Origin: Sphingobium quisquiliarum P25
GTDB lineage: Bacteria; Pseudomonadota; Alphaproteobacteria; Sphingomonadales; Sphingomonadaceae
DNA length: 64,000 bases
Reading direction: 5' to 3'
Assembly: GCF_000445065.1 (NCBI RefSeq)
Contig: NZ_ATHO01000167.1
Coordinates: 1 to 64,000 of the forward strand
The notes below the pieces were generated by a model. The model ran no database searches. It was given only the letters and a program-made list of their open reading frames with translations, and was not told the origin of the DNA. Position numbers and translations under genes: made by a program. Positions 1-64,000 of the stretch are shown piece by piece; position 1 is the first letter of the stretch, and each line of letters begins with the position of its first letter.

Positions 1-2
1 CC

Positions 3-200
3 GCTCCCCCGCCGCTGCCCGCTTCGCCGCAGGGCCAGCCCGCTGGCGCGACGCCCAAGGTGACGGAAAAGTCCGGGGATACCGGCGCGGGCGAACCCGC
101 CAACAGCAAGGGCGCGGAAAAGTCGCCTGCCGCTCCGGTGAAGCCCGAAGAACATACTGACGAAGGCAAAGGCGCCGCCAAGCCCGAGGACAAGTCCTGA
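3..200 (+). CDS. nuoC: NADH-quinone oxidoreductase subunit C, C-terminal tail (partial)
   Basis: Open reading frame entering from the left edge and ending with TGA at 198-200, which overlaps the nuoD ATG (200-202). Only about 65 codons are present. They encode a low-complexity, hydrophilic tail rich in Pro, Ala, Lys and Glu, with no folded-domain signature. The assignment to NuoC comes from position (immediately before nuoD, translationally coupled) and from the known habit of alphaproteobacterial NuoC proteins to carry charged C-terminal extensions. The catalytic-arm part of the subunit lies outside the window, so the identification is by context only. Confidence 0.7.
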
Positions 201-1435
201 TGTCCACTTATCTCGACGAACTGGAGCGCAAGACCAGCCCGGAAGATCCGACGCTGGGCGATACCGAGATCCAGAATTACACGATCAACTTCGGCCCGCA
301 GCATCCAGCGGCGCACGGCGTGCTGCGCCTGGTCATGGAGCTGGACGGCGAGATCGTGGAACGGTGCGATCCCCATGTCGGCCTGCTGCATCGCGGCACC
401 GAAAAGCTGATCGAATACAAGACCTACCTTCAGGCGCTGCCCTATTTCGACCGGCTGGATTATTGCTCGCCGCTCAGCATGGAGCATAGCTATGTGCTGG
501 CGATCGAAAAGCTGCTGAACCTGGAAGTGCCGCTGCGCGCGCAGTATCTGCGCGTGTTCTTCGCGGAACTGACCCGCATCAGCAATCACATGCTGAACCT
601 CGGCTCGCATGTGATGGACGTGGGCGCGATGACGCCCAACCTGTGGCTGTTCGAAATCCGTGAAGACTGCATGAACTTCTATGAGCGCGCATCGGGCGCG
701 CGCATGCATGCGGCCTGGTTCCGCCCCGGCGGCGTGCATCAGGACGTGCCGCTCAAGCTGTTGACCGACATTGCCGACTGGCTGGACACGCGCCTGCCCC
801 GCCTGTTCGAGGATGCGATCAGCCTGGTGGCCGACAACCGCATCTTCAAGCAGCGCAACGTCGATATCGGCGTTGTGTCGAAGGAAGACGCGCTCAAATG
901 GGGCTTTTCCGGCCCGATGATCCGCGGGTCCGGCATTCCGTGGGACATCCGCAAGTCGCAGCCCTATGACGTTTATGACCGCATGGAATTCGACGTTCCG
1001 GTGGGCACCAATTTCGACTGCTATGACCGTTTCATGGTCCGCGTCGAGGAAGTGCGCCAGTCGGCCCGCATCATGAAGCAGTGCCTGCAACAGATGCCGG
1101 AAGGACCCATCGCCAGCTTCGACCGCAAGGTGGTGCCGCCCAAGCGCGGCGAAATGAAGCGGTCGATGGAAGCGCTGATCCATCATTTCAAGCTTTATAC
1201 CGAAGGTTTCCACGTTCCGGCGGGCGAGGTCTATGTGGCGACGGAAAGCCCCAAGGGCGAATTCGGCGTCTATCTGGTCGCGGACGGCAGCAACAAGCCC
1301 TATCGCTGCAAGATCCGCCCGACGGCCTTCTCGCACTTGCAGGCAATGGATTTCATGATGAAGGGCCACATGCTGGCCGACACCACCGCTGTCCTGGGCG
1401 CCATGGACATCGTGTTCGGAGAATGTGACCGCTAA
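200..1435 (+). CDS. nuoD: NADH-quinone oxidoreductase subunit D (49 kDa)
   Basis: A 411-residue protein of the 49 kDa subunit family, which with NuoB and NuoH lines the quinone-binding chamber at the base of the peripheral arm of complex I. The conserved N-terminal stretch [16 protein letters not shown] lies at about residues 29-44, followed by the HRGTEKL and SNHMLNLG motifs. The C-terminus ends GECDR, as is usual for the family. Length matches bacterial NuoD. The start ATG overlaps the preceding stop codon, and the stop overlaps the nuoE ATG (1435), so expression is translationally coupled. Assignment is very secure. Confidence 0.98.
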
Positions 1436-2100
1436 TGGCTGACGCAGTTCATATCCCTGACGAAGCGGAAACGCGCGCCCGCTGGGGCAATTTCGCCTGG
1501 ACGGCGGACAATGCCGAGCAGGCCAGGAAGGTGATTGCCCGCTATCCCGCAGGCCGCCAGCAATCGGCGGTCATGCCGCTGCTCGACCTTGCCCAGCGTC
1601 AGGTGGGGGAAGAGACGCAGACCCAGGGCTGGCTGCCGGTGCCGGTGATGGAATATATCGCCGACCAGCTAGAGATGCCGTACATGCGCGTCTACGAGGT
1701 CGCGACCTTCTACACCATGTATAATCTCGCGCCGGTCGGCCGCTATCATGTGCAGGTCTGCGGCACGACGCCCTGCATGCTGCGTGGATCGGATGATGTG
1801 TTTTCGGCCTGCAAGAACAAGGGGCTGGTGAAGGGCGGGACGACACCCGACGGCCTGTTCACGCTGACCGAGGTCGAATGCCTGGGCGCCTGCGCCAACG
1901 CGCCCATGGTCCAGATCAACGACGACAATTATGAAGACCTGACCTATGACAGCATGAGCGCGATCCTCGACGATCTCGCCGCTGGCAAGCAGCCCAGGAT
2001 CGGGCCGCAGATCGATCGCCAGACCAGCTGCCCTGAAGGCGGCCCGACCACGCTCAGGGAGATGGTCAGCGAAAATCACGATTACCGGGGGGAGTGGTAA
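1435..2100 (+). CDS. nuoE: NADH-quinone oxidoreductase subunit E (24 kDa)
   Basis: A 221-residue thioredoxin-like [2Fe-2S] subunit of the NADH-oxidising module of complex I. The four cluster ligands are visible: C109 and C114 in VCGTTPC, C149 and C153 in ECLGACANAP. The N-terminal part has the usual helical segment (YIADQLEMPYMRVYEVATFYTMY) found in this family. The start ATG at 1435 overlaps the nuoD stop. The C-terminal 40 residues after the fold are polar and typical of alphaproteobacterial NuoE. A 51-nt gap follows before nuoF. Confidence 0.98.
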   Translation: MADAVHIPDEAETRARWGNFAWTADNAEQARKVIARYPAGRQQSAVMPLLDLAQRQVGEETQTQGWLPVPVMEYIADQLEMPYMRVYEVATFYTMYNLAPVGRYHVQVCGTTPCMLRGSDDVFSACKNKGLVKGGTTPDGLFTLTEVECLGACANAPMVQINDDNYEDLTYDSMSAILDDLAAGKQPRIGPQIDRQTSCPEGGPTTLREMVSENHDYRGEW

Positions 2101-2151
2101 TGAACCGCATGCCTTCCAAACAAACTCCGTTCGGATGTGGAGTGACTTTTG

Positions 2152-3468
2152 ATGTCTGACGTCATCGCACCCCTTGCCGACAAGGACCGCATCTTCACAA
2201 ACGTCTATGGCTTCCAGGACTGGGGCATCGACGCGGCGATGAAGCGCGGCGATTGGGATAATACCAAGGCGCTGCTGGACATCGGCCAGGACGAGATCAT
2301 CGAGCGCATGAAGGCCAGCGGTCTGCGCGGCCGTGGCGGCGCAGGCTTCCCGACCGGCATGAAGTGGAGCTTCATGCCCAAGGAAAGCAAGGATGGCCGT
2401 CCGAGCTTCCTCGTCATCAATGCGGACGAATCCGAACCCGGTTCGTGCAAGGACCGCGAGATCATCCGTCATGATCCGCACAAGCTGATCGAGGGCGCGC
2501 TGGTCGCCGGTTTCGCGATGCGGGCGCGGGCCGCCTATATCTATATTCGCGGCGAATTCATCTATGAGGCGAAAGTCCTCTTCGCCGCTGTCGAGCAGGC
2601 CTATGAAAAGGGTTTCCTGGGCAAGAACGCATGCGGCTCCGGTTATGATTTCGACGTCTTCGTCCATCGCGGCGCGGGCGCCTATATCTGCGGCGAGGAA
2701 ACCGCGCAGATCGAAAGCCTGGAGGGCAAGAAGGGCCAGCCGCGCCTTAAACCGCCCTTCCCGGCGGGCGCGGGCCTCTATGGCTGCCCGACGACGGTCA
2801 ACAATGTGGAATCGATCGCGGTTTCGCCGACCATCCTGCGGCGCGGGCCCGAATGGTTCTCCAGCTTCGGGCGGGAGAATAACAAGGGCACGAAGCTGTT
2901 CCAGATCAGCGGCCATGTGAACAAGCCCTGCGTCGTCGAAGAATCCATGGGCATCAGCTTCAAGGAACTGATCGACCGGCATTGCGGCGGCATTCGCGGC
3001 GGCTGGGACAATTTGCTGGCGGTGATCCCCGGCGGTTCCTCGGTTCCTCTGGTTCCGGCGGCGCAGATCATGGACGCGCCGATGGACTTTGATGGCCTGA
3101 AAGCGCTTGGCTCCGGCCTCGGCACGGCGGCGGTCATCGTCATGGACAAGTCGACCGACATCGTCCGGGCGATTTCGCGGCTGTCCTACTTCTACAAGCA
3201 TGAGAGCTGCGGCCAGTGCACGCCCTGCCGCGAAGGCACCGGCTGGATGTGGCGGGTGATGGAGCGTCTGCGCACCGGCGAGGCCGACATCGGCGAAATC
3301 GACATGCTGCATGAGGTCACCAAGCAGGTCGAAGGCCACACCATCTGCGCGCTCGGCGACGCGGCGGCCTGGCCGATCCAGGGCCTGATCCGCCACTTCC
3401 GCCCGGAGATCGAGCGGCGGATCAACGAGAATAAGGGTAGCGCCCCCGTCATGGAGGCAGCGGAGTAA
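2152..3468 (+). CDS. nuoF: NADH-quinone oxidoreductase subunit F (51 kDa)
   Basis: The 438-residue flavoprotein that oxidises NADH at the tip of complex I. The glycine-rich nucleotide/FMN motif [13 protein letters not shown] is near residue 60. The N3 [4Fe-4S] ligands are C353, C356 and C359 (SCGQCTPC) plus C399 (HTICALGD). I start it at ATG 2152 ([15 protein letters not shown]), with a GGAG at about 2139-2142 giving good spacing. A TTG three bases upstream is in frame but unlikely. The stop is 2 nt before the nuoG ATG. Standard length for the family. Confidence 0.98.
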
Positions 3469-3470
3469 CC

Positions 3471-5477
3471 ATGCCCAAGGTCAAAGTAGACGGCGTAGAA
3501 CTCGAAGTCCCGGCGGGCGCGACGGTCCTCCAGGCTTGCGAGCTGGCGGGGAAGGAAATTCCGCGCTTCTGCTATCATGAGCGGCTGAGCATCGCGGGCA
3601 ATTGCCGCATGTGCCTGGTCGAGGTGAAGCCTGGGCCGCCCAAGCCGCAGGCGTCGTGCGCGCTGCCCGCTTCGGATGGTCAGGAGATCCGCACCGACAG
3701 CGAAATGGTCAAGAAGGCGCGGGAAGGGGTGATGGAGTTCCTCCTCATCAACCATCCGCTCGACTGCCCGATCTGCGACCAGGGCGGCGAATGCGACTTG
3801 CAGGACCAGTCGGTCGCCTATGGCCGTGGCGGCAGCCGCTTCGAGGAGAATAAGCGCGCCGTTACCGAGAAATATATGGGGCCGATCGTCAAGACGATCA
3901 TGACCCGCTGCATCCAGTGCACCCGCTGCGTGCGCTTTGCCGAGGAAGTCGCGGGCGTGCCGGAAATCGGCGCCATCTATCGCGGCGAGAATATGCAGAT
4001 CACCACCTATCTCGAACATGCCGCCAAGAGCGAGCTGTCGGGCAATGTGGTCGATTTGTGCCCGGTGGGCGCGCTGACGTCCAAGCCCTATGCGTTCGAG
4101 GCGCGTCCATGGGAGCTGCGCAAGACCCCGGCGATCGACGTGATGGACGCGGTCGGCACCAACATCCGTCTCGACAGCCGTGGCCGTCAGGTGCTGCGCG
4201 CCGTGCCGCGCATCAACGATGACGTGAACGAGGAGTGGGCGAGCGACAAGACCCGGCACAATGTCGATGGCCTGGTGCGCAAGCGGCTCGACAAGCCCTA
4301 TGTGCGCAAGGACGGCAAGCTGGTCGCGGCGACATGGAATGAGGCTTTCGCCGCGATCGCCGCTGTGAAGCATGGCGGCTCGGTCGCGGCGCTGGCTGGC
4401 GATCTGCTCGATTGCGAGACGATGTTCGCGGCCAAGCTGCTGGTCCAGAAGCTGGGCGGCACGATGCTGGAAGGGCGTCAGACCGGCCTTGCCTATGATG
4501 TTTCGAGCCTGTCGGCGGTGAACTTCAACACGACGCTGAACGGCATTGAAACGGCGGACGCGATCCTGCTGGTCGGCACCAACCTGCGCTGGGAAGCGCC
4601 GCTGGTGAACACGCGCATCCGCAAGGCGATCAAGAAGGGCGCGACGATTTTCGCGATCGGCCCGCAGGTCGATCTGACCTACAAGGTCGAGTGGCTGGGC
4701 AATGATGCGTCGCTCCTTGGCAAGCTGCCCGAGGCGGTGGTCGAGGCCTTTGGCAAGGCGGCGCGTCCCGCGGTGATCGTTGGCGGCGGCGTTCTGGCCA
4801 AGGACGGCGCGCATGGCGATACGCTGGCGCTGGTCGAGACGCTGGGCCTCATCAGAGAGGGCTGGAACGGTTACAATGTCCTGCATTTCGCGGCGGCGCG
4901 CATGGGCGGGCTGATGCTGGGCTATGCGGCGGACGGCGGGATCAAGGCGGTCGCGGCGGCCAAGCCGAAGCTGCTCTTTTCGCTGGGAGCCGACGAGGTC
5001 GATTATTCGGCATTCGAAAGCAGCTTCAAGGTCTATATCGGCCACCATGGCGACAAGGGCGCGCATGCCGCGGACGTGATCCTGCCGGGTGCGAGCTATG
5101 CCGAAAAGGCGGGCACTTACGTCAATCTGGAAGGCCGGGTGCAGCGCGGCGAAAAGGCCGTGTTCGCGCCGGGCGATGCGCGCGAGGACTGGTCGATCCT
5201 GCGCGCGCTGTCCGAAGTGCTGGGCGCGACCCTGCCGTTCGACAGCTTCGAGCAGCTTCGCGCCGAAATGGCGAAGGCCGTTCCGGCGCTGGGCATCGAG
5301 GGGCTGGCCGATTATGGCTGGTCCATGCCCAAACTGCCTACCGGCGCGAGCGGCGAGTTCAGTTCGCCGATCAAGGATTTCTATCTGACTAACGCCATCT
5401 GCCGCGCTAGCCCGACGATGCAGCAATGTTCGGCCGAGCTGATCCACGGCGAGAGCTTCGCGGAGGCTGCGGAGTGA
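3471..5477 (+). CDS. nuoG: NADH-quinone oxidoreductase subunit G (75 kDa)
   Basis: A 668-residue iron-sulfur subunit carrying electrons from the flavin to the quinone arm. An N-terminal ferredoxin-like [2Fe-2S] domain has C34, C45, C48 and C63. Next come the His/Cys-ligated cluster region (HPLDCPICDQGGECDLQ) and the third cluster region (CIQCTRCVRF with a later CPVGAL). The remainder is a molybdopterin-oxidoreductase-like fold without cofactor motifs, as expected in complex I. The size fits the short alphaproteobacterial/mitochondrial type rather than the long E. coli type. A 115-nt gap with a REP palindrome separates it from nuoH. Confidence 0.97.
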   Translation: MPKVKVDGVELEVPAGATVLQACELAGKEIPRFCYHERLSIAGNCRMCLVEVKPGPPKPQASCALPASDGQEIRTDSEMVKKAREGVMEFLLINHPLDCPICDQGGECDLQDQSVAYGRGGSRFEENKRAVTEKYMGPIVKTIMTRCIQCTRCVRFAEEVAGVPEIGAIYRGENMQITTYLEHAAKSELSGNVVDLCPVGALTSKPYAFEARPWELRKTPAIDVMDAVGTNIRLDSRGRQVLRAVPRINDDVNEEWASDKTRHNVDGLVRKRLDKPYVRKDGKLVAATWNEAFAAIAAVKHGGSVAALAGDLLDCETMFAAKLLVQKLGGTMLEGRQTGLAYDVSSLSAVNFNTTLNGIETADAILLVGTNLRWEAPLVNTRIRKAIKKGATIFAIGPQVDLTYKVEWLGNDASLLGKLPEAVVEAFGKAARPAVIVGGGVLAKDGAHGDTLALVETLGLIREGWNGYNVLHFAAARMGGLMLGYAADGGIKAVAAAKPKLLFSLGADEVDYSAFESSFKVYIGHHGDKGAHAADVILPGASYAEKAGTYVNLEGRVQRGEKAVFAPGDAREDWSILRALSEVLGATLPFDSFEQLRAEMAKAVPALGIEGLADYGWSMPKLPTGASGEFSSPIKDFYLTNAICRASPTMQQCSAELIHGESFAEAAE

Positions 5478-5495
5478 TGCGACAGGCACATGCAT

Positions 5496-5573
5496 CCGTT
5501 CGGTTCGAGCGCGTCGAGAACCGCTGCGCTGACCTTGCGAAACAAGCTTCTCGACCTCGCTCGAAGCGAACGG
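5496..5573. repeat. REP-like inverted repeat between nuoG and nuoH
   Basis: Left arm 5496-5521 (begins CCGTTCGGTTCGAGCG) and right arm 5548-5573 (ends CGCTCGAAGCGAACGG) are imperfect inverted copies. Transcribed, they would form a long hairpin inside the nuo mRNA. The same sequence family recurs at 7153-7225 and, in a divergent form, in the gsp operon. It occupies nearly the whole intergenic gap; the nuoH Shine-Dalgarno (GGGGGAAGGA) starts right at its edge. Confidence 0.75.
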
Positions 5574-5592
5574 GGGAAGGACATAAGGCCCG

Positions 5593-6642
5593 ATGACCGC
5601 TTTCTTCCAAAATCTCGGCATGCCCTTTAATGGTGCGTGGCTGCTTTCCACCGTCATAGGCATCCTGCTGATCGCCTTGCCGCTGATGCTGGCCGTGGCG
5701 ATGATCATCTATGCCGACCGCAAGATCTGGGCGGCGATGGCGCTGCGCCGCGGCCCTAACGTCGTCGGCCCCTTCGGTCTGCTCCAGTCTTTCGCGGACG
5801 GGGCCAAGGCGTTCTTGCAGGAAACCATCATTCCTTCGGCCGCCAACCGGGTGCTGTTCCTCGCGGCTCCGATCATCACCTTCACGGTCGCGTTGATCGC
5901 CTGGGCGGTGATCCCGTTCCAGGCGGGCGTGGTGCTGGCCAACATCAATGTCGGCCTGCTCTACATCCTCGCGATCAGTTCGCTGGGTGTGTACGGCATC
6001 GTGCTGGCGGGCTGGGCGTCCAACTCCAAATATCCCTTCTATTCGGCGATCCGCGCCAGCGCGCAGATGATCAGCTATGAAGTTTCGATCGGCTTCATCC
6101 TGGTTTGCGTGGTGCTGTGGGCCGGAAGCTTTAACCTGACGGCGATCGTGGAAAGCCAGAGGGGTTATTATGGCTTCATCAACGGTCACGCGTTTAACCC
6201 GCTGCTCTTTCCTATGGCGATCATGTTCCTAATCTCTGCCATGGCGGAAACGGCGCGCGCCCCGTTCGACCTGACCGAAGCGGAATCGGAACTGGTCGCG
6301 GGCTATCAGACCGAATATTCGTCCATGGCCTTTGCGCTCTACTGGCTCGGCGAATATGCGAACGTGCTGCTGATGTGCGCGCTTAATGCGGTGCTGTTCT
6401 GGGGCGGTTATCTGCCCCCGATCGACTGGGCGCCGCTTTATTATGTGCCGGGCATCATCTGGCTGTTTGCGAAGATCCTGTTCTTCTTCTTCGTCTTCTC
6501 ATGGGTGAAGGCGACGGTGCCCCGCTACCGCTATGACCAGTTGATGCGGCTGGGCTGGAAGGTGTTCCTGCCGGTCTCCCTCTTCTTCGTCTTCCTGGTT
6601 TCGGGCTTCCTGATGTTTACGCGATACGGAGGCGTTCAATGA
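5593..6642 (+). CDS. nuoH: NADH-quinone oxidoreductase subunit H
   Basis: A 349-residue polytopic inner-membrane protein with about eight hydrophobic segments. It forms the membrane side of the quinone chamber of complex I. Family hallmarks are [25 protein letters not shown] in the first cytoplasmic loop and the acidic loop [26 protein letters not shown], which is essential for quinone coupling in the family. The start ATG follows a GGGGGAAGGA Shine-Dalgarno at 5572-5581. It overlaps nuoI by 4 nt (ATG 6639). Confidence 0.98.
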
Positions 6643-7124
6643 GCCTCGGCTATTATGTCAAATCCTTCACCCTCTGGGAGTTCGTGAAGGCGCATGCCCT
6701 GACCTTGAAATATTTCTTCAAGCCCAAGGCGACGATCAACTATCCCTATGAGAAGAACCCGATTTCGCCGCGGTTCCGGGGGGAGCATGCGCTGCGCCGC
6801 TATCCCAATGGGGAAGAGCGCTGCATCGCGTGCAAGCTGTGCGAGGCGATCTGCCCGGCGCAGGCGATCACCATCGAGGCGCAGCCGCGCGAGGATGGCA
6901 GCCGCCGCACGACGCGCTACGACATCGACATGACCAAGTGCATCTATTGCGGCTTCTGCCAGGAAGCCTGCCCGGTCGATGCCATCGTCGAAGGGCCGAA
7001 CTTCGAATTTTCGACCGAAACCCGCGAGGAGCTTATCTACGACAAGGCCAAGCTTCTTGAAAATGGCGACAAATGGGAACGCGCCCTGGCCGCGAACCTT
7101 GCCGCCGATGCGCCCTACCGCTAA
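6639..7124 (+). CDS. nuoI: NADH-quinone oxidoreductase subunit I
   Basis: A 161-residue ferredoxin-type subunit with two [4Fe-4S] clusters (N6a and N6b). The cluster ligands are plain: C62, C65, C68 and C72 in [12 protein letters not shown], and C101, C104, C107 and C111 in [12 protein letters not shown]. It transfers electrons from NuoG to NuoB. The N-terminal amphipathic segment before the first cluster is typical. It overlaps nuoH by four bases. A 141-nt gap containing a REP palindrome follows before nuoJ. Confidence 0.98.
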
Positions 7125-7152
7125 TGGGCGCGCACTTGCCATTGCACTCGGC

Positions 7153-7225
7153 TCCGTTCGTTTCGAGCGCCGTCGAGAAACTGGAACCTGGCGCGGCGTT
7201 TCTTGGCCGCGCTCGAAACGAACGG
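7153..7225. repeat. REP-like inverted repeat between nuoI and nuoJ
   Basis: Arms CCGTTCGTTTCGAGCG (7153-7168) and CGCTCGAAACGAACGG (7210-7225) are perfect inverted complements over 16 bp, with a partly structured centre. It is the second copy of the palindrome seen between nuoG and nuoH. It lies inside the operon, so it would be transcribed as a stable hairpin. Possible roles are mRNA end protection or differential expression; neither can be decided from sequence. Confidence 0.8.
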
Positions 7226-7265
7226 CGGTTAATCCAAGGCCGCATGAAGGGGCTGGTACTCTGAC

Positions 7266-7877
7266 ATGATTCACGTCTTCGCCTTTTACCTGTTCGCCAC
7301 ATTGGTGGTGTGCAGCGGCGCGCTGACGATCCTGTCGCGCAACCCCGTTCATTCGGTGCTGTGGCTGATCCTGGCCTTCTTCAATGCGGCTGGCCTGATG
7401 GTGCTGCTGGGCGCCGAATTCATCGCCATGCTGCTCGTCATCGTCTATGTGGGCGCGGTCGCCGTGCTGTTCCTGTTCGTCGTCATGATGCTGGACATCG
7501 ATTTTGCCGAGCTGCGCGCCGGATTCGTCGATTATCTGCCCTTCGGCATGTTGATCGCGCTGGTGCTGCTGGCCGAGATCGTGCTGGGCATCGGCATCTG
7601 GAGCGCAGGCCCTATCGAACTGGCGCAGCGCGCGGCTCCGGTGAACCCGGAAATGTCGAACATCCAGGCGATCGGGACACTTCTTTACACGCGCTATATC
7701 TTCCTGTTCGAAGCGGCCGGCATCGTGCTGCTGGTCGCGATGATCGGCGCCATCGTGCTGACCCATCGTGCACGCGGCGGCGTGCGCGGACAGGTCATTG
7801 CGAAGCAGAACCGCCGCCGTCCGCAGGATGCCGTGCGTAACGTCAATCAGCCCGTGGGGCAGGGGGTGGAGCTGTGA
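7266..7877 (+). CDS. nuoJ: NADH-quinone oxidoreductase subunit J
   Basis: A 203-residue membrane subunit with five predicted transmembrane helices. The conserved third-helix motif ([22 protein letters not shown]-like, about residues 57-78) contains the pi-bulge region characteristic of NuoJ/ND6. It is part of the proton-pumping membrane arm. The C-terminus is a basic tail ([16 protein letters not shown]). The stop overlaps the nuoK start by four bases (7874). Confidence 0.97.
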
Positions 7878-8179
7878 TCGGCCTTCAGCACTATTTGGTG
7901 GTCAGTGCGATCCTGTTCGTGATGGGGGTGCTGGGCATCTTCATCAATCGCAAGAATGTCATCATCATCCTGATGGCCATCGAACTGATCCTGCTGAGCG
8001 TGAACATCAACTTCGTCGCCTTCAGCGCCTTCCTGGGCGATCTGGTGGGGCAGGTGTTCAGCATGTTCGTGCTGACCGTTGCGGCGGGTGAGGCGGCCAT
8101 CGGCCTTGCAATCCTCGTCATCTATTTCCGTGGTCGCGGCACCATCGCCGTTGACGATGTCAACCGGATGAAGGGCTAA
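7874..8179 (+). CDS. nuoK: NADH-quinone oxidoreductase subunit K
   Basis: A 101-residue protein with three transmembrane helices. Two conserved membrane glutamates are visible in [12 protein letters not shown] and [11 protein letters not shown], both required for proton translocation in the family. I place the start at GTG/ATG 7874, overlapping the nuoJ stop, giving [15 protein letters not shown]. Length is exactly typical. Confidence 0.97.
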
Positions 8180-8185
8180 AGCTCG

Positions 8186-10285
8186 ATGATCCAGCTTATC
8201 GTCCTTCTCCCGCTCATCGCGGCTGTCATCGCCGGTCTCGGCAACAAGGCGCTGGGCAAGCTGCCCGCGAAGATCATCACCACCGGCGCGCTGTTCGTCA
8301 GCTGCGCGCTGAGCTGGCCGATCTTCATCAGCTTCCTGACCGGACATGCGGAACCCTATGTCGCGCCCGCCTTCACCTGGATTCAGTCGGGCAGCTTCGA
8401 TGCGCAGTGGGCGCTTCGTGTCGATGCGATGACGGCGGTCATGCTGGTGGTCATCACCAGCGTATCGAGCCTCGTCCATCTCTATAGCTGGGGCTATATG
8501 GAGGAGGAGCCGGACCAGCCGCGCTTCTTCGCCTATCTGTCGCTTTTCACATTCGCGATGCTGATGCTGGTGACGGCGAACAATCTGTTGCAGATGTTCT
8601 TCGGCTGGGAAGGCGTGGGCCTTGCCTCCTACCTGCTGATCGGCTTCTGGTTCCGCAAGCCTTCCGCCAACGCGGCCGCGATCAAGGCGTTCGTTGTCAA
8701 CCGCGTCGGCGACCTTGGATTCATGCTGGGCATTTTCGGCACCTATCTGGTGTTCGACACCATCTCGATCCCGGAAATCCTGGCCGCCGCGCCGTCGATG
8801 GCCGGTTCGACCATCGGATTCCTTGGCCATCGTTTCGACACGATGACCGTGCTCTGCCTGCTGCTGTTCATCGGCGCGATGGGCAAGTCGGCACAGCTTG
8901 GTCTGCACACATGGTTGCCGGACGCGATGGAGGGCCCGACGCCCGTGTCGGCGCTGATCCATGCCGCCACCATGGTGACGGCGGGCGTGTTCATGGTGTG
9001 CCGCCTGTCCCCGATGTTCGAAACCTCGCCGACGGCGCTGGGCTTCGTGACCTTCATCGGCGCGGCCACCTGCCTGTTCGCGGCGACGGTGGGCACGGTG
9101 CAGAACGACATCAAGCGGGTCATCGCCTATTCGACCTGTTCACAGCTGGGCTATATGTTCTTCGCGGCGGGCGTCGGCGCTTATGGCGCGGCGATGTTCC
9201 ACCTCTTCACCCACGCCTTCTTCAAGGCGCTGCTGTTCCTGGGCGCGGGTTCGGTCATCCATGCGATGCACCATGAGCAGGACATGCGTTACTATGGCGG
9301 TTTGAGGAAGGAGATTCCGGTCACCTTCTGGACGATGACGCTGGGCACGCTGGCGATCACCGGCGTCGGCATTCCGCTGCTGGGCTATGGTTTCGCGGGC
9401 TTCTATTCGAAGGACGCCATTCTGGAGTCGGCCTTTGCGGCTGGCGGATATGGCACCGGCGCATTCCTGGTCGGCGTGTTCGCGGCGCTGCTCACCAGCT
9501 TCTACAGCTGGCGGCTGGTGTTCCTGACCTTCTTCGGCAAACCGCGCTGGGCCGCGTCGGAGCATATTCAGCATGCGATCCACGACGCGCATGGCCATGG
9601 GCATGACGATCATGCCACCCATGGCCATGGCGCGGAGGATGACAATGCGCCCGCGCAGGAGAATGCGGGTCATGATCCGCACGGTGCTGAGAGGGACGCG
9701 CATGCTCTGCCCGCCGGAACGGGCGGCTACCATCCGTACGAAAGCCCCTGGGTCATGCTGTTGCCGCTGGTGGTGCTGAGCCTGGGCGCGGTGTTCGCGG
9801 GCTTCATCTTCCATGACCAGTTCATCGGGGCCGAAGGCGGCGTCGAGTTCTGGAAGGGAGCTCTCGCGTTCGACAGCCATTTGATGCATGCAGCGCATGA
9901 AGTGCCGGTATGGGTGAAGTTCTCGCCCTTCGCGGTGATGCTGACGGGTTTCGTCATCGCGTGGCTAAGCTACATCAAGAACACCGACTGGCCGCGGCGT
10001 TTCGTCGCCCACTTCGGCATCCTTTATCAGTTCCTGCTCAACAAATGGTATTTCGACGAGCTGTACAACTTCCTGTTCGTCAAGCCTGCCTTCGCCATCG
10101 GCCGCTTCTTCTGGAAGTTCGGTGACGTGGGCTTCATCGACCGCTTCGGGCCTAATGGCCTCGCTGCTCTGGTCGTGCAGGGCAATAAAGTCACCCGCCG
10201 GCTGCAATCCGGCTACCTCTACACATACGCGCTGGTGATGCTGATCGGCCTCGCCGCGGCCGCAACCTGGGCGATGACACGATAA
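8186..10285 (+). CDS. nuoL: NADH-quinone oxidoreductase subunit L
   Basis: A 699-residue antiporter-like subunit, the distal proton pump of complex I with the long lateral helix. Conserved segments include [15 protein letters not shown], the lysine-bearing [35 protein letters not shown] region and [16 protein letters not shown]. Oddly, a polar loop at about residues 458-516 (nt about 9560-9735) contains some 13 histidines ([14 protein letters not shown] and more) between two membrane segments. The C-terminal lateral-helix region is present. The stop overlaps the nuoM start (10285). Confidence 0.97.
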
Positions 10286-11838
10286 TGGACGGCTTCCCCA
10301 TCCTTTCCCTGATGATGGCAGTGCCGATGGCGGGGGCCATCGCCTGTCTTTATGCGGGCGCCAACCAGGCGCGCTGGATCGCGTTGCTGGCGACGCTGGT
10401 CGATCTGGCGCTCGGTATCCTGCTCTGGGCGAATTTCGACCAGTCGGGCAGCGGGGCGCAGTGGCAGTTCCAGGAATATGCGCCGATCTTCGGCCGGTTT
10501 GCGTGGGCGCTGGGCATCGACGGTATTGCGCTGGTGCTGATCATGCTGACCGTGTTCCTGATGCCGATCTGCATCGGGGCGAGCTGGGAAGCGATCCAAA
10601 AGCGCGTTGGCGAATATATGGCCGCATTCCTGTTCATGGAGGTGCTGATGATCGGCGTCTTCACGGCGCAGGATCTCTACCTCTTCTATGTGATGTTCGA
10701 GGCTGGCCTGATCCCGATGTACCTCATCATCGGCATCTGGGGCGGGGCGGATCGCATCTACGCTTCCTACAAATTCTTCCTCTACACGCTCCTCGGATCG
10801 GTGCTGATGCTGATCGCGATGATGTGGATGGTGCATGAAGCTGGCACCACCGACATCCCGACGCTGATGACCTATAATTTCGATCCGCAGGTCCAGGTCT
10901 GGCTGTTCCTGGCCTTCTTCGCGAGCTTTGCGGTGAAGATGCCGATGTGGCCGGTCCACACCTGGCTGCCCGACGCGCACGTTCAGGCGCCCACCGCCGG
11001 TTCGGTCATCCTGGCGGGCGTGCTGTTGAAGATGGGCGGTTACGGCTTCATCCGTTTCTCGCTGCCTATGTTCCCGGAAGCTTCGGCGCAGCTTGCCTGG
11101 CTGATCTGGGGACTGTCGATGGTCGCGGTCGTCTATACCAGCCTCGTCGCGCTGGTGCAGACGGACATGAAGAAGCTGATCGCTTATTCCTCGGTCGCGC
11201 ATATGGCGATCGTGACGGTCGGCCTGTTCGCCTTCAACCAGGCGGGCATCGAGGGCGCGATGATGGTGATGCTGGGCCACGGCCTTGTGTCGGGCGCGCT
11301 GTTCCTGTGCGTCGGCGTCATCTATGACCGCCTGCATACGCGTGAGATTTCGCGCTATGGCGGCCTCAGCATCAACATGCCCAAATATGCGGTGCTGTTC
11401 CTGCTGTTCACCATGGCTTCGATCGGTCTGCCGGGCACGAGCAACTTCGTCGGCGAATTTCTGGCGCTGATGGGCATTTACCAGGTGTCGACCTGGGTGG
11501 CGCTGGTCTGCACCACGGGCATCATCTTGGGCGCGGCCTATATGCTCTACCTCTACCGCCGCATCGCCTATGGCGAGCAGAAGAATGCCGACGCCGCGGC
11601 CATGCCCGACCTGTCGGCGCGCGAAATCTGGCTGCTGGCGCCGATCGCCGCCGCCGTGTTGTGGATGGGTATCTATCCCGAAAGCTTCCTAGCGCCGATG
11701 CGGTCAGACATTCGCGCGCTGGAAGCTCGTATTGCCTCTGCCGCTCCGGCGGGGGATTCCAAGATCAAGATGGGGCCTGCTATTCCCACGGCGCAGGCTC
11801 ATCATGAAGAAGAAGCAGCGCATGGGGAGGCGCACTGA
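10285..11838 (+). CDS. nuoM: NADH-quinone oxidoreductase subunit M
   Basis: A 517-residue antiporter-like proton-pumping subunit of complex I with about 14 membrane helices. Family landmarks are [18 protein letters not shown] with the conserved membrane glutamate, [23 protein letters not shown] with the pump lysine, and [12 protein letters not shown]. The C-terminus is a short histidine/glutamate-rich tail. It overlaps nuoL by one base and nuoN by one base, consistent with translational coupling. Confidence 0.97.
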
Positions 11839-13274
11839 TGATTGAATCCGCTTCCCTTCTGGCGGTCCTGCCGGAACTGATCCTGACTGCTGGCGGTCTC
11901 GTGCTGCTGATGATCGCCGCCTTTAGCGGTGACGCGGCCGCGCGCGTCGTAAACTGGCTGTCGGTCCTGACCCTGCTGGTTGCGGGCCTCGCCCTGTCGA
12001 CCTCCGTGGCCAATGGGCCCGTTGCTTTTAACGGGCTGGTCCGCGCCGATGCTTTCTCGGTCTTTGCCAAGGCGCTGATTTATGCCGCTGCTGGCGCGGC
12101 GATCCTGCTCGCGCCGCGCTATTTCCTTGCTGGAAGCGCGCTGCGGCCTGAATATCCGGTCCTCATCCTGTTCAGCAGCGTAGGCATGGGCATGATGGTG
12201 TCGGCGGGCGACATGCTGACGCTCTATGTCGGCCTGGAGATGCAGAGCCTTGCCGCCTATGTGCTGGCGAGCTTCATGCGGCAGGATGAACGTTCGTCCG
12301 AAGCGGGCCTGAAATATTTCGTGCTGGGTTCGCTGGCGAGCGGCATCCTGCTTTACGGCATCGCGCTGCTGTACGGCTTTACCGGCAGTACGAGCTTTGA
12401 GGGCATCGCCGTGGCAATGGGCGATGGCGTGGGCAGGGGCGAGCTGTTCGGCATGGTGTTCCTGCTGGCGGGCCTGGCCTTCAAGATGAGCGCTGTGCCG
12501 TTCCATATGTGGACGCCGGACGTCTATGAGGGCGCGCCGACGCCGGTAACGACTTTCTTCGGCAGCGCGCCCAAGGTCGCCGCCATGGCGCTGACCGTGC
12601 GCGTCGCGATCGAGGCGCTGGGTCCGGCCGGGCTGGACTGGCAGCAGATCGTGATCTTCGTGGCGCTCGCCTCCATCATCTTCGGCGCGGTCGCGGCCAT
12701 CGGGCAGACCAACATCAAGCGCCTGATGGCCTATTCGTCGATCAACAATGTGGGCTTCGCGCTGATCGGTCTGGCCGCAGCGACGCCCGCGGGCGTGGCG
12801 GCGACGATGAGCTATATGGCGATCTATGTCGTGATGACCATTGGCGGCTTTGCCTGCATCCTGCAAATGCGCGATGCACAAGGCCGTCCGGTCGAGAGCA
12901 TTGCCAGCCTGGCCGGACTGTCGCAGTCACGCAAGGGGCTGGCGGCGGCGCTCGCCATCTTCATGTTCTCCATGGCGGGCATTCCGCCCCTCTTCGGCTT
13001 CTGGGCGAAGTTCCTGGTGTTCGATGCCGCCGTCGCGGCGGGCCTGACGGCGCTGGCGGTGTTCGGCATTGCCGCTTCGGTGATCGGCGCCTTCTATTAT
13101 CTCAAGATCATCAAGACGATGTATTTCGATGAGCCTGCCGACGCCTATGAGTCACGGGGCGGTCCAGTCGAGAATGTCATCCTGACGGCCTGCGCCGTGG
13201 TGATCGTGGTCGGCTACCTTCTCAATCCGGCGCTTGATCATGCCAGCGCGGTGGCTGCGGCGTCGTTGTTCTGA
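11838..13274 (+). CDS. nuoN: NADH-quinone oxidoreductase subunit N
   Basis: A 478-residue antiporter-like subunit (ND2 family), with the usual 14 helices. Motifs include the glutamate-bearing GLEMQSLAAYVLASFMR, the lysine-bearing GLAFKMSAVPFHMWTPDVYEGAP and NIKRLMAYSSINNVGFALIG. It completes the complex I operon. The last codons overlap the probable start of birA. Confidence 0.97.
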   Translation: MIESASLLAVLPELILTAGGLVLLMIAAFSGDAAARVVNWLSVLTLLVAGLALSTSVANGPVAFNGLVRADAFSVFAKALIYAAAGAAILLAPRYFLAGSALRPEYPVLILFSSVGMGMMVSAGDMLTLYVGLEMQSLAAYVLASFMRQDERSSEAGLKYFVLGSLASGILLYGIALLYGFTGSTSFEGIAVAMGDGVGRGELFGMVFLLAGLAFKMSAVPFHMWTPDVYEGAPTPVTTFFGSAPKVAAMALTVRVAIEALGPAGLDWQQIVIFVALASIIFGAVAAIGQTNIKRLMAYSSINNVGFALIGLAAATPAGVAATMSYMAIYVVMTIGGFACILQMRDAQGRPVESIASLAGLSQSRKGLAAALAIFMFSMAGIPPLFGFWAKFLVFDAAVAAGLTALAVFGIAASVIGAFYYLKIIKTMYFDEPADAYESRGGPVENVILTACAVVIVVGYLLNPALDHASAVAAASLF

Positions 13275-13978
13275 CCGGCATCCGCTTCGTCGAGGAGACC
13301 GGCTCCACCAACGCCGACATGCTGGCGCTGGCGGAGCAGGGCGCTGCCGAAGGCACATGGCTGCGGGCGGCGCGCCAGACCGGGGGCCGGGGGCGGATGG
13401 GCCGTTCCTGGGAAAGCCCGGAAGGCAACCTTCATTGTTCGACCCTCGTCCGGCTGCACGCTGGCGACCCGCTGGCGCACACCCTGGCTCTGGTCGCGGC
13501 CAACGCGGTCCATGCGCTGATCGCACCGCTGTGCAAGGGGCAGGCGCAGATCAAATGGCCGAACGACCTGCTGGTGGATGGCGCGAAAATCGCGGGCATA
13601 TTGCTTGAGCGGGCGGGCGACGCGATCGTCGTCGGGATGGGCGTCAATGTGGCCGGACATCCGGCGGGGCTCGACCGGCCTGTGACGAGCCTGACGGCAC
13701 AAGGCGCGCCGGAGACTGACGCGGGCCTGCTGCTTGAGCGGCTGGCCCATCTGTTCGCTCATTGGCTGGCGATCTGGCGGGCGCAGGGGCTGGAGCCGGT
13801 ATTGACGCACTGGCTGCTTAACGCCCATCCGGCCGGAACGCCGATGCGTGTCGTGCAACCCGACGGTCAGGTGATCGAGGGAGCGTTCGATACGCTGGAC
13901 CGGCAGGGAATGCTGATCCTCCGCTTGGCGAATGGCGACACGCGTGCCATTCATGCGGGCGACATATTTCTCATCTGA
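13271..13978 (+). CDS. birA: biotin--[acetyl-CoA-carboxylase] ligase
   Basis: A biotin protein ligase of about 235 residues without the N-terminal DNA-binding domain, so an enzyme only. It activates biotin to biotinyl-AMP and loads it on acetyl-CoA carboxylase. Visible motifs are ETGSTN (substrate site), GGRGRMGRSWESPEGNLHCS (the GRGRxGR biotinyl-AMP loop), KWPNDLLVDGAKIAGIL and GMGVNV. The first in-frame ATG (13319) would delete the ETGSTN motif. The frame is open only back to a TGA at 13235 and offers no ATG, GTG or TTG, so I infer a CTG start at 13271 overlapping the nuoN stop. The start is uncertain; the family is not. Confidence 0.88.
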   Translation: MTGIRFVEETGSTNADMLALAEQGAAEGTWLRAARQTGGRGRMGRSWESPEGNLHCSTLVRLHAGDPLAHTLALVAANAVHALIAPLCKGQAQIKWPNDLLVDGAKIAGILLERAGDAIVVGMGVNVAGHPAGLDRPVTSLTAQGAPETDAGLLLERLAHLFAHWLAIWRAQGLEPVLTHWLLNAHPAGTPMRVVQPDGQVIEGAFDTLDRQGMLILRLANGDTRAIHAGDIFLI

Positions 13979-13993
13979 ATTCGAGGACCGGCC

Positions 13994-14773
13994 ATGCTTC
14001 TCGCGATCGACGCGGGCAACACCAATGTGGTTTTCGCGCTGTTGGACGGGCGCGAAATCCGCGCGCGCTGGCGCATTGCGACCGACCCGCGCCGGACGGC
14101 GGACGAATATGCCGTGTGGCTGAACCAGCTGCTGATGCTGGAAGGCTATAAGATCAATGATGTCGATGCGGTTATCATTGCAACGGTCGTTCCCAGGGCG
14201 CTGCATAATTTGCAGGTGCTGGCCGAGAAATATTTCAGGGTGCCAGCGCTGATCGCGGGGCAGGCTCCGGTGGAATGGGGCATTGAACTGGACGTTGCGG
14301 AGCCTGCTTCGGTCGGGGCTGACCGGGTTGTAAACGCCATCGCTGCCCACCACCTTTATGCAGGCGACCTGATCGTCATCGATTTCGGGACGGCGACGAC
14401 CTTCGACGTGGTTGATTATCAGGGGAGCTACAAGGGCGGCATCATCGCCCCTGGCATCAACCTGTCCCTTGATGCATTGGTTGCTGCGGCGGCGAAGCTG
14501 CCCAAGATCGCCATCGCTCCGCCGGAGAACCGATCGGTTATTGGACGCACGACGGAAGCCCAGATGCATATCGGCGTATTCTGGGGCTATGTGGCGATGA
14601 TGGAAGGGCTGGTGGCGCGGATGCGCGCCGAAATCGGCCGCCCTGCCAAGGTGATTTCGACGGGCGGCCTTGCCGTCCTTTTTGACGAGAATAGCGATAT
14701 TTTCGATGCGATCGTGCCGGACCTGACGATCATGGGGCTGGCGCTGCTGCACGAACGGAGTTTGAAAGACTGA
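13994..14773 (+). CDS. coaX: type III pantothenate kinase
   Basis: A 259-residue ASKHA-fold kinase that phosphorylates pantothenate, the first step of coenzyme A synthesis. The nucleotide-binding motif [11 protein letters not shown] begins at residue 6. The motifs VGADRVVNA and [11 protein letters not shown] are in the order expected of the type III enzyme. It lies downstream of birA with a short gap, and its stop codon overlaps the ribonuclease J start (14773). Length is typical. Confidence 0.96.
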
Positions 14774-16410
14774 TGACACCTGGAAATGAGCTGCTGTTCC
14801 TGGCCCTGGGCGGGTCGGGGGAGATCGGCATGAATGTCAATCTCTATGGCTGCCAGGGTAAATGGGTGATGGTCGACCTGGGCCTGACCTTCGCCGATCC
14901 CGCCTATCCGGGCGTCGAACTGGTTCTGCCCGACCTGACCTTCATCGAGGAACGGCGCGACGACCTGCTGGGCATCGTGCTGACCCATGGGCATGAGGAC
15001 CATATCGGCGCCTTGCCCTATCTGGCGGCGGATCTGGGCGTGCCGCTCTATGCGACCCCGTTCACGGCTGGCCTGATCCGGTTGAAGCTGGAGGAAGAGG
15101 GGCTGACCAGCGAGGTCGAGCTAAACGTCATCGAGAATGAGGGGAGCTTCGCGCTCGGTCCGTTCGGCTTCCGCTATGTGCCGCTGGCGCATTCGATCCC
15201 GGAGGGCAATGCCGTGCTGATCGACACGCCCTATGGCAGGATATTCCACACGGGCGACTGGAAGCTGGATGAGAAGCCTCTGCTGGGCCAGCCGTCGACG
15301 CCGGAGGAATTGACCGCGATCGGTGATGAAGGCGTGCTGGCGCTGGTGTGCGACAGCACCAATGTCTTCAATCCCGAAGCGAGCGGATCGGAAGGTGACG
15401 TTCGCGAAGGGTTGATGCAGACGGTCGCGGGCGCGAAGGGCCGCGTGCTGGTCACGACCTTTGCATCCAATGCCGCGCGATTGCAGACGCTGGGCGAGGT
15501 GGCGGCCGCCACCGGGCGGCGGCTGTGCGTCGCGGGGCGTTCGCTCGACCGCATCATCTCGACCGCCAAGGCGGCGGGTTATCTCAAGGACTTTCCGCCG
15601 ACCGTGGATTGGGACGATGTGATGGCCCTGCCGCATAATGAGGTGATGATCATCGCCACCGGCGGCCAGGGAGAGGCGCGGGCCGCGCTGTCGCGCATCG
15701 CGTTCGACAGCCATCCGATCAAGCTGGATGCTGGCGACACGGTCGTATTTTCCTCCAAGCAGATCCCCGGCAATGAAATCGCCATCGGCCGTATCCAGAA
15801 TGCGCTCGCGGCCAAGGGTGTGCTGATGGTCACGGACCGCCAGGCCGAGGTGCATGTTTCCGGGCATCCGGGGCGGCCGGAGCTGGAGGCAATGTATCGC
15901 TGGGTTCGCCCGCAGATTCTGCTGCCAGTGCATGGCGAGCGGAGGCACATGGCCGAGCAGGCGCGGCTGGGCCTTGCCAGCGGCATCCCCCACGCGGTGG
16001 TCCAATCCAATGGCGACCTGCTGCGTCTGGCCCCCAACGGGCCGGAGATCATCGGGCATGAAGCGACCGGCAGACTGGTGCTGGACGGTGACGTGATCCT
16101 GCCCGCAGACGGCGCGACGATGAATGAGCGGCGCAAGGTGGCGCTGCATGGCCAGATCAGCGTCGCGGTGGCGCTCGACGGCAAGGGAAGGGTCCTTGGG
16201 ACGCCGGCGCTACGGACGCAGGGCGTGCCGGTGGAAGAAGACAAGGCGGCATTTCTTGATGAAGCAGCGGAGGAGGCCGCCGCGGCGGTCGCCAAGGGCT
16301 CGCTGGACGAGGAAGCCCTGCGCGAGCGGGTCAGGCTGGCGGTGCGGAGGACGGCGACGCGCTGGACCGGCAAGAAGCCCGTGGTCGACGTGCTGCTTAT
16401 TCGAGCCTAA
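14773..16410 (+). CDS. rnj: ribonuclease J
   Basis: A 545-residue metallo-beta-lactamase/beta-CASP ribonuclease, involved in RNA maturation and 5'-exonucleolytic decay. The zinc site H72-G-H74-E-D76-H77 is clear, followed by later ligands in FHTGDWKLD and LVCDSTN. The beta-CASP part (residues about 200-400) includes the ATGGQGE motif and VHVSGHPGRPEL. The nuo-birA-coaX-rnj order is common in Sphingomonadales and other alphaproteobacteria. Confidence 0.95.
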   Translation: MTPGNELLFLALGGSGEIGMNVNLYGCQGKWVMVDLGLTFADPAYPGVELVLPDLTFIEERRDDLLGIVLTHGHEDHIGALPYLAADLGVPLYATPFTAGLIRLKLEEEGLTSEVELNVIENEGSFALGPFGFRYVPLAHSIPEGNAVLIDTPYGRIFHTGDWKLDEKPLLGQPSTPEELTAIGDEGVLALVCDSTNVFNPEASGSEGDVREGLMQTVAGAKGRVLVTTFASNAARLQTLGEVAAATGRRLCVAGRSLDRIISTAKAAGYLKDFPPTVDWDDVMALPHNEVMIIATGGQGEARAALSRIAFDSHPIKLDAGDTVVFSSKQIPGNEIAIGRIQNALAAKGVLMVTDRQAEVHVSGHPGRPELEAMYRWVRPQILLPVHGERRHMAEQARLGLASGIPHAVVQSNGDLLRLAPNGPEIIGHEATGRLVLDGDVILPADGATMNERRKVALHGQISVAVALDGKGRVLGTPALRTQGVPVEEDKAAFLDEAAEEAAAAVAKGSLDEEALRERVRLAVRRTATRWTGKKPVVDVLLIRA

Positions 16411-16419
16411 GACAGCATC

Positions 16420-16680
16420 ATGAACTGGTATGCCATCTTCGCAATCTATGTGTTGTTCTGGGTGATCAGCGCTTTCATCGTGCTGCCCTTCGGACTGAGG
16501 ACGCCCGACGAAACGGGCGAGGTGATACTGAAAGGACAGGCGGACAGCGCGCCCAGCAATTTCCGTCCCGGCATTGTCGCCATTCGGGCGACGATCCTGT
16601 CGGCGGTGTTGTTCGGGATCTACTACGCCAACTATGTTCAGGGCTGGGTGACGCTGGATCAGTTCGTCCGGTTGTCGTGA
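16420..16680 (+). CDS. DUF1467 family small membrane protein
   Basis: An 86-residue protein with two hydrophobic segments, about residues 3-22 and 50-70. Between them is the family-typical loop LPFGLRTPDETGEVILKGQADSAP. DUF1467 proteins are conserved in alphaproteobacteria and commonly follow this gene cluster; their function is unknown. The start is 9 nt after the rnj stop, so it is likely the last gene of the operon. Confidence 0.85.
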   Translation: MNWYAIFAIYVLFWVISAFIVLPFGLRTPDETGEVILKGQADSAPSNFRPGIVAIRATILSAVLFGIYYANYVQGWVTLDQFVRLS

Positions 16681-16705
16681 CCGGGCCAGCATAGCGCAAT
16701 GCGGA

Positions 16706-17330
16706 TCAGGCCGCTCGCAGGAGCGGCGCTGCCGAGGTGATCACCCGGAAGGACGATCGCAGGAACAGCAGCGCCATGGCGGAACCGATCGCTATGTCAG
16801 GCCAAGGCGATTGCAGCAGGACGACCGCAGCCGCCGCAATGAGCACGGCGCTGTTCGAAATGCATCGTTGCGCGAACATTCGAACGTGCTTGCCATGTTC
16901 ATATCTTCGCTGCGGAAGCGCCAGAGCAAACGCAGGCGATAGAGATTGGCAACCAAAGCGAGCGCGCCAAAGGCGAGCATCAGCAAAGACGAGGGCGGCA
17001 TGCCGGACTGGATCTTGACGATCACGCTGATGACGATTCCAACGCCCAGCAGCAGGATAAACAGCCCTTGAACAAGGCCGCGCCCGCCTTCCACCGTTCC
17101 GTCCTGCCAAGCGCGTAGAGGCTGATGGCATAGACTAGCGCATCGCGAGCATGCCGGTGGCGTCGGCCATCAGGGCGGTTGAACCGGCAACGATGCCCGC
17201 CCCGAATTCGACGAAGAACATGATGGCGTTGATCGCCAGCACGATGATTAGCACCTTGCGCTGATCCGCCTGCCGCGCGAGGCGCTCGATCTCCGAAGCC
17301 TTTGATGAGCAGCAACTGTCCGCCAGCGCA
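16706..17330 (-). pseudogene. decayed cation diffusion facilitator (CDF) transporter
   Basis: On the minus strand, three frames hold consecutive pieces of one membrane protein. Reading from about 17330 downward: ASEIERLARQADQRKVLII...FFVEFGAGIVAGSTALMADAT, then after a lesion near 17140 LVYAISLYALGRTERWKAG, then after another frame change GLFILLLGVGIVISVIVKIQSG through ALVANLYRLRLLWRFRSED, and finally, in another frame, VLIAAAAVVLLQSPWPDIAIG. The ALMADAT segment followed by membrane helices is the CDF (CzcD-like) signature. In-frame stops and at least three frame shifts make a working product unlikely. No intact start is evident. Confidence 0.75.
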
Positions 17331-17430
17331 GGAATATGGACCGGCGGGCCCCACGTCGCAACGAGCGCTCACGGTGTTGCAAGCGGGCGGGGGAGGGCTA
17401 TCGCACCTCTCCCCATGCAGCGCTTCCCTC

Positions 17431-20103
17431 TTATTGACGCAGCCGCTCGATGGCCTGCGCGAGGGCGACGTAGAGCTTGCCCATATCAGACGACAGGATG
17501 GCGACGCCCAGCGCATTGCCATCACGCGCCGACAGGATGATCCGCAGCATCGATTCGAAATCATGGATGTAGCGGTTCACATGATCCTGAAATTCCAGGT
17601 CATTGTCATAGTGCAGCGCGATTTCGCGGGACTCTCCGGCGTCGAGCAGCTTCACCGCGCGTCTGGTGAAAACCCCGCGATCGCCCTTCAGATAGGATGA
17701 CCAGGCCGAGTCCGTCACATCGTTGGACAGGATCTTGGTGACGTCGATGGCGGTGCTGTTGAGTGATTCGATCAGCAAGGCGGCACGGCGGGCGAAATGG
17801 TCGCGGTCACGCTCCTCGGCTGCGCGTTCTGCTTCCTCGATCTTCGACTGGACGCTGGCGCTGGTGTCGGCAATCGTCAGCAGCTGGCGCGTAAGGCGGT
17901 CGGATGCCTGATGTGCGGCCTTCACTGCTTCTTCGGCGACTCGCGCGACCATTTCGATCTGCGCGGTAACCTTGTCATCAATGGCGCGCTGCAAGGCTTG
18001 CTCGCTTGCGTCGGCCAGGGACTGGGCGGCGTCGGGAATGGCCCGGCCGAGCGCCTGGCGCGCGCGCTCCGCTGCCTGATCGGCAGTGTCCTTGACGCGC
18101 AGAAGGGCCGTGACGAGAAGTGGCCCGGCCCCTTCGGTGATGCGCGTCGCGTCCTGATGCGCGTTGTCGAGGGCCGTGCGAAGCTTCTCCACCAGTTCGC
18201 GATTGGCTTCGACGCCGCTCTGCGTGCTTTCCAGCCATTCGGTGAGGCGACGGCCCTGCCCTCGCAGCAATTCTTCCGCTTCCTGCGTGCGCCCGACCAA
18301 CGCCTCGGAAATGGCCTCCAGCCGTTCCAGTTCGGGCGCGGCGCTTTCCAGCAGGGTCCGGCTGGTTTCGATCCGCGCGTCGAAGCGTTGCAGCGCCGCC
18401 GGGAAGGTCTCGTCCAATTCGCGGACACTCGAATCGAGCGCCACCAGCAGGGTTTCGGCGGAACTGATCAGCTTTTCGGCGGTGACACCGCCCGCCGCCA
18501 GCGAACTGTCGATCCTCTGCGTTTCCGCTGTCAGGCGGGTCAGCGCTTCCGTCAGCCGCTCATTGCGCGACAAGGCGGCGTCTTCCAGCGCGGCGAAACG
18601 CGCCTGGGCGCTGTCGACCGCTTCGCCCAGGGTGGCGTGCAGCCCCGCGACAAGCGTCCGCTGCCCATCAACCAGATCGTTGATCTGGTGAAGCCTGTTT
18701 TCGATCTCGCCCATATGGTCGGCAAGACCGGACACGGTTTCGTTGCTGATGCTGTCGATGCTGGCGCGCGAGCGGGTGACAAGGGCGTCGACCGCTTCGG
18801 CTTGCCGGGCGAGGCTGTCATCCGTGGCGGCCATGCCTTCTTTCGCCCGCGCCAGGGCGGCGTCCATCCGGTGACGGAACTCCGCCTCGATCGCTTCGGC
18901 ATCCCTGGCAAGGGCGGCGGTAGCGTTCTGGCTGGTGGCGGAGATGCCCGCCTGCGCGGTTTCGACGAGGGATCGCAGCGCGCCTGCCTGGGCGGTGAGA
19001 TCCTGATCCGCGCTGGCCATGATGCCGCGGGCATGGGCGAGGGAGGCTTCCAGCCGCTGCCGGACGTGAGCCTCCGCCGCTTCCAGCTGGTCCGTCAGGA
19101 TCGCGGCGACGGACTGGGTCGTTGCAGACAGATTGTCCATGGTCCGCCCCATCAGGCTGTCGAGCATGGCGGATTTCTGTTCCAGATCCTGCCAGCCTTC
19201 CTCCATCGCCTTGCGCGCGCTCTGGGCCGTGGCGTCGATGCGGCCGGACGCGACATCGGCGAGGCCATTGACTTCCTCGCTGGCGGAACGGGTCGCTTCC
19301 CGCAGTTGGGTGAGCTGGGTGGACAGGCTCTTGGTAGCCGAAAGCGTTCGTGCCCGCGTATCGTCCGACAGTTCGCCAATGGCGTGCAGGCGCGCTTCGA
19401 GCGTGTCGATTCGCTCGGCAAGCGCGTGGCCATTGTCGCTGATCTGGGCGGCCATGCGGGTGGCGCGTTCCTCAAGGTCCGGCATGGACGCGATCAGGGC
19501 ATCCATCCGCGCCACCAGCGCAGCGCCCGCCCGTTCGGCTGCTTCCGCCTTTTCCGTCGTGCTGTTCGCGCGGCTGGCGATCAGTTCGGCGGAGGCTTCC
19601 ATATTGCTGCTGGCGGCCGCGCCATAGCTGTCGAGCAGTTCCGCCTGATCATGCATGTTCTGCCGCGCGCTCGCCAATTGGGCATTGATCCGCGCAAGCC
19701 GCAGTTCCAGCATTTCCGTTTCGGTGCGCAGCGCGCGCGCGCTGTTCAGGTAGCGGCGCGACTCGGCCCGGCTGTTGCGGGTCATCAGCAGATAGCAGAG
19801 GCCAAGCAGCACGATGGGGACCAGGATCGCCGCCACGATGCCCGGCCATGCGGCGGGACCGGCACGCCATTGTCCCGTGCTGATGGTCGCCCAGCCGGCA
19901 AAGCCAAGCCATGCCGCGCCAAGCGCCGCGAAGGCCATGGCCGTCCGCCGCGCCGCGCGCTCATCCTTGGCGATGGCTTCGCTTTCCGCCTCCAGATCCT
20001 GGAGGGCCTGCTTCGATTGCAGATCATCCTCCGCCTGCGACTCATTGGCGGTCGCTATGCTCTTGTTGCGCCAAAATTCGACGATTGTGCTGCCCCCGGT
20101 CAT
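17431..20103 (-). CDS. TipN-like polarity factor (membrane-anchored coiled-coil protein)
   Basis: An 890-residue protein. After a short cytoplasmic N-terminus come two transmembrane helices (about residues 54-74 and 86-107). A very long alanine/glutamate-rich coiled-coil region runs to about residue 750. A conserved globular C-terminus follows (LSNDVTDSAWSSYLKGDRGVFTRRAVKLL to SSDMGKLYVALAQAIERLRQ). The length and the two-helix-plus-coiled-coil plan match Caulobacter TipN, a new-pole marker controlling division-site and flagellum placement. Identification as TipN is by architecture and a remembered C-terminal motif, so moderate. It is transcribed divergently from the Hpt-like gene at 20183. 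Confidence 0.6.
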   Translation of the reverse strand: MTGGSTIVEFWRNKSIATANESQAEDDLQSKQALQDLEAESEAIAKDERAARRTAMAFAALGAAWLGFAGWATISTGQWRAGPAAWPGIVAAILVPIVLLGLCYLLMTRNSRAESRRYLNSARALRTETEMLELRLARINAQLASARQNMHDQAELLDSYGAAASSNMEASAELIASRANSTTEKAEAAERAGAALVARMDALIASMPDLEERATRMAAQISDNGHALAERIDTLEARLHAIGELSDDTRARTLSATKSLSTQLTQLREATRSASEEVNGLADVASGRIDATAQSARKAMEEGWQDLEQKSAMLDSLMGRTMDNLSATTQSVAAILTDQLEAAEAHVRQRLEASLAHARGIMASADQDLTAQAGALRSLVETAQAGISATSQNATAALARDAEAIEAEFRHRMDAALARAKEGMAATDDSLARQAEAVDALVTRSRASIDSISNETVSGLADHMGEIENRLHQINDLVDGQRTLVAGLHATLGEAVDSAQARFAALEDAALSRNERLTEALTRLTAETQRIDSSLAAGGVTAEKLISSAETLLVALDSSVRELDETFPAALQRFDARIETSRTLLESAAPELERLEAISEALVGRTQEAEELLRGQGRRLTEWLESTQSGVEANRELVEKLRTALDNAHQDATRITEGAGPLLVTALLRVKDTADQAAERARQALGRAIPDAAQSLADASEQALQRAIDDKVTAQIEMVARVAEEAVKAAHQASDRLTRQLLTIADTSASVQSKIEEAERAAEERDRDHFARRAALLIESLNSTAIDVTKILSNDVTDSAWSSYLKGDRGVFTRRAVKLLDAGESREIALHYDNDLEFQDHVNRYIHDFESMLRIILSARDGNALGVAILSSDMGKLYVALAQAIERLRQ

Positions 20104-20182
20104 GCACCCATCCTAACAGCTTTTCAGCGCAACAAAATGCCCCGTTACCAAAACTTAACGCAAGCCCGATAGCGTTGACCCC

Positions 20183-20485
20183 ATGTCCTATGATCCTGGC
20201 GCCCTGGATGCCGCACTTGCCGCAGCGGTCGGCGAAGATATCGCGCTGATCGCCGATCTGCGCGTGGCGTTCATGGAAAGCGCCGAGCGGCAGCTGGACC
20301 TGCTCCGCCGCGCCCGTTGCGACGCGAACTGGGAATTGGCGGCGTGGCGGCTCAAGGGGCTGGCGGCGAGCTTCGGCCTCACCAGCCTGATGGCGATCGC
20401 GGATGAGGCGGCCAGCAGCGCGCCAGGCGACCCGCGCGTCCTGCGGCAGATACGCATGACGCTGGACCGGCTTCGCAACGGCTGA
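20183..20485 (+). CDS. Hpt-like domain protein lacking the phospho-histidine
   Basis: A 100-residue, all-helical protein resembling a histidine phosphotransfer domain: MESAERQLDLLRRA, then LAAWRLKGLAASFGLTSLMAIADEA. In Hpt domains the motif is H-x-(L/I)-K-G, with the histidine accepting phosphate. Here that position is tryptophan (W55, codon TGG at 20345-20347). The following R-L-K-G and the small-residue face are kept, so the fold is probably intact but phosphotransfer is not possible at this site. It sits 79 nt from the divergent TipN-like gene and may bind a receiver domain as a pseudo-Hpt. Confidence 0.6.
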   Translation: MSYDPGALDAALAAAVGEDIALIADLRVAFMESAERQLDLLRRARCDANWELAAWRLKGLAASFGLTSLMAIADEAASSAPGDPRVLRQIRMTLDRLRNG

Positions 20486-20560
20486 CGCGCGGCGCTTGCG
20501 CGGACGGCTTCTCCTTGCGAAAAGGCGGGCCTCACAAGCACGGGTCGGTTCCATCGCAGC

Positions 20561-21727
20561 ATGACATTTGCGGCCATTCTCAGCGCCAGCCGGGCATCCG
20601 GCGATTCCAGCGGAGCACTGCGCGCGAGCCTGCATTTCGCCGGGCAGACGCTGGTGGAATATCAGGCACGGCAGGCGGCGCGGGCGGGGGCGGACAGGAT
20701 CATGATCCTGGTCAGCGTGATAACGCCCGCCCTGTCGCAGGCCGTGGACCGGTTGAGCGCCGACGGCATTCCCGTTGCTCTGGTACGCGACATGGTGTCG
20801 ATGGTGCGGGATGCCCCGCGCGACACGGACGTCCTGCTGGTCGCTGACGGCGTCGTCGTCGCGCAAAGCCATTTCGATGCCATGGCCGAGCGGGAGGGCA
20901 ATGCCCTGCTGGTAACGGACGATAGCCGCGCCAGCGCGCCGTTCGAGCGCATCGATGCCGGGCAGCGCTGGGCAGGGCTGGCGCGGGTCAGCCCCGATCT
21001 GCTGTTCGGGACGCTGGACATGATCGGCGATTGGGACCTGTCGCTGACCCTGGTCCGCGCGGCGGTGCAGAGCGGAGCGCGGAGGGTAACCGTGCCGCAG
21101 GACGACCTGCTGACCGGGCGCGTGGCGCTCGTCGAAACGCAGGCGGAGGCGGACGTCGCCGCACAGACCGTCATGTCCTCCGGTTCCCGCGCCACATATG
21201 TGCGGGGATTGGCCGAACATTATCTGCTGGCACCGCTGGCGCGTCTGGCAAGCCCGGCGCTGATGCGAACGCAGGTTCCCACGATGCAGGTCCGAATAGC
21301 GGGAATGGCCCTTGGCGCAATCGCGCTGGTGCCGATTGAACTGCTGTGGCCCGCGACCGGCTTCTTCCTTCTGCTGCTGGCATTGCTGATCGCGGAGATT
21401 GCTGACCGGCTGGATGAACTGGCGTTGCGATTGCCGCCATCGGGATGGGCCGCATTCGTCGTTCCCTTCTTCGCCGTGGGTGGTATTTCGCTTGCCGGAG
21501 CAGGCGTGCTGGCGACATGCCTCGCTCTGCTGCTTGCGATCGTGCAGGTCGCCGACCGCTGGCGCAGGACCGGCGCGGCACGGCCATGGATGATCTTCAC
21601 GCCCGCCAGCGCCCTGCTGCTTTTACTGCTGACCACATGGGTAGGTGCATTTTCGCTGGGCTATGAAGTGTCGATGCTGTGCGTGATCGCGTCCGTGGGC
21701 ACCATCATCCTGCTGAAACGCGACTGA
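20561..21727 (+). CDS. nucleotidyltransferase-like protein with C-terminal membrane domain (function unknown)
   Basis: 388 residues in two parts. Residues 1 to about 200 look like a GT-A/MobA-type nucleotidyltransferase fold, with alternating hydrophobic strands (FAAILSAS, DRIMILVS, DVLLVADGVVV) and an aspartate after a hydrophobic strand. I see no intact glycine-rich NTP signature. From about residue 235 there are roughly five hydrophobic helices. The plan recalls bifunctional nucleotidyltransferase/CDP-alcohol transferase enzymes, but the CDP-alcohol transferase motif (DGxxAR...GxxxD) is absent. I do not recognise the family and propose no reaction. It lies between the Hpt-like and DUF2336-like genes on the same strand. 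Confidence 0.55.
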   Translation: MTFAAILSASRASGDSSGALRASLHFAGQTLVEYQARQAARAGADRIMILVSVITPALSQAVDRLSADGIPVALVRDMVSMVRDAPRDTDVLLVADGVVVAQSHFDAMAEREGNALLVTDDSRASAPFERIDAGQRWAGLARVSPDLLFGTLDMIGDWDLSLTLVRAAVQSGARRVTVPQDDLLTGRVALVETQAEADVAAQTVMSSGSRATYVRGLAEHYLLAPLARLASPALMRTQVPTMQVRIAGMALGAIALVPIELLWPATGFFLLLLALLIAEIADRLDELALRLPPSGWAAFVVPFFAVGGISLAGAGVLATCLALLLAIVQVADRWRRTGAARPWMIFTPASALLLLLLTTWVGAFSLGYEVSMLCVIASVGTIILLKRD

Positions 21728-21773
21728 AAAATTTTCCTGCTTAGGGTTTAGTGCATTTTAAGGACGCGTGGCT

Positions 21774-22868
21774 ATGCTGCCCGGCATGAGCGCCTTTTCG
21801 TTCCCTTCCGGTACGATGGTGGCTGACAGCTGGCCCATGGCGCGAGTCATGGCGGGCATGTCCGCTGTTCCCGTCGGCCATGCCATTGATCTGGCGTTTT
21901 TCTTTCCCGAAACGGAGAGGGACCGGCATGATGCCCTGATGGCGGAGACGCGGCGGCATCTGGGCGGGTGCCTGACCGGGATTGAAGCGGCGTTGCGAAT
22001 CGCGTTGCGCGACCGGCCTGCCATAGCCGCTTTGGCGGGGCAGCAGCGGGCTATGCTGTGCTGGCCGATGGTATGCGCCCAGCCCACATTGTTGAGCCCG
22101 GCGCTGCTCGCCCATATGCAGATGCGAGCGGGCGTAACGCTGATGCTGCGGCAATTCGGTCAGCCGGATGGGGAGTTTGAAGAGGCGGAGGCCGACGCGT
22201 TGCTGGCCAATGACGATCCGGCGATTGGAGAGACGCTGGCGGCGCTGGCGGTGGCGGAAGGCCGGTGGCTGGCGATCGGCGCGGAGGATGAACCGATGCT
22301 GGCGGACTTGCCGGCCGAGCATTTCGCCGAGCTGCTGTGGACGGCTGCGGCCTGCATGACGGCGGTGGTGCAGCGGAGCGGGATGGACGGCGCCGAAACG
22401 GCTCTGCCCATGTTCGAACAGGCTGGCCGGGCGCTGCTGGCGGCGCATGACGAAGCCAGGGGGCCGATCGCGATCGCCGCGCGCCTCGTGCGTCAGTTGG
22501 GCGAGCGGGCCGACGCGCCGGATCTTCTGGGTGCGGCTTTGGGGCAGCGGCGCTTCCTGCTGTTCGCCGCCCTTGCCGCCCGGCGTTTGCGCATGGATTG
22601 CGCCCAGGTGGCCGACATCATGGTGCTGGGCCCGGTGAACGAACTGGCGGCGCTGTGCCGGTCCCTTGGCGGATCGGATGCGGACTACAGGCATCTGCTG
22701 CTTGCCTTGCGGCCGGTGCGCCCGTCCCTCACAGATGCGGCGATCATCGGGGAAGCGGATCGTTACCAGGCGCTGACCGAAGCACAGGCGGACGCGGCCG
22801 TCAGCACGATGCGCGCTCCGGTTGCGCTTCGGGCGAAGCTGGATCATCTGCGCCGGGTCGCTTTCTGA
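21774..22868 (+). CDS. DUF2336-like protein
   Basis: A soluble helical protein of 364 residues. The second half (for example RRFLLFAALAARRLRMDCAQVADIMV, then NELAALCRSLGGSDADYRHLLLAL) has the repeating helical pattern seen in alphaproteobacterial DUF2336 proteins, whose function is unknown. I start at ATG 21774, because AAGGA at 21760-21764 lies 9 nt upstream. GTG 21768 and ATG 21786 are alternatives. Its stop overlaps the start of the kinase-like gene (ATG 22868), so the two are probably co-translated and may act together. Confidence 0.55.
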   Translation: MLPGMSAFSFPSGTMVADSWPMARVMAGMSAVPVGHAIDLAFFFPETERDRHDALMAETRRHLGGCLTGIEAALRIALRDRPAIAALAGQQRAMLCWPMVCAQPTLLSPALLAHMQMRAGVTLMLRQFGQPDGEFEEAEADALLANDDPAIGETLAALAVAEGRWLAIGAEDEPMLADLPAEHFAELLWTAAACMTAVVQRSGMDGAETALPMFEQAGRALLAAHDEARGPIAIAARLVRQLGERADAPDLLGAALGQRRFLLFAALAARRLRMDCAQVADIMVLGPVNELAALCRSLGGSDADYRHLLLALRPVRPSLTDAAIIGEADRYQALTEAQADAAVSTMRAPVALRAKLDHLRRVAF

Positions 22869-24250
22869 TGCATATGTCCGCGCACCCGGCCGTCGTGCGT
22901 GCGATGGTGGCGGCCAACGGCCTGCTGCTGAGCGCGGACCCGCCGCTATTGCAATTGCAGCGGGAGGCGGGGGCGGATGTTGGTGCCGTGCTCGCCATTC
23001 CGCAACTCGCGGCAATCGTGCGGCTGGCCTTGCGGCTTGGCGTCACCGTGTCGCGGCCCGTCACTGCCGCTGCCGAACGCGGCGACATCGATATGTGGGT
23101 GCGCGCGAAGCCGGAGGCGGACGGCGTGCAGATCGCCGTCATCGAATGGAGCGAGCGCCCGGCAGCGATCATGCCGGTCGATAATGTGCGGCGAGAGGCG
23201 GATATCGCCGCCGTCGCTGAAGGGTGGACGTGGCAGATCGATACGCAGTTGCGATTTCAGATGGTGCTGGAAGGGGCGGGGCAGGAGAGCGTTCTTCCTG
23301 AGACTCAGCCCGCGCCGGGCAGCCGCTTCACCAGCTATTTCCAGCTTCAACCGGGGGAAGAAGGCGACCTTGCCATCCTGCGTGGTTTCGCGCAGCGGCG
23401 GGCGTTCCGCGATCAGATCGCCACGCTGGTGGCGGAACCGGACCGGCGGTTCAGCCTCTCGGGCTTTCCCATGTTCGACATTTCCGGGCAGCTGCTGGGA
23501 TATAGGGGGAAGGCTTTCCCGGTGGATCGCGCCATCCTTTCGCCGGATGTGCCGCCCGCGCCCGGCGTCATCATCTATCCGGCGGAATTCGGGCGGAGGC
23601 TCGACCGGTCGCTGCGCCAGCCGCTTGGCCGGATCATCGCCAATGCCGATTCGATTAGTGCTCAGGTCGATGGGCCCTTGCGCCCGGATTATGCCGGTTA
23701 TGCCAGCGACATTGCGGCGGCCGGACGGCACCTGATGGCGTTGATTGACGATCTTGCGGACCTGCAAGCGATCGACCGGCTGGATTTCACTGTCGCGACG
23801 GAGGATGTGGACCTGGCCGATATCGGCAGGAGAGCCTCCGGGCTGTTTGTCGTCAAGGCGCTTGACCGGCAGATCCGGCTGGTGCCTCCGGGTCCTGACC
23901 AGTCAGCGGTCGCCACGGGAGAATTCCGCCGCGCCTTGCAGATACTGATGAACCTGGTCGGCAACGCGGTCCGATACAGCCCCGATGGGTCGGAAGTGCG
24001 CATCGAAACGGGCGTGCAGGACGGGCGCGCATGGATCGCCGTGCTGGACCAGGGCGCCGGCGTGCCGCAGGACAGCCGCGAGCGCATCTTCAACAAGTTT
24101 GAGCGGCTGGGGCGCAGCGATCCAGGCGGCAGCGGCCTTGGCCTTTATATCTCGCGAAGGCTGGCGCGGGCGATGGGCGGCGATATCGAAGTCGATGAAG
24201 CGCCCGGCGGGGGAGCCCGCTTCACTCTCTTCCTTCCCATAAGTAGCTGA
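22868..24250 (+). CDS. histidine kinase-like protein lacking the phospho-histidine
   Basis: A 460-residue cytoplasmic protein. The N-terminal 230 residues form a probable PAS-like sensory region. The dimerisation helix follows, and then a well-conserved HATPase_c domain: N-box NLVGNAVRYSPDG (N362, N366), G1 LDQGAGVP, F-box IFNKFERLG, G2 GSGLGLYIS. At the H-box the usual H-E-L-R-x-P-L reads R247-S-L-R-Q-P-L, so the phospho-accepting histidine is replaced by arginine. ATP binding should be possible but autophosphorylation at the normal site is not, similar in concept to DivL, which has a tyrosine there. It overlaps the DUF2336-like gene by one base. A terminator follows at 24256. Confidence 0.8.
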   Translation: MHMSAHPAVVRAMVAANGLLLSADPPLLQLQREAGADVGAVLAIPQLAAIVRLALRLGVTVSRPVTAAAERGDIDMWVRAKPEADGVQIAVIEWSERPAAIMPVDNVRREADIAAVAEGWTWQIDTQLRFQMVLEGAGQESVLPETQPAPGSRFTSYFQLQPGEEGDLAILRGFAQRRAFRDQIATLVAEPDRRFSLSGFPMFDISGQLLGYRGKAFPVDRAILSPDVPPAPGVIIYPAEFGRRLDRSLRQPLGRIIANADSISAQVDGPLRPDYAGYASDIAAAGRHLMALIDDLADLQAIDRLDFTVATEDVDLADIGRRASGLFVVKALDRQIRLVPPGPDQSAVATGEFRRALQILMNLVGNAVRYSPDGSEVRIETGVQDGRAWIAVLDQGAGVPQDSRERIFNKFERLGRSDPGGSGLGLYISRRLARAMGGDIEVDEAPGGGARFTLFLPISS

Positions 24251-24255
24251 ACGCA

Positions 24256-24281
24256 AAAACGGCGCCCGAAGGCGCCGTTTT
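24256..24281. terminator. bidirectional intrinsic terminator
   Basis: AAAACGGCGCC, a CGAA loop and GGCGCCGTTTT form an 11-bp perfect stem flanked by an A-run on the left and a T-run on the right. It would terminate both the kinase-like operon (plus strand, stop 24250) and gltA (minus strand, stop 24305). Confidence 0.9.
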
Positions 24282-24304
24282 CCGTTCCATCAGTCCTGCG
24301 CCGT

Positions 24305-25591
24305 TCACCGCTGGCTGACAGGCACATAATCCCGCTGCGCCGGGCCGGTGTAGAGCTGGCGCGGACGGCCGATCTTCTGCGCTGGGTCGGAGATCATTTC
24401 GTTCCACTGCGCAACCCAGCCGACGGTGCGGGCGAGAGCAAAGAGCACCGTGAACATCTCGGTCGGGAAGCCGATGGCCGACAGGATCACGCCCGAATAG
24501 AAGTCGACATTCGGGTAGAGCTTCTTTTCGATGAAGTAGGGATCGTTGAGGGCGATCTGCTCCAGCTCCTTGGCAACGTCGAAGACCGGATCGTTGACGC
24601 CCAGCTTTTCCAGCACGTCCTTCGCCGTCTTCTGCATGACCGTCGCGCGCGGGTCGTAATTTTTGTAGACGCGGTGGCCAAAGCCCATCAGGCGGAACGG
24701 ATCGTCCTTGTTCTTCGCGCGGGCGATATATTCCGGGATACGATCGACGGTGCCGATCTCGCGCAGCATGTTGAGCGCGGCTTCATTCGCGCCGCCATGC
24801 GCCGGGCCCCACAGGCAGGCGATCCCCGCCGCGATGCAGGCGAAGGGGTTGGCGCCCGACGAACCGGCCAGCCGGACGGTCGAGGTCGACGCATTCTGCT
24901 CATGATCGGCATGGAGGATGAAGATCTTGTCCATCGCGTCCACGATCACCGGATCGGGTTCATATTCCTCCGCCGGGACCGAGAAGGTCATGCGCAGGAA
25001 ATTAGCGGTGTAGCTGAGGTCGTTGCGCGGATAGACAAAGGGCTGGCCCACCGAATATTTATATGCCATCGCCGCGATGGTCGGCATCTTGGCGATCAGG
25101 CGGTGGCTCGCGATCTTGCGCTGCTCCGGGTCATTGATGTCGGTCGAATCATGGTAGAAAGCCGACAGCGCGCCGACTACGCCGCACATGATCGCCATCG
25201 GGTGCGCATCCCGGCGGAAACCGCGGTAGAAGGTGGTCAGCTGCTCATGCACCATGGTGTGGCGCGTGATGGTGCGGGTGAAGTCTTCCAGCTCGGCCTT
25301 GGACGGCAGTTCGCCGTTCAGCAGCAGGTAGCTGACTTCCATGAAGCTAGACTGTTCGGCGAGCTGGTCGATCGGATAGCCGCGATGCAGCAGGATGCCG
25401 GCGTCACCGTCGATATAGGTCAACCCCGAATCGCAGCTCGCCGTCGATGTAAAGCCCGGATCATAGGTGAACATGCCCGTATTGGCGTACAGCTTGCGAA
25501 CGTCGATGACCTTGGGCCCGACCGTGCCACTCAAGATGCCATATTCCTTGGCATCGCCTCCAACGGTCAAGGTGGCATTGTTTTCCGACAT
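24305..25591 (-). CDS. gltA: citrate synthase
   Basis: A 428-residue hexameric-type (type I bacterial) citrate synthase condensing oxaloacetate and acetyl-CoA, the entry step of the TCA cycle. Catalytic-site motifs are present: [24 protein letters not shown] and [15 protein letters not shown], then [15 protein letters not shown] choose the ATG at 25589-25591 because AGGAG on the minus strand is 6 nt upstream. An ATG immediately before it is also possible. It begins 10 nt after the gltX stop, so the two are probably one transcript. Confidence 0.96.
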
Positions 25592-25601
25592 CATGTTCTC
25601 C

Positions 25602-27068
25602 TCAATTGCCACGGCTGGCCGATGCGTGCCCGGCATCGTTCAGCCGTTTCAAGCTCTCCACTTTTCCCAGCAGGAAAAGGACATCAAAAATGCCCGGCGA
25701 AACCGTGCGACCGGTCAGCGCCGCACGCAGAGGCTGGGCGACCTTGCCCAGTCCCAAGCCGGCTTCCTCTGCCACGCGGCGTGTCGCCTCTTCTATCGCT
25801 TCGACCGTCCAGGTCTGGACGGAGCCAAGAGCGTCGGCTGTCTTGCCCAGCAGCTCGCGCGCCGATTCGTCTAGCAGAGCGAGAGCCTTGTCGTCAAAAT
25901 CCAGCGGGCAATTTTTGAACAGGAACTCTGCTCCCTCGGCAATTTCGTTAAGCGTCTTTGCACGGGGCTTGAGGGACGGCATGGCCCGCGCCAGCAATTC
26001 AGCGGCATTTGCCGGCAATTGCGCGAGGCCCAGCCGTGCCGCGATGCGGGGCGCCGTCAGCGCCGCCAGACGCGTGTCATCCGCCTCACGCAGATAATGG
26101 GCGTTCAGATTTTCCAGCTTCTTGATATCGAAGCGCGAGGGCGAACGGCCGACGCCGGAAATGTCGAACAGTTCGATGGCGCGCTCACGGGAGATGATCT
26201 CCTCATCCCCATGGCCCCAGCCCAGCCGCAGCAGATAGTTGAGCACGGCTTCCGGCAGCATGCCCATTTCGTCGCGGTAAGCGTCCACGCCCAGCGCGCC
26301 ATGCCGTTTCGACAGCTTCGCTCCGTCCGATCCATGGATCAGCGGGATATGGGCGTAGACCGGCTCTTCCCAACCCATCCCCTTGATGATGCCAAGCTGG
26401 CGGAAGGCGTTGTTGAGATGATCATCGCCCCGGATCACGTGGGTCACGCCCATGTCATGGTCATCGACCACGACAGCCAGCATGTAAGTGGGGGTGCCGT
26501 CGGAACGGAGCAGGATCATGTCGTCCAGTTCCGCATTCTGCACGACCACGCGGCCCTGGACCGCGTCCTCGATCACGGTTTCGCCTTCGCGCGAAGCTTT
26601 CAACCGAATGACATAGGGTGCTCCCGCGGGCGCTTCCGCAGGATCGCGGTCACGCCAGCGGCCATCATAGCGCATCGGCTGCCTGGCGGCGCGCTGCTGT
26701 TCGCGCAGTTCCGCCAGTTCCTCCGGCGTTGCGTAACAGCGATAGGCGTCGCCCTGCGCCAATAGCTGGTTTGCGACCTCCGCATGGCGGGCCGACCGTT
26801 CGAACTGGAATATAGCGGGTTCGTCGCCCGTCAGGCCAAGCCATTCCAGACCATCGAAAATCGCGGCCACGGCCTCTTCGGTCGAGCGGGCGCGATCCGT
26901 ATCTTCGATGCGCAGCAGGAACTTGCCGCCATGATGACGGGCGAACAGCCAGTTGAAGAGGGCGGTGCGCGCGCCGCCGATATGCAGGAAGCCGGTGGGA
27001 GACGGCGCGAAACGGGTCACGACCTGCTTGTTCAAACCCGTTGCACTCACCGCGAAATTCCCTGACAT
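25602..27068 (-). CDS. gltX: glutamate--tRNA ligase
   Basis: A 488-residue class I aminoacyl-tRNA synthetase. The HIGH-type motif is in [22 protein letters not shown], near residue 20, and the KMSKS-type motif appears as [11 protein letters not shown]. It charges tRNA-Glu, and in many alphaproteobacteria also supplies Glu-tRNA-Gln for amidation. It shares a very short (15 nt) divergent gap with comEC, and gltA follows on the same strand. Confidence 0.96.
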
Positions 27069-27083
27069 GCGCCTTGCTCATTC

Positions 27084-29249
27084 ATGAACGCGACGCCCCC
27101 TAGCATGGCTTTTGAGCCACGACAAACCTCCGTTGGCGGGAACATCCGGCAGGCGGGCGAGAGGCTTTTCGCCATCGTGGAGGGAGCGCTGGAGGAGGAG
27201 CGGGAGCAGCTTGCGCTATGGGTCCCGGTCGCCATGGGCATGGGCATCGTCGCCTGGTTTCTTTTGCCCAACAGGTTGGAATGGCTTGGTTTCTGCTGTT
27301 TTTCGCTGGCCATGGCGGCCGGTGGCATGCTGTTGCCAGCGGGTGGACGCGTGCGGCAGGCCATCGTGCTGGGCGGAATATTGGCATGCGTGGGATGCGT
27401 GCTGGTCTGGGGGAAAGCGATGGCCTGGGGCACGCCGCCGCTGCCGCGCGCCGCCTTCATGGAGGTGACTGGCGAGGTCCGAAGCGTCAGCGCGATTCCG
27501 GCTCAGCAGATGAGTCGTATGTTGGTCCGCCCCATCGATGCGCCCGCATTGCCGCGGCAGATCCGGGTGAACATAGCGCAAAAGGATGTGCCCGAAGGAT
27601 TGGGGGAGGGGGCTATCGTTCGCTTTCGCGCGCGGCTGATGCCGCCTGCGCCGCCTAGCCTGCCGGGTGGATATGATTTTGCCCGGCGCGCCTATTTTCA
27701 GGGCATCGGCGCTACGGGACGGGCGCTGAAGCCGGTGAAAGTGCTCCGGCCTTCCACCAGTGCGCCGCCACTTCGCGCGCGCCTCTTCGCCCACATCACA
27801 GGACGTGTCGAGGGGCCGGGCGCTGGTATCGCTGCTGCGCTTGCGACCGGGGATCAGGGGGCGATCGCGGAGGAGGATGCCGAGGCGATGCGCAGGAGCG
27901 GGCTTGCGCATCTGCTGTCCATCAGTGGCCTGCATGTTACCGCGCTGATCGGGGCTGTGATCTTCCTGTTGATGCGCGTTATGGCGCTGAGCCGCCGCGC
28001 CGCGCTTGATTGGCCCCTGATGCTGATCGCGGCTGCGGGCGGCGCGCTGGCTGGTATCGGTTACACGCTTTTGACCGGGGCGGAAGTGCCTACGGTACGG
28101 TCGTGCGTGGCCGCCTTGCTGGTGCTGGGCGGGCTGGCGCTTGGGCGGGATGCCATCACGTTGCGGCTGGTCGCGGCGGGCGCTGTGGTGGTGCTGATAT
28201 TCTGGCCGGAGGCTCTGGTGGGACCGAGCTTCCAGATGAGCTTCGCGGCTGTGATAGCGCTGGTCGCATTGAGCGAGCATCCCCGCTTCCGCGCCTTTGC
28301 CGCTGCACGTGACGAACATTGGCTGCGGCGGGTGGGGCGAAGCCTGGGCGCCATGCTGCTGACGGGCTTTGCCGTTGAGCTGGTGCTCGCGCCGATCGCG
28401 CTGTTGCATTTTCACAAGGCGGGGATGCTGGGCGCTTTCGCCAATCTGCTGGCGATCCCGCTGACGACTTTCGTGGTGATGCCGCTGGAGGCGATGGCGT
28501 TGCTGCTCGACATCGGGGGGCTGGGCGCTCCCTTCTGGTGGCTCACGGCACGATCGCTCGACCTGCTACTGGTCATTGCCCATGGCGTGTCGGCAAGTCC
28601 CTGGGCCGTGATGATGACGCCGACCCTGCCCACAGGGGTTTTCGCTGCGGCGATACTGGGTGGATTATGGTGCCTTTTGTGGCGTAGCTGGTGGCGTTGG
28701 GCAGGGCTCATTCCCATAGCGGCTGGAGTGGCGGTCATGTCCATGGCATCGCCGCCCGACATATTGGTCACCAGCGATGGCCGCCATGTCGCGGTACGCG
28801 CGTCGACAGGAGGCATGGCATTGTTGCGGGCGGGTGCAGGAGACTATGTCCGCGACATGATGGCGGAAAGCGCTGGCTTCGACGGCGAGATGAGCGCACT
28901 GGCGGACTTGCCCGAAGCGCGCTGCTCCGATGATCTCTGCGCGGTTCGGCTGGATGTGAACGGCCGCGCATGGCGATTGCTGCTGACGCGCAGTGATATG
29001 CTGATCGATAAGGCTGCGCTGCAAGATGACTGCGCCAGCGCGGACATTGTTGTTTCCGACCGCCGCCTGCCGCCCTGGTGCCGCCCGCGCTGGCTGAAAG
29101 CGGACCGGCGCTTGCTCTGGCGGACAGGCGGGCTGGCTATCGACCTGAACCAGGGCAGGATAAGCGGGACGAAAATAGCGAGTGATGCCCATCCATGGAT
29201 CGTCCCTGCGGTCAGGAACCGGAAGGCCCGTTCCGGCAATCAGTTGTAG
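27084..29249 (+). CDS. comEC: ComEC/Rec2 family competence protein
   Basis: A 721-residue polytopic membrane protein that forms the DNA-uptake channel in naturally competent bacteria. An N-terminal DUF4131-like part is followed by the competence domain ([30 protein letters not shown] motif region) and about ten membrane helices. The C-terminal 150 residues are a shortened beta-lactamase-like region ([14 protein letters not shown]) without a zinc-binding HxHxDH motif, as is usual in alphaproteobacterial homologues. Its 3' end overlaps the 3' end of lexA by 10 nt. No other competence genes are in the window. Confidence 0.88.
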
Positions 29250-29908
29250 CGCCGCAGCAGCCCTGCCAGCTTGCCCTGGATACGCACCTGCCGCGGATCA
29301 TAGACCTGAGGCTTATAGGCTGCGTTGGCGGGATCGAGCCGAACCCTTGACCCGTCGCGATGGAAATATTTGAGCGTCGCCTCGCTCTCATCGATCAGCG
29401 CTACGACGATCTGCCCCTCGCGCGCGACTTCGGTGCGCTGGATCAGGGCATAGTCGCCATCCAATATGCCTGCTTCCACCATGGAGTCACCGGAAACCTC
29501 CAGCGCATAATGGTCGCCAGCGCCCAGCAGGGCAGCGGGCACGGAAAGCATATTCTGCCCTTCAAGCGCTTCGATCGGCACGCCTGCCGCGATCCGGCCG
29601 TGGAGCGGGATGTCGATGACGTCATTGGCGGCAATCGGCGCTTTGGCGGTCAGTTGCGGCTTGGCAGGCGCTGCCTTGGGCGCTCGGTGCATCGCCTCGG
29701 GAAGTTTCAGCACCTCAAGCGCGCGGGCGCGGTTCGGCAGGCGGCGGATGAAGCCCCGTTCCTCAAGCGCGTTGATCAGCCTGTGGATGCCGGATTTCGA
29801 TCGCAGATCGAGCGCTTCCTTCATCTCCTCGAAAGAGGGGGATACCCCCCCTTCCTCCAGCCGGTTTTGAATGAAGCTCAGCAATTCCTGTTGCTTCGGC
29901 GTCAGCAT
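29240..29908 (-). CDS. lexA: LexA repressor
   Basis: A 222-residue SOS repressor. The N-terminal winged helix contains [32 protein letters not shown]. The self-cleavage bond is A108-G109 (RIAAGVP), and the catalytic dyad is S142 (SGDSM) and K180 (TLKYF). Its own promoter carries an alphaproteobacterial SOS box (29927-29941), so it should be autoregulated. It converges on comEC with a 10-nt overlap. Confidence 0.97.
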
Positions 29909-29926
29909 GCCTGCTTGTCCTCCATG

Positions 29927-29941
29927 GAACGGATGGAGAAC
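29927..29941 (-). promoter_or_regulatory. SOS (LexA) box upstream of lexA
   Basis: On the minus strand the sequence reads GTTC-TCCATCC-GTTC, an exact match to the alphaproteobacterial LexA operator GTTC-N7-GTTC. It ends 18 nt upstream of the lexA start codon, consistent with autorepression. Confidence 0.9.
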
Positions 29942-29995
29942 GCATAGGAAACGGAAAGTGGCAAGTCAAGCGGTTAACCGCTCACCGTAACAAAC

Positions 29996-30021
29996 GGAAC
30001 GGAGCGGTGCGCCAGCCGTTT
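29996..30021 (+). promoter_or_regulatory. EcfG-type general stress response promoter
   Basis: GGAAC at 29996-30000, a 16-nt spacer, then CGTTT at 30017-30021. This is the consensus of promoters read by the alphaproteobacterial general stress sigma factor EcfG (GGAAC-N16/17-CGTT). The predicted start of transcription is about 33 nt before the small ORF at 30061. Confidence 0.8.
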
Positions 30022-30060
30022 CATGGCAGCCTTTTTACAAGGCGTGAATAGGAGAGTGAG

Positions 30061-30219
30061 ATGGCGAACCAGAACAATCAGGGCGGTGATCAGCGCCGCC
30101 AGCAAGGCGGCGACCGTTCGAGCCAGGGCGGCCGTCAGCAGCAGCAAGAGAACCGCCAGGGCCAGATGGGCCAGGAGCGTGGCAAGGACAAGGGCGGCCA
30201 GGGCAAGCAACAGCGCTGA
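30061..30219 (+). CDS. small Gln/Gly-rich hydrophilic protein, probable stress-induced
   Basis: A 52-residue ORF with a GGAGAG Shine-Dalgarno 5-10 nt upstream and its own intrinsic terminator (30241-30269). The product is almost entirely Gln, Gly, Arg, Asn, Lys and Asp (MANQNNQGGDQRRQQGG...), with no hydrophobic core, so it is probably disordered. The composition resembles small KGG-type stress-induced hydrophilic proteins, but I cannot assign a family. The perfect EcfG promoter upstream is the main evidence that it is a real, stress-regulated gene. Confidence 0.75.
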   Translation: MANQNNQGGDQRRQQGGDRSSQGGRQQQQENRQGQMGQERGKDKGGQGKQQR

Positions 30220-30240
30220 GCCTATAGCTGGCCTATGAAG

Positions 30241-30269
30241 AAGGGGTCGCATATGCGGCCCCTTTTTTT
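30241..30269 (+). terminator. intrinsic terminator of the small stress gene
   Basis: AAGGGGTCGC-ATAT-GCGGCCCCTT forms a 10-bp stem (one G-T pair) followed by a run of T's on the plus strand. It ends where the moeA stop codon begins on the other strand. Confidence 0.85.
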
Positions 30270-31450
30270 CACGTGAGCGGCAGGATGGTCACGGTCTCCC
30301 CGGCGTCCGCCGCAGGTGAGCGCGCGGGCCGGACGATCAGGCAGTCGGCCTGTGCGAGGGCGCAGGTGGCGGCGCTGTCCTGCGACGTCACGGAAACCAC
30401 GCCATTGCCGCTGCGACAGGCGCGCAGATAATCGTCGCGCTCTCCCGTGGCGGGGAGTGGCGCGGCGAGGGTTGCCGTCGATGCGGGTGGGAAGGGGGCA
30501 GCGGCGCCCGCCATATGCCTGACCAGTGGCAGCAGGAATAGATAAGCCGTGACGAAGGCCGAAACGGGATTGCCCGGCAGTCCCAGGAACACGGCGTCGC
30601 CCAAATGGCCCGCCATCAGCGGCTTGCCGGGACGCATGCGGATTTTCCAGAAGTCGAGGCTTCCGCCAGCCTTGGCGAAGGCGGGGCGGACGAGGTCGTG
30701 ATCGCCGACCGATGCGCCGCCGGTGGAGACGATGATGTCGGCCTTGGCGGCTTGCTCCAGCGCTCCGGTCATCGCGTCGAGATTGTCGGGGACGATGCCG
30801 AGGTCGGTGACGTCGCAAGCAAGCCCGCCCAGCATGGCGGCGAGCATGGGAGCGTTGGACGAAGGCAGGCTGCCCGGCGGGACCGGCGCGCCGGGCGGGA
30901 CCAGTTCATTGCCGGTCGACAGCAGTGCGATGCGGGGCCTGCCGCCGACGGAGAGCGCGCCATGGCCGCCCAGCACCGCGAGCGCGATCTGAGCGGCCCC
31001 TAAACCAGCGCCAGCGCCCAGCAGGCGCTGCCCGGCCTGAAAGTCGGAAGCGGCCGGGCGCACATTGCGGCCCTTGGCAAGGGGCGCGCATGCCGGGTTG
31101 AGCGCGCCATGTTCAACTGCCGCATCCTCCTGTATGAGGACGGTGTCTGCACCTTCGGGAAGCGGAGCGCCGGTGAAGATGCGGCAGCATTCGCCTGGCG
31201 CGAGGGGAGCGGGAACAGCGCCGCCTGCCGTGCTTTCGCCCGCGATCCACCAGGGGCCGGGCCATTCGGCGGCGCGGATGGCGTAGCCGTCCATGGCCGA
31301 AAGGTCAGCCCAGGGCTGGCTGCGCAGCGCTAAGACATCTTCGGCGAGCCAGCGGCCCGCGCACTGGGCGATCGGCAGGCGTTCGGCGGGAAGCTGCCGG
31401 GCCAGCGTGAGCAGGCGGGCCTGAGCCTCCGCGACCGGCAGCAGGGTCAT
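30269..31450 (-). CDS. moeA: molybdopterin molybdenumtransferase
   Basis: A 393-residue MoeA/gephyrin E-domain protein that inserts molybdate into molybdopterin-AMP. Visible features are the N-terminal SAMDGYAIR motif, the [18 protein letters not shown] segment, the MPT-binding core STGNELV and [11 protein letters not shown], and [10 protein letters not shown] with [11 protein letters not shown] start it at the ATG at 31448-31450 ([10 protein letters not shown]), which overlaps the moaC stop by 4 nt. Last gene of the trp-mo cluster. Confidence 0.95.
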
Positions 31451-31917
31451 GGCGCGCGCCAGTCGCCGGACTTGCCGCCGGTCTTGGCGAGCAGCCGGAC
31501 GCCATCTATGACCATCGCCTTGTCGATCGCCTTGGCCATGTCGTAAATGGTCAGCAAGGCGGTGGAGGCCGCCGTGAGCGCTTCCATTTCCACCCCGGTC
31601 TGGCCTGCCGTCCTTGCGGTCGCCTTCACGATGACGCCCTGCGCCTCCAGTTGGAAGTCGATGACAACGGATGTCAGGGGGATCGGATGGCAGAGCGGAA
31701 TGAGGTCCGCGGTGCGCTTGGCTGCCATGATCCCGGCCACGCGGGCGACGGCCAGGACGTCGCCCTTCTTGACGAGGCCCTGGGCGATGGCTGACGCGGC
31801 ATCTTCCTTCATGGTGATGCGGCCGGTGGCGACTGCTTCGCGCGCGGTGACGGGCTTCGCCGAAACATCGACCATCCGGGCCGATCCGTCTTCGTCCAGA
31901 TGGGTAAGGCCGTTCAT
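31447..31917 (-). CDS. moaC: cyclic pyranopterin monophosphate synthase
   Basis: A 156-residue enzyme of molybdenum cofactor synthesis that forms cyclic pyranopterin monophosphate together with MoaA. Family landmarks are the start [18 protein letters not shown], the active-site region [11 protein letters not shown], and [22 protein letters not shown] with the C-terminal [12 protein letters not shown]. Four-base overlaps on both sides (trpC upstream, moeA downstream) show a single polycistronic unit. Confidence 0.97.
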
Positions 31918-32705
31918 GCGCCGGTGAGCAGCGCGCGGGTCGCCGCCTCGACATCGGCCTGCCGCATCAGCGATTCGCCGACCAGGAAGCAGCGCACGCC
32001 GTGGTCCGCCATCGCAGCCAGATCGGCATGGCTGCCAAGTCCGCTTTCCGCGACGAAAGTGCAGCCTTCGGGCGCGTGGCCGACCAGTTCATAGGTGCGG
32101 GCGAAATCGACGCTGAAATCGCGCAGGTCGCGATTGTTGACGCCGATGAGGCGGGAGCGCAGCTTCATGGCGCGTTCCAGTTCCCGCGCGTCATGCACCT
32201 CCACCAGCGCGTCCATGCCGAGGCCGAGCGCGGCATCCTCTATTTCCGCCATCTGCCCGTCATCCAGCGCGGCGGCGATGATGAGGATGGCGTCCGCGCC
32301 CAGCGCCCTGCTTTCCAGCACCTGCCACGGGTCCACCATGAAGTCCTTGCGCAGCACCGGCAGGGCGCAGGCGGCGCGGGCGGCGATCAGATAATCGTCA
32401 TGCCCCTGAAAATAAGGCGCGTCGGTAAGGACGGAGAGGCAGGCGGCGCCACCGGCGGCGTAGGCGCGGGCATGGGCGGGGGGATCGAAATCGGCGCGGA
32501 TGAGGCCCTTGGACGGGCTGGCCTTCTTCACCTCCGCGATGAGGCCGAAGCCGGTGCGCGAGGCGTCGTCCAGCGCTTTGCGGAAGCCGCGCGGCGGCGT
32601 CTGTCCGGCGGCGCGGTCTTGCAGGCTGGCGACGCTGGTTGCCGCCTTGCGCCGGGCGACCTCCTCCCGCTTCGTATCGCAGATCTCGATCAGCTTGTTC
32701 GTCAT
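31914..32705 (-). CDS. trpC: indole-3-glycerol phosphate synthase
   Basis: A 263-residue TIM-barrel enzyme catalysing the ring closure that yields indole-3-glycerol phosphate in tryptophan synthesis. Motifs: [12 protein letters not shown] (first strand, catalytic Lys), [37 protein letters not shown] and [14 protein letters not shown] choose ATG 32705 ([16 protein letters not shown]), which overlaps the trpD stop by four bases. An in-frame upstream ATG would add only six residues inside trpD. Confidence 0.97.
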
Positions 32706-33712
32706 TGATAGGCTATCCAGCAATTGAGCAGGGCGTTGGCAAGCCCGCGGTCGATCGTTTCGGCGGCTTCCTCCACCCCTTCGCGGAAGCCTGGCACGGC
32801 GTCTGCCACGACAAGGGCGGCGGCGGCGTTCAGCAGCACGGCGTCGCGATAGGGCCCCGCTTCTCCTTGCAGCAGTTTCCGCAGCGCGGCGGCGTTATAG
32901 GCCGGGTCGCCGCCGCGGATCGCGTCCACGGGATGGGTGGACAGGCCAAGTTCGGCGGCGCTCAAGCGGTGCATCGCGACGAGGCTGTGGCCCTTCACCT
33001 CCGCCATGTCGTTGCCGCCCGCCAGCGAAAGCTCGTCCAGCCCTTCGTCGCCGGAGATGATCATGGCGCGGTCGACGCCCAGATCGGCCAGGGCTTCGGC
33101 ATAGATGGGCACATAAGCGGGGCGGGCGATGCCGACGAGCTGGCGGCGGACCCTGGCGGGGTTGGCGAGCGGACCCATCAGGTTGAAGATGGTGCGTTCG
33201 CCGATCGCCTTGCGGATGGGACCGAGCCGTTTGAGCGCCGGGTGATAATTTTGCGCGAACAGGAAGCAGATGCCAAGGTCGGCCAAAGTGGCTTCGGCGG
33301 TCTGCGCCGCGCGGTCGAGATCAAGGCCGAGCGCTTCCAGAGTGTCGGCCGCGCCTGCCTTTGACGAGGCGGCGCGATTGCCATGCTTGGCGACCGGAAC
33401 GCCAGCGGCGGCGACCACCAGGCTGACGGCGGTGGACACGTTCAGCGTATGATGCCCGTCGCCGCCGGTGCCGCACACGTCGATCGCCCCTTCGGGCGCG
33501 CTGATCGACAGCATGCGGGCGCGCATCGCGCGGGCGGCGGCGGCGATTTCCACCGCGCTTTCGCCGCGCCGCGCCATGGTGACGAGGAAGCTGGCGATGT
33601 CCGCTTCCGCAAGGTCGCCGTCGAACAGCAGGTCGAAGGCGCGGGCGGCCTCTTCGGCGCTCAGCGGCGCGGCGGGATCGGGCAGGCGGGTCATCGCTGG
33701 TGCCTTAATCAT
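32702..33712 (-). CDS. trpD: anthranilate phosphoribosyltransferase
   Basis: A 336-residue enzyme transferring phosphoribose to anthranilate. The PRPP-binding motif [28 protein letters not shown] is preserved in family order; [21 protein letters not shown] follows. Two starts are possible, ATG 33712 ([12 protein letters not shown]) or ATG 33694 (MTRLPDPA). I keep the longer one without strong reason. A 186-nt gap separates it from trpG, larger than any other gap in this unit. Confidence 0.96.
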
Positions 33713-33898
33713 GCCGCCGCGCCGGAGTCGAGGGCGGGATGTCGAAACTGGTTCGCGCGCCCGTCACAGGGTGACATAGGTGACACGACAAGGGCACGGA
33801 AAACCGCCCATTTTCGCAAAATTTCCTACAGGATCAAAGAGCCGCGCCGAAAGCCCCTGACGATAGCGCGGCGGCGCGGCTGTAGGACAGCGAAAAAT

Positions 33899-34489
33899 TC
33901 AGGCGGGGGCGTGTTCCCGCACGGGAAGCCCCGCGATGCGCAGGAAGTTGGCCAGCATGTCATGCCCATATTCCGTCGCGATGCTTTCGGGATGGAACTG
34001 GACCGAATGGATGGGCAGGCTTTCGTGGCGGAAGCCCATGACCGATCCATCCTCGCTGGTGGCGTTCACGCGCAGGCAGGCGGGAATATCCTCCACGATC
34101 AGCGAGTGATAGCGAGTCGCGGTGAAGGGGGAGGGCAGTCCTTCGAACAGGCCGGTGCCGTCATGGACGACCGGCGAGGTCTTTCCATGCATCAGCCCGC
34201 CGCGCACCACCTGGCCGCCGAAATGCTGGCCGATCGCCTGATGGCCCAGGCATACGCCGAGCAGGGGCGCGCCCGCGTCCGCGCAGGCGGCGACCAGATC
34301 CAGGCTGACCCCGGCCTCATTGGGCGTGCAGGGGCCGGGCGACAGCAGGAAGGCGCTGGCCCCGCTGGAAAGCGCCTGGCCTGCCGAGATGGCGTCGTTG
34401 CGCACCACTTCCACCTGCGCGCCCAATTCCATCAGATAGTGGACGAGGTTCCAGGTGAAGCTGTCGTAATTGTCGATGACGAGGATCAT
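33899..34489 (-). CDS. trpG: anthranilate synthase glutamine amidotransferase subunit
   Basis: A 196-residue class I glutamine amidotransferase supplying ammonia to TrpE, which is not in this window. Motifs: [18 protein letters not shown] at the start, [13 protein letters not shown], the nucleophile in [11 protein letters not shown], and the His/Glu pair in [13 protein letters not shown]. The translation start is the ATG at 34487-34489; the frame continues upstream but without family similarity. It could also serve PabB for folate synthesis, as dual-use TrpG proteins do. Confidence 0.95.
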
Positions 34490-34548
34490 GGGGCCAAGGC
34501 TATAATGCGCCCCGCGCTCCGGGCCAATCGGAATCGGCGGGGCAGCTT

Positions 34549-34574
34549 TGAACCTGCCGCGCGCGCAGGCGTTC
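34549..34574 (+). promoter_or_regulatory. EcfG-like promoter upstream of the DUF6766 gene
   Basis: TGAAC at 34549-34553, a 16-nt spacer, CGTTC at 34570-34574. Only the first base of the -35 differs from the consensus GGAAC. The predicted leader is about 22 nt, and AGTGAGGA provides a Shine-Dalgarno before ATG 34603. Confidence 0.6.
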
Positions 34575-34602
34575 TCCACCCGAAACGATCAGTGAGGATG
34601 GC

Positions 34603-35004
34603 ATGAAACGCTATGCATATGGCTGGATAACGGCCCTGTTCTTTCTTGTGTCGATCGCGGGACACTGGCTGTTCGGCTGGTGGGCCTATGTGGACGAGGC
34701 GCATTCCCATGGGCAGGCGCCCGAAGTCGCCGCCTATGCCGTGGAAATGGCGCGCGACACGTTCGAAAACTGGCAGTCGGAATTCTTGCAGCTGATCTGG
34801 CAGGTCGTTGGCCTGGCCTATTTCCTCTATGTCGGGTCCCCGGCGTCCAAGGAGAATGACGACCGGCTGGAAGCCAAGATCGACGAGCTGCTGAAGATGA
34901 CCGGCGGCAAGCAGGCCGAGGGGCTGATCGACGAAATCGACCGGCGTTACCTGCGCGTGGGCGGCCATGCCAAGCCGCATGCCCATGATGTGGGGCATGA
35001 GTGA
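34603..35004 (+). CDS. DUF6766 family membrane protein
   Basis: A 133-residue protein with two hydrophobic segments, about residues 5-25 and 65-80. Between them is a periplasmic-type loop holding the family-like stretch ENWQSEFLQL, then GSPASKENDDRLEAKIDELL in a charged C-terminal tail. Proteins of this type are widespread in soil and plant bacteria and of unknown function. An EcfG-like promoter and the neighbouring hemerythrin gene suggest a general-stress role. Confidence 0.7.
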   Translation: MKRYAYGWITALFFLVSIAGHWLFGWWAYVDEAHSHGQAPEVAAYAVEMARDTFENWQSEFLQLIWQVVGLAYFLYVGSPASKENDDRLEAKIDELLKMTGGKQAEGLIDEIDRRYLRVGGHAKPHAHDVGHE

Positions 35005-35048
35005 GCGGGAGGGCGCGTGCGAAATGAAGCGGCAACGTTCAAGGCGCG

Positions 35049-35074
35049 GGAACCGAGCGCCCCTTCAGCCGCTT
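35049..35074 (+). promoter_or_regulatory. weak EcfG-like promoter upstream of the hemerythrin gene
   Basis: GGAAC at 35049-35053 with a 16-nt spacer to CGCTT at 35070-35074. The -35 is perfect and the -10 has one mismatch (CGCT for CGTT). The start codon is 30 nt further on. Listed because the two neighbouring genes have better matches. Confidence 0.45.
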
Positions 35075-35103
35075 CATGTCCATTGTTCATGAGGAGGACG
35101 GAA

Positions 35104-35616
35104 ATGGCCAAGGCCGAATTTACGGATGCGATTGCGCTGCTGAAAGCCGACCACCGCAAGGTCGAGGACCTGTTCGAGCAGTTCGAGAAGGCGAAGAGTG
35201 CGAACCGCAAGCAGGACATCGCGCATCAGATCTGCACCGAATTGAAGATCCACACGATGATCGAGGAGGAGATTTTCTATCCGGCCTTCCGCGGCAAGAT
35301 AGAGGACGACACGCTGGACGAAGCCTATGTCGAGCATGACGGGGCCAAGGTGCTGGTGAACGACATCGAGGCCGGATCGCCGGAGGACGATTTCTACGAC
35401 GCCAAGGTCACGGTGCTGTCGGAAGAGATCAAGCATCACGTCAAGGAAGAGGAGCGGCAGTCGGACGGCATGTTCGCCCAGTGCCGCAAGACGGACGTCG
35501 ACCTTGTCGAGCTGCGCGACCGGATGATGGCGCGCAAGCAGGAACTGATGGCGCAGGCCAAGGCAAGCGGGCTGCCCGTCGCCAAGCCCAGGGCCGTCCA
35601 TCTGGTCGCGGCCTGA
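35104..35616 (+). CDS. hemerythrin HHE domain protein
   Basis: A 170-residue four-helix-bundle protein with the HHE-type metal ligands in order: LKADHRKVEDLFEQF, KIHTMIEEEIFYPAF, YVEHDGAKVLV and IKHHVKEEER. Such proteins bind a di-iron centre and are linked to oxygen, nitric oxide or peroxide sensing or iron storage. I choose ATG 35104 because GAGGAGG at 35091-35097 is well placed; the frame extends upstream without family similarity. It is followed directly by ssrA. Confidence 0.88.
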   Translation: MAKAEFTDAIALLKADHRKVEDLFEQFEKAKSANRKQDIAHQICTELKIHTMIEEEIFYPAFRGKIEDDTLDEAYVEHDGAKVLVNDIEAGSPEDDFYDAKVTVLSEEIKHHVKEEERQSDGMFAQCRKTDVDLVELRDRMMARKQELMAQAKASGLPVAKPRAVHLVAA

Positions 35617-35659
35617 GCGCGGAGGTTGAAAAAGGCCGCGCATTATCCCATATGCGCTG

Positions 35660-35995
35660 GTGCCGGGTTCGCCCGGCTATGGTGATAAATCGTATCGTGC
35701 AATAGGCGCAGCGGACCCGGGGGCAGTACCCGGCGGCTCCACCACATGCCCCGCCTGGCGGGGTGTATGACGGGGCCGAACTAGGATCGACGTGTGTTGA
35801 AAAGCGATGCCTTCACCCGGCCTGAGTACGCCGTAAAAAGGTTCAAAACTCACAAGTGCCAACGATAACGAGGCTCTTGCTCTTGCTGCGTAATTGATGG
35901 CCTCACGGCCTGACATTACTCAAAGAGAACGCGGTTGAACCCACCGGGCAACAGAAGGGAATTCAGCGGCCGCCGGAGGGGCCGGGCAACAGAAC
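35660..35995 (+). ncRNA. ssrA: tmRNA, circularly permuted two-piece form
   Basis: The acceptor piece comes first and ends CGGCTCC-A-CCA at 35744, preceded by a T-arm-like hairpin CCGGG-7 nt-CCCGG. A linker of about 27 nt follows. The coding piece then starts at 35772 with GGGGCCG, which pairs over seven positions with CGGCTCC, followed by a conventional tmRNA-like 5' domain (AACTAGGATCGACG). The tag frame starts at GCC 35858 and ends TAA 35891-35893, encoding ANDNEALALAA. It rescues stalled ribosomes with SmpB. Outer ends are estimates; the coding-piece 3' end lies somewhere in 35940-36010. Confidence 0.9.
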
Positions 35996-36098
35996 CCTCC
36001 GGACCTTTCCCCAAAAGAGCATGATCGCGGCAAGCGGCCGGTGGCGCGCCGAACGGGTCCGCATGCGTCCGCGACTCGGAACGGGATTTCCGGATCAA

Positions 36099-36131
36099 CT
36101 CAATTACACTTTTATGACAGTTTGAAGAAAA
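36099..36131 (-). promoter_or_regulatory. Pho-box-like repeats, reverse orientation
   Basis: On the minus strand three 11-bp units follow each other: TTTTCTT-CAAA, CTGTCAT-AAAA, GTGTAAT-TGAG. The central heptamer is the exact PhoB half-site. The 15-mer TCTTCAAACTGTCAT is repeated exactly, inverted, at 36731-36745. The nearest downstream gene in this orientation is unclear, so its target is uncertain. A weaker plus-strand pair (ATGTCAT at 36198, GTGAAAT at 36209) precedes a TATATT at 36225. Confidence 0.4.
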
Positions 36132-36256
36132 ACTGATAAGTAATTGATATTGACCAAAAGAAAATGCTTTTCGCGTGTGCCTCACTCTCTTGCCCAGATG
36201 TCATCCAAGTGAAATAATCATGGCTATATTGGAAAGTTTTTTTCGGGAGAGGTGAG

Positions 36257-36640
36257 ATGATCAAGCTGATGGCGGTCCTGGGCTTCGCGGCCGCATCCTT
36301 GGCGCCGGTCGCCGCATCGGCCGCAGCCGGCGAGGTGGTGGTCGTCGGCGTGCAGGACGGTGGCCTTGCCGCAGCATCGCTCATGTCCCGCAATTATGAA
36401 AGCGCGGCGAAGCGGCTCGCGGCTCCGCGCCCGGACGAAGCCAATGATCCGGCGCGGCTCATCAACCTGGGCAACGCCTATGCGGGGCTGGGCCGCATGC
36501 ATGACGCGCAGGAGGCGTATCGTTCGGCGCGCTTCGCCCCGGACATGACGCTGTCGCTGGCCAATGGCGAGGAAGCGTCGTCGCGCGACATCGCCCGCCG
36601 CGCGCTGGGCAGGCTGGAAGCAAGCTACGCCATGCGCTGA
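36257..36640 (+). CDS. secreted TPR-like protein
   Basis: A 127-residue protein with a clear signal peptide (about residues 1-23, hydrophobic core ending ASAAAG). A tetratricopeptide-like pair of helices at about residues 60-95 follows (RLINLGNAYAGLGRMHDAQEAYRSA). GGAGAGGTGAG precedes the ATG. It is bounded by an intrinsic terminator (36667-36696). Periplasmic TPR proteins scaffold protein complexes; the partner here is unknown. It lies between inverted Pho-box-like sequences, which suggests phosphate control. Confidence 0.7.
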   Translation: MIKLMAVLGFAAASLAPVAASAAAGEVVVVGVQDGGLAAASLMSRNYESAAKRLAAPRPDEANDPARLINLGNAYAGLGRMHDAQEAYRSARFAPDMTLSLANGEEASSRDIARRALGRLEASYAMR

Positions 36641-36666
36641 GCATTTCCCGGCGGAAGTCTTTACAG

Positions 36667-36696
36667 GGGCGCTGTCCGGCGGACAGCGCCCTTTTT
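36667..36696 (+). terminator. intrinsic terminator after the TPR gene
   Basis: GGGCGCTGTCC, a 3-nt loop, GGACAGCGCCC, then TTTTT. An 11-bp perfect GC-rich stem with a T-run, 27 nt after the stop codon. Confidence 0.92.
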
Positions 36697-36727
36697 CGCG
36701 CGCGCCCATTTCATCGGAATGAAAGAA

Positions 36728-36771
36728 GAGTCTTCAAACTGTCATTTTCACGTCTTCATTCCGTCACGGAA
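36728..36771 (+). promoter_or_regulatory. tandem Pho-box-like repeats upstream of the beta-helix lipoprotein
   Basis: Four consecutive 11-bp units in exact phase: GAGTCTT-CAAA (36728), CTGTCAT-TTTC (36739), ACGTCTT-CATT (36750), CCGTCAC-GGAA (36761). All share GTC at positions 3-5; the second is the exact PhoB half-site and the fourth matches six of seven. A further CTGTCAT at 36783 is in phase too. This is the arrangement of tandem Pho boxes bound by PhoB. Confidence 0.6.
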
Positions 36772-36899
36772 GCAAAACGTGCCTGTCATCTGCCACGCCT
36801 AGCTGCGGCTCCTGAGGGCGACAGGGGGCGTTGTCCGATTCGAGTTCCCCTTGCGCTCCGCACTGCAACTGACCGGAAAAAGCCGGAAGCGGAGACGAC

Positions 36900-38492
36900 A
36901 TGGCCAAGATCAACCATATTCAAACCATCCTGATGGCGGGCGTCGCCTGCGCGGCGCTGAGCGCCTGCGGAGCCGACGACATTGCCTCGCCCGGCGAAGG
37001 CGCGATCGTCATTCCGGCGCCCACGCCGACCCCGACGCCCGGCACGCCTACGCCGACACCGACTCCGGGATCGGTGACCCCGGCGGCCGAATGCCCGAAC
37101 ATCTCCGGCCCCGCGAAGCTGACGGCGCGCGGTATCATTTCGGACAAGCGCGGGAATAGCTGGCTGAACTGCGGCCTGCCGCTGCGCTTTACCGAAACCA
37201 CGACCCTGCCCAAGGCGGCGGGCGTTCTTTACTCGATGCCGGGTCGTGTCGATGTCGGCACCGACCAGGGCGCCGCGAGCACGAACAGCGTCGTCACCCT
37301 GAACATCGAACCGGGCGTCGTGCTTTTCGCATCGACGGGCAACACCTTCCTGGCGGTGAACCGCGGCAACAAGATCAACGCGGTCGGCACCCCGACCCAG
37401 CCGATCATCTTCACCAGCGAATCGAACGTTCTGGGCAATGTGGACGATCAGACCTCTGGCCAGTGGGGCGGCGTCGTCCTGCTCGGCCGTGCGAAGATAA
37501 CCGACTGTCTCGCGCCCGCCGCAGCCCCAGGCACCGACGCTTGCCAGCGCGATACGGAAGGCGCGAGCGGCGCCCTCTACGGCGGCACGAACGATGCCGA
37601 CAGTTCGGGCCGCATGAGCTATGTCCAGATCCGCTATTCGGGCTTCGTCCTCTCGGGCTCCAGCGAATTGCAGGGTCTCACCCCATCAGGCGTGGGCACC
37701 GGCACGCAGCTTGATCACATCCAGGTCCACAACAGCTCTGACGACGGCATCGAAATCTTCGGCGGCAGCGTCCACCCGCGTTATCTGGTGCTGACCGGCA
37801 ATGAAGATGACAATCTGGATACCGATGTCGGCTATCGCGGCACCGTTCAGTATCTGCTGAGCGTCCAGCGCGCAAACAACGACATCGGCGACAGCTTCCT
37901 TGAAACCGACTCCAACGGTGGCACGGAATCGAACAATGGCGAAGACGTGCTGCCGCGCCAGTATCTGAAGGTCGCCAACTTCACCTACATCAACCGTTCG
38001 ACCACGGGCTCCAACGGTTCCGCCATGCTGCTGCGCGGCGGTGCGGACCTGACGCTGGTCAACGGCCTGATCGTCAGCCCGAACCAGAGCTGCCTGCGCA
38101 TCGACGGCACGCCTACCGTGCGCGACGCCGATACGGCGCTGGAGGATGTAGGCAAGCCGCGCTACATCTCCGTGGCGATGCAGTGCTCCAGCACGCCCTA
38201 CAAGGGCAGCCGCGGCGTGACCGCCGCTGTCGTCCAGTCGATCTTCGAAGCCGGTCCGAACAGCACGATCAACTACACCCCGTCGCTGAGCAGCCTGTTC
38301 ATCAACGGCGCGACGGAAACGGCCCTGACCGCGACCGATCCCAAGACGATCGACCCGGCCTTCACCACGACCAACTATGTGGGCGCGGTCAAGGACAGCA
38401 CCGACACCTGGTATGCCGGTTGGACCTGCAACTCTGTCACGGCAAGCTTTGGCAGCGCCAGCGGCAACTGCACGGACATCCCGACCACCTGA
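36900..38492 (+). CDS. beta-helix surface lipoprotein, TonB-receptor partner
   Basis: A 530-residue protein with a lipoprotein signal peptide (lipobox LSAC, Cys at residue 23). A proline/threonine linker (PTPTPTPG repeats, about residues 39-58) follows, then a right-handed beta-helix domain. Motifs such as LNIEPGVVLFASTGNTFLAVNRGNKI, AVGTPTQPIIFTSE and GQWGGVVLLGRA are typical of a widespread family of surface proteins often encoded next to TonB-dependent receptors. The function of the family is unknown. The Shine-Dalgarno GGAG is 8 nt before ATG. A partial terminator (38513) separates it from the receptor, so it is probably made in excess. Confidence 0.75.
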   Translation: MAKINHIQTILMAGVACAALSACGADDIASPGEGAIVIPAPTPTPTPGTPTPTPTPGSVTPAAECPNISGPAKLTARGIISDKRGNSWLNCGLPLRFTETTTLPKAAGVLYSMPGRVDVGTDQGAASTNSVVTLNIEPGVVLFASTGNTFLAVNRGNKINAVGTPTQPIIFTSESNVLGNVDDQTSGQWGGVVLLGRAKITDCLAPAAAPGTDACQRDTEGASGALYGGTNDADSSGRMSYVQIRYSGFVLSGSSELQGLTPSGVGTGTQLDHIQVHNSSDDGIEIFGGSVHPRYLVLTGNEDDNLDTDVGYRGTVQYLLSVQRANNDIGDSFLETDSNGGTESNNGEDVLPRQYLKVANFTYINRSTTGSNGSAMLLRGGADLTLVNGLIVSPNQSCLRIDGTPTVRDADTALEDVGKPRYISVAMQCSSTPYKGSRGVTAAVVQSIFEAGPNSTINYTPSLSSLFINGATETALTATDPKTIDPAFTTTNYVGAVKDSTDTWYAGWTCNSVTASFGSASGNCTDIPTT

Positions 38493-38512
38493 TCCTGACC
38501 TGACCTCAACAG

Positions 38513-38551
38513 GGGCGGGGGAGCGTTTACCGGCGCTTCTCCGCCCTCTTT
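38513..38551 (+). terminator. leaky terminator/attenuator between lipoprotein and receptor
   Basis: A 13-bp stem (38513-38525 with 38534-38546, two G-U pairs) and an 8-nt loop are followed by TCTTT only. The short T-run suggests partial read-through, giving more lipoprotein than receptor mRNA. Confidence 0.6.
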
Positions 38552-38584
38552 GCGAAGAATTTCATCCCAAGGGGGACCCTTAGC

Positions 38585-41275
38585 ATGTCGAAGCCGCTCA
38601 GCCTGGCGCGCCTGCTCCTGATTTCCACCGCGCTGTCCGCTCCGGCGGCGATGGCGCAGACCGCAACTGCTCCAGCCGACTCCGCCCCGACCTCCGGCGT
38701 GCCCAGCGCTTCCGAAGAGGCCGACGCGCAGAGCGGCAATGTAGACGTGTCGATCCCCGGCTCAGACATCGTCGTCACGGGCCGCCGCACCAGCAACGTG
38801 TCGCAGGCTGCGCCGCAGGTCGTGAACGTCCTGTCCGCCGCCGACATCAAGCGCACGGGCGAAGGCGACATCGCCGGATCGCTCCAGCGCGTGACGGGCC
38901 TTTCGGTCGTTTCGGGCGGCTATGTCTATGTGCGCGGCCTTGGCGACCGCTACTCGTCCGCATTGCTGAACGGGTCGCCCCTGCCCAGCCCCGAACCGCT
39001 CAAGCGCGTCGTTCCGCTCGACATCTTTCCGACCAGCGTGATCGCTTCGACGCTGGTGCAGAAAAGCTATTCGGCGAACTTCCCCGGCGAGTTCGGCGGC
39101 GGCGTCATCAACCTGACGACCAAGGCGATCCCGGTCGAAAGCTATCTGGAAATCGGCCTTGGCAGCTCCGCCAATACCGAGACTTCGGGGCAGCTTGGCT
39201 ATACCCATTATGGCAGCAAGTCGGACTGGACCGGCTTTGACGACGGCACGCGCGACGTGCCCGGCCTGCTGGCGGGCGCGATCGGCAGCGGCACGCCTTT
39301 CTCCAACATGCCGCGCGCGGACCTGCGCGCCATCGCCATGCAGTTCCAGAACAGCAATACATCGGTGGTGCAGCGGACCAACAGCCTGCCGTTCAACTTT
39401 TCCGCATCGCTGAACGGCGGCACGGCGTTCGACGTGGGCAGCGATGGCCGCTTCGGCGTGCTGGCCACCGCGTCCTACAGCAACAAGTGGCGGACGCGCG
39501 AAAACCTGCAACAGGCGTCGCTTGATGTCGCCGCGGGCGCTGGCCGGAACTATAATCAGGTCAGCACCGAAAATGAGGTGACGGTGAACGGCCTGCTGGG
39601 CTTTGGCCTTGAACTTGGCGACCAGAAGATGCGCTGGACCAACCTGTACATTCGCGACACGCTGAAGCGCAGCGCGCTGGCGATCGGCCAGAATGACGGG
39701 CAGATCCAGGGCGCGGACTATCTCAACCAGCAGACCGGCTGGTATGAGCGGCAACTGATCGACACCCAGTTCGTCGGCGAGTTCAAGCTGGGCGAGGCGA
39801 TGAGCCTGGACGTGCGCGGCGGCTATGCCAATTCGCAGCGGGAAGCGCCCTATGAGCGCGAGTTCGAATATGTCCGCACCAACCGTGACCTGGCGACCGA
39901 TCCGGTGGGCGACCGCTTCGTCAATGCGCTCAACCGCCAGCGCGGCGACGCGTCCGTCACCTTCAGCGACCTGAACGAGGACCTGTGGTCGGCGGGCGTG
40001 GACCTGAGCTACAAATTCTCGCCTGACCTGACGGCGAGCGTCGGTTATGCGTTCAGCGATACGAAGCGCACCTCTTCGCGTTACGAGTTCCATTTCGACG
40101 CCACCAATCTGCCGGTGCCGGTGCAGCAGTTGCGCCCCGACTATCTGCTGTCGGACGCGTCGATCCAGTTGTTCGACATCAGCCTGCTGGAATTTTCCGG
40201 CAACTATCCGGTCTATGACGCGGCGCTGCGCACCCATGCGGGCTATGCGCAGGTGAAGGCATCGGTGATGCCGGGCCTGTCCTTCGACGCGGGCGTCCGG
40301 TATGAAAAGGGCCGCCAGTCGGTGACGGGCGTCGACGTCTACAATACGGGCGTGACGCCGTTCAACCAGATCCGCAAGGATTACTGGCTGCCCGCCCTGA
40401 CGGTGACGGTGGAAGCGGCGAAGGGGTTGCAGTTCCGCCTGAGCGGATCGAAGACCATCGCGCGCCCGCAGTTCCGCGAACTGATCGCGCAGCCCTATCT
40501 GGATACGGAATCGAACCGCTTCTATCGCGGCAACCCCTATTTGCGGGACAGCGAGCTGTGGAACGCAGACCTGCGCGCCGAATGGTATATGGGGCGTGAG
40601 GAAAGGCTGACGGCCGCGGCCTTCTACAAGAAGATCAAGAACCCGATCGAAACCTTCACCACCATCACCGATACCTATGCGGTGACGACCAGCTTCGCCA
40701 ACGCTCCAGAGGCGCAGCTATATGGCGTGGAGTTCGAGGCGCAGAAATATCTGCCGCTCGATCGCTGGTCGGATTCGCCCTTCTTCCAGAGCCGCCGGAT
40801 CGTGCTGATCGGCAACTATACCTACACCCAGTCCGAACTGAAGGTGAGCGACGGCGACACGACCATCCCCTACAGCTATACGACGGGTCCTCTGCCTGCG
40901 GCGTCCGACTATTTCGTCGACGGCGCGCCGCTGACCGGCCAGTCGGACCATCTGGTGAACTTCCAGATCGGGCTGGAGGACATGGACAAGCTGTCGCAGC
41001 AGACGCTGCTGCTGACCTATGCCAGCCCGCGCGTCACCAGCCGCGGCCCCAACCTTCAGCCCGACATCAAGGAAAAGCCCGGCCTGACGCTGGATTTCGT
41101 CGCGCGGCAGGCGGTCCTGCTGCCCGGCGGCATCAACAGCGAGTTCAAGTTCGAGGCGCGGAACATCACCGGCCGCAAATATCAGGAGTTCCAGGAAGCG
41201 GGCGGGAACAAGGTGTTCTACAACCGCTACAAGATCGGAACGACGATCGCGGCGTCGATGACGGTCGCCTTCTGA
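38585..41275 (+). CDS. TonB-dependent receptor
   Basis: An 896-residue outer-membrane receptor. A signal peptide ends at ALSAPAAMAQ (about residue 24), followed by a short acidic TonB-box-like region. The plug domain begins near VVTGRRTSNVSQAAPQVVNVLSAADIKRTGEGDIAGSLQRV and includes VYVRGLGDRYSSALLNG. A 22-strand barrel follows, closing with the C-terminal aromatic (ASMTVAF). There is no STN signalling domain. The substrate cannot be read from sequence. It shares the Pho-box-like promoter with the lipoprotein, which suggests a phosphorus-containing ligand (inference). Confidence 0.9.
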   Translation: MSKPLSLARLLLISTALSAPAAMAQTATAPADSAPTSGVPSASEEADAQSGNVDVSIPGSDIVVTGRRTSNVSQAAPQVVNVLSAADIKRTGEGDIAGSLQRVTGLSVVSGGYVYVRGLGDRYSSALLNGSPLPSPEPLKRVVPLDIFPTSVIASTLVQKSYSANFPGEFGGGVINLTTKAIPVESYLEIGLGSSANTETSGQLGYTHYGSKSDWTGFDDGTRDVPGLLAGAIGSGTPFSNMPRADLRAIAMQFQNSNTSVVQRTNSLPFNFSASLNGGTAFDVGSDGRFGVLATASYSNKWRTRENLQQASLDVAAGAGRNYNQVSTENEVTVNGLLGFGLELGDQKMRWTNLYIRDTLKRSALAIGQNDGQIQGADYLNQQTGWYERQLIDTQFVGEFKLGEAMSLDVRGGYANSQREAPYEREFEYVRTNRDLATDPVGDRFVNALNRQRGDASVTFSDLNEDLWSAGVDLSYKFSPDLTASVGYAFSDTKRTSSRYEFHFDATNLPVPVQQLRPDYLLSDASIQLFDISLLEFSGNYPVYDAALRTHAGYAQVKASVMPGLSFDAGVRYEKGRQSVTGVDVYNTGVTPFNQIRKDYWLPALTVTVEAAKGLQFRLSGSKTIARPQFRELIAQPYLDTESNRFYRGNPYLRDSELWNADLRAEWYMGREERLTAAAFYKKIKNPIETFTTITDTYAVTTSFANAPEAQLYGVEFEAQKYLPLDRWSDSPFFQSRRIVLIGNYTYTQSELKVSDGDTTIPYSYTTGPLPAASDYFVDGAPLTGQSDHLVNFQIGLEDMDKLSQQTLLLTYASPRVTSRGPNLQPDIKEKPGLTLDFVARQAVLLPGGINSEFKFEARNITGRKYQEFQEAGGNKVFYNRYKIGTTIAASMTVAF

Positions 41276-41299
41276 CCTGACATCCGGCGTGGCCAGGCG

Positions 41300-41332
41300 A
41301 ACGGCCGGTCCGTCCAGCACGGACCGGCCGTT
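41300..41332 (+). terminator. intrinsic terminator after the TonB receptor gene
   Basis: A 14-bp perfect stem, AACGGCCGGTCCGT with ACGGACCGGCCGTT, loop CCAGC, then TCGTATTTT. It separates the receptor operon from the CYTH-CHAD gene. Confidence 0.85.
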
Positions 41333-41403
41333 TCGTATTTTACGGATGTTCAGGCGCTGGCCCCGTCTATACTAGGAATGGCGGACAAAGCGGAGGCGAG
41401 GGC

Positions 41404-42846
41404 GTGAACGAGGAAGTCGAGCTGAAGCTGGAATTGCCCCGCGACGCCGTGGAGGCTTTCGAGCGATCGGCGCTGATCCCCGGCGAAGGGGACAGGGCGG
41501 AACTGAACGCCATCTATTTCGACACGCCCGGCAGCGCCTTGCGCGCCCTGGGCTACAGCCTGCGCATCCGCCGGTCGGGCGGCAAGCGCATCCAGACGGT
41601 GAAGGCCGATCATGGGGAAAGCGGCGGCGGCCTGTTCGCGCGGGGCGAATGGGAAATGCCGGTGAAGGACGACCAGCCGGTGATCGACACGCGCACGCCG
41701 TTGCCATCGGCCCTGGGCGATGCGGCGGACCTGATCGCGCCCGCCTTCCATGTCGATGTGGAGCGCCGGACATGGATGGTGGAGGAGCAGGGCGCGCGCG
41801 CCGAAATGGTGCTGGACAAGGGCGTGGTCCGCGCTGGCGATCGCGAAGCGCCGGTCTGCGAGATCGAACTGGAATTGAAGGAAGGGGAGGCGTCCGCCCT
41901 GTTCGCGCTGGCCCGCCGCATCGAAGCGGCCGCGCCGGTGCGGCTGGGGATAGAGGCGAAGTCGGAGCGCGGCTATCGCCTGCTGGGAGCCGCCCCCGCT
42001 TCGTTCAAGGCCGAGCCGGTGACATTGAAGCCCGGCAGCAGTCCGCAAGAGGCGTTCAGGACCATCGCCCGCGCCTGCCTGCGGCATTACCGGCTGAACG
42101 AGAATCTGCTGCTGGACCATTATGATCCGCAGGCGCTGCATCAGGCGCGGGTCGCGGTAAGGCGGCTGCGATCTGCGCTGACGCTGTTCAAGCCGATCCT
42201 GCCGGACCAGAATGCCGTCCGCTTTCAGGACGAGCTTCGCTGGCTGGCGCGGGAATTGGGCGAGGCGCGCGACCTGGACGTGCTGATCGACAGCATCGCG
42301 CCTGGCCCCTTGCACGACCGGATCGAAGCCGCGCGGCAGCAGGCGCATGCCGATATATTGAAAATGCTGGAGTCCCGCCGGGTGCGGGGCCTGATGATCG
42401 ACTTTGCCGAATGGCTGACGCTGAATGCCGCGCCGTCAGGCGGCGGGGAATCGGCGAAGGCGTTCGCGGCGGAGCGGTTGCGGCATTTCTACCGCTGGGT
42501 GGTGAAGCATGGCCGCGACATGGCGGAACTGGACGACGAGCATCGCCATGCCGTGCGCAAGAAGGCGAAGAAGCTGCGCTACGCGTCGGAATTTTTCGCC
42601 AGCCTGTTCAGCGAAGGCAAGAAGGATCGCAAGCGGCATGCCGATTTCATCAAGGCGCTGGAGGCGTTGCAGGACAGGCTGGGCGCGTTGAACGACATGG
42701 CCAGCATGGCGGGGTTGCTGGCGAAGCATGGCGTGGAGGCCGGGGAGCAGGCGGTGGAGCCTGCGGGCAAGGACAAGAAGAAGCTGATCAAGGCGGCGGC
42801 GAAGGCGCATGACAAGCTGGCCGATGCGCGGCCTTTTTGGAGTTGA
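41404..42846 (+). CDS. CYTH and CHAD domain protein (triphosphatase/polyphosphate binding)
   Basis: 480 residues. The N-terminal CYTH domain (to about 200) opens with EVELKLEL, the ExExK triphosphate/metal signature, and continues with GYSLRIRRSGGKRIQTVKA. The C-terminal CHAD domain (about 215-475) is histidine- and arginine-rich (QALHQARVAVRRLRSAL, ARDLDVLIDS, RKKAKKLRYASEFF). CYTH enzymes hydrolyse triphosphate compounds, including inorganic tripolyphosphate; CHAD domains bind polyphosphate. The gene stands alone between a terminator and a REP half-element. Its place among Pho-box-controlled genes fits a role in phosphate metabolism. Confidence 0.92.
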   Translation: MNEEVELKLELPRDAVEAFERSALIPGEGDRAELNAIYFDTPGSALRALGYSLRIRRSGGKRIQTVKADHGESGGGLFARGEWEMPVKDDQPVIDTRTPLPSALGDAADLIAPAFHVDVERRTWMVEEQGARAEMVLDKGVVRAGDREAPVCEIELELKEGEASALFALARRIEAAAPVRLGIEAKSERGYRLLGAAPASFKAEPVTLKPGSSPQEAFRTIARACLRHYRLNENLLLDHYDPQALHQARVAVRRLRSALTLFKPILPDQNAVRFQDELRWLARELGEARDLDVLIDSIAPGPLHDRIEAARQQAHADILKMLESRRVRGLMIDFAEWLTLNAAPSGGGESAKAFAAERLRHFYRWVVKHGRDMAELDDEHRHAVRKKAKKLRYASEFFASLFSEGKKDRKRHADFIKALEALQDRLGALNDMASMAGLLAKHGVEAGEQAVEPAGKDKKKLIKAAAKAHDKLADARPFWS

Positions 42847-42867
42847 GCGCCGGGATTTAAGCTACTT

Positions 42868-42893
42868 CCGTTCGCCCTGAGCTTGTCGAAGCC
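42868..42893. repeat. REP-like half element downstream of the CYTH-CHAD gene
   Basis: CCGTTCGCCCTGAGCTTGTCGAAGCC, written as CCGTTCGCCCTGAGC plus TTGTCGAAGCC, matches one arm of the REP family seen elsewhere in the window. The expected opposite arm is only weakly recognisable at about 42935-42960 (CGGCTCGACAAACTTACGG). The 175-nt gap 42847-43021 holds nothing else I can identify. Confidence 0.6.
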
Positions 42894-43021
42894 TTTCTCA
42901 TTTATTCAAGGAAGGTGTGCCGTTGGCTGAAGCCGTCCTGCGGCTCGACAAACTTACGGCGACTGAAATCTGAGGTGCTGCGAGTAGAGGTGTCATGGCC
43001 CTCAAGGGGCGCTTCGCATCC

Positions 43022-43669
43022 TCATGCCCAGGGGCGTTCGCGATACCATTTGGTGATGATGTGCTTGACGCCGCTGCGCACTTTCATGCCGTGGTGCATG
43101 CTGGCGTCGTTGCATCGCCCGGCATCGGTGCGGTTGTTCCAGGCGAGCAGCTTTCCGGTTTCGGGCTGCACCGTCTTGCCGATCCTGACGAAGCGGGTCG
43201 CGCCGCCTGCCGCGGGCTGGTTGAGATAGACCATCAGCGTCCAGGTGCGGTTGCCCGCCACCGAACAATAGCGGGGATAGTCGGCCCCGGCCGGATCGAA
43301 GAAATCGGTATGCGCCTTGAATTCCTGACCCACGCCGTAGCGCTGGCCCTGAATCGGTTCGCCATAGGCGGGGTCGATTCCGGCAAAGGCGGCGAGGCGG
43401 GCGTCGATCTGCGCCACGAAGGGATCGGCCATGTCGAGGTCGCAGGTCTCGCTGGTGCGGAAAGCATTATCGCCATTGGCGTCGGCGATGGTGGAGGGGC
43501 GGCGCCTGTCCTCTATCCGGCCGATCAGGGCGGCGCATTCGTCCGGCGACAGGAACTGGCGCTGAATGAATAATGTGAGATCGCGGCTGGGCACGCGCTG
43601 AACACGGGGATGCGCCGCGATCCAGGCGGGATCGGCGTCAGGCGCGACGGGCGTTTGATCGGACAACAT
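43022..43669 (-). CDS. 2OG-Fe(II) oxygenase (prolyl 4-hydroxylase-like)
   Basis: 215 residues with the double-stranded beta-helix iron site: H120-x-D122 in AHTDFFDP, the distal histidine in MHHGMKV (H192 or H193), and the 2-oxoglutarate-binding basic residue in KHIITKWYRERPW (K202). Bacterial proteins of this type hydroxylate proline or other residues on proteins or small molecules; the substrate is unknown. It is divergent from gspC, and the Pho-box-like array (43761-43804) lies in the shared 177-nt gap. Confidence 0.88.
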   Translation of the reverse strand: MLSDQTPVAPDADPAWIAAHPRVQRVPSRDLTLFIQRQFLSPDECAALIGRIEDRRRPSTIADANGDNAFRTSETCDLDMADPFVAQIDARLAAFAGIDPAYGEPIQGQRYGVGQEFKAHTDFFDPAGADYPRYCSVAGNRTWTLMVYLNQPAAGGATRFVRIGKTVQPETGKLLAWNNRTDAGRCNDASMHHGMKVRSGVKHIITKWYRERPWA

Positions 43670-43760
43670 GGAAAGCTTTTTCGCCGGGAGAACCTTGAAA
43701 GCGGCGTCACGCTATCGCCCGGCGCGGGAAAAGCAAGCATCGTCGCTTCCGCTTTGCCTG

Positions 43761-43804
43761 CTGTAATATTACAGTCACATAACTGTCATTCGACGGTCAA
43801 AACA
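43761..43804 (+). promoter_or_regulatory. tandem Pho boxes upstream of the type II secretion operon
   Basis: Four 11-bp units in perfect phase: CTGTAAT-ATTA (43761), CAGTCAC-ATAA (43772), CTGTCAT-TCGA (43783), CGGTCAA-AACA (43794). The two middle units form CAGTCAC-ATAA-CTGTCAT, very close to the PhoB consensus CTGTCAT-AWAW-CTGTCAY. The array ends 42 nt before the gspC ATG and is the strongest Pho-type site in the window. Confidence 0.75.
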
Positions 43805-43846
43805 GTTTTCTAGCAGGCGCGTGCAGCAAGGGGGACGAGCGGGTTC

Positions 43847-44683
43847 ATGCGGGTGCCATTCGCCGACAATATTGGGGGTTGGGGCAGTCGCCTGAAACCC
43901 ATCAACTGGCTGGCGGTGGCGGAAAAGCTGCTGCTCGCCATCCTCGTCCTGCAATGCGTCCGGCTGATCTGGGCGGTGTTGACGCCGGTGGGCAGCTTTG
44001 GCCCCTGGGCCGGGCGGCAGGCGGAGTTTCCGAGCGTTCAGGCGCGGCAGGCGCTGTTTTCCAGTTTCGATCCGTTCAATCGCGGCGTTCCGGCGCAGGC
44101 GGCGGGCGGAGGCGTCGTCACCTCGCTGGCGCTGACGGTCTATGGCATCCGCCTGAACGAAGGGTCGGGCCTTGGTTCCGCCATCGTCGCCGGGCCGGAC
44201 GGCGTGCAGAACAGCTATGCGGTGGGCGATGAGATCATGCCCGGCGTGGTGCTGAAAGGCGTGGCGTTCGACCATATCACGATCGACCGGGGCGGGGCGG
44301 AGGAGCAGGTGTTCCTGGACCAGTCGCAGCCGCCGCCTGATGCGCCAGCGCCAGCCGGACCGGCCGGAGGCGGAGCCTCTCCTGCGGGGGTGGCGGGGAT
44401 CGACAATCCCACGGCGGACGGCTTGAAGCGTGACATCGGCTTTACCCCCCGGCTGCAAAATGGCCGCGTGACAGGGCTGATCCTGTCCGCCAAAGGGCCG
44501 GCATTCCAGAATGCCGGATTCCAGCCCGGCGACGTCATCACCCAGGTCGATGGGCAGCCGGTGGGTTCGGCCAGCGATCTTCAGGCGCTGCAAGGCAAGA
44601 TCATGCCGGGCGCGCGCGTTTCCCTCATGGTCGAACGGGGCGCTGGCCTCGCCACGATCAACCTGACCTTGCAAGGCCAATGA
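43847..44683 (+). CDS. gspC: type II secretion protein C with PDZ domain
   Basis: 278 residues: one N-terminal transmembrane helix (about 25-45), a homology region (residues 65-165: FDPFNRGV to AVGDEIMPGVVLKGV), a Pro/Ala/Gly linker, and a C-terminal PDZ domain (RVTGLILSAKGPAFQNAGFQPGDVITQVDGQPV). GspC links the inner-membrane platform to the secretin. A GGGGGA Shine-Dalgarno lies upstream. The stop overlaps the gspD start (ATGA, 44680). It is the first gene of the complete gsp operon, and its promoter region carries the tandem Pho-type boxes. Confidence 0.93.
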   Translation: MRVPFADNIGGWGSRLKPINWLAVAEKLLLAILVLQCVRLIWAVLTPVGSFGPWAGRQAEFPSVQARQALFSSFDPFNRGVPAQAAGGGVVTSLALTVYGIRLNEGSGLGSAIVAGPDGVQNSYAVGDEIMPGVVLKGVAFDHITIDRGGAEEQVFLDQSQPPPDAPAPAGPAGGGASPAGVAGIDNPTADGLKRDIGFTPRLQNGRVTGLILSAKGPAFQNAGFQPGDVITQVDGQPVGSASDLQALQGKIMPGARVSLMVERGAGLATINLTLQGQ

Positions 44684-46875
44684 CCAGAAAACTGCTTCTT
44701 TCCGCCGCCGCCGCCCTGGCGCTGGCTGCGCCGATCGCTTCGCCCGTCATGGCGCAGCAGACGCTGAACGTGCGCGACGCCGACATACGGGCCTTCATCC
44801 AGGACGCGGCGCGGGTGACGGGGCGCACCTTCATCATCGACAATCGCGTGCAGGGGAAGGTGTCGGTGGTGACGGACCGGCCGCTGTCACGATCGGAATA
44901 TTTCGAGATTTTCCTGTCCACCCTGCGCGCCAACGGCCTGGTCGCCGTGCCAGCGCCGGGCGGGGCCTACCGCATCCAGCCCGCCGACGGCGCGGCGGGT
45001 CAGCCGAGCGCGGTCGGGCGAGCGAGCAACCGCAACCAGTTCGTGACCGAAGTCTTCCGCCTGCGCTCCATCGATGCGGCGAGCGCGCTGGAAACGCTGC
45101 GCCCGCTGGTGAGCAAGGACGGGTCGGTGACGGCCAACCGCGCGGGCAACAGCGTGGTGGTGGCGGACTATGCCGACAATATCGGCCGCATCCGGCAGGT
45201 GATCGCGCGGATCGACCGCGACACGGCGGCGACGCAGACGGTGCTGTTGCGCAACGCCGGTGCGCGGGAGATCGCGACATCGCTCCAGGCGCTGGTGCAG
45301 AGCGGCAGCGGTGAGGGCGCGGCGCGGGCGGCGACCATCGTGCCGATCGACAGCAGCAATGCGGTGGCGATCCGGGGCGACGCCGGAACCGTCGCGCGGC
45401 TGGCGCAGATGGCGCGCGACCTTGACCGGCAGGCGGCGAGCGGGACGGAGATCCGCGTCTACTGGCTGGAACATGCCGATGCGGAAAAGCTGCTGCCCGT
45501 GCTGCAACAACTGGTCGGGCAATCCACCAGCCAGCCGGTGACGGCATCGACGCCCGCAGAGGGCAGCGGAGCGCCGCCGCCTGCTGCCGCGCCTGCCGTG
45601 GCGGTTTCCGGCGGCGGATCGGGCGGCAACGGCATTTCGACGCGCGGCCCTGCGATCGTGACCCGCTATGAAGGCGCGAACGCCATCATCGTCGCGGCGA
45701 ACAGCGACGTGCAGCGGATGCTGGGCGAAACGATCCGCCAGATCGACACGCGGCGCGAGCAGGTGCTGGTGGAGGCCATCATCGTCGAGATCAGCGACGC
45801 CGCCGCCAAGAAGCTGGGCGTGCAATTCCTGATCGGCAGCACCAAGACGGGCTTCGCCGCGACCAACTATTCCAATGCGCAGCCCAATCTGCTGACGCTG
45901 GCGGGGGCGGTCGGCGCCAATCAACTGGGTGAGCAGAAGACGGTCGTGGTGGCGCCGGATGGCACGCGCACGGAAACGACGACGCGGCAGAATGGCGACC
46001 TTGCCAACACCTTGCAGCAGGCGGCGGTCGACAGCCTGATGAACGCGACCGGCGGCTTTGGCGGCGTGGCGACGCGGCTGGGCAGCAATGGCATCTTCGG
46101 CGCGATCATCAATGCGGTGAAGTCGGATACGGACAGCAACATCCTGTCCACCCCGTCCGTCATGACGATGGACAATCAGAAGGCGTCGATCCTGGTCGGG
46201 CAGCAGGTGCCGATCACCACCGGCGAGGCGCTGAGCCAGAATTTCGACAATCAGTTCCGCACCGTCCAGCGGCAGGATGTCGGCATCAAGCTGGAGGTGA
46301 AGCCCCAGATCAACACGGGCGGCGCGATCAAGCTGTTCCTGCATCAGGAAGTGTCGAGCGTGGCTGGCCCCGTCAGCAACAACAACAGCGACCTCATCAT
46401 CAACAAGCGCGAAATCGAGACGATGGTGACGGTGGACGATGGCGAGATATTGGCGCTGGGCGGCCTGCTGGACGACAATGAGCGCAAGACGATCGAGCGC
46501 ATTCCGCTGCTGTCCGACATTCCGGGCATAGGCGAGCTGTTCAAGTCGCGCAGCAAGAGCCGGACCAAGACCAACCTGATGGTCTTCATCCGCCCGACGA
46601 TCCTGCGGTCGAAGGAGGATGCGCAAAGGCTGACGCAGCAGCGCTATGGCTATGTCCGCGACATGCAACTGGCGCGCAATCCCGAAGCCGAGCCCAGCAT
46701 CGATGAACTGGTGCGCGACTATATGGGCGCGACGCCGCCCGCGCCGATGCAGCCGGGCGACGCGGTGGTGCAGCCCGGCGCGGCCGCGCCGGGGCAGGTG
46801 ATCGAACCCACGATGCGGCAGTCGAGCGGCGTTGTGCGGCCTGTCGAGGTTCCGGCGAGCGGGGGGAGGCGGTGA
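44680..46875 (+). CDS. gspD: type II secretion secretin D
   Basis: A 731-residue outer-membrane secretin. A cleaved signal peptide ends SPVMAQQ (about residue 27). The N0 domain follows (LNVRDADIRAFIQDAARVTGRTFIID), then three KH-like N1-N3 repeats and a glycine/alanine linker. The multimeric secretin core contains VEAIIVEIS, SNILSTPSVMTMDNQKASILVGQQVPIT and DIPGIGELFKSRSKSRTKTNLMVFIRPTILR. The C-terminal tail is Pro/Ala-rich, and I see no pilotin-binding S-domain. Confidence 0.97.
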   Translation: MTRKLLLSAAAALALAAPIASPVMAQQTLNVRDADIRAFIQDAARVTGRTFIIDNRVQGKVSVVTDRPLSRSEYFEIFLSTLRANGLVAVPAPGGAYRIQPADGAAGQPSAVGRASNRNQFVTEVFRLRSIDAASALETLRPLVSKDGSVTANRAGNSVVVADYADNIGRIRQVIARIDRDTAATQTVLLRNAGAREIATSLQALVQSGSGEGAARAATIVPIDSSNAVAIRGDAGTVARLAQMARDLDRQAASGTEIRVYWLEHADAEKLLPVLQQLVGQSTSQPVTASTPAEGSGAPPPAAAPAVAVSGGGSGGNGISTRGPAIVTRYEGANAIIVAANSDVQRMLGETIRQIDTRREQVLVEAIIVEISDAAAKKLGVQFLIGSTKTGFAATNYSNAQPNLLTLAGAVGANQLGEQKTVVVAPDGTRTETTTRQNGDLANTLQQAAVDSLMNATGGFGGVATRLGSNGIFGAIINAVKSDTDSNILSTPSVMTMDNQKASILVGQQVPITTGEALSQNFDNQFRTVQRQDVGIKLEVKPQINTGGAIKLFLHQEVSSVAGPVSNNNSDLIINKREIETMVTVDDGEILALGGLLDDNERKTIERIPLLSDIPGIGELFKSRSKSRTKTNLMVFIRPTILRSKEDAQRLTQQRYGYVRDMQLARNPEAEPSIDELVRDYMGATPPAPMQPGDAVVQPGAAAPGQVIEPTMRQSSGVVRPVEVPASGGRR

Positions 46876-46890
46876 TGCGATTGCTTCTTG

Positions 46891-46987
46891 CCGTTCGCCC
46901 GGAGCGAAGTCGAAGGGCTCTCCCGGCCAGGGAGAGGGGCTTTCGCTCCGCGCAGCACAGGGCTTCGGCTTCGCTCAGCCCGAACGG
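46891..46987. repeat. REP-like inverted repeat between gspD and gspE
   Basis: Left arm 46891-46920 (CCGTTCGCCCGGAGCGAAG...) and right arm 46960-46987 (...CTCAGCCCGAACGG) are inverted relatives of the REP family, with the outer CCGTTCG/CGAACGG conserved. The element fills the gspD-gspE gap. The GGAGG used by gspE overlaps its right edge (46986-46990). Confidence 0.75.
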
Positions 46988-46995
46988 AGGCAGGC

Positions 46996-48534
46996 GTGAG
47001 TGAGCCGCTGACAGGAGATGTTCCGCCGCACGCCGCCCCCCGCGCGGTCGATATTCCCTATGTCTTCGCGCGCAAGCATGGGGTGGTCATGCTGCCTTCG
47101 GAGGGCGACCGGCTGACCATCGCCGTGCGCGAGGGGAGCGATCCGCGCGTGCTGCTGGAGGTGCGGCGGCATCTGGCGCGCAGCTTCGACGTGACGTTCG
47201 TCGATGCGCAGAAGTTCGACCGGCACCTGTCCGACCATTATGCGATGGAAGGGAGCGCCGCCGCCATGGCGGGGTCGCTGGACGTGGGCGCGGACGAGCT
47301 GGACATATTGGCCGCCGACATTCCCACCGCCGACGACCTGCTGGACAGCGCCGACGATGCGCCCGCCATCCGCCTGATCAACGGCATCATCGCCGAAGCG
47401 GCGCGGCAGGGCGTGTCGGACATCCACATCGAACCCTATGAGACGGGCCTGATCGTGCGGATGCGCGTCGACGGCGTGCTGCGCGAGACGCTGCGCATGC
47501 CGCCGCACGTCGCGCCGGTGGTGGTCAGCCGCATCAAGGTGATGGCGCGGCTGGACATTGCCGAGCGGCGCGTGCCGCAGGACGGGCGCATCGGCCTGAC
47601 GCTGGGCGGCAAGCTGCTGGACGTGCGCGTATCCACCTTGCCGAGCCGGGCGGGCGAGCGCGTGGTGCTGCGCATTCTCGACAAGGAGAATGCGGGCATG
47701 AACCTGGACCTGCTGGGCATGGCGGGCGCGGCGGACCGGATTTTCCGCGAGGGGTTGCAGGAGCCCAACGGCATCATCCTGGTCACAGGGCCGACCGGAT
47801 CGGGCAAGACGACGACGCTCTATGCGGGCCTGCGCACGCTGAATGACGGGTCGCGCAACATACTGACGGTCGAGGACCCGGTCGAATATGCGATCGAGGG
47901 GGTGGGCCAGACGCAGGTGAACGCCAAGGTCGGCCTGACCTTCGCGGCGGGGTTGCGCGCGATCCTGCGCCAGGACCCGGACGTGGTGATGGTCGGCGAA
48001 ATCCGCGACCGGGAAACGGCGGAGATCGCCGTTCAGGCGTCGCTGACGGGCCATCTGGTGCTGTCCACCGTCCACACCAATGACGCGGTGGGCGCGATCA
48101 CGCGGATGCGCGACATGCGGGTCGAACCCTTCCTGCTCGCTTCCACCCTGCGCGCGGTGATCGCGCAGCGGCTGGTGCGGCGGCTGTGCCAGAATTGCCG
48201 GGAGCCGGTGCAGGCGGACAAGTCGGCGAGCGCGCTGCTGGGCTTCGATCCGGGCACGATCATATACCGCGCGCGCGGATGCGACCAGTGCAACGGCACG
48301 GGTTACAAGGGCCGGATCGGCGTGTTCGAGGCGATCCGCGTGGACGACACGATCCGCCGCCTGATCAACGATGGCGGCGATGAATCGCTGATCGCCCGCC
48401 ACGCCTTCCTGAATGCGCCCAACCTTGGGTCCGCAGCCCGCGCGCTGGTGCGCGACGGGCAGACCACGGCGGAGGAAGCCATCCGCGTATCACGGCGCGA
48501 TGCGGCCGAGGTGGAAACCATCGGCGATGGCTGA
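46996..48534 (+). CDS. gspE: type II secretion ATPase E
   Basis: A 512-residue hexameric traffic ATPase that powers pseudopilus assembly. N-terminal platform-binding domain, then Walker A GPTGSGKTTTLY (about residue 265), the aspartate box, Walker B DPDVVMVGEIRDRETAEI, and the tetracysteine zinc motif C398-x2-C401 and C429-x2-C432. I place the start at GTG 46996 (MSEPLTGDV), because GGAGG lies 5 nt upstream. The frame extends further but only through the REP sequence. It overlaps gspF by 8 nt. Confidence 0.95.
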   Translation: MSEPLTGDVPPHAAPRAVDIPYVFARKHGVVMLPSEGDRLTIAVREGSDPRVLLEVRRHLARSFDVTFVDAQKFDRHLSDHYAMEGSAAAMAGSLDVGADELDILAADIPTADDLLDSADDAPAIRLINGIIAEAARQGVSDIHIEPYETGLIVRMRVDGVLRETLRMPPHVAPVVVSRIKVMARLDIAERRVPQDGRIGLTLGGKLLDVRVSTLPSRAGERVVLRILDKENAGMNLDLLGMAGAADRIFREGLQEPNGIILVTGPTGSGKTTTLYAGLRTLNDGSRNILTVEDPVEYAIEGVGQTQVNAKVGLTFAAGLRAILRQDPDVVMVGEIRDRETAEIAVQASLTGHLVLSTVHTNDAVGAITRMRDMRVEPFLLASTLRAVIAQRLVRRLCQNCREPVQADKSASALLGFDPGTIIYRARGCDQCNGTGYKGRIGVFEAIRVDDTIRRLINDGGDESLIARHAFLNAPNLGSAARALVRDGQTTAEEAIRVSRRDAAEVETIGDG

Positions 48535-49744
48535 ATATGATTATATCGCGATCGATCCTGCGGGGAAGGAGCGCAAGGGTTCGGTCAAGGCCGGGACGAT
48601 CGAGGATGCGCGCGCGCGGCTGGATGCGCGCAAGCTGTTCGTGGTGCAGCTGGAGGCAGGCGCGGCGGAGGTGGCGCGCAAGCGGGCCGGGCTGTCGCTG
48701 CGCGCGCCCCGGCTTTCGGCGAAGGAACTGACGCTATTCACCCGGCAGCTTGCCACGCTGATCCAGGTCAGCCCGCTGGAGGAGGCGCTGCGCACGATCG
48801 GGCGGCAGAGCGAGCAGGCGCATGTGCAGGCGATCGTGGGCAAGGTGCATTCCGGCGTGCTGGAGGGCCGCAGGCTGGCCGATGCGCTGGGCGCGGAGCC
48901 GAAAAGCTTCCCGCCGCTTTATCGCGCGATGATTTCGGCGGGCGAAAGTTCGGGTAGCCTGCCCACGATCATGGAGCGCCTGTCGAACCTGATGGAGCGG
49001 CAGGCGGTGATCCGGTCCAAGGTGCTGACCGCCATCGCCTATCCCAGCGTGCTGGCGGTGTTCGCCGTGTGCGTCGTCGCCGCGCTGATGATCTTCGTCG
49101 TGCCCAAGGTGGTGGAACAGTTCGATACGGTGGGGCAGGACCTGCCGCTGCTGACGCGGATGGTGATGGGGCTGTCAGCATTCCTCGCCAATTACTGGTG
49201 GCTGCTGGCGATTCTGACGGGGGTTGCCGCGCTGGGATTCTGGCGGGCGCTCAAGATCGAGGGCTTTCGCTATCGGTTCGACGCGACGCTGTTGCGCCTG
49301 CCGCTGCTGGGCCGCCTGATCCGCGACCTGCATGCGGCGCGGATGGCGCGGACGCTGTCCACCATGGTGGCGAGCCGCCTGCCGTTGATGGAGGGGCTGC
49401 TGCTCACCACGCAGACGGTGCACAACCGGGTGCTGCGGCAGGCGTCGGAGGAGATTGTCGAGGCCATTCGCGGCGGCGGCAGCCTGTCGGCGGCGCTGCG
49501 GCGGGCGGGCGTCTTTCCGCCGCTGCTGGTCTATCTGGCGGCGAGCGGGGAGAGCGCCGGGCGGCTGGACACGATGCTGGAGCGCGCGGCCGATTATCTG
49601 GAGCGGGAGTTCGACAGCTTCACCTCCGCCGCGCTGGCCATGCTGGAGCCGGTGATCATCATATTGATGGGCGGCATTGTGGCCGTCATCATCCTGTCTA
49701 TCCTGCTGCCCATCCTGCAATTGCAGAGCCTTACGGGGGCCTGA
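48527..49744 (+). CDS. gspF: type II secretion inner-membrane protein F
   Basis: A 405-residue platform protein with two cytoplasmic GspF domains and three transmembrane helices. Duplicated motifs are visible: FTRQLATLIQVSPLEEALRTI and later ARTLSTMVASRLPLMEGLLL, each followed by SAGESSGSLP or ASGESAGRLD. The start ATG 48527 (MAEYDYIAID) overlaps the gspE stop. It recruits GspE and GspL at the membrane. Confidence 0.96.
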   Translation: MAEYDYIAIDPAGKERKGSVKAGTIEDARARLDARKLFVVQLEAGAAEVARKRAGLSLRAPRLSAKELTLFTRQLATLIQVSPLEEALRTIGRQSEQAHVQAIVGKVHSGVLEGRRLADALGAEPKSFPPLYRAMISAGESSGSLPTIMERLSNLMERQAVIRSKVLTAIAYPSVLAVFAVCVVAALMIFVVPKVVEQFDTVGQDLPLLTRMVMGLSAFLANYWWLLAILTGVAALGFWRALKIEGFRYRFDATLLRLPLLGRLIRDLHAARMARTLSTMVASRLPLMEGLLLTTQTVHNRVLRQASEEIVEAIRGGGSLSAALRRAGVFPPLLVYLAASGESAGRLDTMLERAADYLEREFDSFTSAALAMLEPVIIILMGGIVAVIILSILLPILQLQSLTGA

Positions 49745-49753
49745 GGAGTGAAT

Positions 49754-50272
49754 ATGCGAGATTTCAAGACCGTTCGGGCCAAGCTTGCCGAAGCCCTCCG
49801 CTTCCTTGGGAAGAAGAGAAAGCCCTTCAAGCTCCGGGCGAACGGAGGTGGGCGTGGCGAAGAAGGATTTACGCTGGTCGAATTGATGGTGGTCATCGTC
49901 ATCATCGGCCTGCTGGCGACGATCGTGGCGATCAACGTCATTCCGGCGACGGACACGGCGCGGGTGGAAAAGGCGAAGGCGGACATCTCGACGATCGAGC
50001 AGGCGCTGGAGCAGTATCGGCTCGATAACCTCAGCTACCCCACGCAGACCGACGGGTTGCAGGCGCTGATCAGCCCGCCCGCTTCGCTGGCGCAGCCGCA
50101 GCGCTATCGCCGGGGCGGCTATATCAAGAAGCTGCCCGACGACCCGTGGGGCCGGGCCTATAATTATACCGTGCCCGGACGGAAGGGCGCGTTCGACATC
50201 AGTTCGCTGGGCGCGGACGGCCAGCCGGGCGGCGAGAATGAGAATGCCGACATCTTCTCCAGCGAGCTTTGA
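49754..50272 (+). CDS. gspG: type II secretion major pseudopilin G
   Basis: A 172-residue major pseudopilin. The prepilin cleavage site is G38|FTLVELMVVIVIIGLLATIVA, and the mature part has the GspG C-terminal calcium-loop region (LPDDPWGRAYNY, SSLGADGQPGGENENADI). The leader is unusually long (38 residues; 5-10 is common) and very basic, because a REP palindrome (49770-49846) is embedded in it. ATG 49754 has GGAG upstream; GTG 49748 is an alternative. No nearer in-frame start exists. Confidence 0.95.
   Translation: MRDFKTVRAKLAEALRFLGKKRKPFKLRANGGGRGEEGFTLVELMVVIVIIGLLATIVAINVIPATDTARVEKAKADISTIEQALEQYRLDNLSYPTQTDGLQALISPPASLAQPQRYRRGGYIKKLPDDPWGRAYNYTVPGRKGAFDISSLGADGQPGGENENADIFSSEL
49770..49846. 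repeat. REP-like palindrome inside the gspG leader
   Basis: Left arm CCGTTCGGGCCAAGCTTG... (49770 onward) and right arm ...CAAGCTCCGGGCGAACGG (ending about 49846) are inverted copies of the REP family, here translated as part of the gspG leader peptide. Confidence 0.7.
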
Positions 50273-50288
50273 GGCGGGGCTCCTTCCT

Positions 50289-50870
50289 ATGGCGCAGGGC
50301 CGGGCGGGGGTGGAGCGGGGAGCGAGACTCTGGGTCCCCGCCTTTGCGGGGACGCGCTGGGGTGCCGACGAGCGCGGCTTCAGGCTTTCGGGGCGTTCCG
50401 CCGAACACGGCTTCACGCTTTCGCGCCGTTCCGCCGAACACGGCTTCACGCTGGTCGAACTGATGGTCGTGCTGACGATCATCGGCTTCATTTCGGCTGC
50501 GGTCGTGCTGGCCATTCCCGATCCGCGCGGGCGGGTGATCGAGGATGCCGACCGCTTTGCCGCGCGCGTTGCCGCCGCGCGCGACGAAGCGGTCGTGACC
50601 TCGCGTCCCATGGGCGTTTGGGTTTCGGCATCGGGCTATGGGTTCCAGAGGCGTGAAGGGGCGCAGTGGGTGCCGGTCGAAGACAAGCCCTTCGTCACAT
50701 CCAACTGGAAGGCGGGAACGCGCGCGCTGGTGGGGAAGGACGGGCGGCAGCAGATCGGATTCGATGGAACGGGGCTGCCGACCGATCCCATGAAGGTCAC
50801 GCTGGCGCGGGAAGCGGAGCGCGTCGCGGTGACCGTCGACATGGCCGGGAAGGTGGCCGTGGGTGGTTAA
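50289..50870 (+). CDS. gspH: type II secretion pseudopilin H
   Basis: A minor pseudopilin: cleavage site G|FTLVELMVVLTIIGFISAAVVLAIP, then the GspH-type domain (DADRFAARVAAARDEAVVTSRPMGVWVSASGYGFQ). With the ATG at 50289 the leader is 52 residues and contains three tandem units ending GFRLS, GFTLS and GFTLV, of which only the last has the +5 glutamate. An upstream ATG at 50238, overlapping gspG, is also possible; neither has a strong Shine-Dalgarno. The 5' segment 50330-50462 is nearly identical to that of gspJ. Overlaps gspI by 8 nt if gspI uses its GTG. Confidence 0.88.
   Translation: MAQGRAGVERGARLWVPAFAGTRWGADERGFRLSGRSAEHGFTLSRRSAEHGFTLVELMVVLTIIGFISAAVVLAIPDPRGRVIEDADRFAARVAAARDEAVVTSRPMGVWVSASGYGFQRREGAQWVPVEDKPFVTSNWKAGTRALVGKDGRQQIGFDGTGLPTDPMKVTLAREAERVAVTVDMAGKVAVGG
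50330..50462 (+). repeat. 133-bp duplicated leader segment, copy 1 (gspH)
   Basis: Same length as 51308-51440 and identical except for five substitutions by my alignment, with a 90-bp fully identical core. It begins with a small palindrome (TCCCCGCC...GGGGA) and contains 33-bp (11-codon) tandem units encoding RSAEHGFTL. Confidence 0.9.
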
Positions 50871-51276
50871 GTTCAGCCTCATGAAGCATCCTGCTCCTGC
50901 CTGCGCGGGAAGATGGGGGAAGAAGGAGCAGGGCTTCACGCTGCTGGAGATGCTGGTCGCGCTGGCGGTGTTCAGCCTTGCCGCGCTGGCGCTGGTGCGG
51001 TTGCAGGGGGTGACGCTGCGCACGGCGGCGGACCTGGACAGCAAGGCGCTGGGGCAGATCGTCGCGCGCAACCTGATGGTGGAGGTGCAGACCGATCCCG
51101 CCCCGCCCTCGCTGGGGAAGGAAGAGGGCGAGGTGGAGAATGGCGGCCGCCGCTGGCGCTGGAGCCGCGAGGTCAAGGCGATGGACGACAAAAGGCTGTT
51201 GCAGGTCGACCTGACCGTGGATGGCCAGCCCGGTGCTTCGCCCGTGGTGCTGAGCTTTGTGCGGGTGGTGCAGTGA
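50863..51276 (+). CDS. gspI: type II secretion pseudopilin I
   Basis: A 137-residue minor pseudopilin with cleavage site G24|FTLLEMLVALAVFSLAALALVRLQ and the short GspI C-terminal domain ending VVLSFVRVVQ. The start is GTG 50863, overlapping the gspH stop, or ATG 50881. The leader contains the repeat-derived stretch HPAPACAGRWG. GspI is the core of the pseudopilus tip complex with J and K. Its stop overlaps the gspJ ATG. Confidence 0.92.
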   Translation: MVKFSLMKHPAPACAGRWGKKEQGFTLLEMLVALAVFSLAALALVRLQGVTLRTAADLDSKALGQIVARNLMVEVQTDPAPPSLGKEEGEVENGGRRWRWSREVKAMDDKRLLQVDLTVDGQPGASPVVLSFVRVVQ

Positions 51277-52037
51277 TGGATCGCCTTCCAAGTCGTGGCT
51301 CGTCGTCCTGGGTCCCCGCCTTCGAGGGGACGCGCTCGGGCGCCGACGAGCGCGGCTTCAGGCTTTCGGGGCGTTCCGCCGAACACGGCTTCACGCTTTC
51401 GCGCCGTTCCGCCGAACACGGCTTCACGCTGATCGAACTGCTGGTCGCGCTGATGATCTTCGCGATGCTGGCGGCGGCGGGCGTGCTGCTGCTGGGCAAC
51501 AGCGTTTCGGCGCAGGCGCAGATCAAGACGCGGCTGGACGACATGGCGGCGGTGCAGCGCGCCAGCGGGGCGCTGGCCGCGGACCTTGGCCAGGCGGTGC
51601 CGCGCATCAGCCGCACGGAGAGCGGGACGCTCGCGCCCGCATTCTGGTCGCACCGGCAGGGCGAGGAGATGCCGGTCATGCAGTTCGTGCGCGGCGGGTG
51701 GGACAATCTGGGCGACTTGCCGCGCCCTTCGATCCAGAAGGTCGAATATTGGGTGCGGCAGGGGCGGCTGGAGCGGCGCACCTATGCGCAGGTGGATGGC
51801 GCGGCGGGTGACGAGCCCGCGGCGCTGCTGGACCATGTCGATGACGTGACGCTGCGCTTTCGCGACGCCAAAGGGGAATGGCGCGGCGAGTGGACGCCCA
51901 CCCAGCCCGACCTGATGCCGCGCGCGGTGGAGATGACGATCGCGCGCACCGGGCAGCCGCCCGTCACCCTGCGTTTTCTGGTCGGGCCGGGCCCTGCGGA
52001 AAAGCCGGTGGTGGAAGGGGAGGCGGCCCTTGGCTGA
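51276..52037 (+). CDS. gspJ: type II secretion pseudopilin J
   Basis: A 253-residue minor pseudopilin. Cleavage site G49|FTLIELLVALMIFAMLAAAGVLLL, then a typical GspJ body (RLDDMAAVQRASGALAADLGQAVPRI, WVRQGRLERRTY). The leader is 49 residues and shares the 133-bp duplicated segment with gspH. The start ATG 51276 overlaps the gspI stop, which fixes it firmly. Confidence 0.93.
   Translation: MDRLPSRGSSSWVPAFEGTRSGADERGFRLSGRSAEHGFTLSRRSAEHGFTLIELLVALMIFAMLAAAGVLLLGNSVSAQAQIKTRLDDMAAVQRASGALAADLGQAVPRISRTESGTLAPAFWSHRQGEEMPVMQFVRGGWDNLGDLPRPSIQKVEYWVRQGRLERRTYAQVDGAAGDEPAALLDHVDDVTLRFRDAKGEWRGEWTPTQPDLMPRAVEMTIARTGQPPVTLRFLVGPGPAEKPVVEGEAALG
51308..51440 (+). repeat. 133-bp duplicated leader segment, copy 2 (gspJ)
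   Basis: Counterpart of 50330-50462, in the same reading frame relative to the prepilin cleavage site. The similarity ends abruptly a few codons after the cleavage site, at ELM (gspH) and ELL (gspJ), so the exchange is limited to the leader. Confidence 0.9.
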
Positions 52038-53019
52038 CGTCCCCAAGGCCAATGAACGGGGCGCGGCGCTGCTGACCGTCCTGCTGCTGGTCGCGGTGAT
52101 GGCGGTGGTCGCATCGACCGCGCTGGAGCGGCTGGCGCTGGCGACGCGGATGACCGGCAATGGCGGATCGGTCGATCAGGCGCGCGCCTTTGCCGAGGCG
52201 GGGACGGAGATGGCGCGGCTGAGGATCGGCGATCTGGTCGCGGCCAGTCCGGGCAAGACGACGCTGGCGGGGAACTGGATGGGCACGGCGCAGTCCATTC
52301 CGGTGCCCGGCGGCATGGCGACCGCGCGAGTCACCGATGCGGGCAACTGCTTCAACCTCAATAGCGTGGTGGCGGGCGAGAGCGAGGCGAAGCTGACGGT
52401 GCGGCCGATCGGCATCTCGCAATTCCAGGCGCTGCTGCAAGCGCTGGGCGTCGATGCGCGGCAGGCGCAGGTCGCGGCGGCGTCGCTGGGCGACTGGATC
52501 GACACGGACAGCGTGCCCCAGCCGGGCGGCGCGGAGGATGAAGTCTATGCGCAGGCGGCGCGTCCCTATCGCGCGGCCAACCGATTCATGGTGGACCCCA
52601 GCGAGCTGCGGGCCGTGGCCGGCGTGACGCCCGCCATCTACGCCATTGTCCGGCCGTGGGTGTGCGCGTTGCCGACGGCGGATCTTTCGCCGATCAACAT
52701 CAACACGCTGCTGCCGTCGCAGGCGCCCTTGTTCGCCATGCTGCTGCAAGGGCAGATCAGCGTCGCCCAGGCGCGCGAACTGCTGGCGCGGCGGCCCGCG
52801 GATGGCTACGGCAGCACGCACCAGTTCTGGGCGGGGCTGGCGAGCCAGGGGATCACGCCGCTGGAAGAGGCCGGGCAACAGGTCAAATTGACGACAGGAT
52901 TTTTCGGGGTGGAAGTGACGGTGGACGCCGGGGGAACAGAGGTGGTCGAGCAGGCGCTGATCGACGCGCGGGAAAGCCCGGCGAGGTTGATCCGCCGAAG
53001 CTGGGGGACCGGCGCATGA
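52030..53019 (+). CDS. gspK: type II secretion pseudopilin K
   Basis: A 329-residue tip pseudopilin. Short leader (ERG|AALLTVLLLVAVMAVVASTALERL) without the +5 glutamate, as is normal for GspK. The large alpha-domain contains DWIDTDSVPQPGGAED and the paired helix-hairpin region INTLLPSQAPLFAMLLQGQISVAQARELL. The start is TTG 52030, with GGGGAGG upstream, and overlaps gspJ by 8 nt. Unlike G, H, I and J its leader carries no repeat. Confidence 0.93.
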   Translation: MADVPKANERGAALLTVLLLVAVMAVVASTALERLALATRMTGNGGSVDQARAFAEAGTEMARLRIGDLVAASPGKTTLAGNWMGTAQSIPVPGGMATARVTDAGNCFNLNSVVAGESEAKLTVRPIGISQFQALLQALGVDARQAQVAAASLGDWIDTDSVPQPGGAEDEVYAQAARPYRAANRFMVDPSELRAVAGVTPAIYAIVRPWVCALPTADLSPININTLLPSQAPLFAMLLQGQISVAQARELLARRPADGYGSTHQFWAGLASQGITPLEEAGQQVKLTTGFFGVEVTVDAGGTEVVEQALIDARESPARLIRRSWGTGA

Positions 53020-54128
53020 CCGTGCGCGACGGGCTGATCGTCTCGCTGCCCGGACAGGGCGATCCGCTGTGGATGCGGGTCGCCGATGGCGTTGCCGTGC
53101 AGAGCGGGACCGGCGCGAACTGGCTGGCCGAATGCGGGCTGACCGCCCTTCCGGCTGGCACGATCGTCATGCTGGTCGCGCCCGCCGCGCTGGTGACGCT
53201 GCATTGGGCCAGCTATCCCGAACTGCCGCCACGGCAGGGCCGCGCGGCGGCGCGGCTGGCGGCGCTGGCGAGCGGGATCGTGCCTGCCGACCAGCTGTTC
53301 GCGGTTGCGGACCGGAATGAAGATCCGGCCCGCCCGCATATCATTGCGGTGGCGGCGCGCAGCGACATGCAGCATTGGCTGCTCTGGGCGCAGCATCATG
53401 GGCTGGACCCCGACATCATCGTGCCCGCGCCGCTGCTGCTGCCCGAACCCGCCGAAGGGTTCAGCCGTGGCGTGGCGGGCGGCGATCCGGTGCTGCGGGG
53501 CGTTGACATCGCCTTGCCCGCCGATGTGGCGATGCCGGAACTGATCGGGGACGCGCCCGTGCATGACGTGTCCGCCGCGCAGGTGACGGCGGCCGCGATC
53601 GCCGCGCTGGCCGATCCGCCGATCGACATGCGGCAGGGCGACTTCGCCAAGCGGGTGCGGCGGCCGGTCGACAAGCAGGCGCTGGGCCGCATCCTTCTGT
53701 GGAGCGGGCTGATCCTGCTCGCCAGCCTGTTGATCGCGCTGGTCAGCGTCGCGCGGGAGCATATGACGGCGAGCCGCGTCGATGCCGAAAGCCTGGCGCT
53801 CGCGCGGCAGGTAGTGCCGGGGACGGACGACCTTGCGCAGGCCGAGGCGGAGATGGACCGCAAGCTCGCCGAGCGGGGCGCGGGGGCCTATGCCTTCACC
53901 GCGCCGGTCGCTGGGCTTTTATCGGCGGTCCAGGCGGAGCCGGGCGTGTCGCTGACGGCGCTGTCGCGCGATGCTGACGGGATGATCCGCGCGACGCTGG
54001 CGGCGGCGAAGGCCGATGAGATCAACCGGGTGCTGCTGGCATTGCAGACAGCGGGCTTCACGATAACGGCCACCCCGTCCCAGGACCCTGGCGGGCGGAC
54101 GCTGGCGGACATTACGGTGCGATCATGA
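53016..54128 (+). CDS. gspL: type II secretion protein L
   Basis: 370 residues: a cytoplasmic actin-like domain that binds GspE (residues 1-230), one transmembrane helix (about 228-248, ILLWSGLILLASLLIALVSVA), and a periplasmic ferredoxin-like domain. It couples ATP hydrolysis to the platform. ATGA overlaps on both sides (gspK and gspM) fix the limits. Recognised by position and architecture; sequence similarity within GspL is always low. Confidence 0.9.
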   Translation: MTVRDGLIVSLPGQGDPLWMRVADGVAVQSGTGANWLAECGLTALPAGTIVMLVAPAALVTLHWASYPELPPRQGRAAARLAALASGIVPADQLFAVADRNEDPARPHIIAVAARSDMQHWLLWAQHHGLDPDIIVPAPLLLPEPAEGFSRGVAGGDPVLRGVDIALPADVAMPELIGDAPVHDVSAAQVTAAAIAALADPPIDMRQGDFAKRVRRPVDKQALGRILLWSGLILLASLLIALVSVAREHMTASRVDAESLALARQVVPGTDDLAQAEAEMDRKLAERGAGAYAFTAPVAGLLSAVQAEPGVSLTALSRDADGMIRATLAAAKADEINRVLLALQTAGFTITATPSQDPGGRTLADITVRS

Positions 54129-54613
54129 TGGAGCGGATGAAGGCGCTGTGGGGCGAAAGGTCGCCGCGCGAACAATGGATGCTGGGCATCATGTTCGCGC
54201 TGCTGGCGATCGTGATCCTGTGGCTGGGGGTGATGTGGCCGCTCCAGTCGGCGCAGCGGTCGGCGCGCGCCGCGCTGGCGGAGGCGACCGACCGGAACGC
54301 GAGCATCCGGGCGAAGGTTAAGCTGTTGAAATCGCTTCCTCGCACCGGCGCTACCGCTGCTTCGGCGGGCAGCATCGACCAGCTCATCGGCCAGTCGGCG
54401 GGCGAAGCGGGGCTGACGCTGGAACGCGCGCAGGCGCAGGGGGCGAACAGGATCGACATCGCCATGGCTTCGGTGCGGCCGGTCGCGCTCTTTTCCTGGC
54501 TGGCGGCGCTGGAGGCGCAGGGCATTCGGGTGGACACGATCACCGCCCGGCCTTCCGTCACGGCGGGCAGCCTGTCGGTGCAGGCGGTGCTGGTGCGGGG
54601 AGCGGGGCAATGA
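54125..54613 (+). CDS. gspM: type II secretion protein M
   Basis: A 162-residue bitopic inner-membrane protein: short cytoplasmic N-terminus containing the family-like SPREQWMLG, a transmembrane helix (about 20-40), then a coiled segment and a ferredoxin-like periplasmic domain. It partners GspL. Start and stop overlap the neighbours by four bases each. Confidence 0.92.
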   Translation: MMERMKALWGERSPREQWMLGIMFALLAIVILWLGVMWPLQSAQRSARAALAEATDRNASIRAKVKLLKSLPRTGATAASAGSIDQLIGQSAGEAGLTLERAQAQGANRIDIAMASVRPVALFSWLAALEAQGIRVDTITARPSVTAGSLSVQAVLVRGAGQ

Positions 54614-55332
54614 TGGGACTTCGCCTGTCCCGCCGCGCGCGGCTGGCGCTGATCGCGCTGTTCGCCTTCGGCTTCATCCTGTTCATGCCGATGCGGATCG
54701 CGATCGGCCTTGCCGGGCTGGAGAAAGTGGGCGTCACCGCGCGCGACGTGCGCGGCACGATATGGGGCGCGCGGATCGACCAGCTGATGCTGGGGACGAT
54801 GCCGATGGGGTCGGTGCGGGCGGCGCTTTCGCCCGTATCGCTGCTGATGGCGCGTGCGCGGTTCGATATTGAAAGACGTAGCGGCGCGGCCGATGACCTG
54901 CGCGGCGCGCTGACGGTCGGCTTTGGCCGGGCAGGGGTGGATGATGTTACCGGCGCGGTGCCGCTGGGGCGGACATTCGCGCCCCTGCCGGTCGGCAGCC
55001 TGGCGATGGAGGATGTGAGCGCCTATTTTACCGGCGACCAGTGCGGCCATGCCGAAGGGCGGGTGCGGGCGCAGATGGCCGGGCAATTCCCCGGCCTGAA
55101 CCTGAGCCAGGGACTGTCGGGCACGATCAGTTGCGACGGCGGCGCGCTGCTGATGCCGCTGGCGAGTCAGTCGGGCATGGAAAAGCTGACCCTGCGCATC
55201 TGGCGGTCGGGCCGCTATGTGGCCGAAATGCGGGTGGACACGGCCGACGCGACGCTGGCCGAAGCGCTGGGCAAGGTGGGCTTTGCCGGCATTGGCGGCG
55301 CGCGCGTGCTGAAGGTCGAAGGCACGTTGTGA
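54610..55332 (+). CDS. gspN: type II secretion protein N
   Basis: A 240-residue protein with one N-terminal membrane helix (LALIALFAFGFILFMPMRIAIGLAGL) and a periplasmic beta-rich body. The sequence GVTARDVRGTIWGARIDQLMLG and a CGHAEGRV...GTISCDGGAL disulfide-type pair match the GspN family. GspN is optional in type II systems. The start overlaps gspM; the stop overlaps the peptidase GTG. Confidence 0.88.
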   Translation: MMGLRLSRRARLALIALFAFGFILFMPMRIAIGLAGLEKVGVTARDVRGTIWGARIDQLMLGTMPMGSVRAALSPVSLLMARARFDIERRSGAADDLRGALTVGFGRAGVDDVTGAVPLGRTFAPLPVGSLAMEDVSAYFTGDQCGHAEGRVRAQMAGQFPGLNLSQGLSGTISCDGGALLMPLASQSGMEKLTLRIWRSGRYVAEMRVDTADATLAEALGKVGFAGIGGARVLKVEGTL

Positions 55333-56081
55333 TCGATCCGATTGCCGCCGCGATGGGCGGGATAGCCGGGGCGATCGCTGGCAGCTTCCTCGCCACGCTG
55401 ATCCTGCGCTGGCCGCAAGGCAGGAGCGTGATGCGGGGCCGGTCCGCCTGCGACGGGTGCGGGCGGGTGCTGAGCGCCGCCGATCTCGTTCCGATGGTGA
55501 GCGCGCTCATGCAGCGGGGGCGGTGCCGAAGCTGCGGCGTGCGGATCGATCCGCTGCATGGCCGGGTCGAGGCGGGGTGCGCCATCATCGGCGCGCTGGC
55601 GCTTGGCTTCGCGCCGGGGCTGGAGGGTGCGGGATGGGCGCTGCTGGGCTGGCTTCTGCTGGTGCTGGCGGTGCTGGACTGGCGGCATTTCTGGCTGCCC
55701 GACGCGCTGACCCTGCCGCTCGCCTTCATGGGGCTGACGATCGGGCTGTGGGTGACTGCGCCGCCCGTGATCGACCGGGTGATCGGGGCGGCGGCCGGTT
55801 ATCTCTGCCTGCTTGCCCTCGCGCTGCTGTACCGCCTGGCGCGCGGCCGGGAAGGGTTGGGCCTGGGCGATGCCAAGCTGCTGGGCGCGCTGGGCGCATG
55901 GTTCGGCTGGCAGGCGCTGCCCTTCATCCTGCTGATGGCGTCCACGCTGGGGCTGATGGCGGTGCTGGCCAGCATGGCGCGCGGCGGGGCGATCGACCGG
56001 ATGACGCGCATTCCGCTTGGCACCTGCCTGGCGGTTGTGGCGATACCGGGGTGGTGGGTGTCGGGGATGCTAGTTTCATAG
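55329..56081 (+). CDS. gspO: prepilin peptidase / N-methyltransferase
   Basis: A 250-residue polytopic membrane aspartyl protease that removes prepilin leaders and N-methylates the new Phe. Zinc-binding C41-x2-C44 and C66-x2-C69 lie in the cytoplasmic loop, and the catalytic aspartates are in LAVLDWRHFWLPD and GLGLGDAKLLG. The start is GTG 55329, overlapping the gspN stop (GTGA). It must process all the long-leader pseudopilins of this operon. No other PilD is visible in the window. Confidence 0.92.
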   Translation: MIDPIAAAMGGIAGAIAGSFLATLILRWPQGRSVMRGRSACDGCGRVLSAADLVPMVSALMQRGRCRSCGVRIDPLHGRVEAGCAIIGALALGFAPGLEGAGWALLGWLLLVLAVLDWRHFWLPDALTLPLAFMGLTIGLWVTAPPVIDRVIGAAAGYLCLLALALLYRLARGREGLGLGDAKLLGALGAWFGWQALPFILLMASTLGLMAVLASMARGGAIDRMTRIPLGTCLAVVAIPGWWVSGMLVS

Positions 56082-56178
56082 GCATGTCAGCTAACCCGCT
56101 TGCTTTCTGCACGGGCATTTCTATCGTCCCGCGCAATTTGCCGCTCTTTCATCGGAGCGGAAGCGGGAAGGGTGATGA

Positions 56179-57792
56179 ATGGCGGAGACGGCGACGGCAA
56201 TCGGGCGCGGTGATGTAAAGGATTCAGCGGCGCCGTCGAAGCGGGTTGAACAAATTACGGGATGGCAGGCCGCCCTGGCTGCGCTGGCCGTCATGGGAGC
56301 TCTGCTCCTTAACGTCCTCCTCTTTCACCAATATCTGGTCTGGACTCCCGAAGCGGGCGTCGCACTGGCGGTGCTGGCAGGCATCGCGCTGATCTATGGC
56401 GCGCTATATGGGTTTGCCCACCGCCTGATCCGCGCCCTGTTGGAAGGCGTGTTGATCGCCACCGCGCTGAATGTGGCGGATGTTCACGCGCCATGGCCGA
56501 TCGCCGCGGGTGTCGCCGTCGCGGCGTTCGTGGCGCTGGGGCGCAAATCCGTTCTGCCCTTCATCACCGTCGCCGCACTGGTGGCGGCCGGGGCAAGCGT
56601 ATTGGGCATAGGCCAGAGGCGCGAAGCCGCAGTGACCATGATCCACAAACCTGTCGCCGCTGCGAATCCGTCATCTACCCTGCCCGCAATCGTTCACATC
56701 ATCCTGGACGAGCATGCCGGTATCGACGGCATGCCCGAGGATAATCCGCGTACTGCCGCCGTGAAATTGGAACTGGAACGCTTCTATTTGGGCAATGGCT
56801 TCCGCCTTTATACCCGCGCCCATAGCGATTATGCCTATACGCTGAATTCTATTCCCCAGATCCTGAATTTTGGCGAGGCGCAGGAACCGGAGCGCTCCAA
56901 AGCGGAAAAGAAGAAGGTCGAAAAGGTCGCCTATTTCGACGCGCTTGGGCAGCGCGGCTACCGGGTGAAGGTCTATCAATCCGAATATCTTAATCTCTGC
57001 GGCCCGTCGCCGGTTACCGATTGCCTGACTTATCAGTCACAGAATATCGGGCCCGTAGCGACTTCGTCCCTTTCGACCGGCAGCAGGGCGCAGATCATTC
57101 TGCGCAAGCTGGTTTCCCCTACGTTTGAGCGGCTGGGAGCATCGGCCTATAATGGGCTGCGCAGGCTGGGCCTGCCTCTTCCCGTGCGGGACATTACGGA
57201 GCTTCGTATGAATCCCCTCAATGCCGCCCTTGCGTTCGACAGGTTTAACTCAGATTTGGCGGCCGCCGGTCCGGGTGAAGTCTATTTGGGCCATTTCCTT
57301 TTGCCGCATTCGCCATTCGGGCTAACGCCGGACTGCCGTTTGAAAGAAGGCGCGTGGATGCGCCGCCAGTATCCAGGTTCTTTCACCTCGCGAGAAAATG
57401 CGGGCTATGACCAGCTTCTTTGTACCTTGAAGAAGACAGAGGCGGCGTACCGCGCCATCAGCAAGTCACCGGCGGGGCATAATTTCATCATGGTGGTCCA
57501 TGGTGACCACGGGTCTCGCATGACGAACGCCAAGCCCGACGCAGATCAGGCCAAACTAATGACGGACAAGGAGAAGCTTGCAAATTTCTCCGCTCTGTTT
57601 GCGGTTCGTGCTCCAGCCATTCCCGGCGGAAAAGACGCCGCGCCGCTGTCCCTTTCCGCACTGATGAAAGGGCTGGCTCAATCCAGATTCTCCTTGCCGC
57701 CGGAAGGAAAAGCGGATGTTCGAAGCCAAGTTTACCTGGCGGACGATGACTTTATTCCACGGACGAAAATAACTCTGCCTGAGGGGTGGTGA
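56179..57792 (+). CDS. membrane-anchored alkaline-phosphatase-fold transferase
   Basis: 537 residues: about four transmembrane helices (residues 30-150), then an extracytoplasmic alkaline phosphatase/sulfatase-superfamily domain. That domain has an N-terminal metal/nucleophile region IVHIILDEHAGIDGMP and the metal site H441-G-D443-H444-GSR. The layout resembles phosphoglycerol or phosphoethanolamine transferases. The usual catalytic Ser/Thr is not obvious; the corresponding stretch DYAYTLNSIPQIL contains candidates. The coding region is less GC-rich than its neighbours. The substrate is unknown, but the glycerophosphotransferase-like gene downstream suggests a phosphoglycerol-decorated glycan. 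Confidence 0.7.
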   Translation: MAETATAIGRGDVKDSAAPSKRVEQITGWQAALAALAVMGALLLNVLLFHQYLVWTPEAGVALAVLAGIALIYGALYGFAHRLIRALLEGVLIATALNVADVHAPWPIAAGVAVAAFVALGRKSVLPFITVAALVAAGASVLGIGQRREAAVTMIHKPVAAANPSSTLPAIVHIILDEHAGIDGMPEDNPRTAAVKLELERFYLGNGFRLYTRAHSDYAYTLNSIPQILNFGEAQEPERSKAEKKKVEKVAYFDALGQRGYRVKVYQSEYLNLCGPSPVTDCLTYQSQNIGPVATSSLSTGSRAQIILRKLVSPTFERLGASAYNGLRRLGLPLPVRDITELRMNPLNAALAFDRFNSDLAAAGPGEVYLGHFLLPHSPFGLTPDCRLKEGAWMRRQYPGSFTSRENAGYDQLLCTLKKTEAAYRAISKSPAGHNFIMVVHGDHGSRMTNAKPDADQAKLMTDKEKLANFSALFAVRAPAIPGGKDAAPLSLSALMKGLAQSRFSLPPEGKADVRSQVYLADDDFIPRTKITLPEGW

Positions 57793-57878
57793 ATGCGGCG
57801 GTCCGATTCCAATCCATATTGTGGATTGAAAATATTTTCGCTAGTTGTTCACAAAAGTGACATAAGTGGGATTTAACG

Positions 57879-58100
57879 GTGAAAAATTCTTTTGTTCCTT
57901 TCAGCGCCTTTGCGCTGGTGATTGGTTCTCTCAGCACTCCCGCTTTCGCCTATCTGGATGGAGCGACCGGCAGCATGCTGATCCAGGCAGTGATCGGCGG
58001 CGTCGCCGCAGCCGGCATGTTCGGCCGCCATTTCATTTCCAAGGCGAAAAATGCGGTTTCCACAGTGTTCCGCAAGGACGGCACGCGGCGCGATAGCTGA
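57879..58100 (+). CDS. small membrane protein with signal peptide
   Basis: 73 residues: signal peptide to about residue 24 (STPAFA), then YLDGATGSMLIQAVIGGVAAAGMFG, a glycine-rich membrane helix, and a basic tail. Resembles small proteins with a YLDPGTGSM motif often found next to glycan or sulfatase-type genes; function unknown. The start is GTG 57879. The methyltransferase gene begins 2 nt after its stop. Confidence 0.6.
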   Translation: MKNSFVPFSAFALVIGSLSTPAFAYLDGATGSMLIQAVIGGVAAAGMFGRHFISKAKNAVSTVFRKDGTRRDS

Positions 58101-58102
58101 TC

Positions 58103-59503
58103 GTGGCGACAAGGCTGGTCGACGACGCAGGATCTTTCCGGGATCCGGGCGGTCGTATTTTCACGCAGGACGAACGCGTTTTCCGCTCGGTGATGCCTTC
58201 GGCCGCTTTGGCTTACGAGGCGGCGCGGGATTCCGGTTTGCTGCGGCGTCTGGTGGACAAGGACATGCTCGTCGGTTGGGAGGAGCGTGAACCCGCTGCT
58301 CTGATGGGCAGCCATGGCGGCGCGCGATATGTGCTTGAACATCCGCGCATTCCCTTCATCTCCTACCCCTATGAATGGAGCTTTTCGCTGCACAAGCAGG
58401 CAGCGCTCCATCATCTGGATGTGCAGTTGGAGGCGCTCGACGGTGGGTTTGCTCTGTCGGATGCGACGGCATACAATATCCAGTTTCTTGGTAACAGTCC
58501 GGTGTTCATCGATCACGGGTCGTTCATCCCCTACAAGGATGGCGACATCTGGATCGGTCACCGCCAATTCTGCATGCAGTTCCTCAATCCGCTGATCTTC
58601 TGGTCGCGGTTTGGCGTTGCTCCCAATCACTGGTTCCGCGGAAGCTTGGAGGGCATAGCGCCGGAGGATTTGGCGCCGTTGCTGCGCTGGCGTCACAATC
58701 TATCCTGGACGGTAATGGCGCATGTGACGGCGCAAGCGGCGCTTCAAACCCGTTCGCTGCGCAAGGGACAGATTGCGGGCAAGCCGAGCGAACGGCATCT
58801 TCCGCGCGCTGCGCTTAAGGGAATGCTCGAAGGTTTGCGGCGCTATATCGCTGGCCTGAAGCTGAAAGGCGGTGAGACAGTTTGGGGCGATTATGCGCAG
58901 GATAACAGCTACGCCACGTCAGAAGCGGCGGCGAAGCGGGCGTTCGTCAGTGACATGGTCGCAGCCGCCAAGCCTGGGCTGCTGTTCGATCTGGGCTGCA
59001 ACAGCGGCGACTATTCGCTGGCCGCACTGGAAGCAGGCGCAGGTTCGGTGGTTGGCTTCGATTTCGACTATGGCGCGCTGGAACGCGCTTATGCCCGGTT
59101 CAAGGGCACTCGCAGCAACTTCCTGCCGCTCTGGCTCGACGCCGCCAATCCCAGCCCGTCGCAAGGCTGGGCGCAGGCCGAACGAAAAGGTCTGAGCGAA
59201 CGATCGGCCGGGGCGGACGCGCTGGTTGCGCTGGCCTTCATTCACCACATCGCCATCGGCCGCAATGTGCCGCTCGATATGGCGGTGGACTGGATCATGG
59301 GTATGGCCCCGGTGGGGGTCATCGAATTTCCGCCCAAGGCCGATGTCATGGTGCGAAAATTGCTGGCCCAGAGGGAGGACATCTTCCCGGACTATACGGA
59401 AGAAGCTTTCCTCAGTCATGTCGGCGAACGTGGGCGGATCGTAGCGCGCAAGCATCTGTCCGAGGGCGGCAGGCTGCTTGTCTGGTATGACCGGCGGGGC
59501 TGA
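58103..59503 (+). CDS. NoeA-like SAM-dependent methyltransferase with kinase-like N-terminus
   Basis: 466 residues. The C-terminal half is a class I methyltransferase: motif I LLFDLGCNSGDYSLAAL, then VVGFDFDYGALERAY and a motif near ALVALAFIHH. The N-terminal 200 residues contain YPYEWSFSLHKQAALHHLDVQ, LSDATAYNIQFLG and PVFIDHGSFIP, spaced like the catalytic loop and metal site of kinase-fold proteins (D...N then ID). Proteins of this plan have been annotated NoeA-like after a rhizobial host-range gene. The start is GTG 58103. The substrate is probably a cell-surface saccharide, by context only. Confidence 0.65.
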   Translation: MATRLVDDAGSFRDPGGRIFTQDERVFRSVMPSAALAYEAARDSGLLRRLVDKDMLVGWEEREPAALMGSHGGARYVLEHPRIPFISYPYEWSFSLHKQAALHHLDVQLEALDGGFALSDATAYNIQFLGNSPVFIDHGSFIPYKDGDIWIGHRQFCMQFLNPLIFWSRFGVAPNHWFRGSLEGIAPEDLAPLLRWRHNLSWTVMAHVTAQAALQTRSLRKGQIAGKPSERHLPRAALKGMLEGLRRYIAGLKLKGGETVWGDYAQDNSYATSEAAAKRAFVSDMVAAAKPGLLFDLGCNSGDYSLAALEAGAGSVVGFDFDYGALERAYARFKGTRSNFLPLWLDAANPSPSQGWAQAERKGLSERSAGADALVALAFIHHIAIGRNVPLDMAVDWIMGMAPVGVIEFPPKADVMVRKLLAQREDIFPDYTEEAFLSHVGERGRIVARKHLSEGGRLLVWYDRRG

Positions 59504-59554
59504 TTACCAGCGCTGGATTGCGGCAGCCGGTCATTGGAGCTATCGGACGGCGTC

Positions 59555-60760
59555 ATGGGCGCGCCTGACAGGATCAATTCCATCCCCGCAGGAGCGATCG
59601 TCTTCCTGTTCAACCATGACGCGACGCATCAGCTTGCGCATACGGCGGGCATCCTGCGCGCGCTTGCGGGCAAGCGGGCGGCATTTCCGCTGGTCTGCGC
59701 CTTTGGCACGCGAGCGATCGGGCAGGGGGTGCGGGACATTGTCGGCGAAGAGGCGGCGGCGCGGATCATCTGGTTCGACATGGGGCTGCGGCGCGCCGGG
59801 CCGGTCCTGCGGCTGATCAACCGGATCGCGCCGACCGAGCGGCTGGCGCGGCTGAAACAGCATGCCGCCGAACTGCGCAACGCCGCGCTGATTGTCAGCC
59901 CGGAGCGAACATGCCTGCGCCTAAAGCGCGAGTGGAAGGCGGGTGGCCCCCAGATCATCTTCGTTCCCCATGGCGCAGGCGACCGGTCGGTCACCTATCA
60001 CCCGGACATGGCGAATTTCGACGTGATGCTGGTGTCGGGGCAGAAGGTCGCCGACGAGATGCTGGGCCACGGCCTCGCGTCGCCGGAAACGATCGCCATC
60101 ATCGGCTATCCGAAATTCGACCTGATCGATACGAGCGCGCGGCCGTCCTTCTTCGATGATGACCGGCCGGTCTTCCTCTATAATCCCCATTTCGACCCCT
60201 ATCTGTCGAGCTGGTATCGGCACGGGCATGCCATCATCAACTGGTTTGCATTCGGGCCGGGGCGGAATTTCAACCTGATCTTCGCGCCGCACATCATGCT
60301 GTTCCGCAAGAAGCTGCACATTTCGCCTGAATATCGGGTGATGAAGCAGCGGCCTGATCTTGATCCGCGCTGGCAGGGGCTGCCCAATATCCATGTCGAC
60401 GTGGACAGCCAGCGCCTGACCGACATGAGCTATACGCTGGGGAGCGACGCCTATATCGGCGACGTCAGTAGCCAGATCTACGAATTTCTCTGCCGTCCGC
60501 GCCCGGCTTTCTTCATCGATACGCACTGGCGGCAAGGCGGCGGGGCGCTGCCCTATCTGTCGTGGAGCGCGGGAGATGTCGTCCCATCGGCGGACGCGCT
60601 TTTCCCGCTGCTGCCCGGCTTTCGCGAGAGGGGGGAGCATTATCGCGCGCAGCAGCAGAGGATCTTCGACTATACCATGTCGGCGTCGGCGCAATCCTCT
60701 TCGGAGCGGGGCGCGCTGGCGATCCTGTCCTGGATGGAGGAGGGGCGTTTCCCGTCCTGA
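59555..60760 (+). CDS. CDP-glycerol glycerophosphotransferase-like protein
   Basis: 401 residues with a GT-B-like plan. The first half has IFVPHGAGDRSV, and the C-terminal half carries LGSDAYIGDVSSQIYEFLCRPRPAFFID, which corresponds to the (T/S)DYSS-type motif of TagF/TagB glycerophosphotransferases. It may transfer glycerol-phosphate or a related group to a glycan. I use ATG 59555; a TTG at 59534 is possible, and neither has a clear Shine-Dalgarno. It converges with the next gene, with a 6-nt gap. Confidence 0.65.
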   Translation: MGAPDRINSIPAGAIVFLFNHDATHQLAHTAGILRALAGKRAAFPLVCAFGTRAIGQGVRDIVGEEAAARIIWFDMGLRRAGPVLRLINRIAPTERLARLKQHAAELRNAALIVSPERTCLRLKREWKAGGPQIIFVPHGAGDRSVTYHPDMANFDVMLVSGQKVADEMLGHGLASPETIAIIGYPKFDLIDTSARPSFFDDDRPVFLYNPHFDPYLSSWYRHGHAIINWFAFGPGRNFNLIFAPHIMLFRKKLHISPEYRVMKQRPDLDPRWQGLPNIHVDVDSQRLTDMSYTLGSDAYIGDVSSQIYEFLCRPRPAFFIDTHWRQGGGALPYLSWSAGDVVPSADALFPLLPGFRERGEHYRAQQQRIFDYTMSASAQSSSERGALAILSWMEEGRFPS

Positions 60761-60766
60761 TCTTCG

Positions 60767-62419
60767 TCAGCTTTTCAGGCAGGAGGTGAAAATCGCCACC
60801 CATTGCGCGGTTTCGACCACGCGGCAGGACTTTGCCCGCAGCATGGCGAGCCCCTCTAGCGAAGGCGCGATCCGGTGCGGCGGGGGCAGGGCGGCGCCGT
60901 AGCTTTCCGGCAGGACGCCGGTCTGGAGGAAATGCCGGTCGAAGATCAGCAGATCGACGCCGAGCCTGCGCACCTCTGACGCCAAAGCGGGCGCACTCAT
61001 CTGGCCCATCGCGACCGACGCGCGCAGCAGCGCCTGATGCTCGCGATGATAGCGGCGGTGATAGGGGATGTCATGTTCCGGGGTGGCGAGCACCGTCCGC
61101 CCGGTGCGTGCGGGAATGACGGCAAGGTCGTCCTCCACCCCGGCGATGCGGGTGCCGGGCGGCGTGCTGGCGACAAGGGCCAGGAGATCGGGATGAGCCG
61201 GGCGCACCAGCCGCATCTTGGGCGTGGCGAAGGCCGCGATGCCGATCAGCAGGGCAAGGCCGATCGCCCCCGTGCGGAGAATGGGACGCGCGCGGGCGAG
61301 GCGGCCCGTAGCGCGGGTCCAGATGGTGCCGATCAGCAGGCCGAGGGCGAGGCTGCCCATGACCAGCAGCACCGGCTGGCTGTAGCGGGCGGGCAGGTGG
61401 AAGGTGAAGGCGGTGACAGCGGCAAGGGTGTAGCAGATCAGCGACGACAACAGGCTGTAGGGCAGCAGCCGCCAAGCGGCGTCGCGATCGGGGCCGTCCC
61501 CGCCATGGGCGCGCCTTCTGGCGAGCCACAGGCCGATCATCGGCAGCACGCTGAGGATCAGGTTGAGGAGGAGGCGCGGGTCCGTATTGCCCTGACAATT
61601 GACGATCGCAGGCAGGAAGCCGATGCGGGCGGAACAGAGCCAGGCGATGCCTCCGTTGCGCCCGGTGATGCTGCTGCGGCCGTCGAAGCTGGCGAGGCTG
61701 TAGACATGGCGCGCCTCTTCCAGGGTGAGCGTCGGACCCCAGACGGACAGCCCGGCCTTGAAGAACAGCCCGGTTCCGCCCACGACGATCGCGGCGGCCG
61801 TCAGCGTCGCGAGCGAGCGCCACCGCAGCACCAGCGGCCAGCCCAGAAGATGCAGCGCGAAGACGCCGAGGCAGGTGATCGCCGGGGCGGGATAGATGAG
61901 GCTGGACAGGAGCAGGCCAGCGAGAGTCAGGCCATGGCGGCGGCGCGCCATGCCCAGCATCATCATCAGGATGAGGGGTGAGGCGAAGGCGCGCGGCGTG
62001 CCGGAAAAGATCGAGTCATTGTGCAGGATCGCCGCCATGACGCAGAGCGCGGCGATCAGCCTGCGCCCCTGGTCCGGCGTGAAGCACCCGGCCAGCCGCC
62101 ACGCCAGCATGGCGCTGGCGATGATCAGGGGGAAGGCGAGCAGGCTGGCGATCTGCACCGGCCCGATGCCCAGCAGATGAGCGCCGAAGAGGAGCGCGCG
62201 ATAGAGCGGCGGCGCGGCCTGCTGCCAATAATCGGCCAGCAGATCGTGGGGCATGGCGGACGGGTTGCCGATCCGCGCGCCCCAGCTGAGGAACTGGCGC
62301 GCGTCATCGGCCATCGTCCATGGGCCGGAGGCGAAGGCCCCCAGGCCATAGCGCACCAATGTCAGCAGGATAAGGGCGGCGAACAGCGCCCGTCCGGCGT
62401 CAATGCGGCGTGTCGGCAA
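60767..62419 (-). CDS. polytopic membrane protein, possible GT-C-type
   Basis: 550 residues with about 11-12 membrane helices and a C-terminal soluble region (from about residue 430) containing TRIAGVEDDLAVIPARTGRTVLATPEHD. The first extracytoplasmic loop has MADDARQFLSWGARIGNP, an acidic pair in the position of GT-C glycosyltransferase catalytic loops. I do not recognise the exact family. It overlaps the upstream flippase-like gene by 20 nt, which suggests joint expression. Confidence 0.5.
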   Translation of the reverse strand: MPTRRIDAGRALFAALILLTLVRYGLGAFASGPWTMADDARQFLSWGARIGNPSAMPHDLLADYWQQAAPPLYRALLFGAHLLGIGPVQIASLLAFPLIIASAMLAWRLAGCFTPDQGRRLIAALCVMAAILHNDSIFSGTPRAFASPLILMMMLGMARRRHGLTLAGLLLSSLIYPAPAITCLGVFALHLLGWPLVLRWRSLATLTAAAIVVGGTGLFFKAGLSVWGPTLTLEEARHVYSLASFDGRSSITGRNGGIAWLCSARIGFLPAIVNCQGNTDPRLLLNLILSVLPMIGLWLARRRAHGGDGPDRDAAWRLLPYSLLSSLICYTLAAVTAFTFHLPARYSQPVLLVMGSLALGLLIGTIWTRATGRLARARPILRTGAIGLALLIGIAAFATPKMRLVRPAHPDLLALVASTPPGTRIAGVEDDLAVIPARTGRTVLATPEHDIPYHRRYHREHQALLRASVAMGQMSAPALASEVRRLGVDLLIFDRHFLQTGVLPESYGAALPPPHRIAPSLEGLAMLRAKSCRVVETAQWVAIFTSCLKS

Positions 62420-63356
62420 CGGCGGCTCCCTGCTTCCGGCGATGCCAATAGTCGCGCATGAAGGGCGCGCCCGCGATGGCGGGAAGGATGTAGCGGGATG
62501 TCGCGAGCACCCCCACCGCCGCGCCCGCCGCCGGGGAGAGGAAGCCCTGATAGAGCTGAATGATCGCCGCGTCCCTGCTGCCGATGCCCGCCATGGTCAG
62601 CGGCACGAGCCCGGCGAGGATCGACAGGGTTGCAAAGGCCAGATTGTCGATCAGGGGAACATCGGCATGCACCGCCTTGGTGAACAGCCAGAATTGGCAG
62701 AGATGCGCCCCCCACAGGGCGATGGAAAAGAGCATGGTGGCCACGGCCCGCGACCGGCGCGACCAGAACCAGTCTGTCATGACGACCCATTCGTCCATGA
62801 AGCCCGCGAGCTTTGCCGAAATCTTACGGGGAAGGCGGGCGATGATCCAGTCGAGCGGCTTGCGGGCAAGGGCGAAGGGAGCCATCATCAGCGCGAGCAG
62901 GAAGAAGAGGCCGCCGACCGCCAGCGCGAACAGCCATAGCAGCCAGTCCGTCCCGGCCGTCCAGAACAGCGCGAACATGCCCCAAAGCAGCAGCGCCGCC
63001 ATGTCCATCATCTTTTCGAACACGACGAGCGAGACGGCGCGGCCTGCGGGGAAGCCGTATTTCTGCGCCAGCACCCAGCTTTTGGCGATGTCGCCCATCT
63101 TTGACGGCAGGACGGCGTTCAGCGTCGAGGCCGAGAGGATCAGGCGCAAGGACGCGCCGAAGGGAATGGGGGAACGGCTGAGCATCGCGAAGCGGATCGC
63201 CGTCGCGATGGTCAGCGGGATGGCGGCGAGCAGGCTGGCGGCGAGCCACAGGCGGTCGGAATCGCGGAATACCGCCAGCACCCGCGCCGCGTCGACGCTG
63301 CGCCAGATGATGACCAATATGCCAAGGCTGATGGCGATGCTGATCAGCTTGCGCAT
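62400..63356 (-). CDS. LPG synthase TM-domain/AglD-type membrane protein (UPF0104)
   Basis: 318 residues with about eight membrane helices. Motifs are typical of the lysylphosphatidylglycerol synthase transmembrane-domain family: STLNAVLPSKMGDIAKSWVL, SLVVFEKMMDMAALLL, and SILAGLVPLTMAGIGSRDAAIIQLY near the end. The catalytic LPG synthase domain is absent, so a flippase or glycan-related role is more likely. The stop of the following reading frame overlaps its start by one base. Confidence 0.75.
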   Translation of the reverse strand: MRKLISIAISLGILVIIWRSVDAARVLAVFRDSDRLWLAASLLAAIPLTIATAIRFAMLSRSPIPFGASLRLILSASTLNAVLPSKMGDIAKSWVLAQKYGFPAGRAVSLVVFEKMMDMAALLLWGMFALFWTAGTDWLLWLFALAVGGLFFLLALMMAPFALARKPLDWIIARLPRKISAKLAGFMDEWVVMTDWFWSRRSRAVATMLFSIALWGAHLCQFWLFTKAVHADVPLIDNLAFATLSILAGLVPLTMAGIGSRDAAIIQLYQGFLSPAAGAAVGVLATSRYILPAIAGAPFMRDYWHRRKQGAAVADTPH

Positions 63357-64000
63357 CAGGCCGCGCCTTGCCCCGGCAGCCGCCGTTCGATGATCAGCGG
63401 GTCGTTGTCGCCGAGCCGGGCGATGGCGGCGGTCAGGTCCTGCCAGGGCTTGATATGGTTCGCCTGCCAGACGCGGGCCATGATGGTGGTGGACGAGGTC
63501 TGGAACCCCGCGATCCCGATCCGCGCGACGTCGCCCCAGCCGCCATCGGCGAATATCTCGTCGCGCACGGTCCAGCCCGTGCCGTCCCAGCGCAGCGCGC
63601 GATGGAAGCGGAAGGGCGCGTCCTTTCGTCCCGTCACCAATATCTTCTGGAGCAGCCGCCGGACGAGATCGGGGAAGAAGCGGCCGAGGCTGATCATGAT
63701 GCAGCGCAGGATGACCGACTTGAGCGGCGTCAGCAACGTCGCTTTCGCCCAGGCCATCTTGCCGATGACGGAGAGGCCTTCCGGCCCTTGGGCAATGTCG
63801 TAATCGCCCGCCAGATGCTGCACGGCCGTCTTGCCGTCATGCGTCTGGATCGACACGCCGCTGTCGGCAAGGGTCAGGCGGGCGCCGGAGAAAAGCTGAA
63901 AGGCGCCGCCCTGGCGCAGACCACAATAGAGCGTCTGGTCCGCCTTGCGGTCAACCAGCATTCCGGCGCGCGGGAAGTAGGCGGAGGGGGCGGGGGAGGG
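63356..64000 (-). CDS. hypothetical protein, N-terminus outside the window
   Basis: The frame is open from the right edge to a stop at 63356-63358, at least 214 codons. The first internal ATG is at 63961, but codons before it (…YFPRAG) continue in frame, so the true start is probably beyond the window. The visible part is beta-rich at its start (FQLFSGARLTLADSGVSIQTHDGKTAVQHLAGDY), then helical. I do not recognise the family. It is translationally coupled to the flippase-like gene. Confidence 0.55.
   Translation of the reverse strand, partial: PSPAPSAYFPRAGMLVDRKADQTLYCGLRQGGAFQLFSGARLTLADSGVSIQTHDGKTAVQHLAGDYDIAQGPEGLSVIGKMAWAKATLLTPLKSVILRCIMISLGRFFPDLVRRLLQKILVTGRKDAPFRFHRALRWDGTGWTVRDEIFADGGWGDVARIGIAGFQTSSTTIMARVWQANHIKPWQDLTAAIARLGDNDPLIIERRLPGQGAA

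Follow-up and report, generated by a model that had tools for sequence, protein, structure and literature searches.

The Hxc type II secretion system of Pseudomonas aeruginosa secretes the alkaline phosphatase LapA under phosphate limitation, and in Escherichia coli PhoB acts as an activator in place of the -35 box. The closest described counterpart of the locus analyzed here is cc0170–cc0184 of Caulobacter crescentus, which according to its published description runs in the order elpS, TonB receptor gene and gsp genes from gspC onwards, with cc0170 and the gsp genes arranged in tandem in Sphingomonas alaskensis as well (PMC2996285). In published accounts, elpS is made under phosphate starvation and a 47-gene PhoB regulon, under direct or indirect control, includes the Caulobacter type II system (PMC2996285, PMC11208175), and the principle that PhoB can govern a type II system is therefore already known.

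In the expression data given for Caulobacter, gspE and gspL are already expressed when the medium is rich and show a 1.7-fold rise when it is poor, with an equal level of mGFP-GspL protein in the two media and constitutive expression of the TonB receptor gene cc0171 in both (PMC2996285). Judged from these data, the effect of phosphate on the type II machine may be modest, and the TonB receptor may lie outside PhoB control. By the same description, Caulobacter ElpS gets to the cell surface independently of the type II system, which is needed only for its release, apparently via a secreted protease (PMC2996285); the first-pass annotation of the DNA studied here, which had the Caulobacter system exporting ElpS, needs correcting on this point.

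Organization of the gsp locus

The window, a 64,000-nucleotide stretch of the genome of Sphingobium quisquiliarum P25, harbors a complete gspC–N set and a prepilin peptidase gene, with lipoprotein and TonB receptor genes upstream of gspC:

36900–38492 (+): ElpS-like lipoprotein, LSAC lipobox by eye, predicted beta-helix
38585–41275 (+): TonB-dependent receptor, adjoining the ElpS-like gene
43847–44683 (+): gspC (PF11356)
44680–46875 (+): gspD, secretin
46888–48534 (+): gspE, ATPase; start codon uncertain
48413–49744 (+): gspF; longest ORF, start codon uncertain
49748–50272 (+): gspG
50238–50870 (+): gspH; longest ORF
50863–51276 (+): gspI
50913–52037 (+): gspJ; longest ORF, true start probably 51276 or later
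52030–53019 (+): gspK
52656–54128 (+): gspL; longest ORF, true start probably near 53016
54125–54613 (+): gspM
54610–55332 (+): gspN
55041–56081 (+): gspO, prepilin peptidase; longest ORF, first ATG 55353

The earlier naming of the downstream genes as gspC–N followed by gspO was right. The lipoprotein is termed ElpS-like by analogy, on the basis of gene order, its lipobox and the published conservation of that order in S. alaskensis. Unlike the Caulobacter locus, the window has two genes between the receptor gene and gspC, one encoding a CYTH-CHAD protein and the other, divergent, an oxygenase, and gspO follows gspN on the same strand, whereas the Caulobacter gspO is described as lying opposite (PMC2996285).

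A four-slot array ahead of gspC

The intergenic region before gspC contains a run of directly repeated heptamers followed by a putative -10 element:

43761–43800 (+): array of four Pho-box slots repeating every 11 bp; putative PhoB site for the gsp operon
43761 (+): slot 1 heptamer, CTGTAAT
43772 (+): slot 2 heptamer, CAGTCAC
43783 (+): slot 3 heptamer, CTGTCAT
43794 (+): slot 4 heptamer, CGGTCAA
43810–43815 (+): -10-like element CTAGCA, 9 nt after slot 4; presumed -10 role

The coordinates, strand and exact 11-bp spacing given for these heptamers in the first-pass annotation are accurate, as is the 42-nt gap to gspC (the final 11-mer stops at 43804, and the ATG is at 43847). It had called them a tandem double Pho box; the repeats are real, but "four-slot array in phase with a -10 element" describes the site better.

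The array occupies the -35 position relative to the putative -10 element. Because CTAGCA begins at position 50 counted from slot 1, its TA falls at positions 51–52, as it does in pstS promoters from 27 other genomes of the genus, where T is found at position 51 in 25 and A at position 52 in 26. Among 84 distinct gspC arrays, 35 have CTA starting at position 50 and 25 have it starting at position 39, two positions that are one 11-bp step apart, as if some gspC promoters had four slots and others three. By its layout, the gspC promoter geometry is that expected of an activator replacing the -35 box. The site shares with the pstS promoters of its own genome and genus the 11-bp slots, the distance from slot 1 to the TA of the -10 element and a weak slot 4, and differs from them in slot 2, which is of the NTGCAAT/NTGAAAC type at pstS and mostly of the NNGTCAC type at gspC in the genus.

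Comparison with pstS and other Pho-type sites

The genome encodes PhoB (TIGR02154, 330 bits against an NCBIfam cut-off of 296) near pstS, in a cluster that reads by eye as phoR-pst-phoU-phoB (pstC, pstA, pstB, phoU). A heptamer matrix was trained on the three-slot arrays upstream of pstS in 27 other genomes of the genus, with all gspC data excluded; pstS-type matches were present in 60 of the 61 genomes searched in the genus, and of 30 pstS loci taken, the organism's own and two with too little upstream sequence were dropped. Background scores come from a 400-kb sample of the organism's genome: 20 hand-picked 20-kb stretches, read on both strands and giving 798,880 positions in all.

Scored over three slots, the gspC site reaches 25.4 bits against a background maximum of 15.4, and the genome's own pstS site, left out of training, reaches 29.6. 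Over four slots the gspC site gives 23.1 bits against a background maximum of 11.2; over two slots it gives 15.0 bits and is not outstanding, being equaled or exceeded at five background positions. Slots 2 (4.3 bits) and 4 (-2.3 bits) are both off-consensus, and the weak slot 4 is degenerate at pstS as well. The 11-bp direct heptamer repeats thus match the organism's own Pho sites, and in the weight-matrix comparison that the first-pass annotation had proposed, the gspC site ranks with pstS.

Pattern searches covered the whole assembly (4,165,516 bases, or 4.17 Mb, in 181 contigs). The gspC site is the sole match without mismatch to a three-heptamer IUPAC pattern, which is weak evidence by itself because the pattern was written around this site. 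Allowing up to two mismatches, the same loose pattern gave 49 matches in the assembly against 63 for a reversed control, no excess, and therefore only the rank at zero mismatches is used, and lightly. A loose two-heptamer pattern (43 matches against 22 for the reversed control) was discarded for ranking as too noisy. Another pattern, scanned across the genome, gave 24 matches against 7 for the reversed control; the gspC site matches it with one mismatch, and of the four sites without mismatch, one precedes pstS (C55), one precedes the ElpS-like gene, and the other two lie at C7 and C71. With the pstS-trained matrix the C71 site scores 29.2 bits, and the C7 site, which stands before a TonB receptor gene (by eye) followed by a type I phosphodiesterase gene, scores 15.5 bits, barely over the background maximum of 15.4.

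Conservation of the array in relatives

Loss of the repeats from close relatives that keep the operon had been named at the outset as an outcome that would speak against a PhoB site. The repeats are kept, at all 30 gspC loci examined in the genus and at 75 of 79 testable loci from named relatives. The genus loci are the 30 best-scoring ones, own genome included, among 57 of 61 genomes with GspC, and were scored with a hand-made matrix; the best three slots start 76–92 nt before the gspC start in 29 of them and 232 nt before it in one. When 20 chosen gspC regions were scored with the pstS-trained matrix, 19 had an array equaled in none of 300 dinucleotide shuffles and the twentieth one equaled in 4 of 300. 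The named relatives represent the best 80 of 537 GspD loci, at which the array was counted as kept when reached in at most 2 of 200 shuffles; one piece of coding sequence per locus served as a control and scored at most 2.8 bits. These loci include members of Sphingobium, Sphingopyxis, Sphingorhabdus, Sphingomonas and Sphingomicrobium, the closest among these best 80 being mostly Sphingobium, and the conservation counts are not independent, since the named loci are partly near-duplicates and some may repeat genus genomes.

The spacing itself is conserved. In a set of 110 gspC loci, made up of the 80 named ones and the 30 of the genus (the organism's own among them), 108 were scorable; repeats at 11-bp spacing reach 12 bits in 97 of these and fall below it in 11, and spacings of 8, 9, 10, 12, 13 and 14 bp reach 12 bits in 0 to 3 of the 108. 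The four named loci that failed are L314, which is marginal (4/200 shuffles) with the array still visible, and L299, L303 and L323, where no elpS was detected upstream (L303 with only ~5 kb of upstream sequence).

A family-wide search found a gspC match in 66 of 149 genomes. Among the 30 best-scoring loci, the array was present at 14 of 16 beside elpS vs 5 of 14 others (Fisher p = 0.007, uncorrected for kinship, with elpS adjacency typed by hand and with two of the five nonadjacent positives, L136 and L138, looking dubious); gsp operons away from elpS thus lack the array in 9 of 14 cases among these best 30 loci. The link between array and elpS is weak at the named loci, where no elpS was detected upstream at 21 of 79 and the array was kept at 18 of these 21. 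Class-wide, a gspC match was found in 13 of 289 genomes; 14 loci were fetched and 10 scored, the others being the window's own locus and three weak ones below the cut-off (L341–L343). None of the nine gspC loci from outside the family scored above 8.2 bits, and no array was found at the one family locus of this survey, L333; because the loci are few and very divergent, these scores neither show nor exclude an array outside the family.

A second array ahead of the ElpS-like gene

Upstream of the lipoprotein gene, 7 kb before the gspC array, lies a further run of heptamers:

36739–36789 (+): second Pho-box array, before the ElpS-like gene; five slots spaced 11 bp apart
36799–36804 (+): -10-like element CTAGCT, 9 nt downstream of the fifth slot

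Its slots read CTGTCAT, ACGTCTT, CCGTCAC, a degenerate GCAAAAC and CTGTCAT, and the first three score 16.0 bits with the pstS-trained matrix, barely over the background maximum of 15.4. In 19 regions from relatives, the array upstream of elpS was equaled in 0 of 300 shuffles in 13 and in at most 2 of 300 in 16; the three failures are L211 (5/300), L216 (4/300) and L221 (35/300).

At the thresholds used, the ElpS-like protein has no Pfam, NCBIfam or PDB-sequence match. It is modeled as a right-handed beta-helix (mean pLDDT 76.7), for which Foldseek returned no match with E below 0.001; VIA-align gave a best Z of 22.2 (284 residues aligned at rmsd 3.5), a score at which tailspikes, epimerases and lyases tie. 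Many unrelated proteins have this fold, and we therefore draw no function from it.

Regulatory model and alternative readings

The proposal that the gsp operon is under PhoB/phosphate control, first made in the initial annotation, is strongly supported at the sequence level, because the ranking with pstS and the survey of relatives both came out in its favor. We consider it highly likely that the 40-bp array is a PhoB site activating gspC–N, and probably gspO, that elpS and pstS are activated likewise, and that the cluster forms a phosphate-scavenging surface and secretion module. Upon phosphate limitation, PhoR would phosphorylate PhoB, whose molecules would bind the 11-bp repeats in head-to-tail order and bring RNA polymerase to the CTAGCA -10 element, replacing the -35 box; gspC–N, and probably gspO too, would be switched on, and the second PhoB array would switch on the ElpS-like lipoprotein, the cluster then working as such a module. 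PhoB binding, activation and co-transcription of the whole operon through to gspO are predictions of this model, and the TonB receptor gene may share the elpS promoter. The cargo, previously given as phosphatases or lipoproteins, is suggested by the neighboring ElpS-like gene with an array of its own, and ElpS is a candidate partner of the type II system.

The array could conceivably be read by a different response regulator of the OmpR/PhoB family, with the operon answering another signal, given that OmpR-family regulators often bind direct repeats ~10–11 bp apart and that the gspC array departs from pstS in slot 2 (CAGTCAC vs NTGCAAT/NTGAAAC) and slot 4. We regard this as unlikely: a matrix built from pstS sites only lifts the gspC site far over background at 25.4 bits, the spacing and the distance to the -10 element are common to pstS and gspC, and the genome's other sites without mismatch include the phosphodiesterase locus and the ElpS-like gene. 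Less probable still is an operator for a dimeric repressor in the 14-bp palindrome CTGTAATATTACAG (43761–43774), with the other heptamers incidental. The palindrome has no mismatch and precedes the -10 element, but it occurs in only one of 84 distinct arrays, the window's own, and the direct repeats are what is kept; we rejected it as an operator, as it looks incidental.

The location of the site between two divergent genes leaves room for a chance run of heptamers or for a site serving the divergent 2OG-Fe(II) oxygenase gene (43022–43669, minus strand), either of which we judge very improbable. The sampled background positions never reach the score of the gspC site (15.4 vs 25.4 bits), the repeats and the -10 element both face gspC, and in 14 of the 16 family regions from outside the genus set no oxygenase gene was detected beside gspC, with 13 of these 14 keeping the array at 0/300 shuffles.

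Since a pstS-type switch stands before the operon and is kept in nearly all relatives checked, we favor PhoB control, and the type II exporter very probably belongs to the cell's means of scavenging phosphate when it is scarce. Whether the main type II system of the Sphingomonadaceae is more broadly a machine devoted to acquiring phosphate, as opposed to an all-purpose exporter, with the lipoprotein gene, the gsp operon and perhaps the TonB receptor gene forming one PhoB module of fixed three- or four-slot geometry, we put at even chances. Such a system would resemble Hxc of P. aeruginosa in having phosphate starvation as its dedicated purpose, Hxc differing in that it belongs to another bacterial class, has another cargo and is not known to have an ElpS or TonB receptor partner.

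To this the present analysis adds the anatomy of the promoter, a geometry in common with pstS and the conservation across the Sphingomonadaceae; in a limited literature search we found no report that PhoB controls a type II system in sphingomonads, nor any of its family-wide conservation or of the pstS-shared geometry. A result from one species, Caulobacter, is thereby extended to a family-wide regulatory prediction for sphingomonads, which offers a checkable rule for spotting phosphate-linked secretion systems and points to low phosphate as a condition for seeking type II cargo in these bacteria.

Neighboring genes and further Pho-type sites

Gene order was read in 20 regions, 16 of which had been chosen for proximity of elpS and gspC; lipoprotein, TonB receptor and gspC come in that order in 19, and L230 is without both upstream genes. 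Between receptor and gspC, 14 of the 16 family regions yielded no CYTH-CHAD gene and no oxygenase gene, the oxygenase gene alone occurs there in L211 and L225, and both genes occur there in the window and in three of four genus regions. The fourth genus region, L230, has both genes, but neither a receptor gene nor elpS was detected within the part that was read. The CYTH-CHAD gene (PF01928, PF05235; 41404–42846 in the window) is thus found upstream of gspC in all four genus regions and was undetected in the 16 other family regions read. The CHAD domain has been linked to polyphosphate binding.

Further upstream, the window contains an alphaproteobacterial (permuted) tmRNA gene at 35622–35965 (+) (Rfam RF01849, 225 bits) and a gene for a small TPR-like protein at 36257–36640, with two more Pho-box-like pairs between them, at 36103–36120 (-) and 36198–36215 (+). 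One of the pairs faces the TPR gene and is followed by CTA; the pair on the opposite strand faces the 3' side of the tmRNA, where no gene or -10 element was noticed. Both pairs are kept in all three genus relatives read.

Elsewhere in the genome, the Pho-type array at C7 (L063:7145 onward; G000:C7:45144) lies ahead of the TonB receptor gene (by eye), with a type I phosphodiesterase/nucleotide pyrophosphatase gene (PF01663) after the receptor and a metallophosphoesterase gene (PF00149) just upstream, and from its gene content this looks like a PhoB-controlled organic-phosphate locus. The C71 array (L064:6884–6912, minus strand; G000:C71:36883–36911), at 29.2 bits among the strongest Pho-type arrays seen in the genome, faces short overlapping ORFs in different frames that read by eye as the start of a receiver and the end of a histidine kinase, as if a two-component gene had decayed there.
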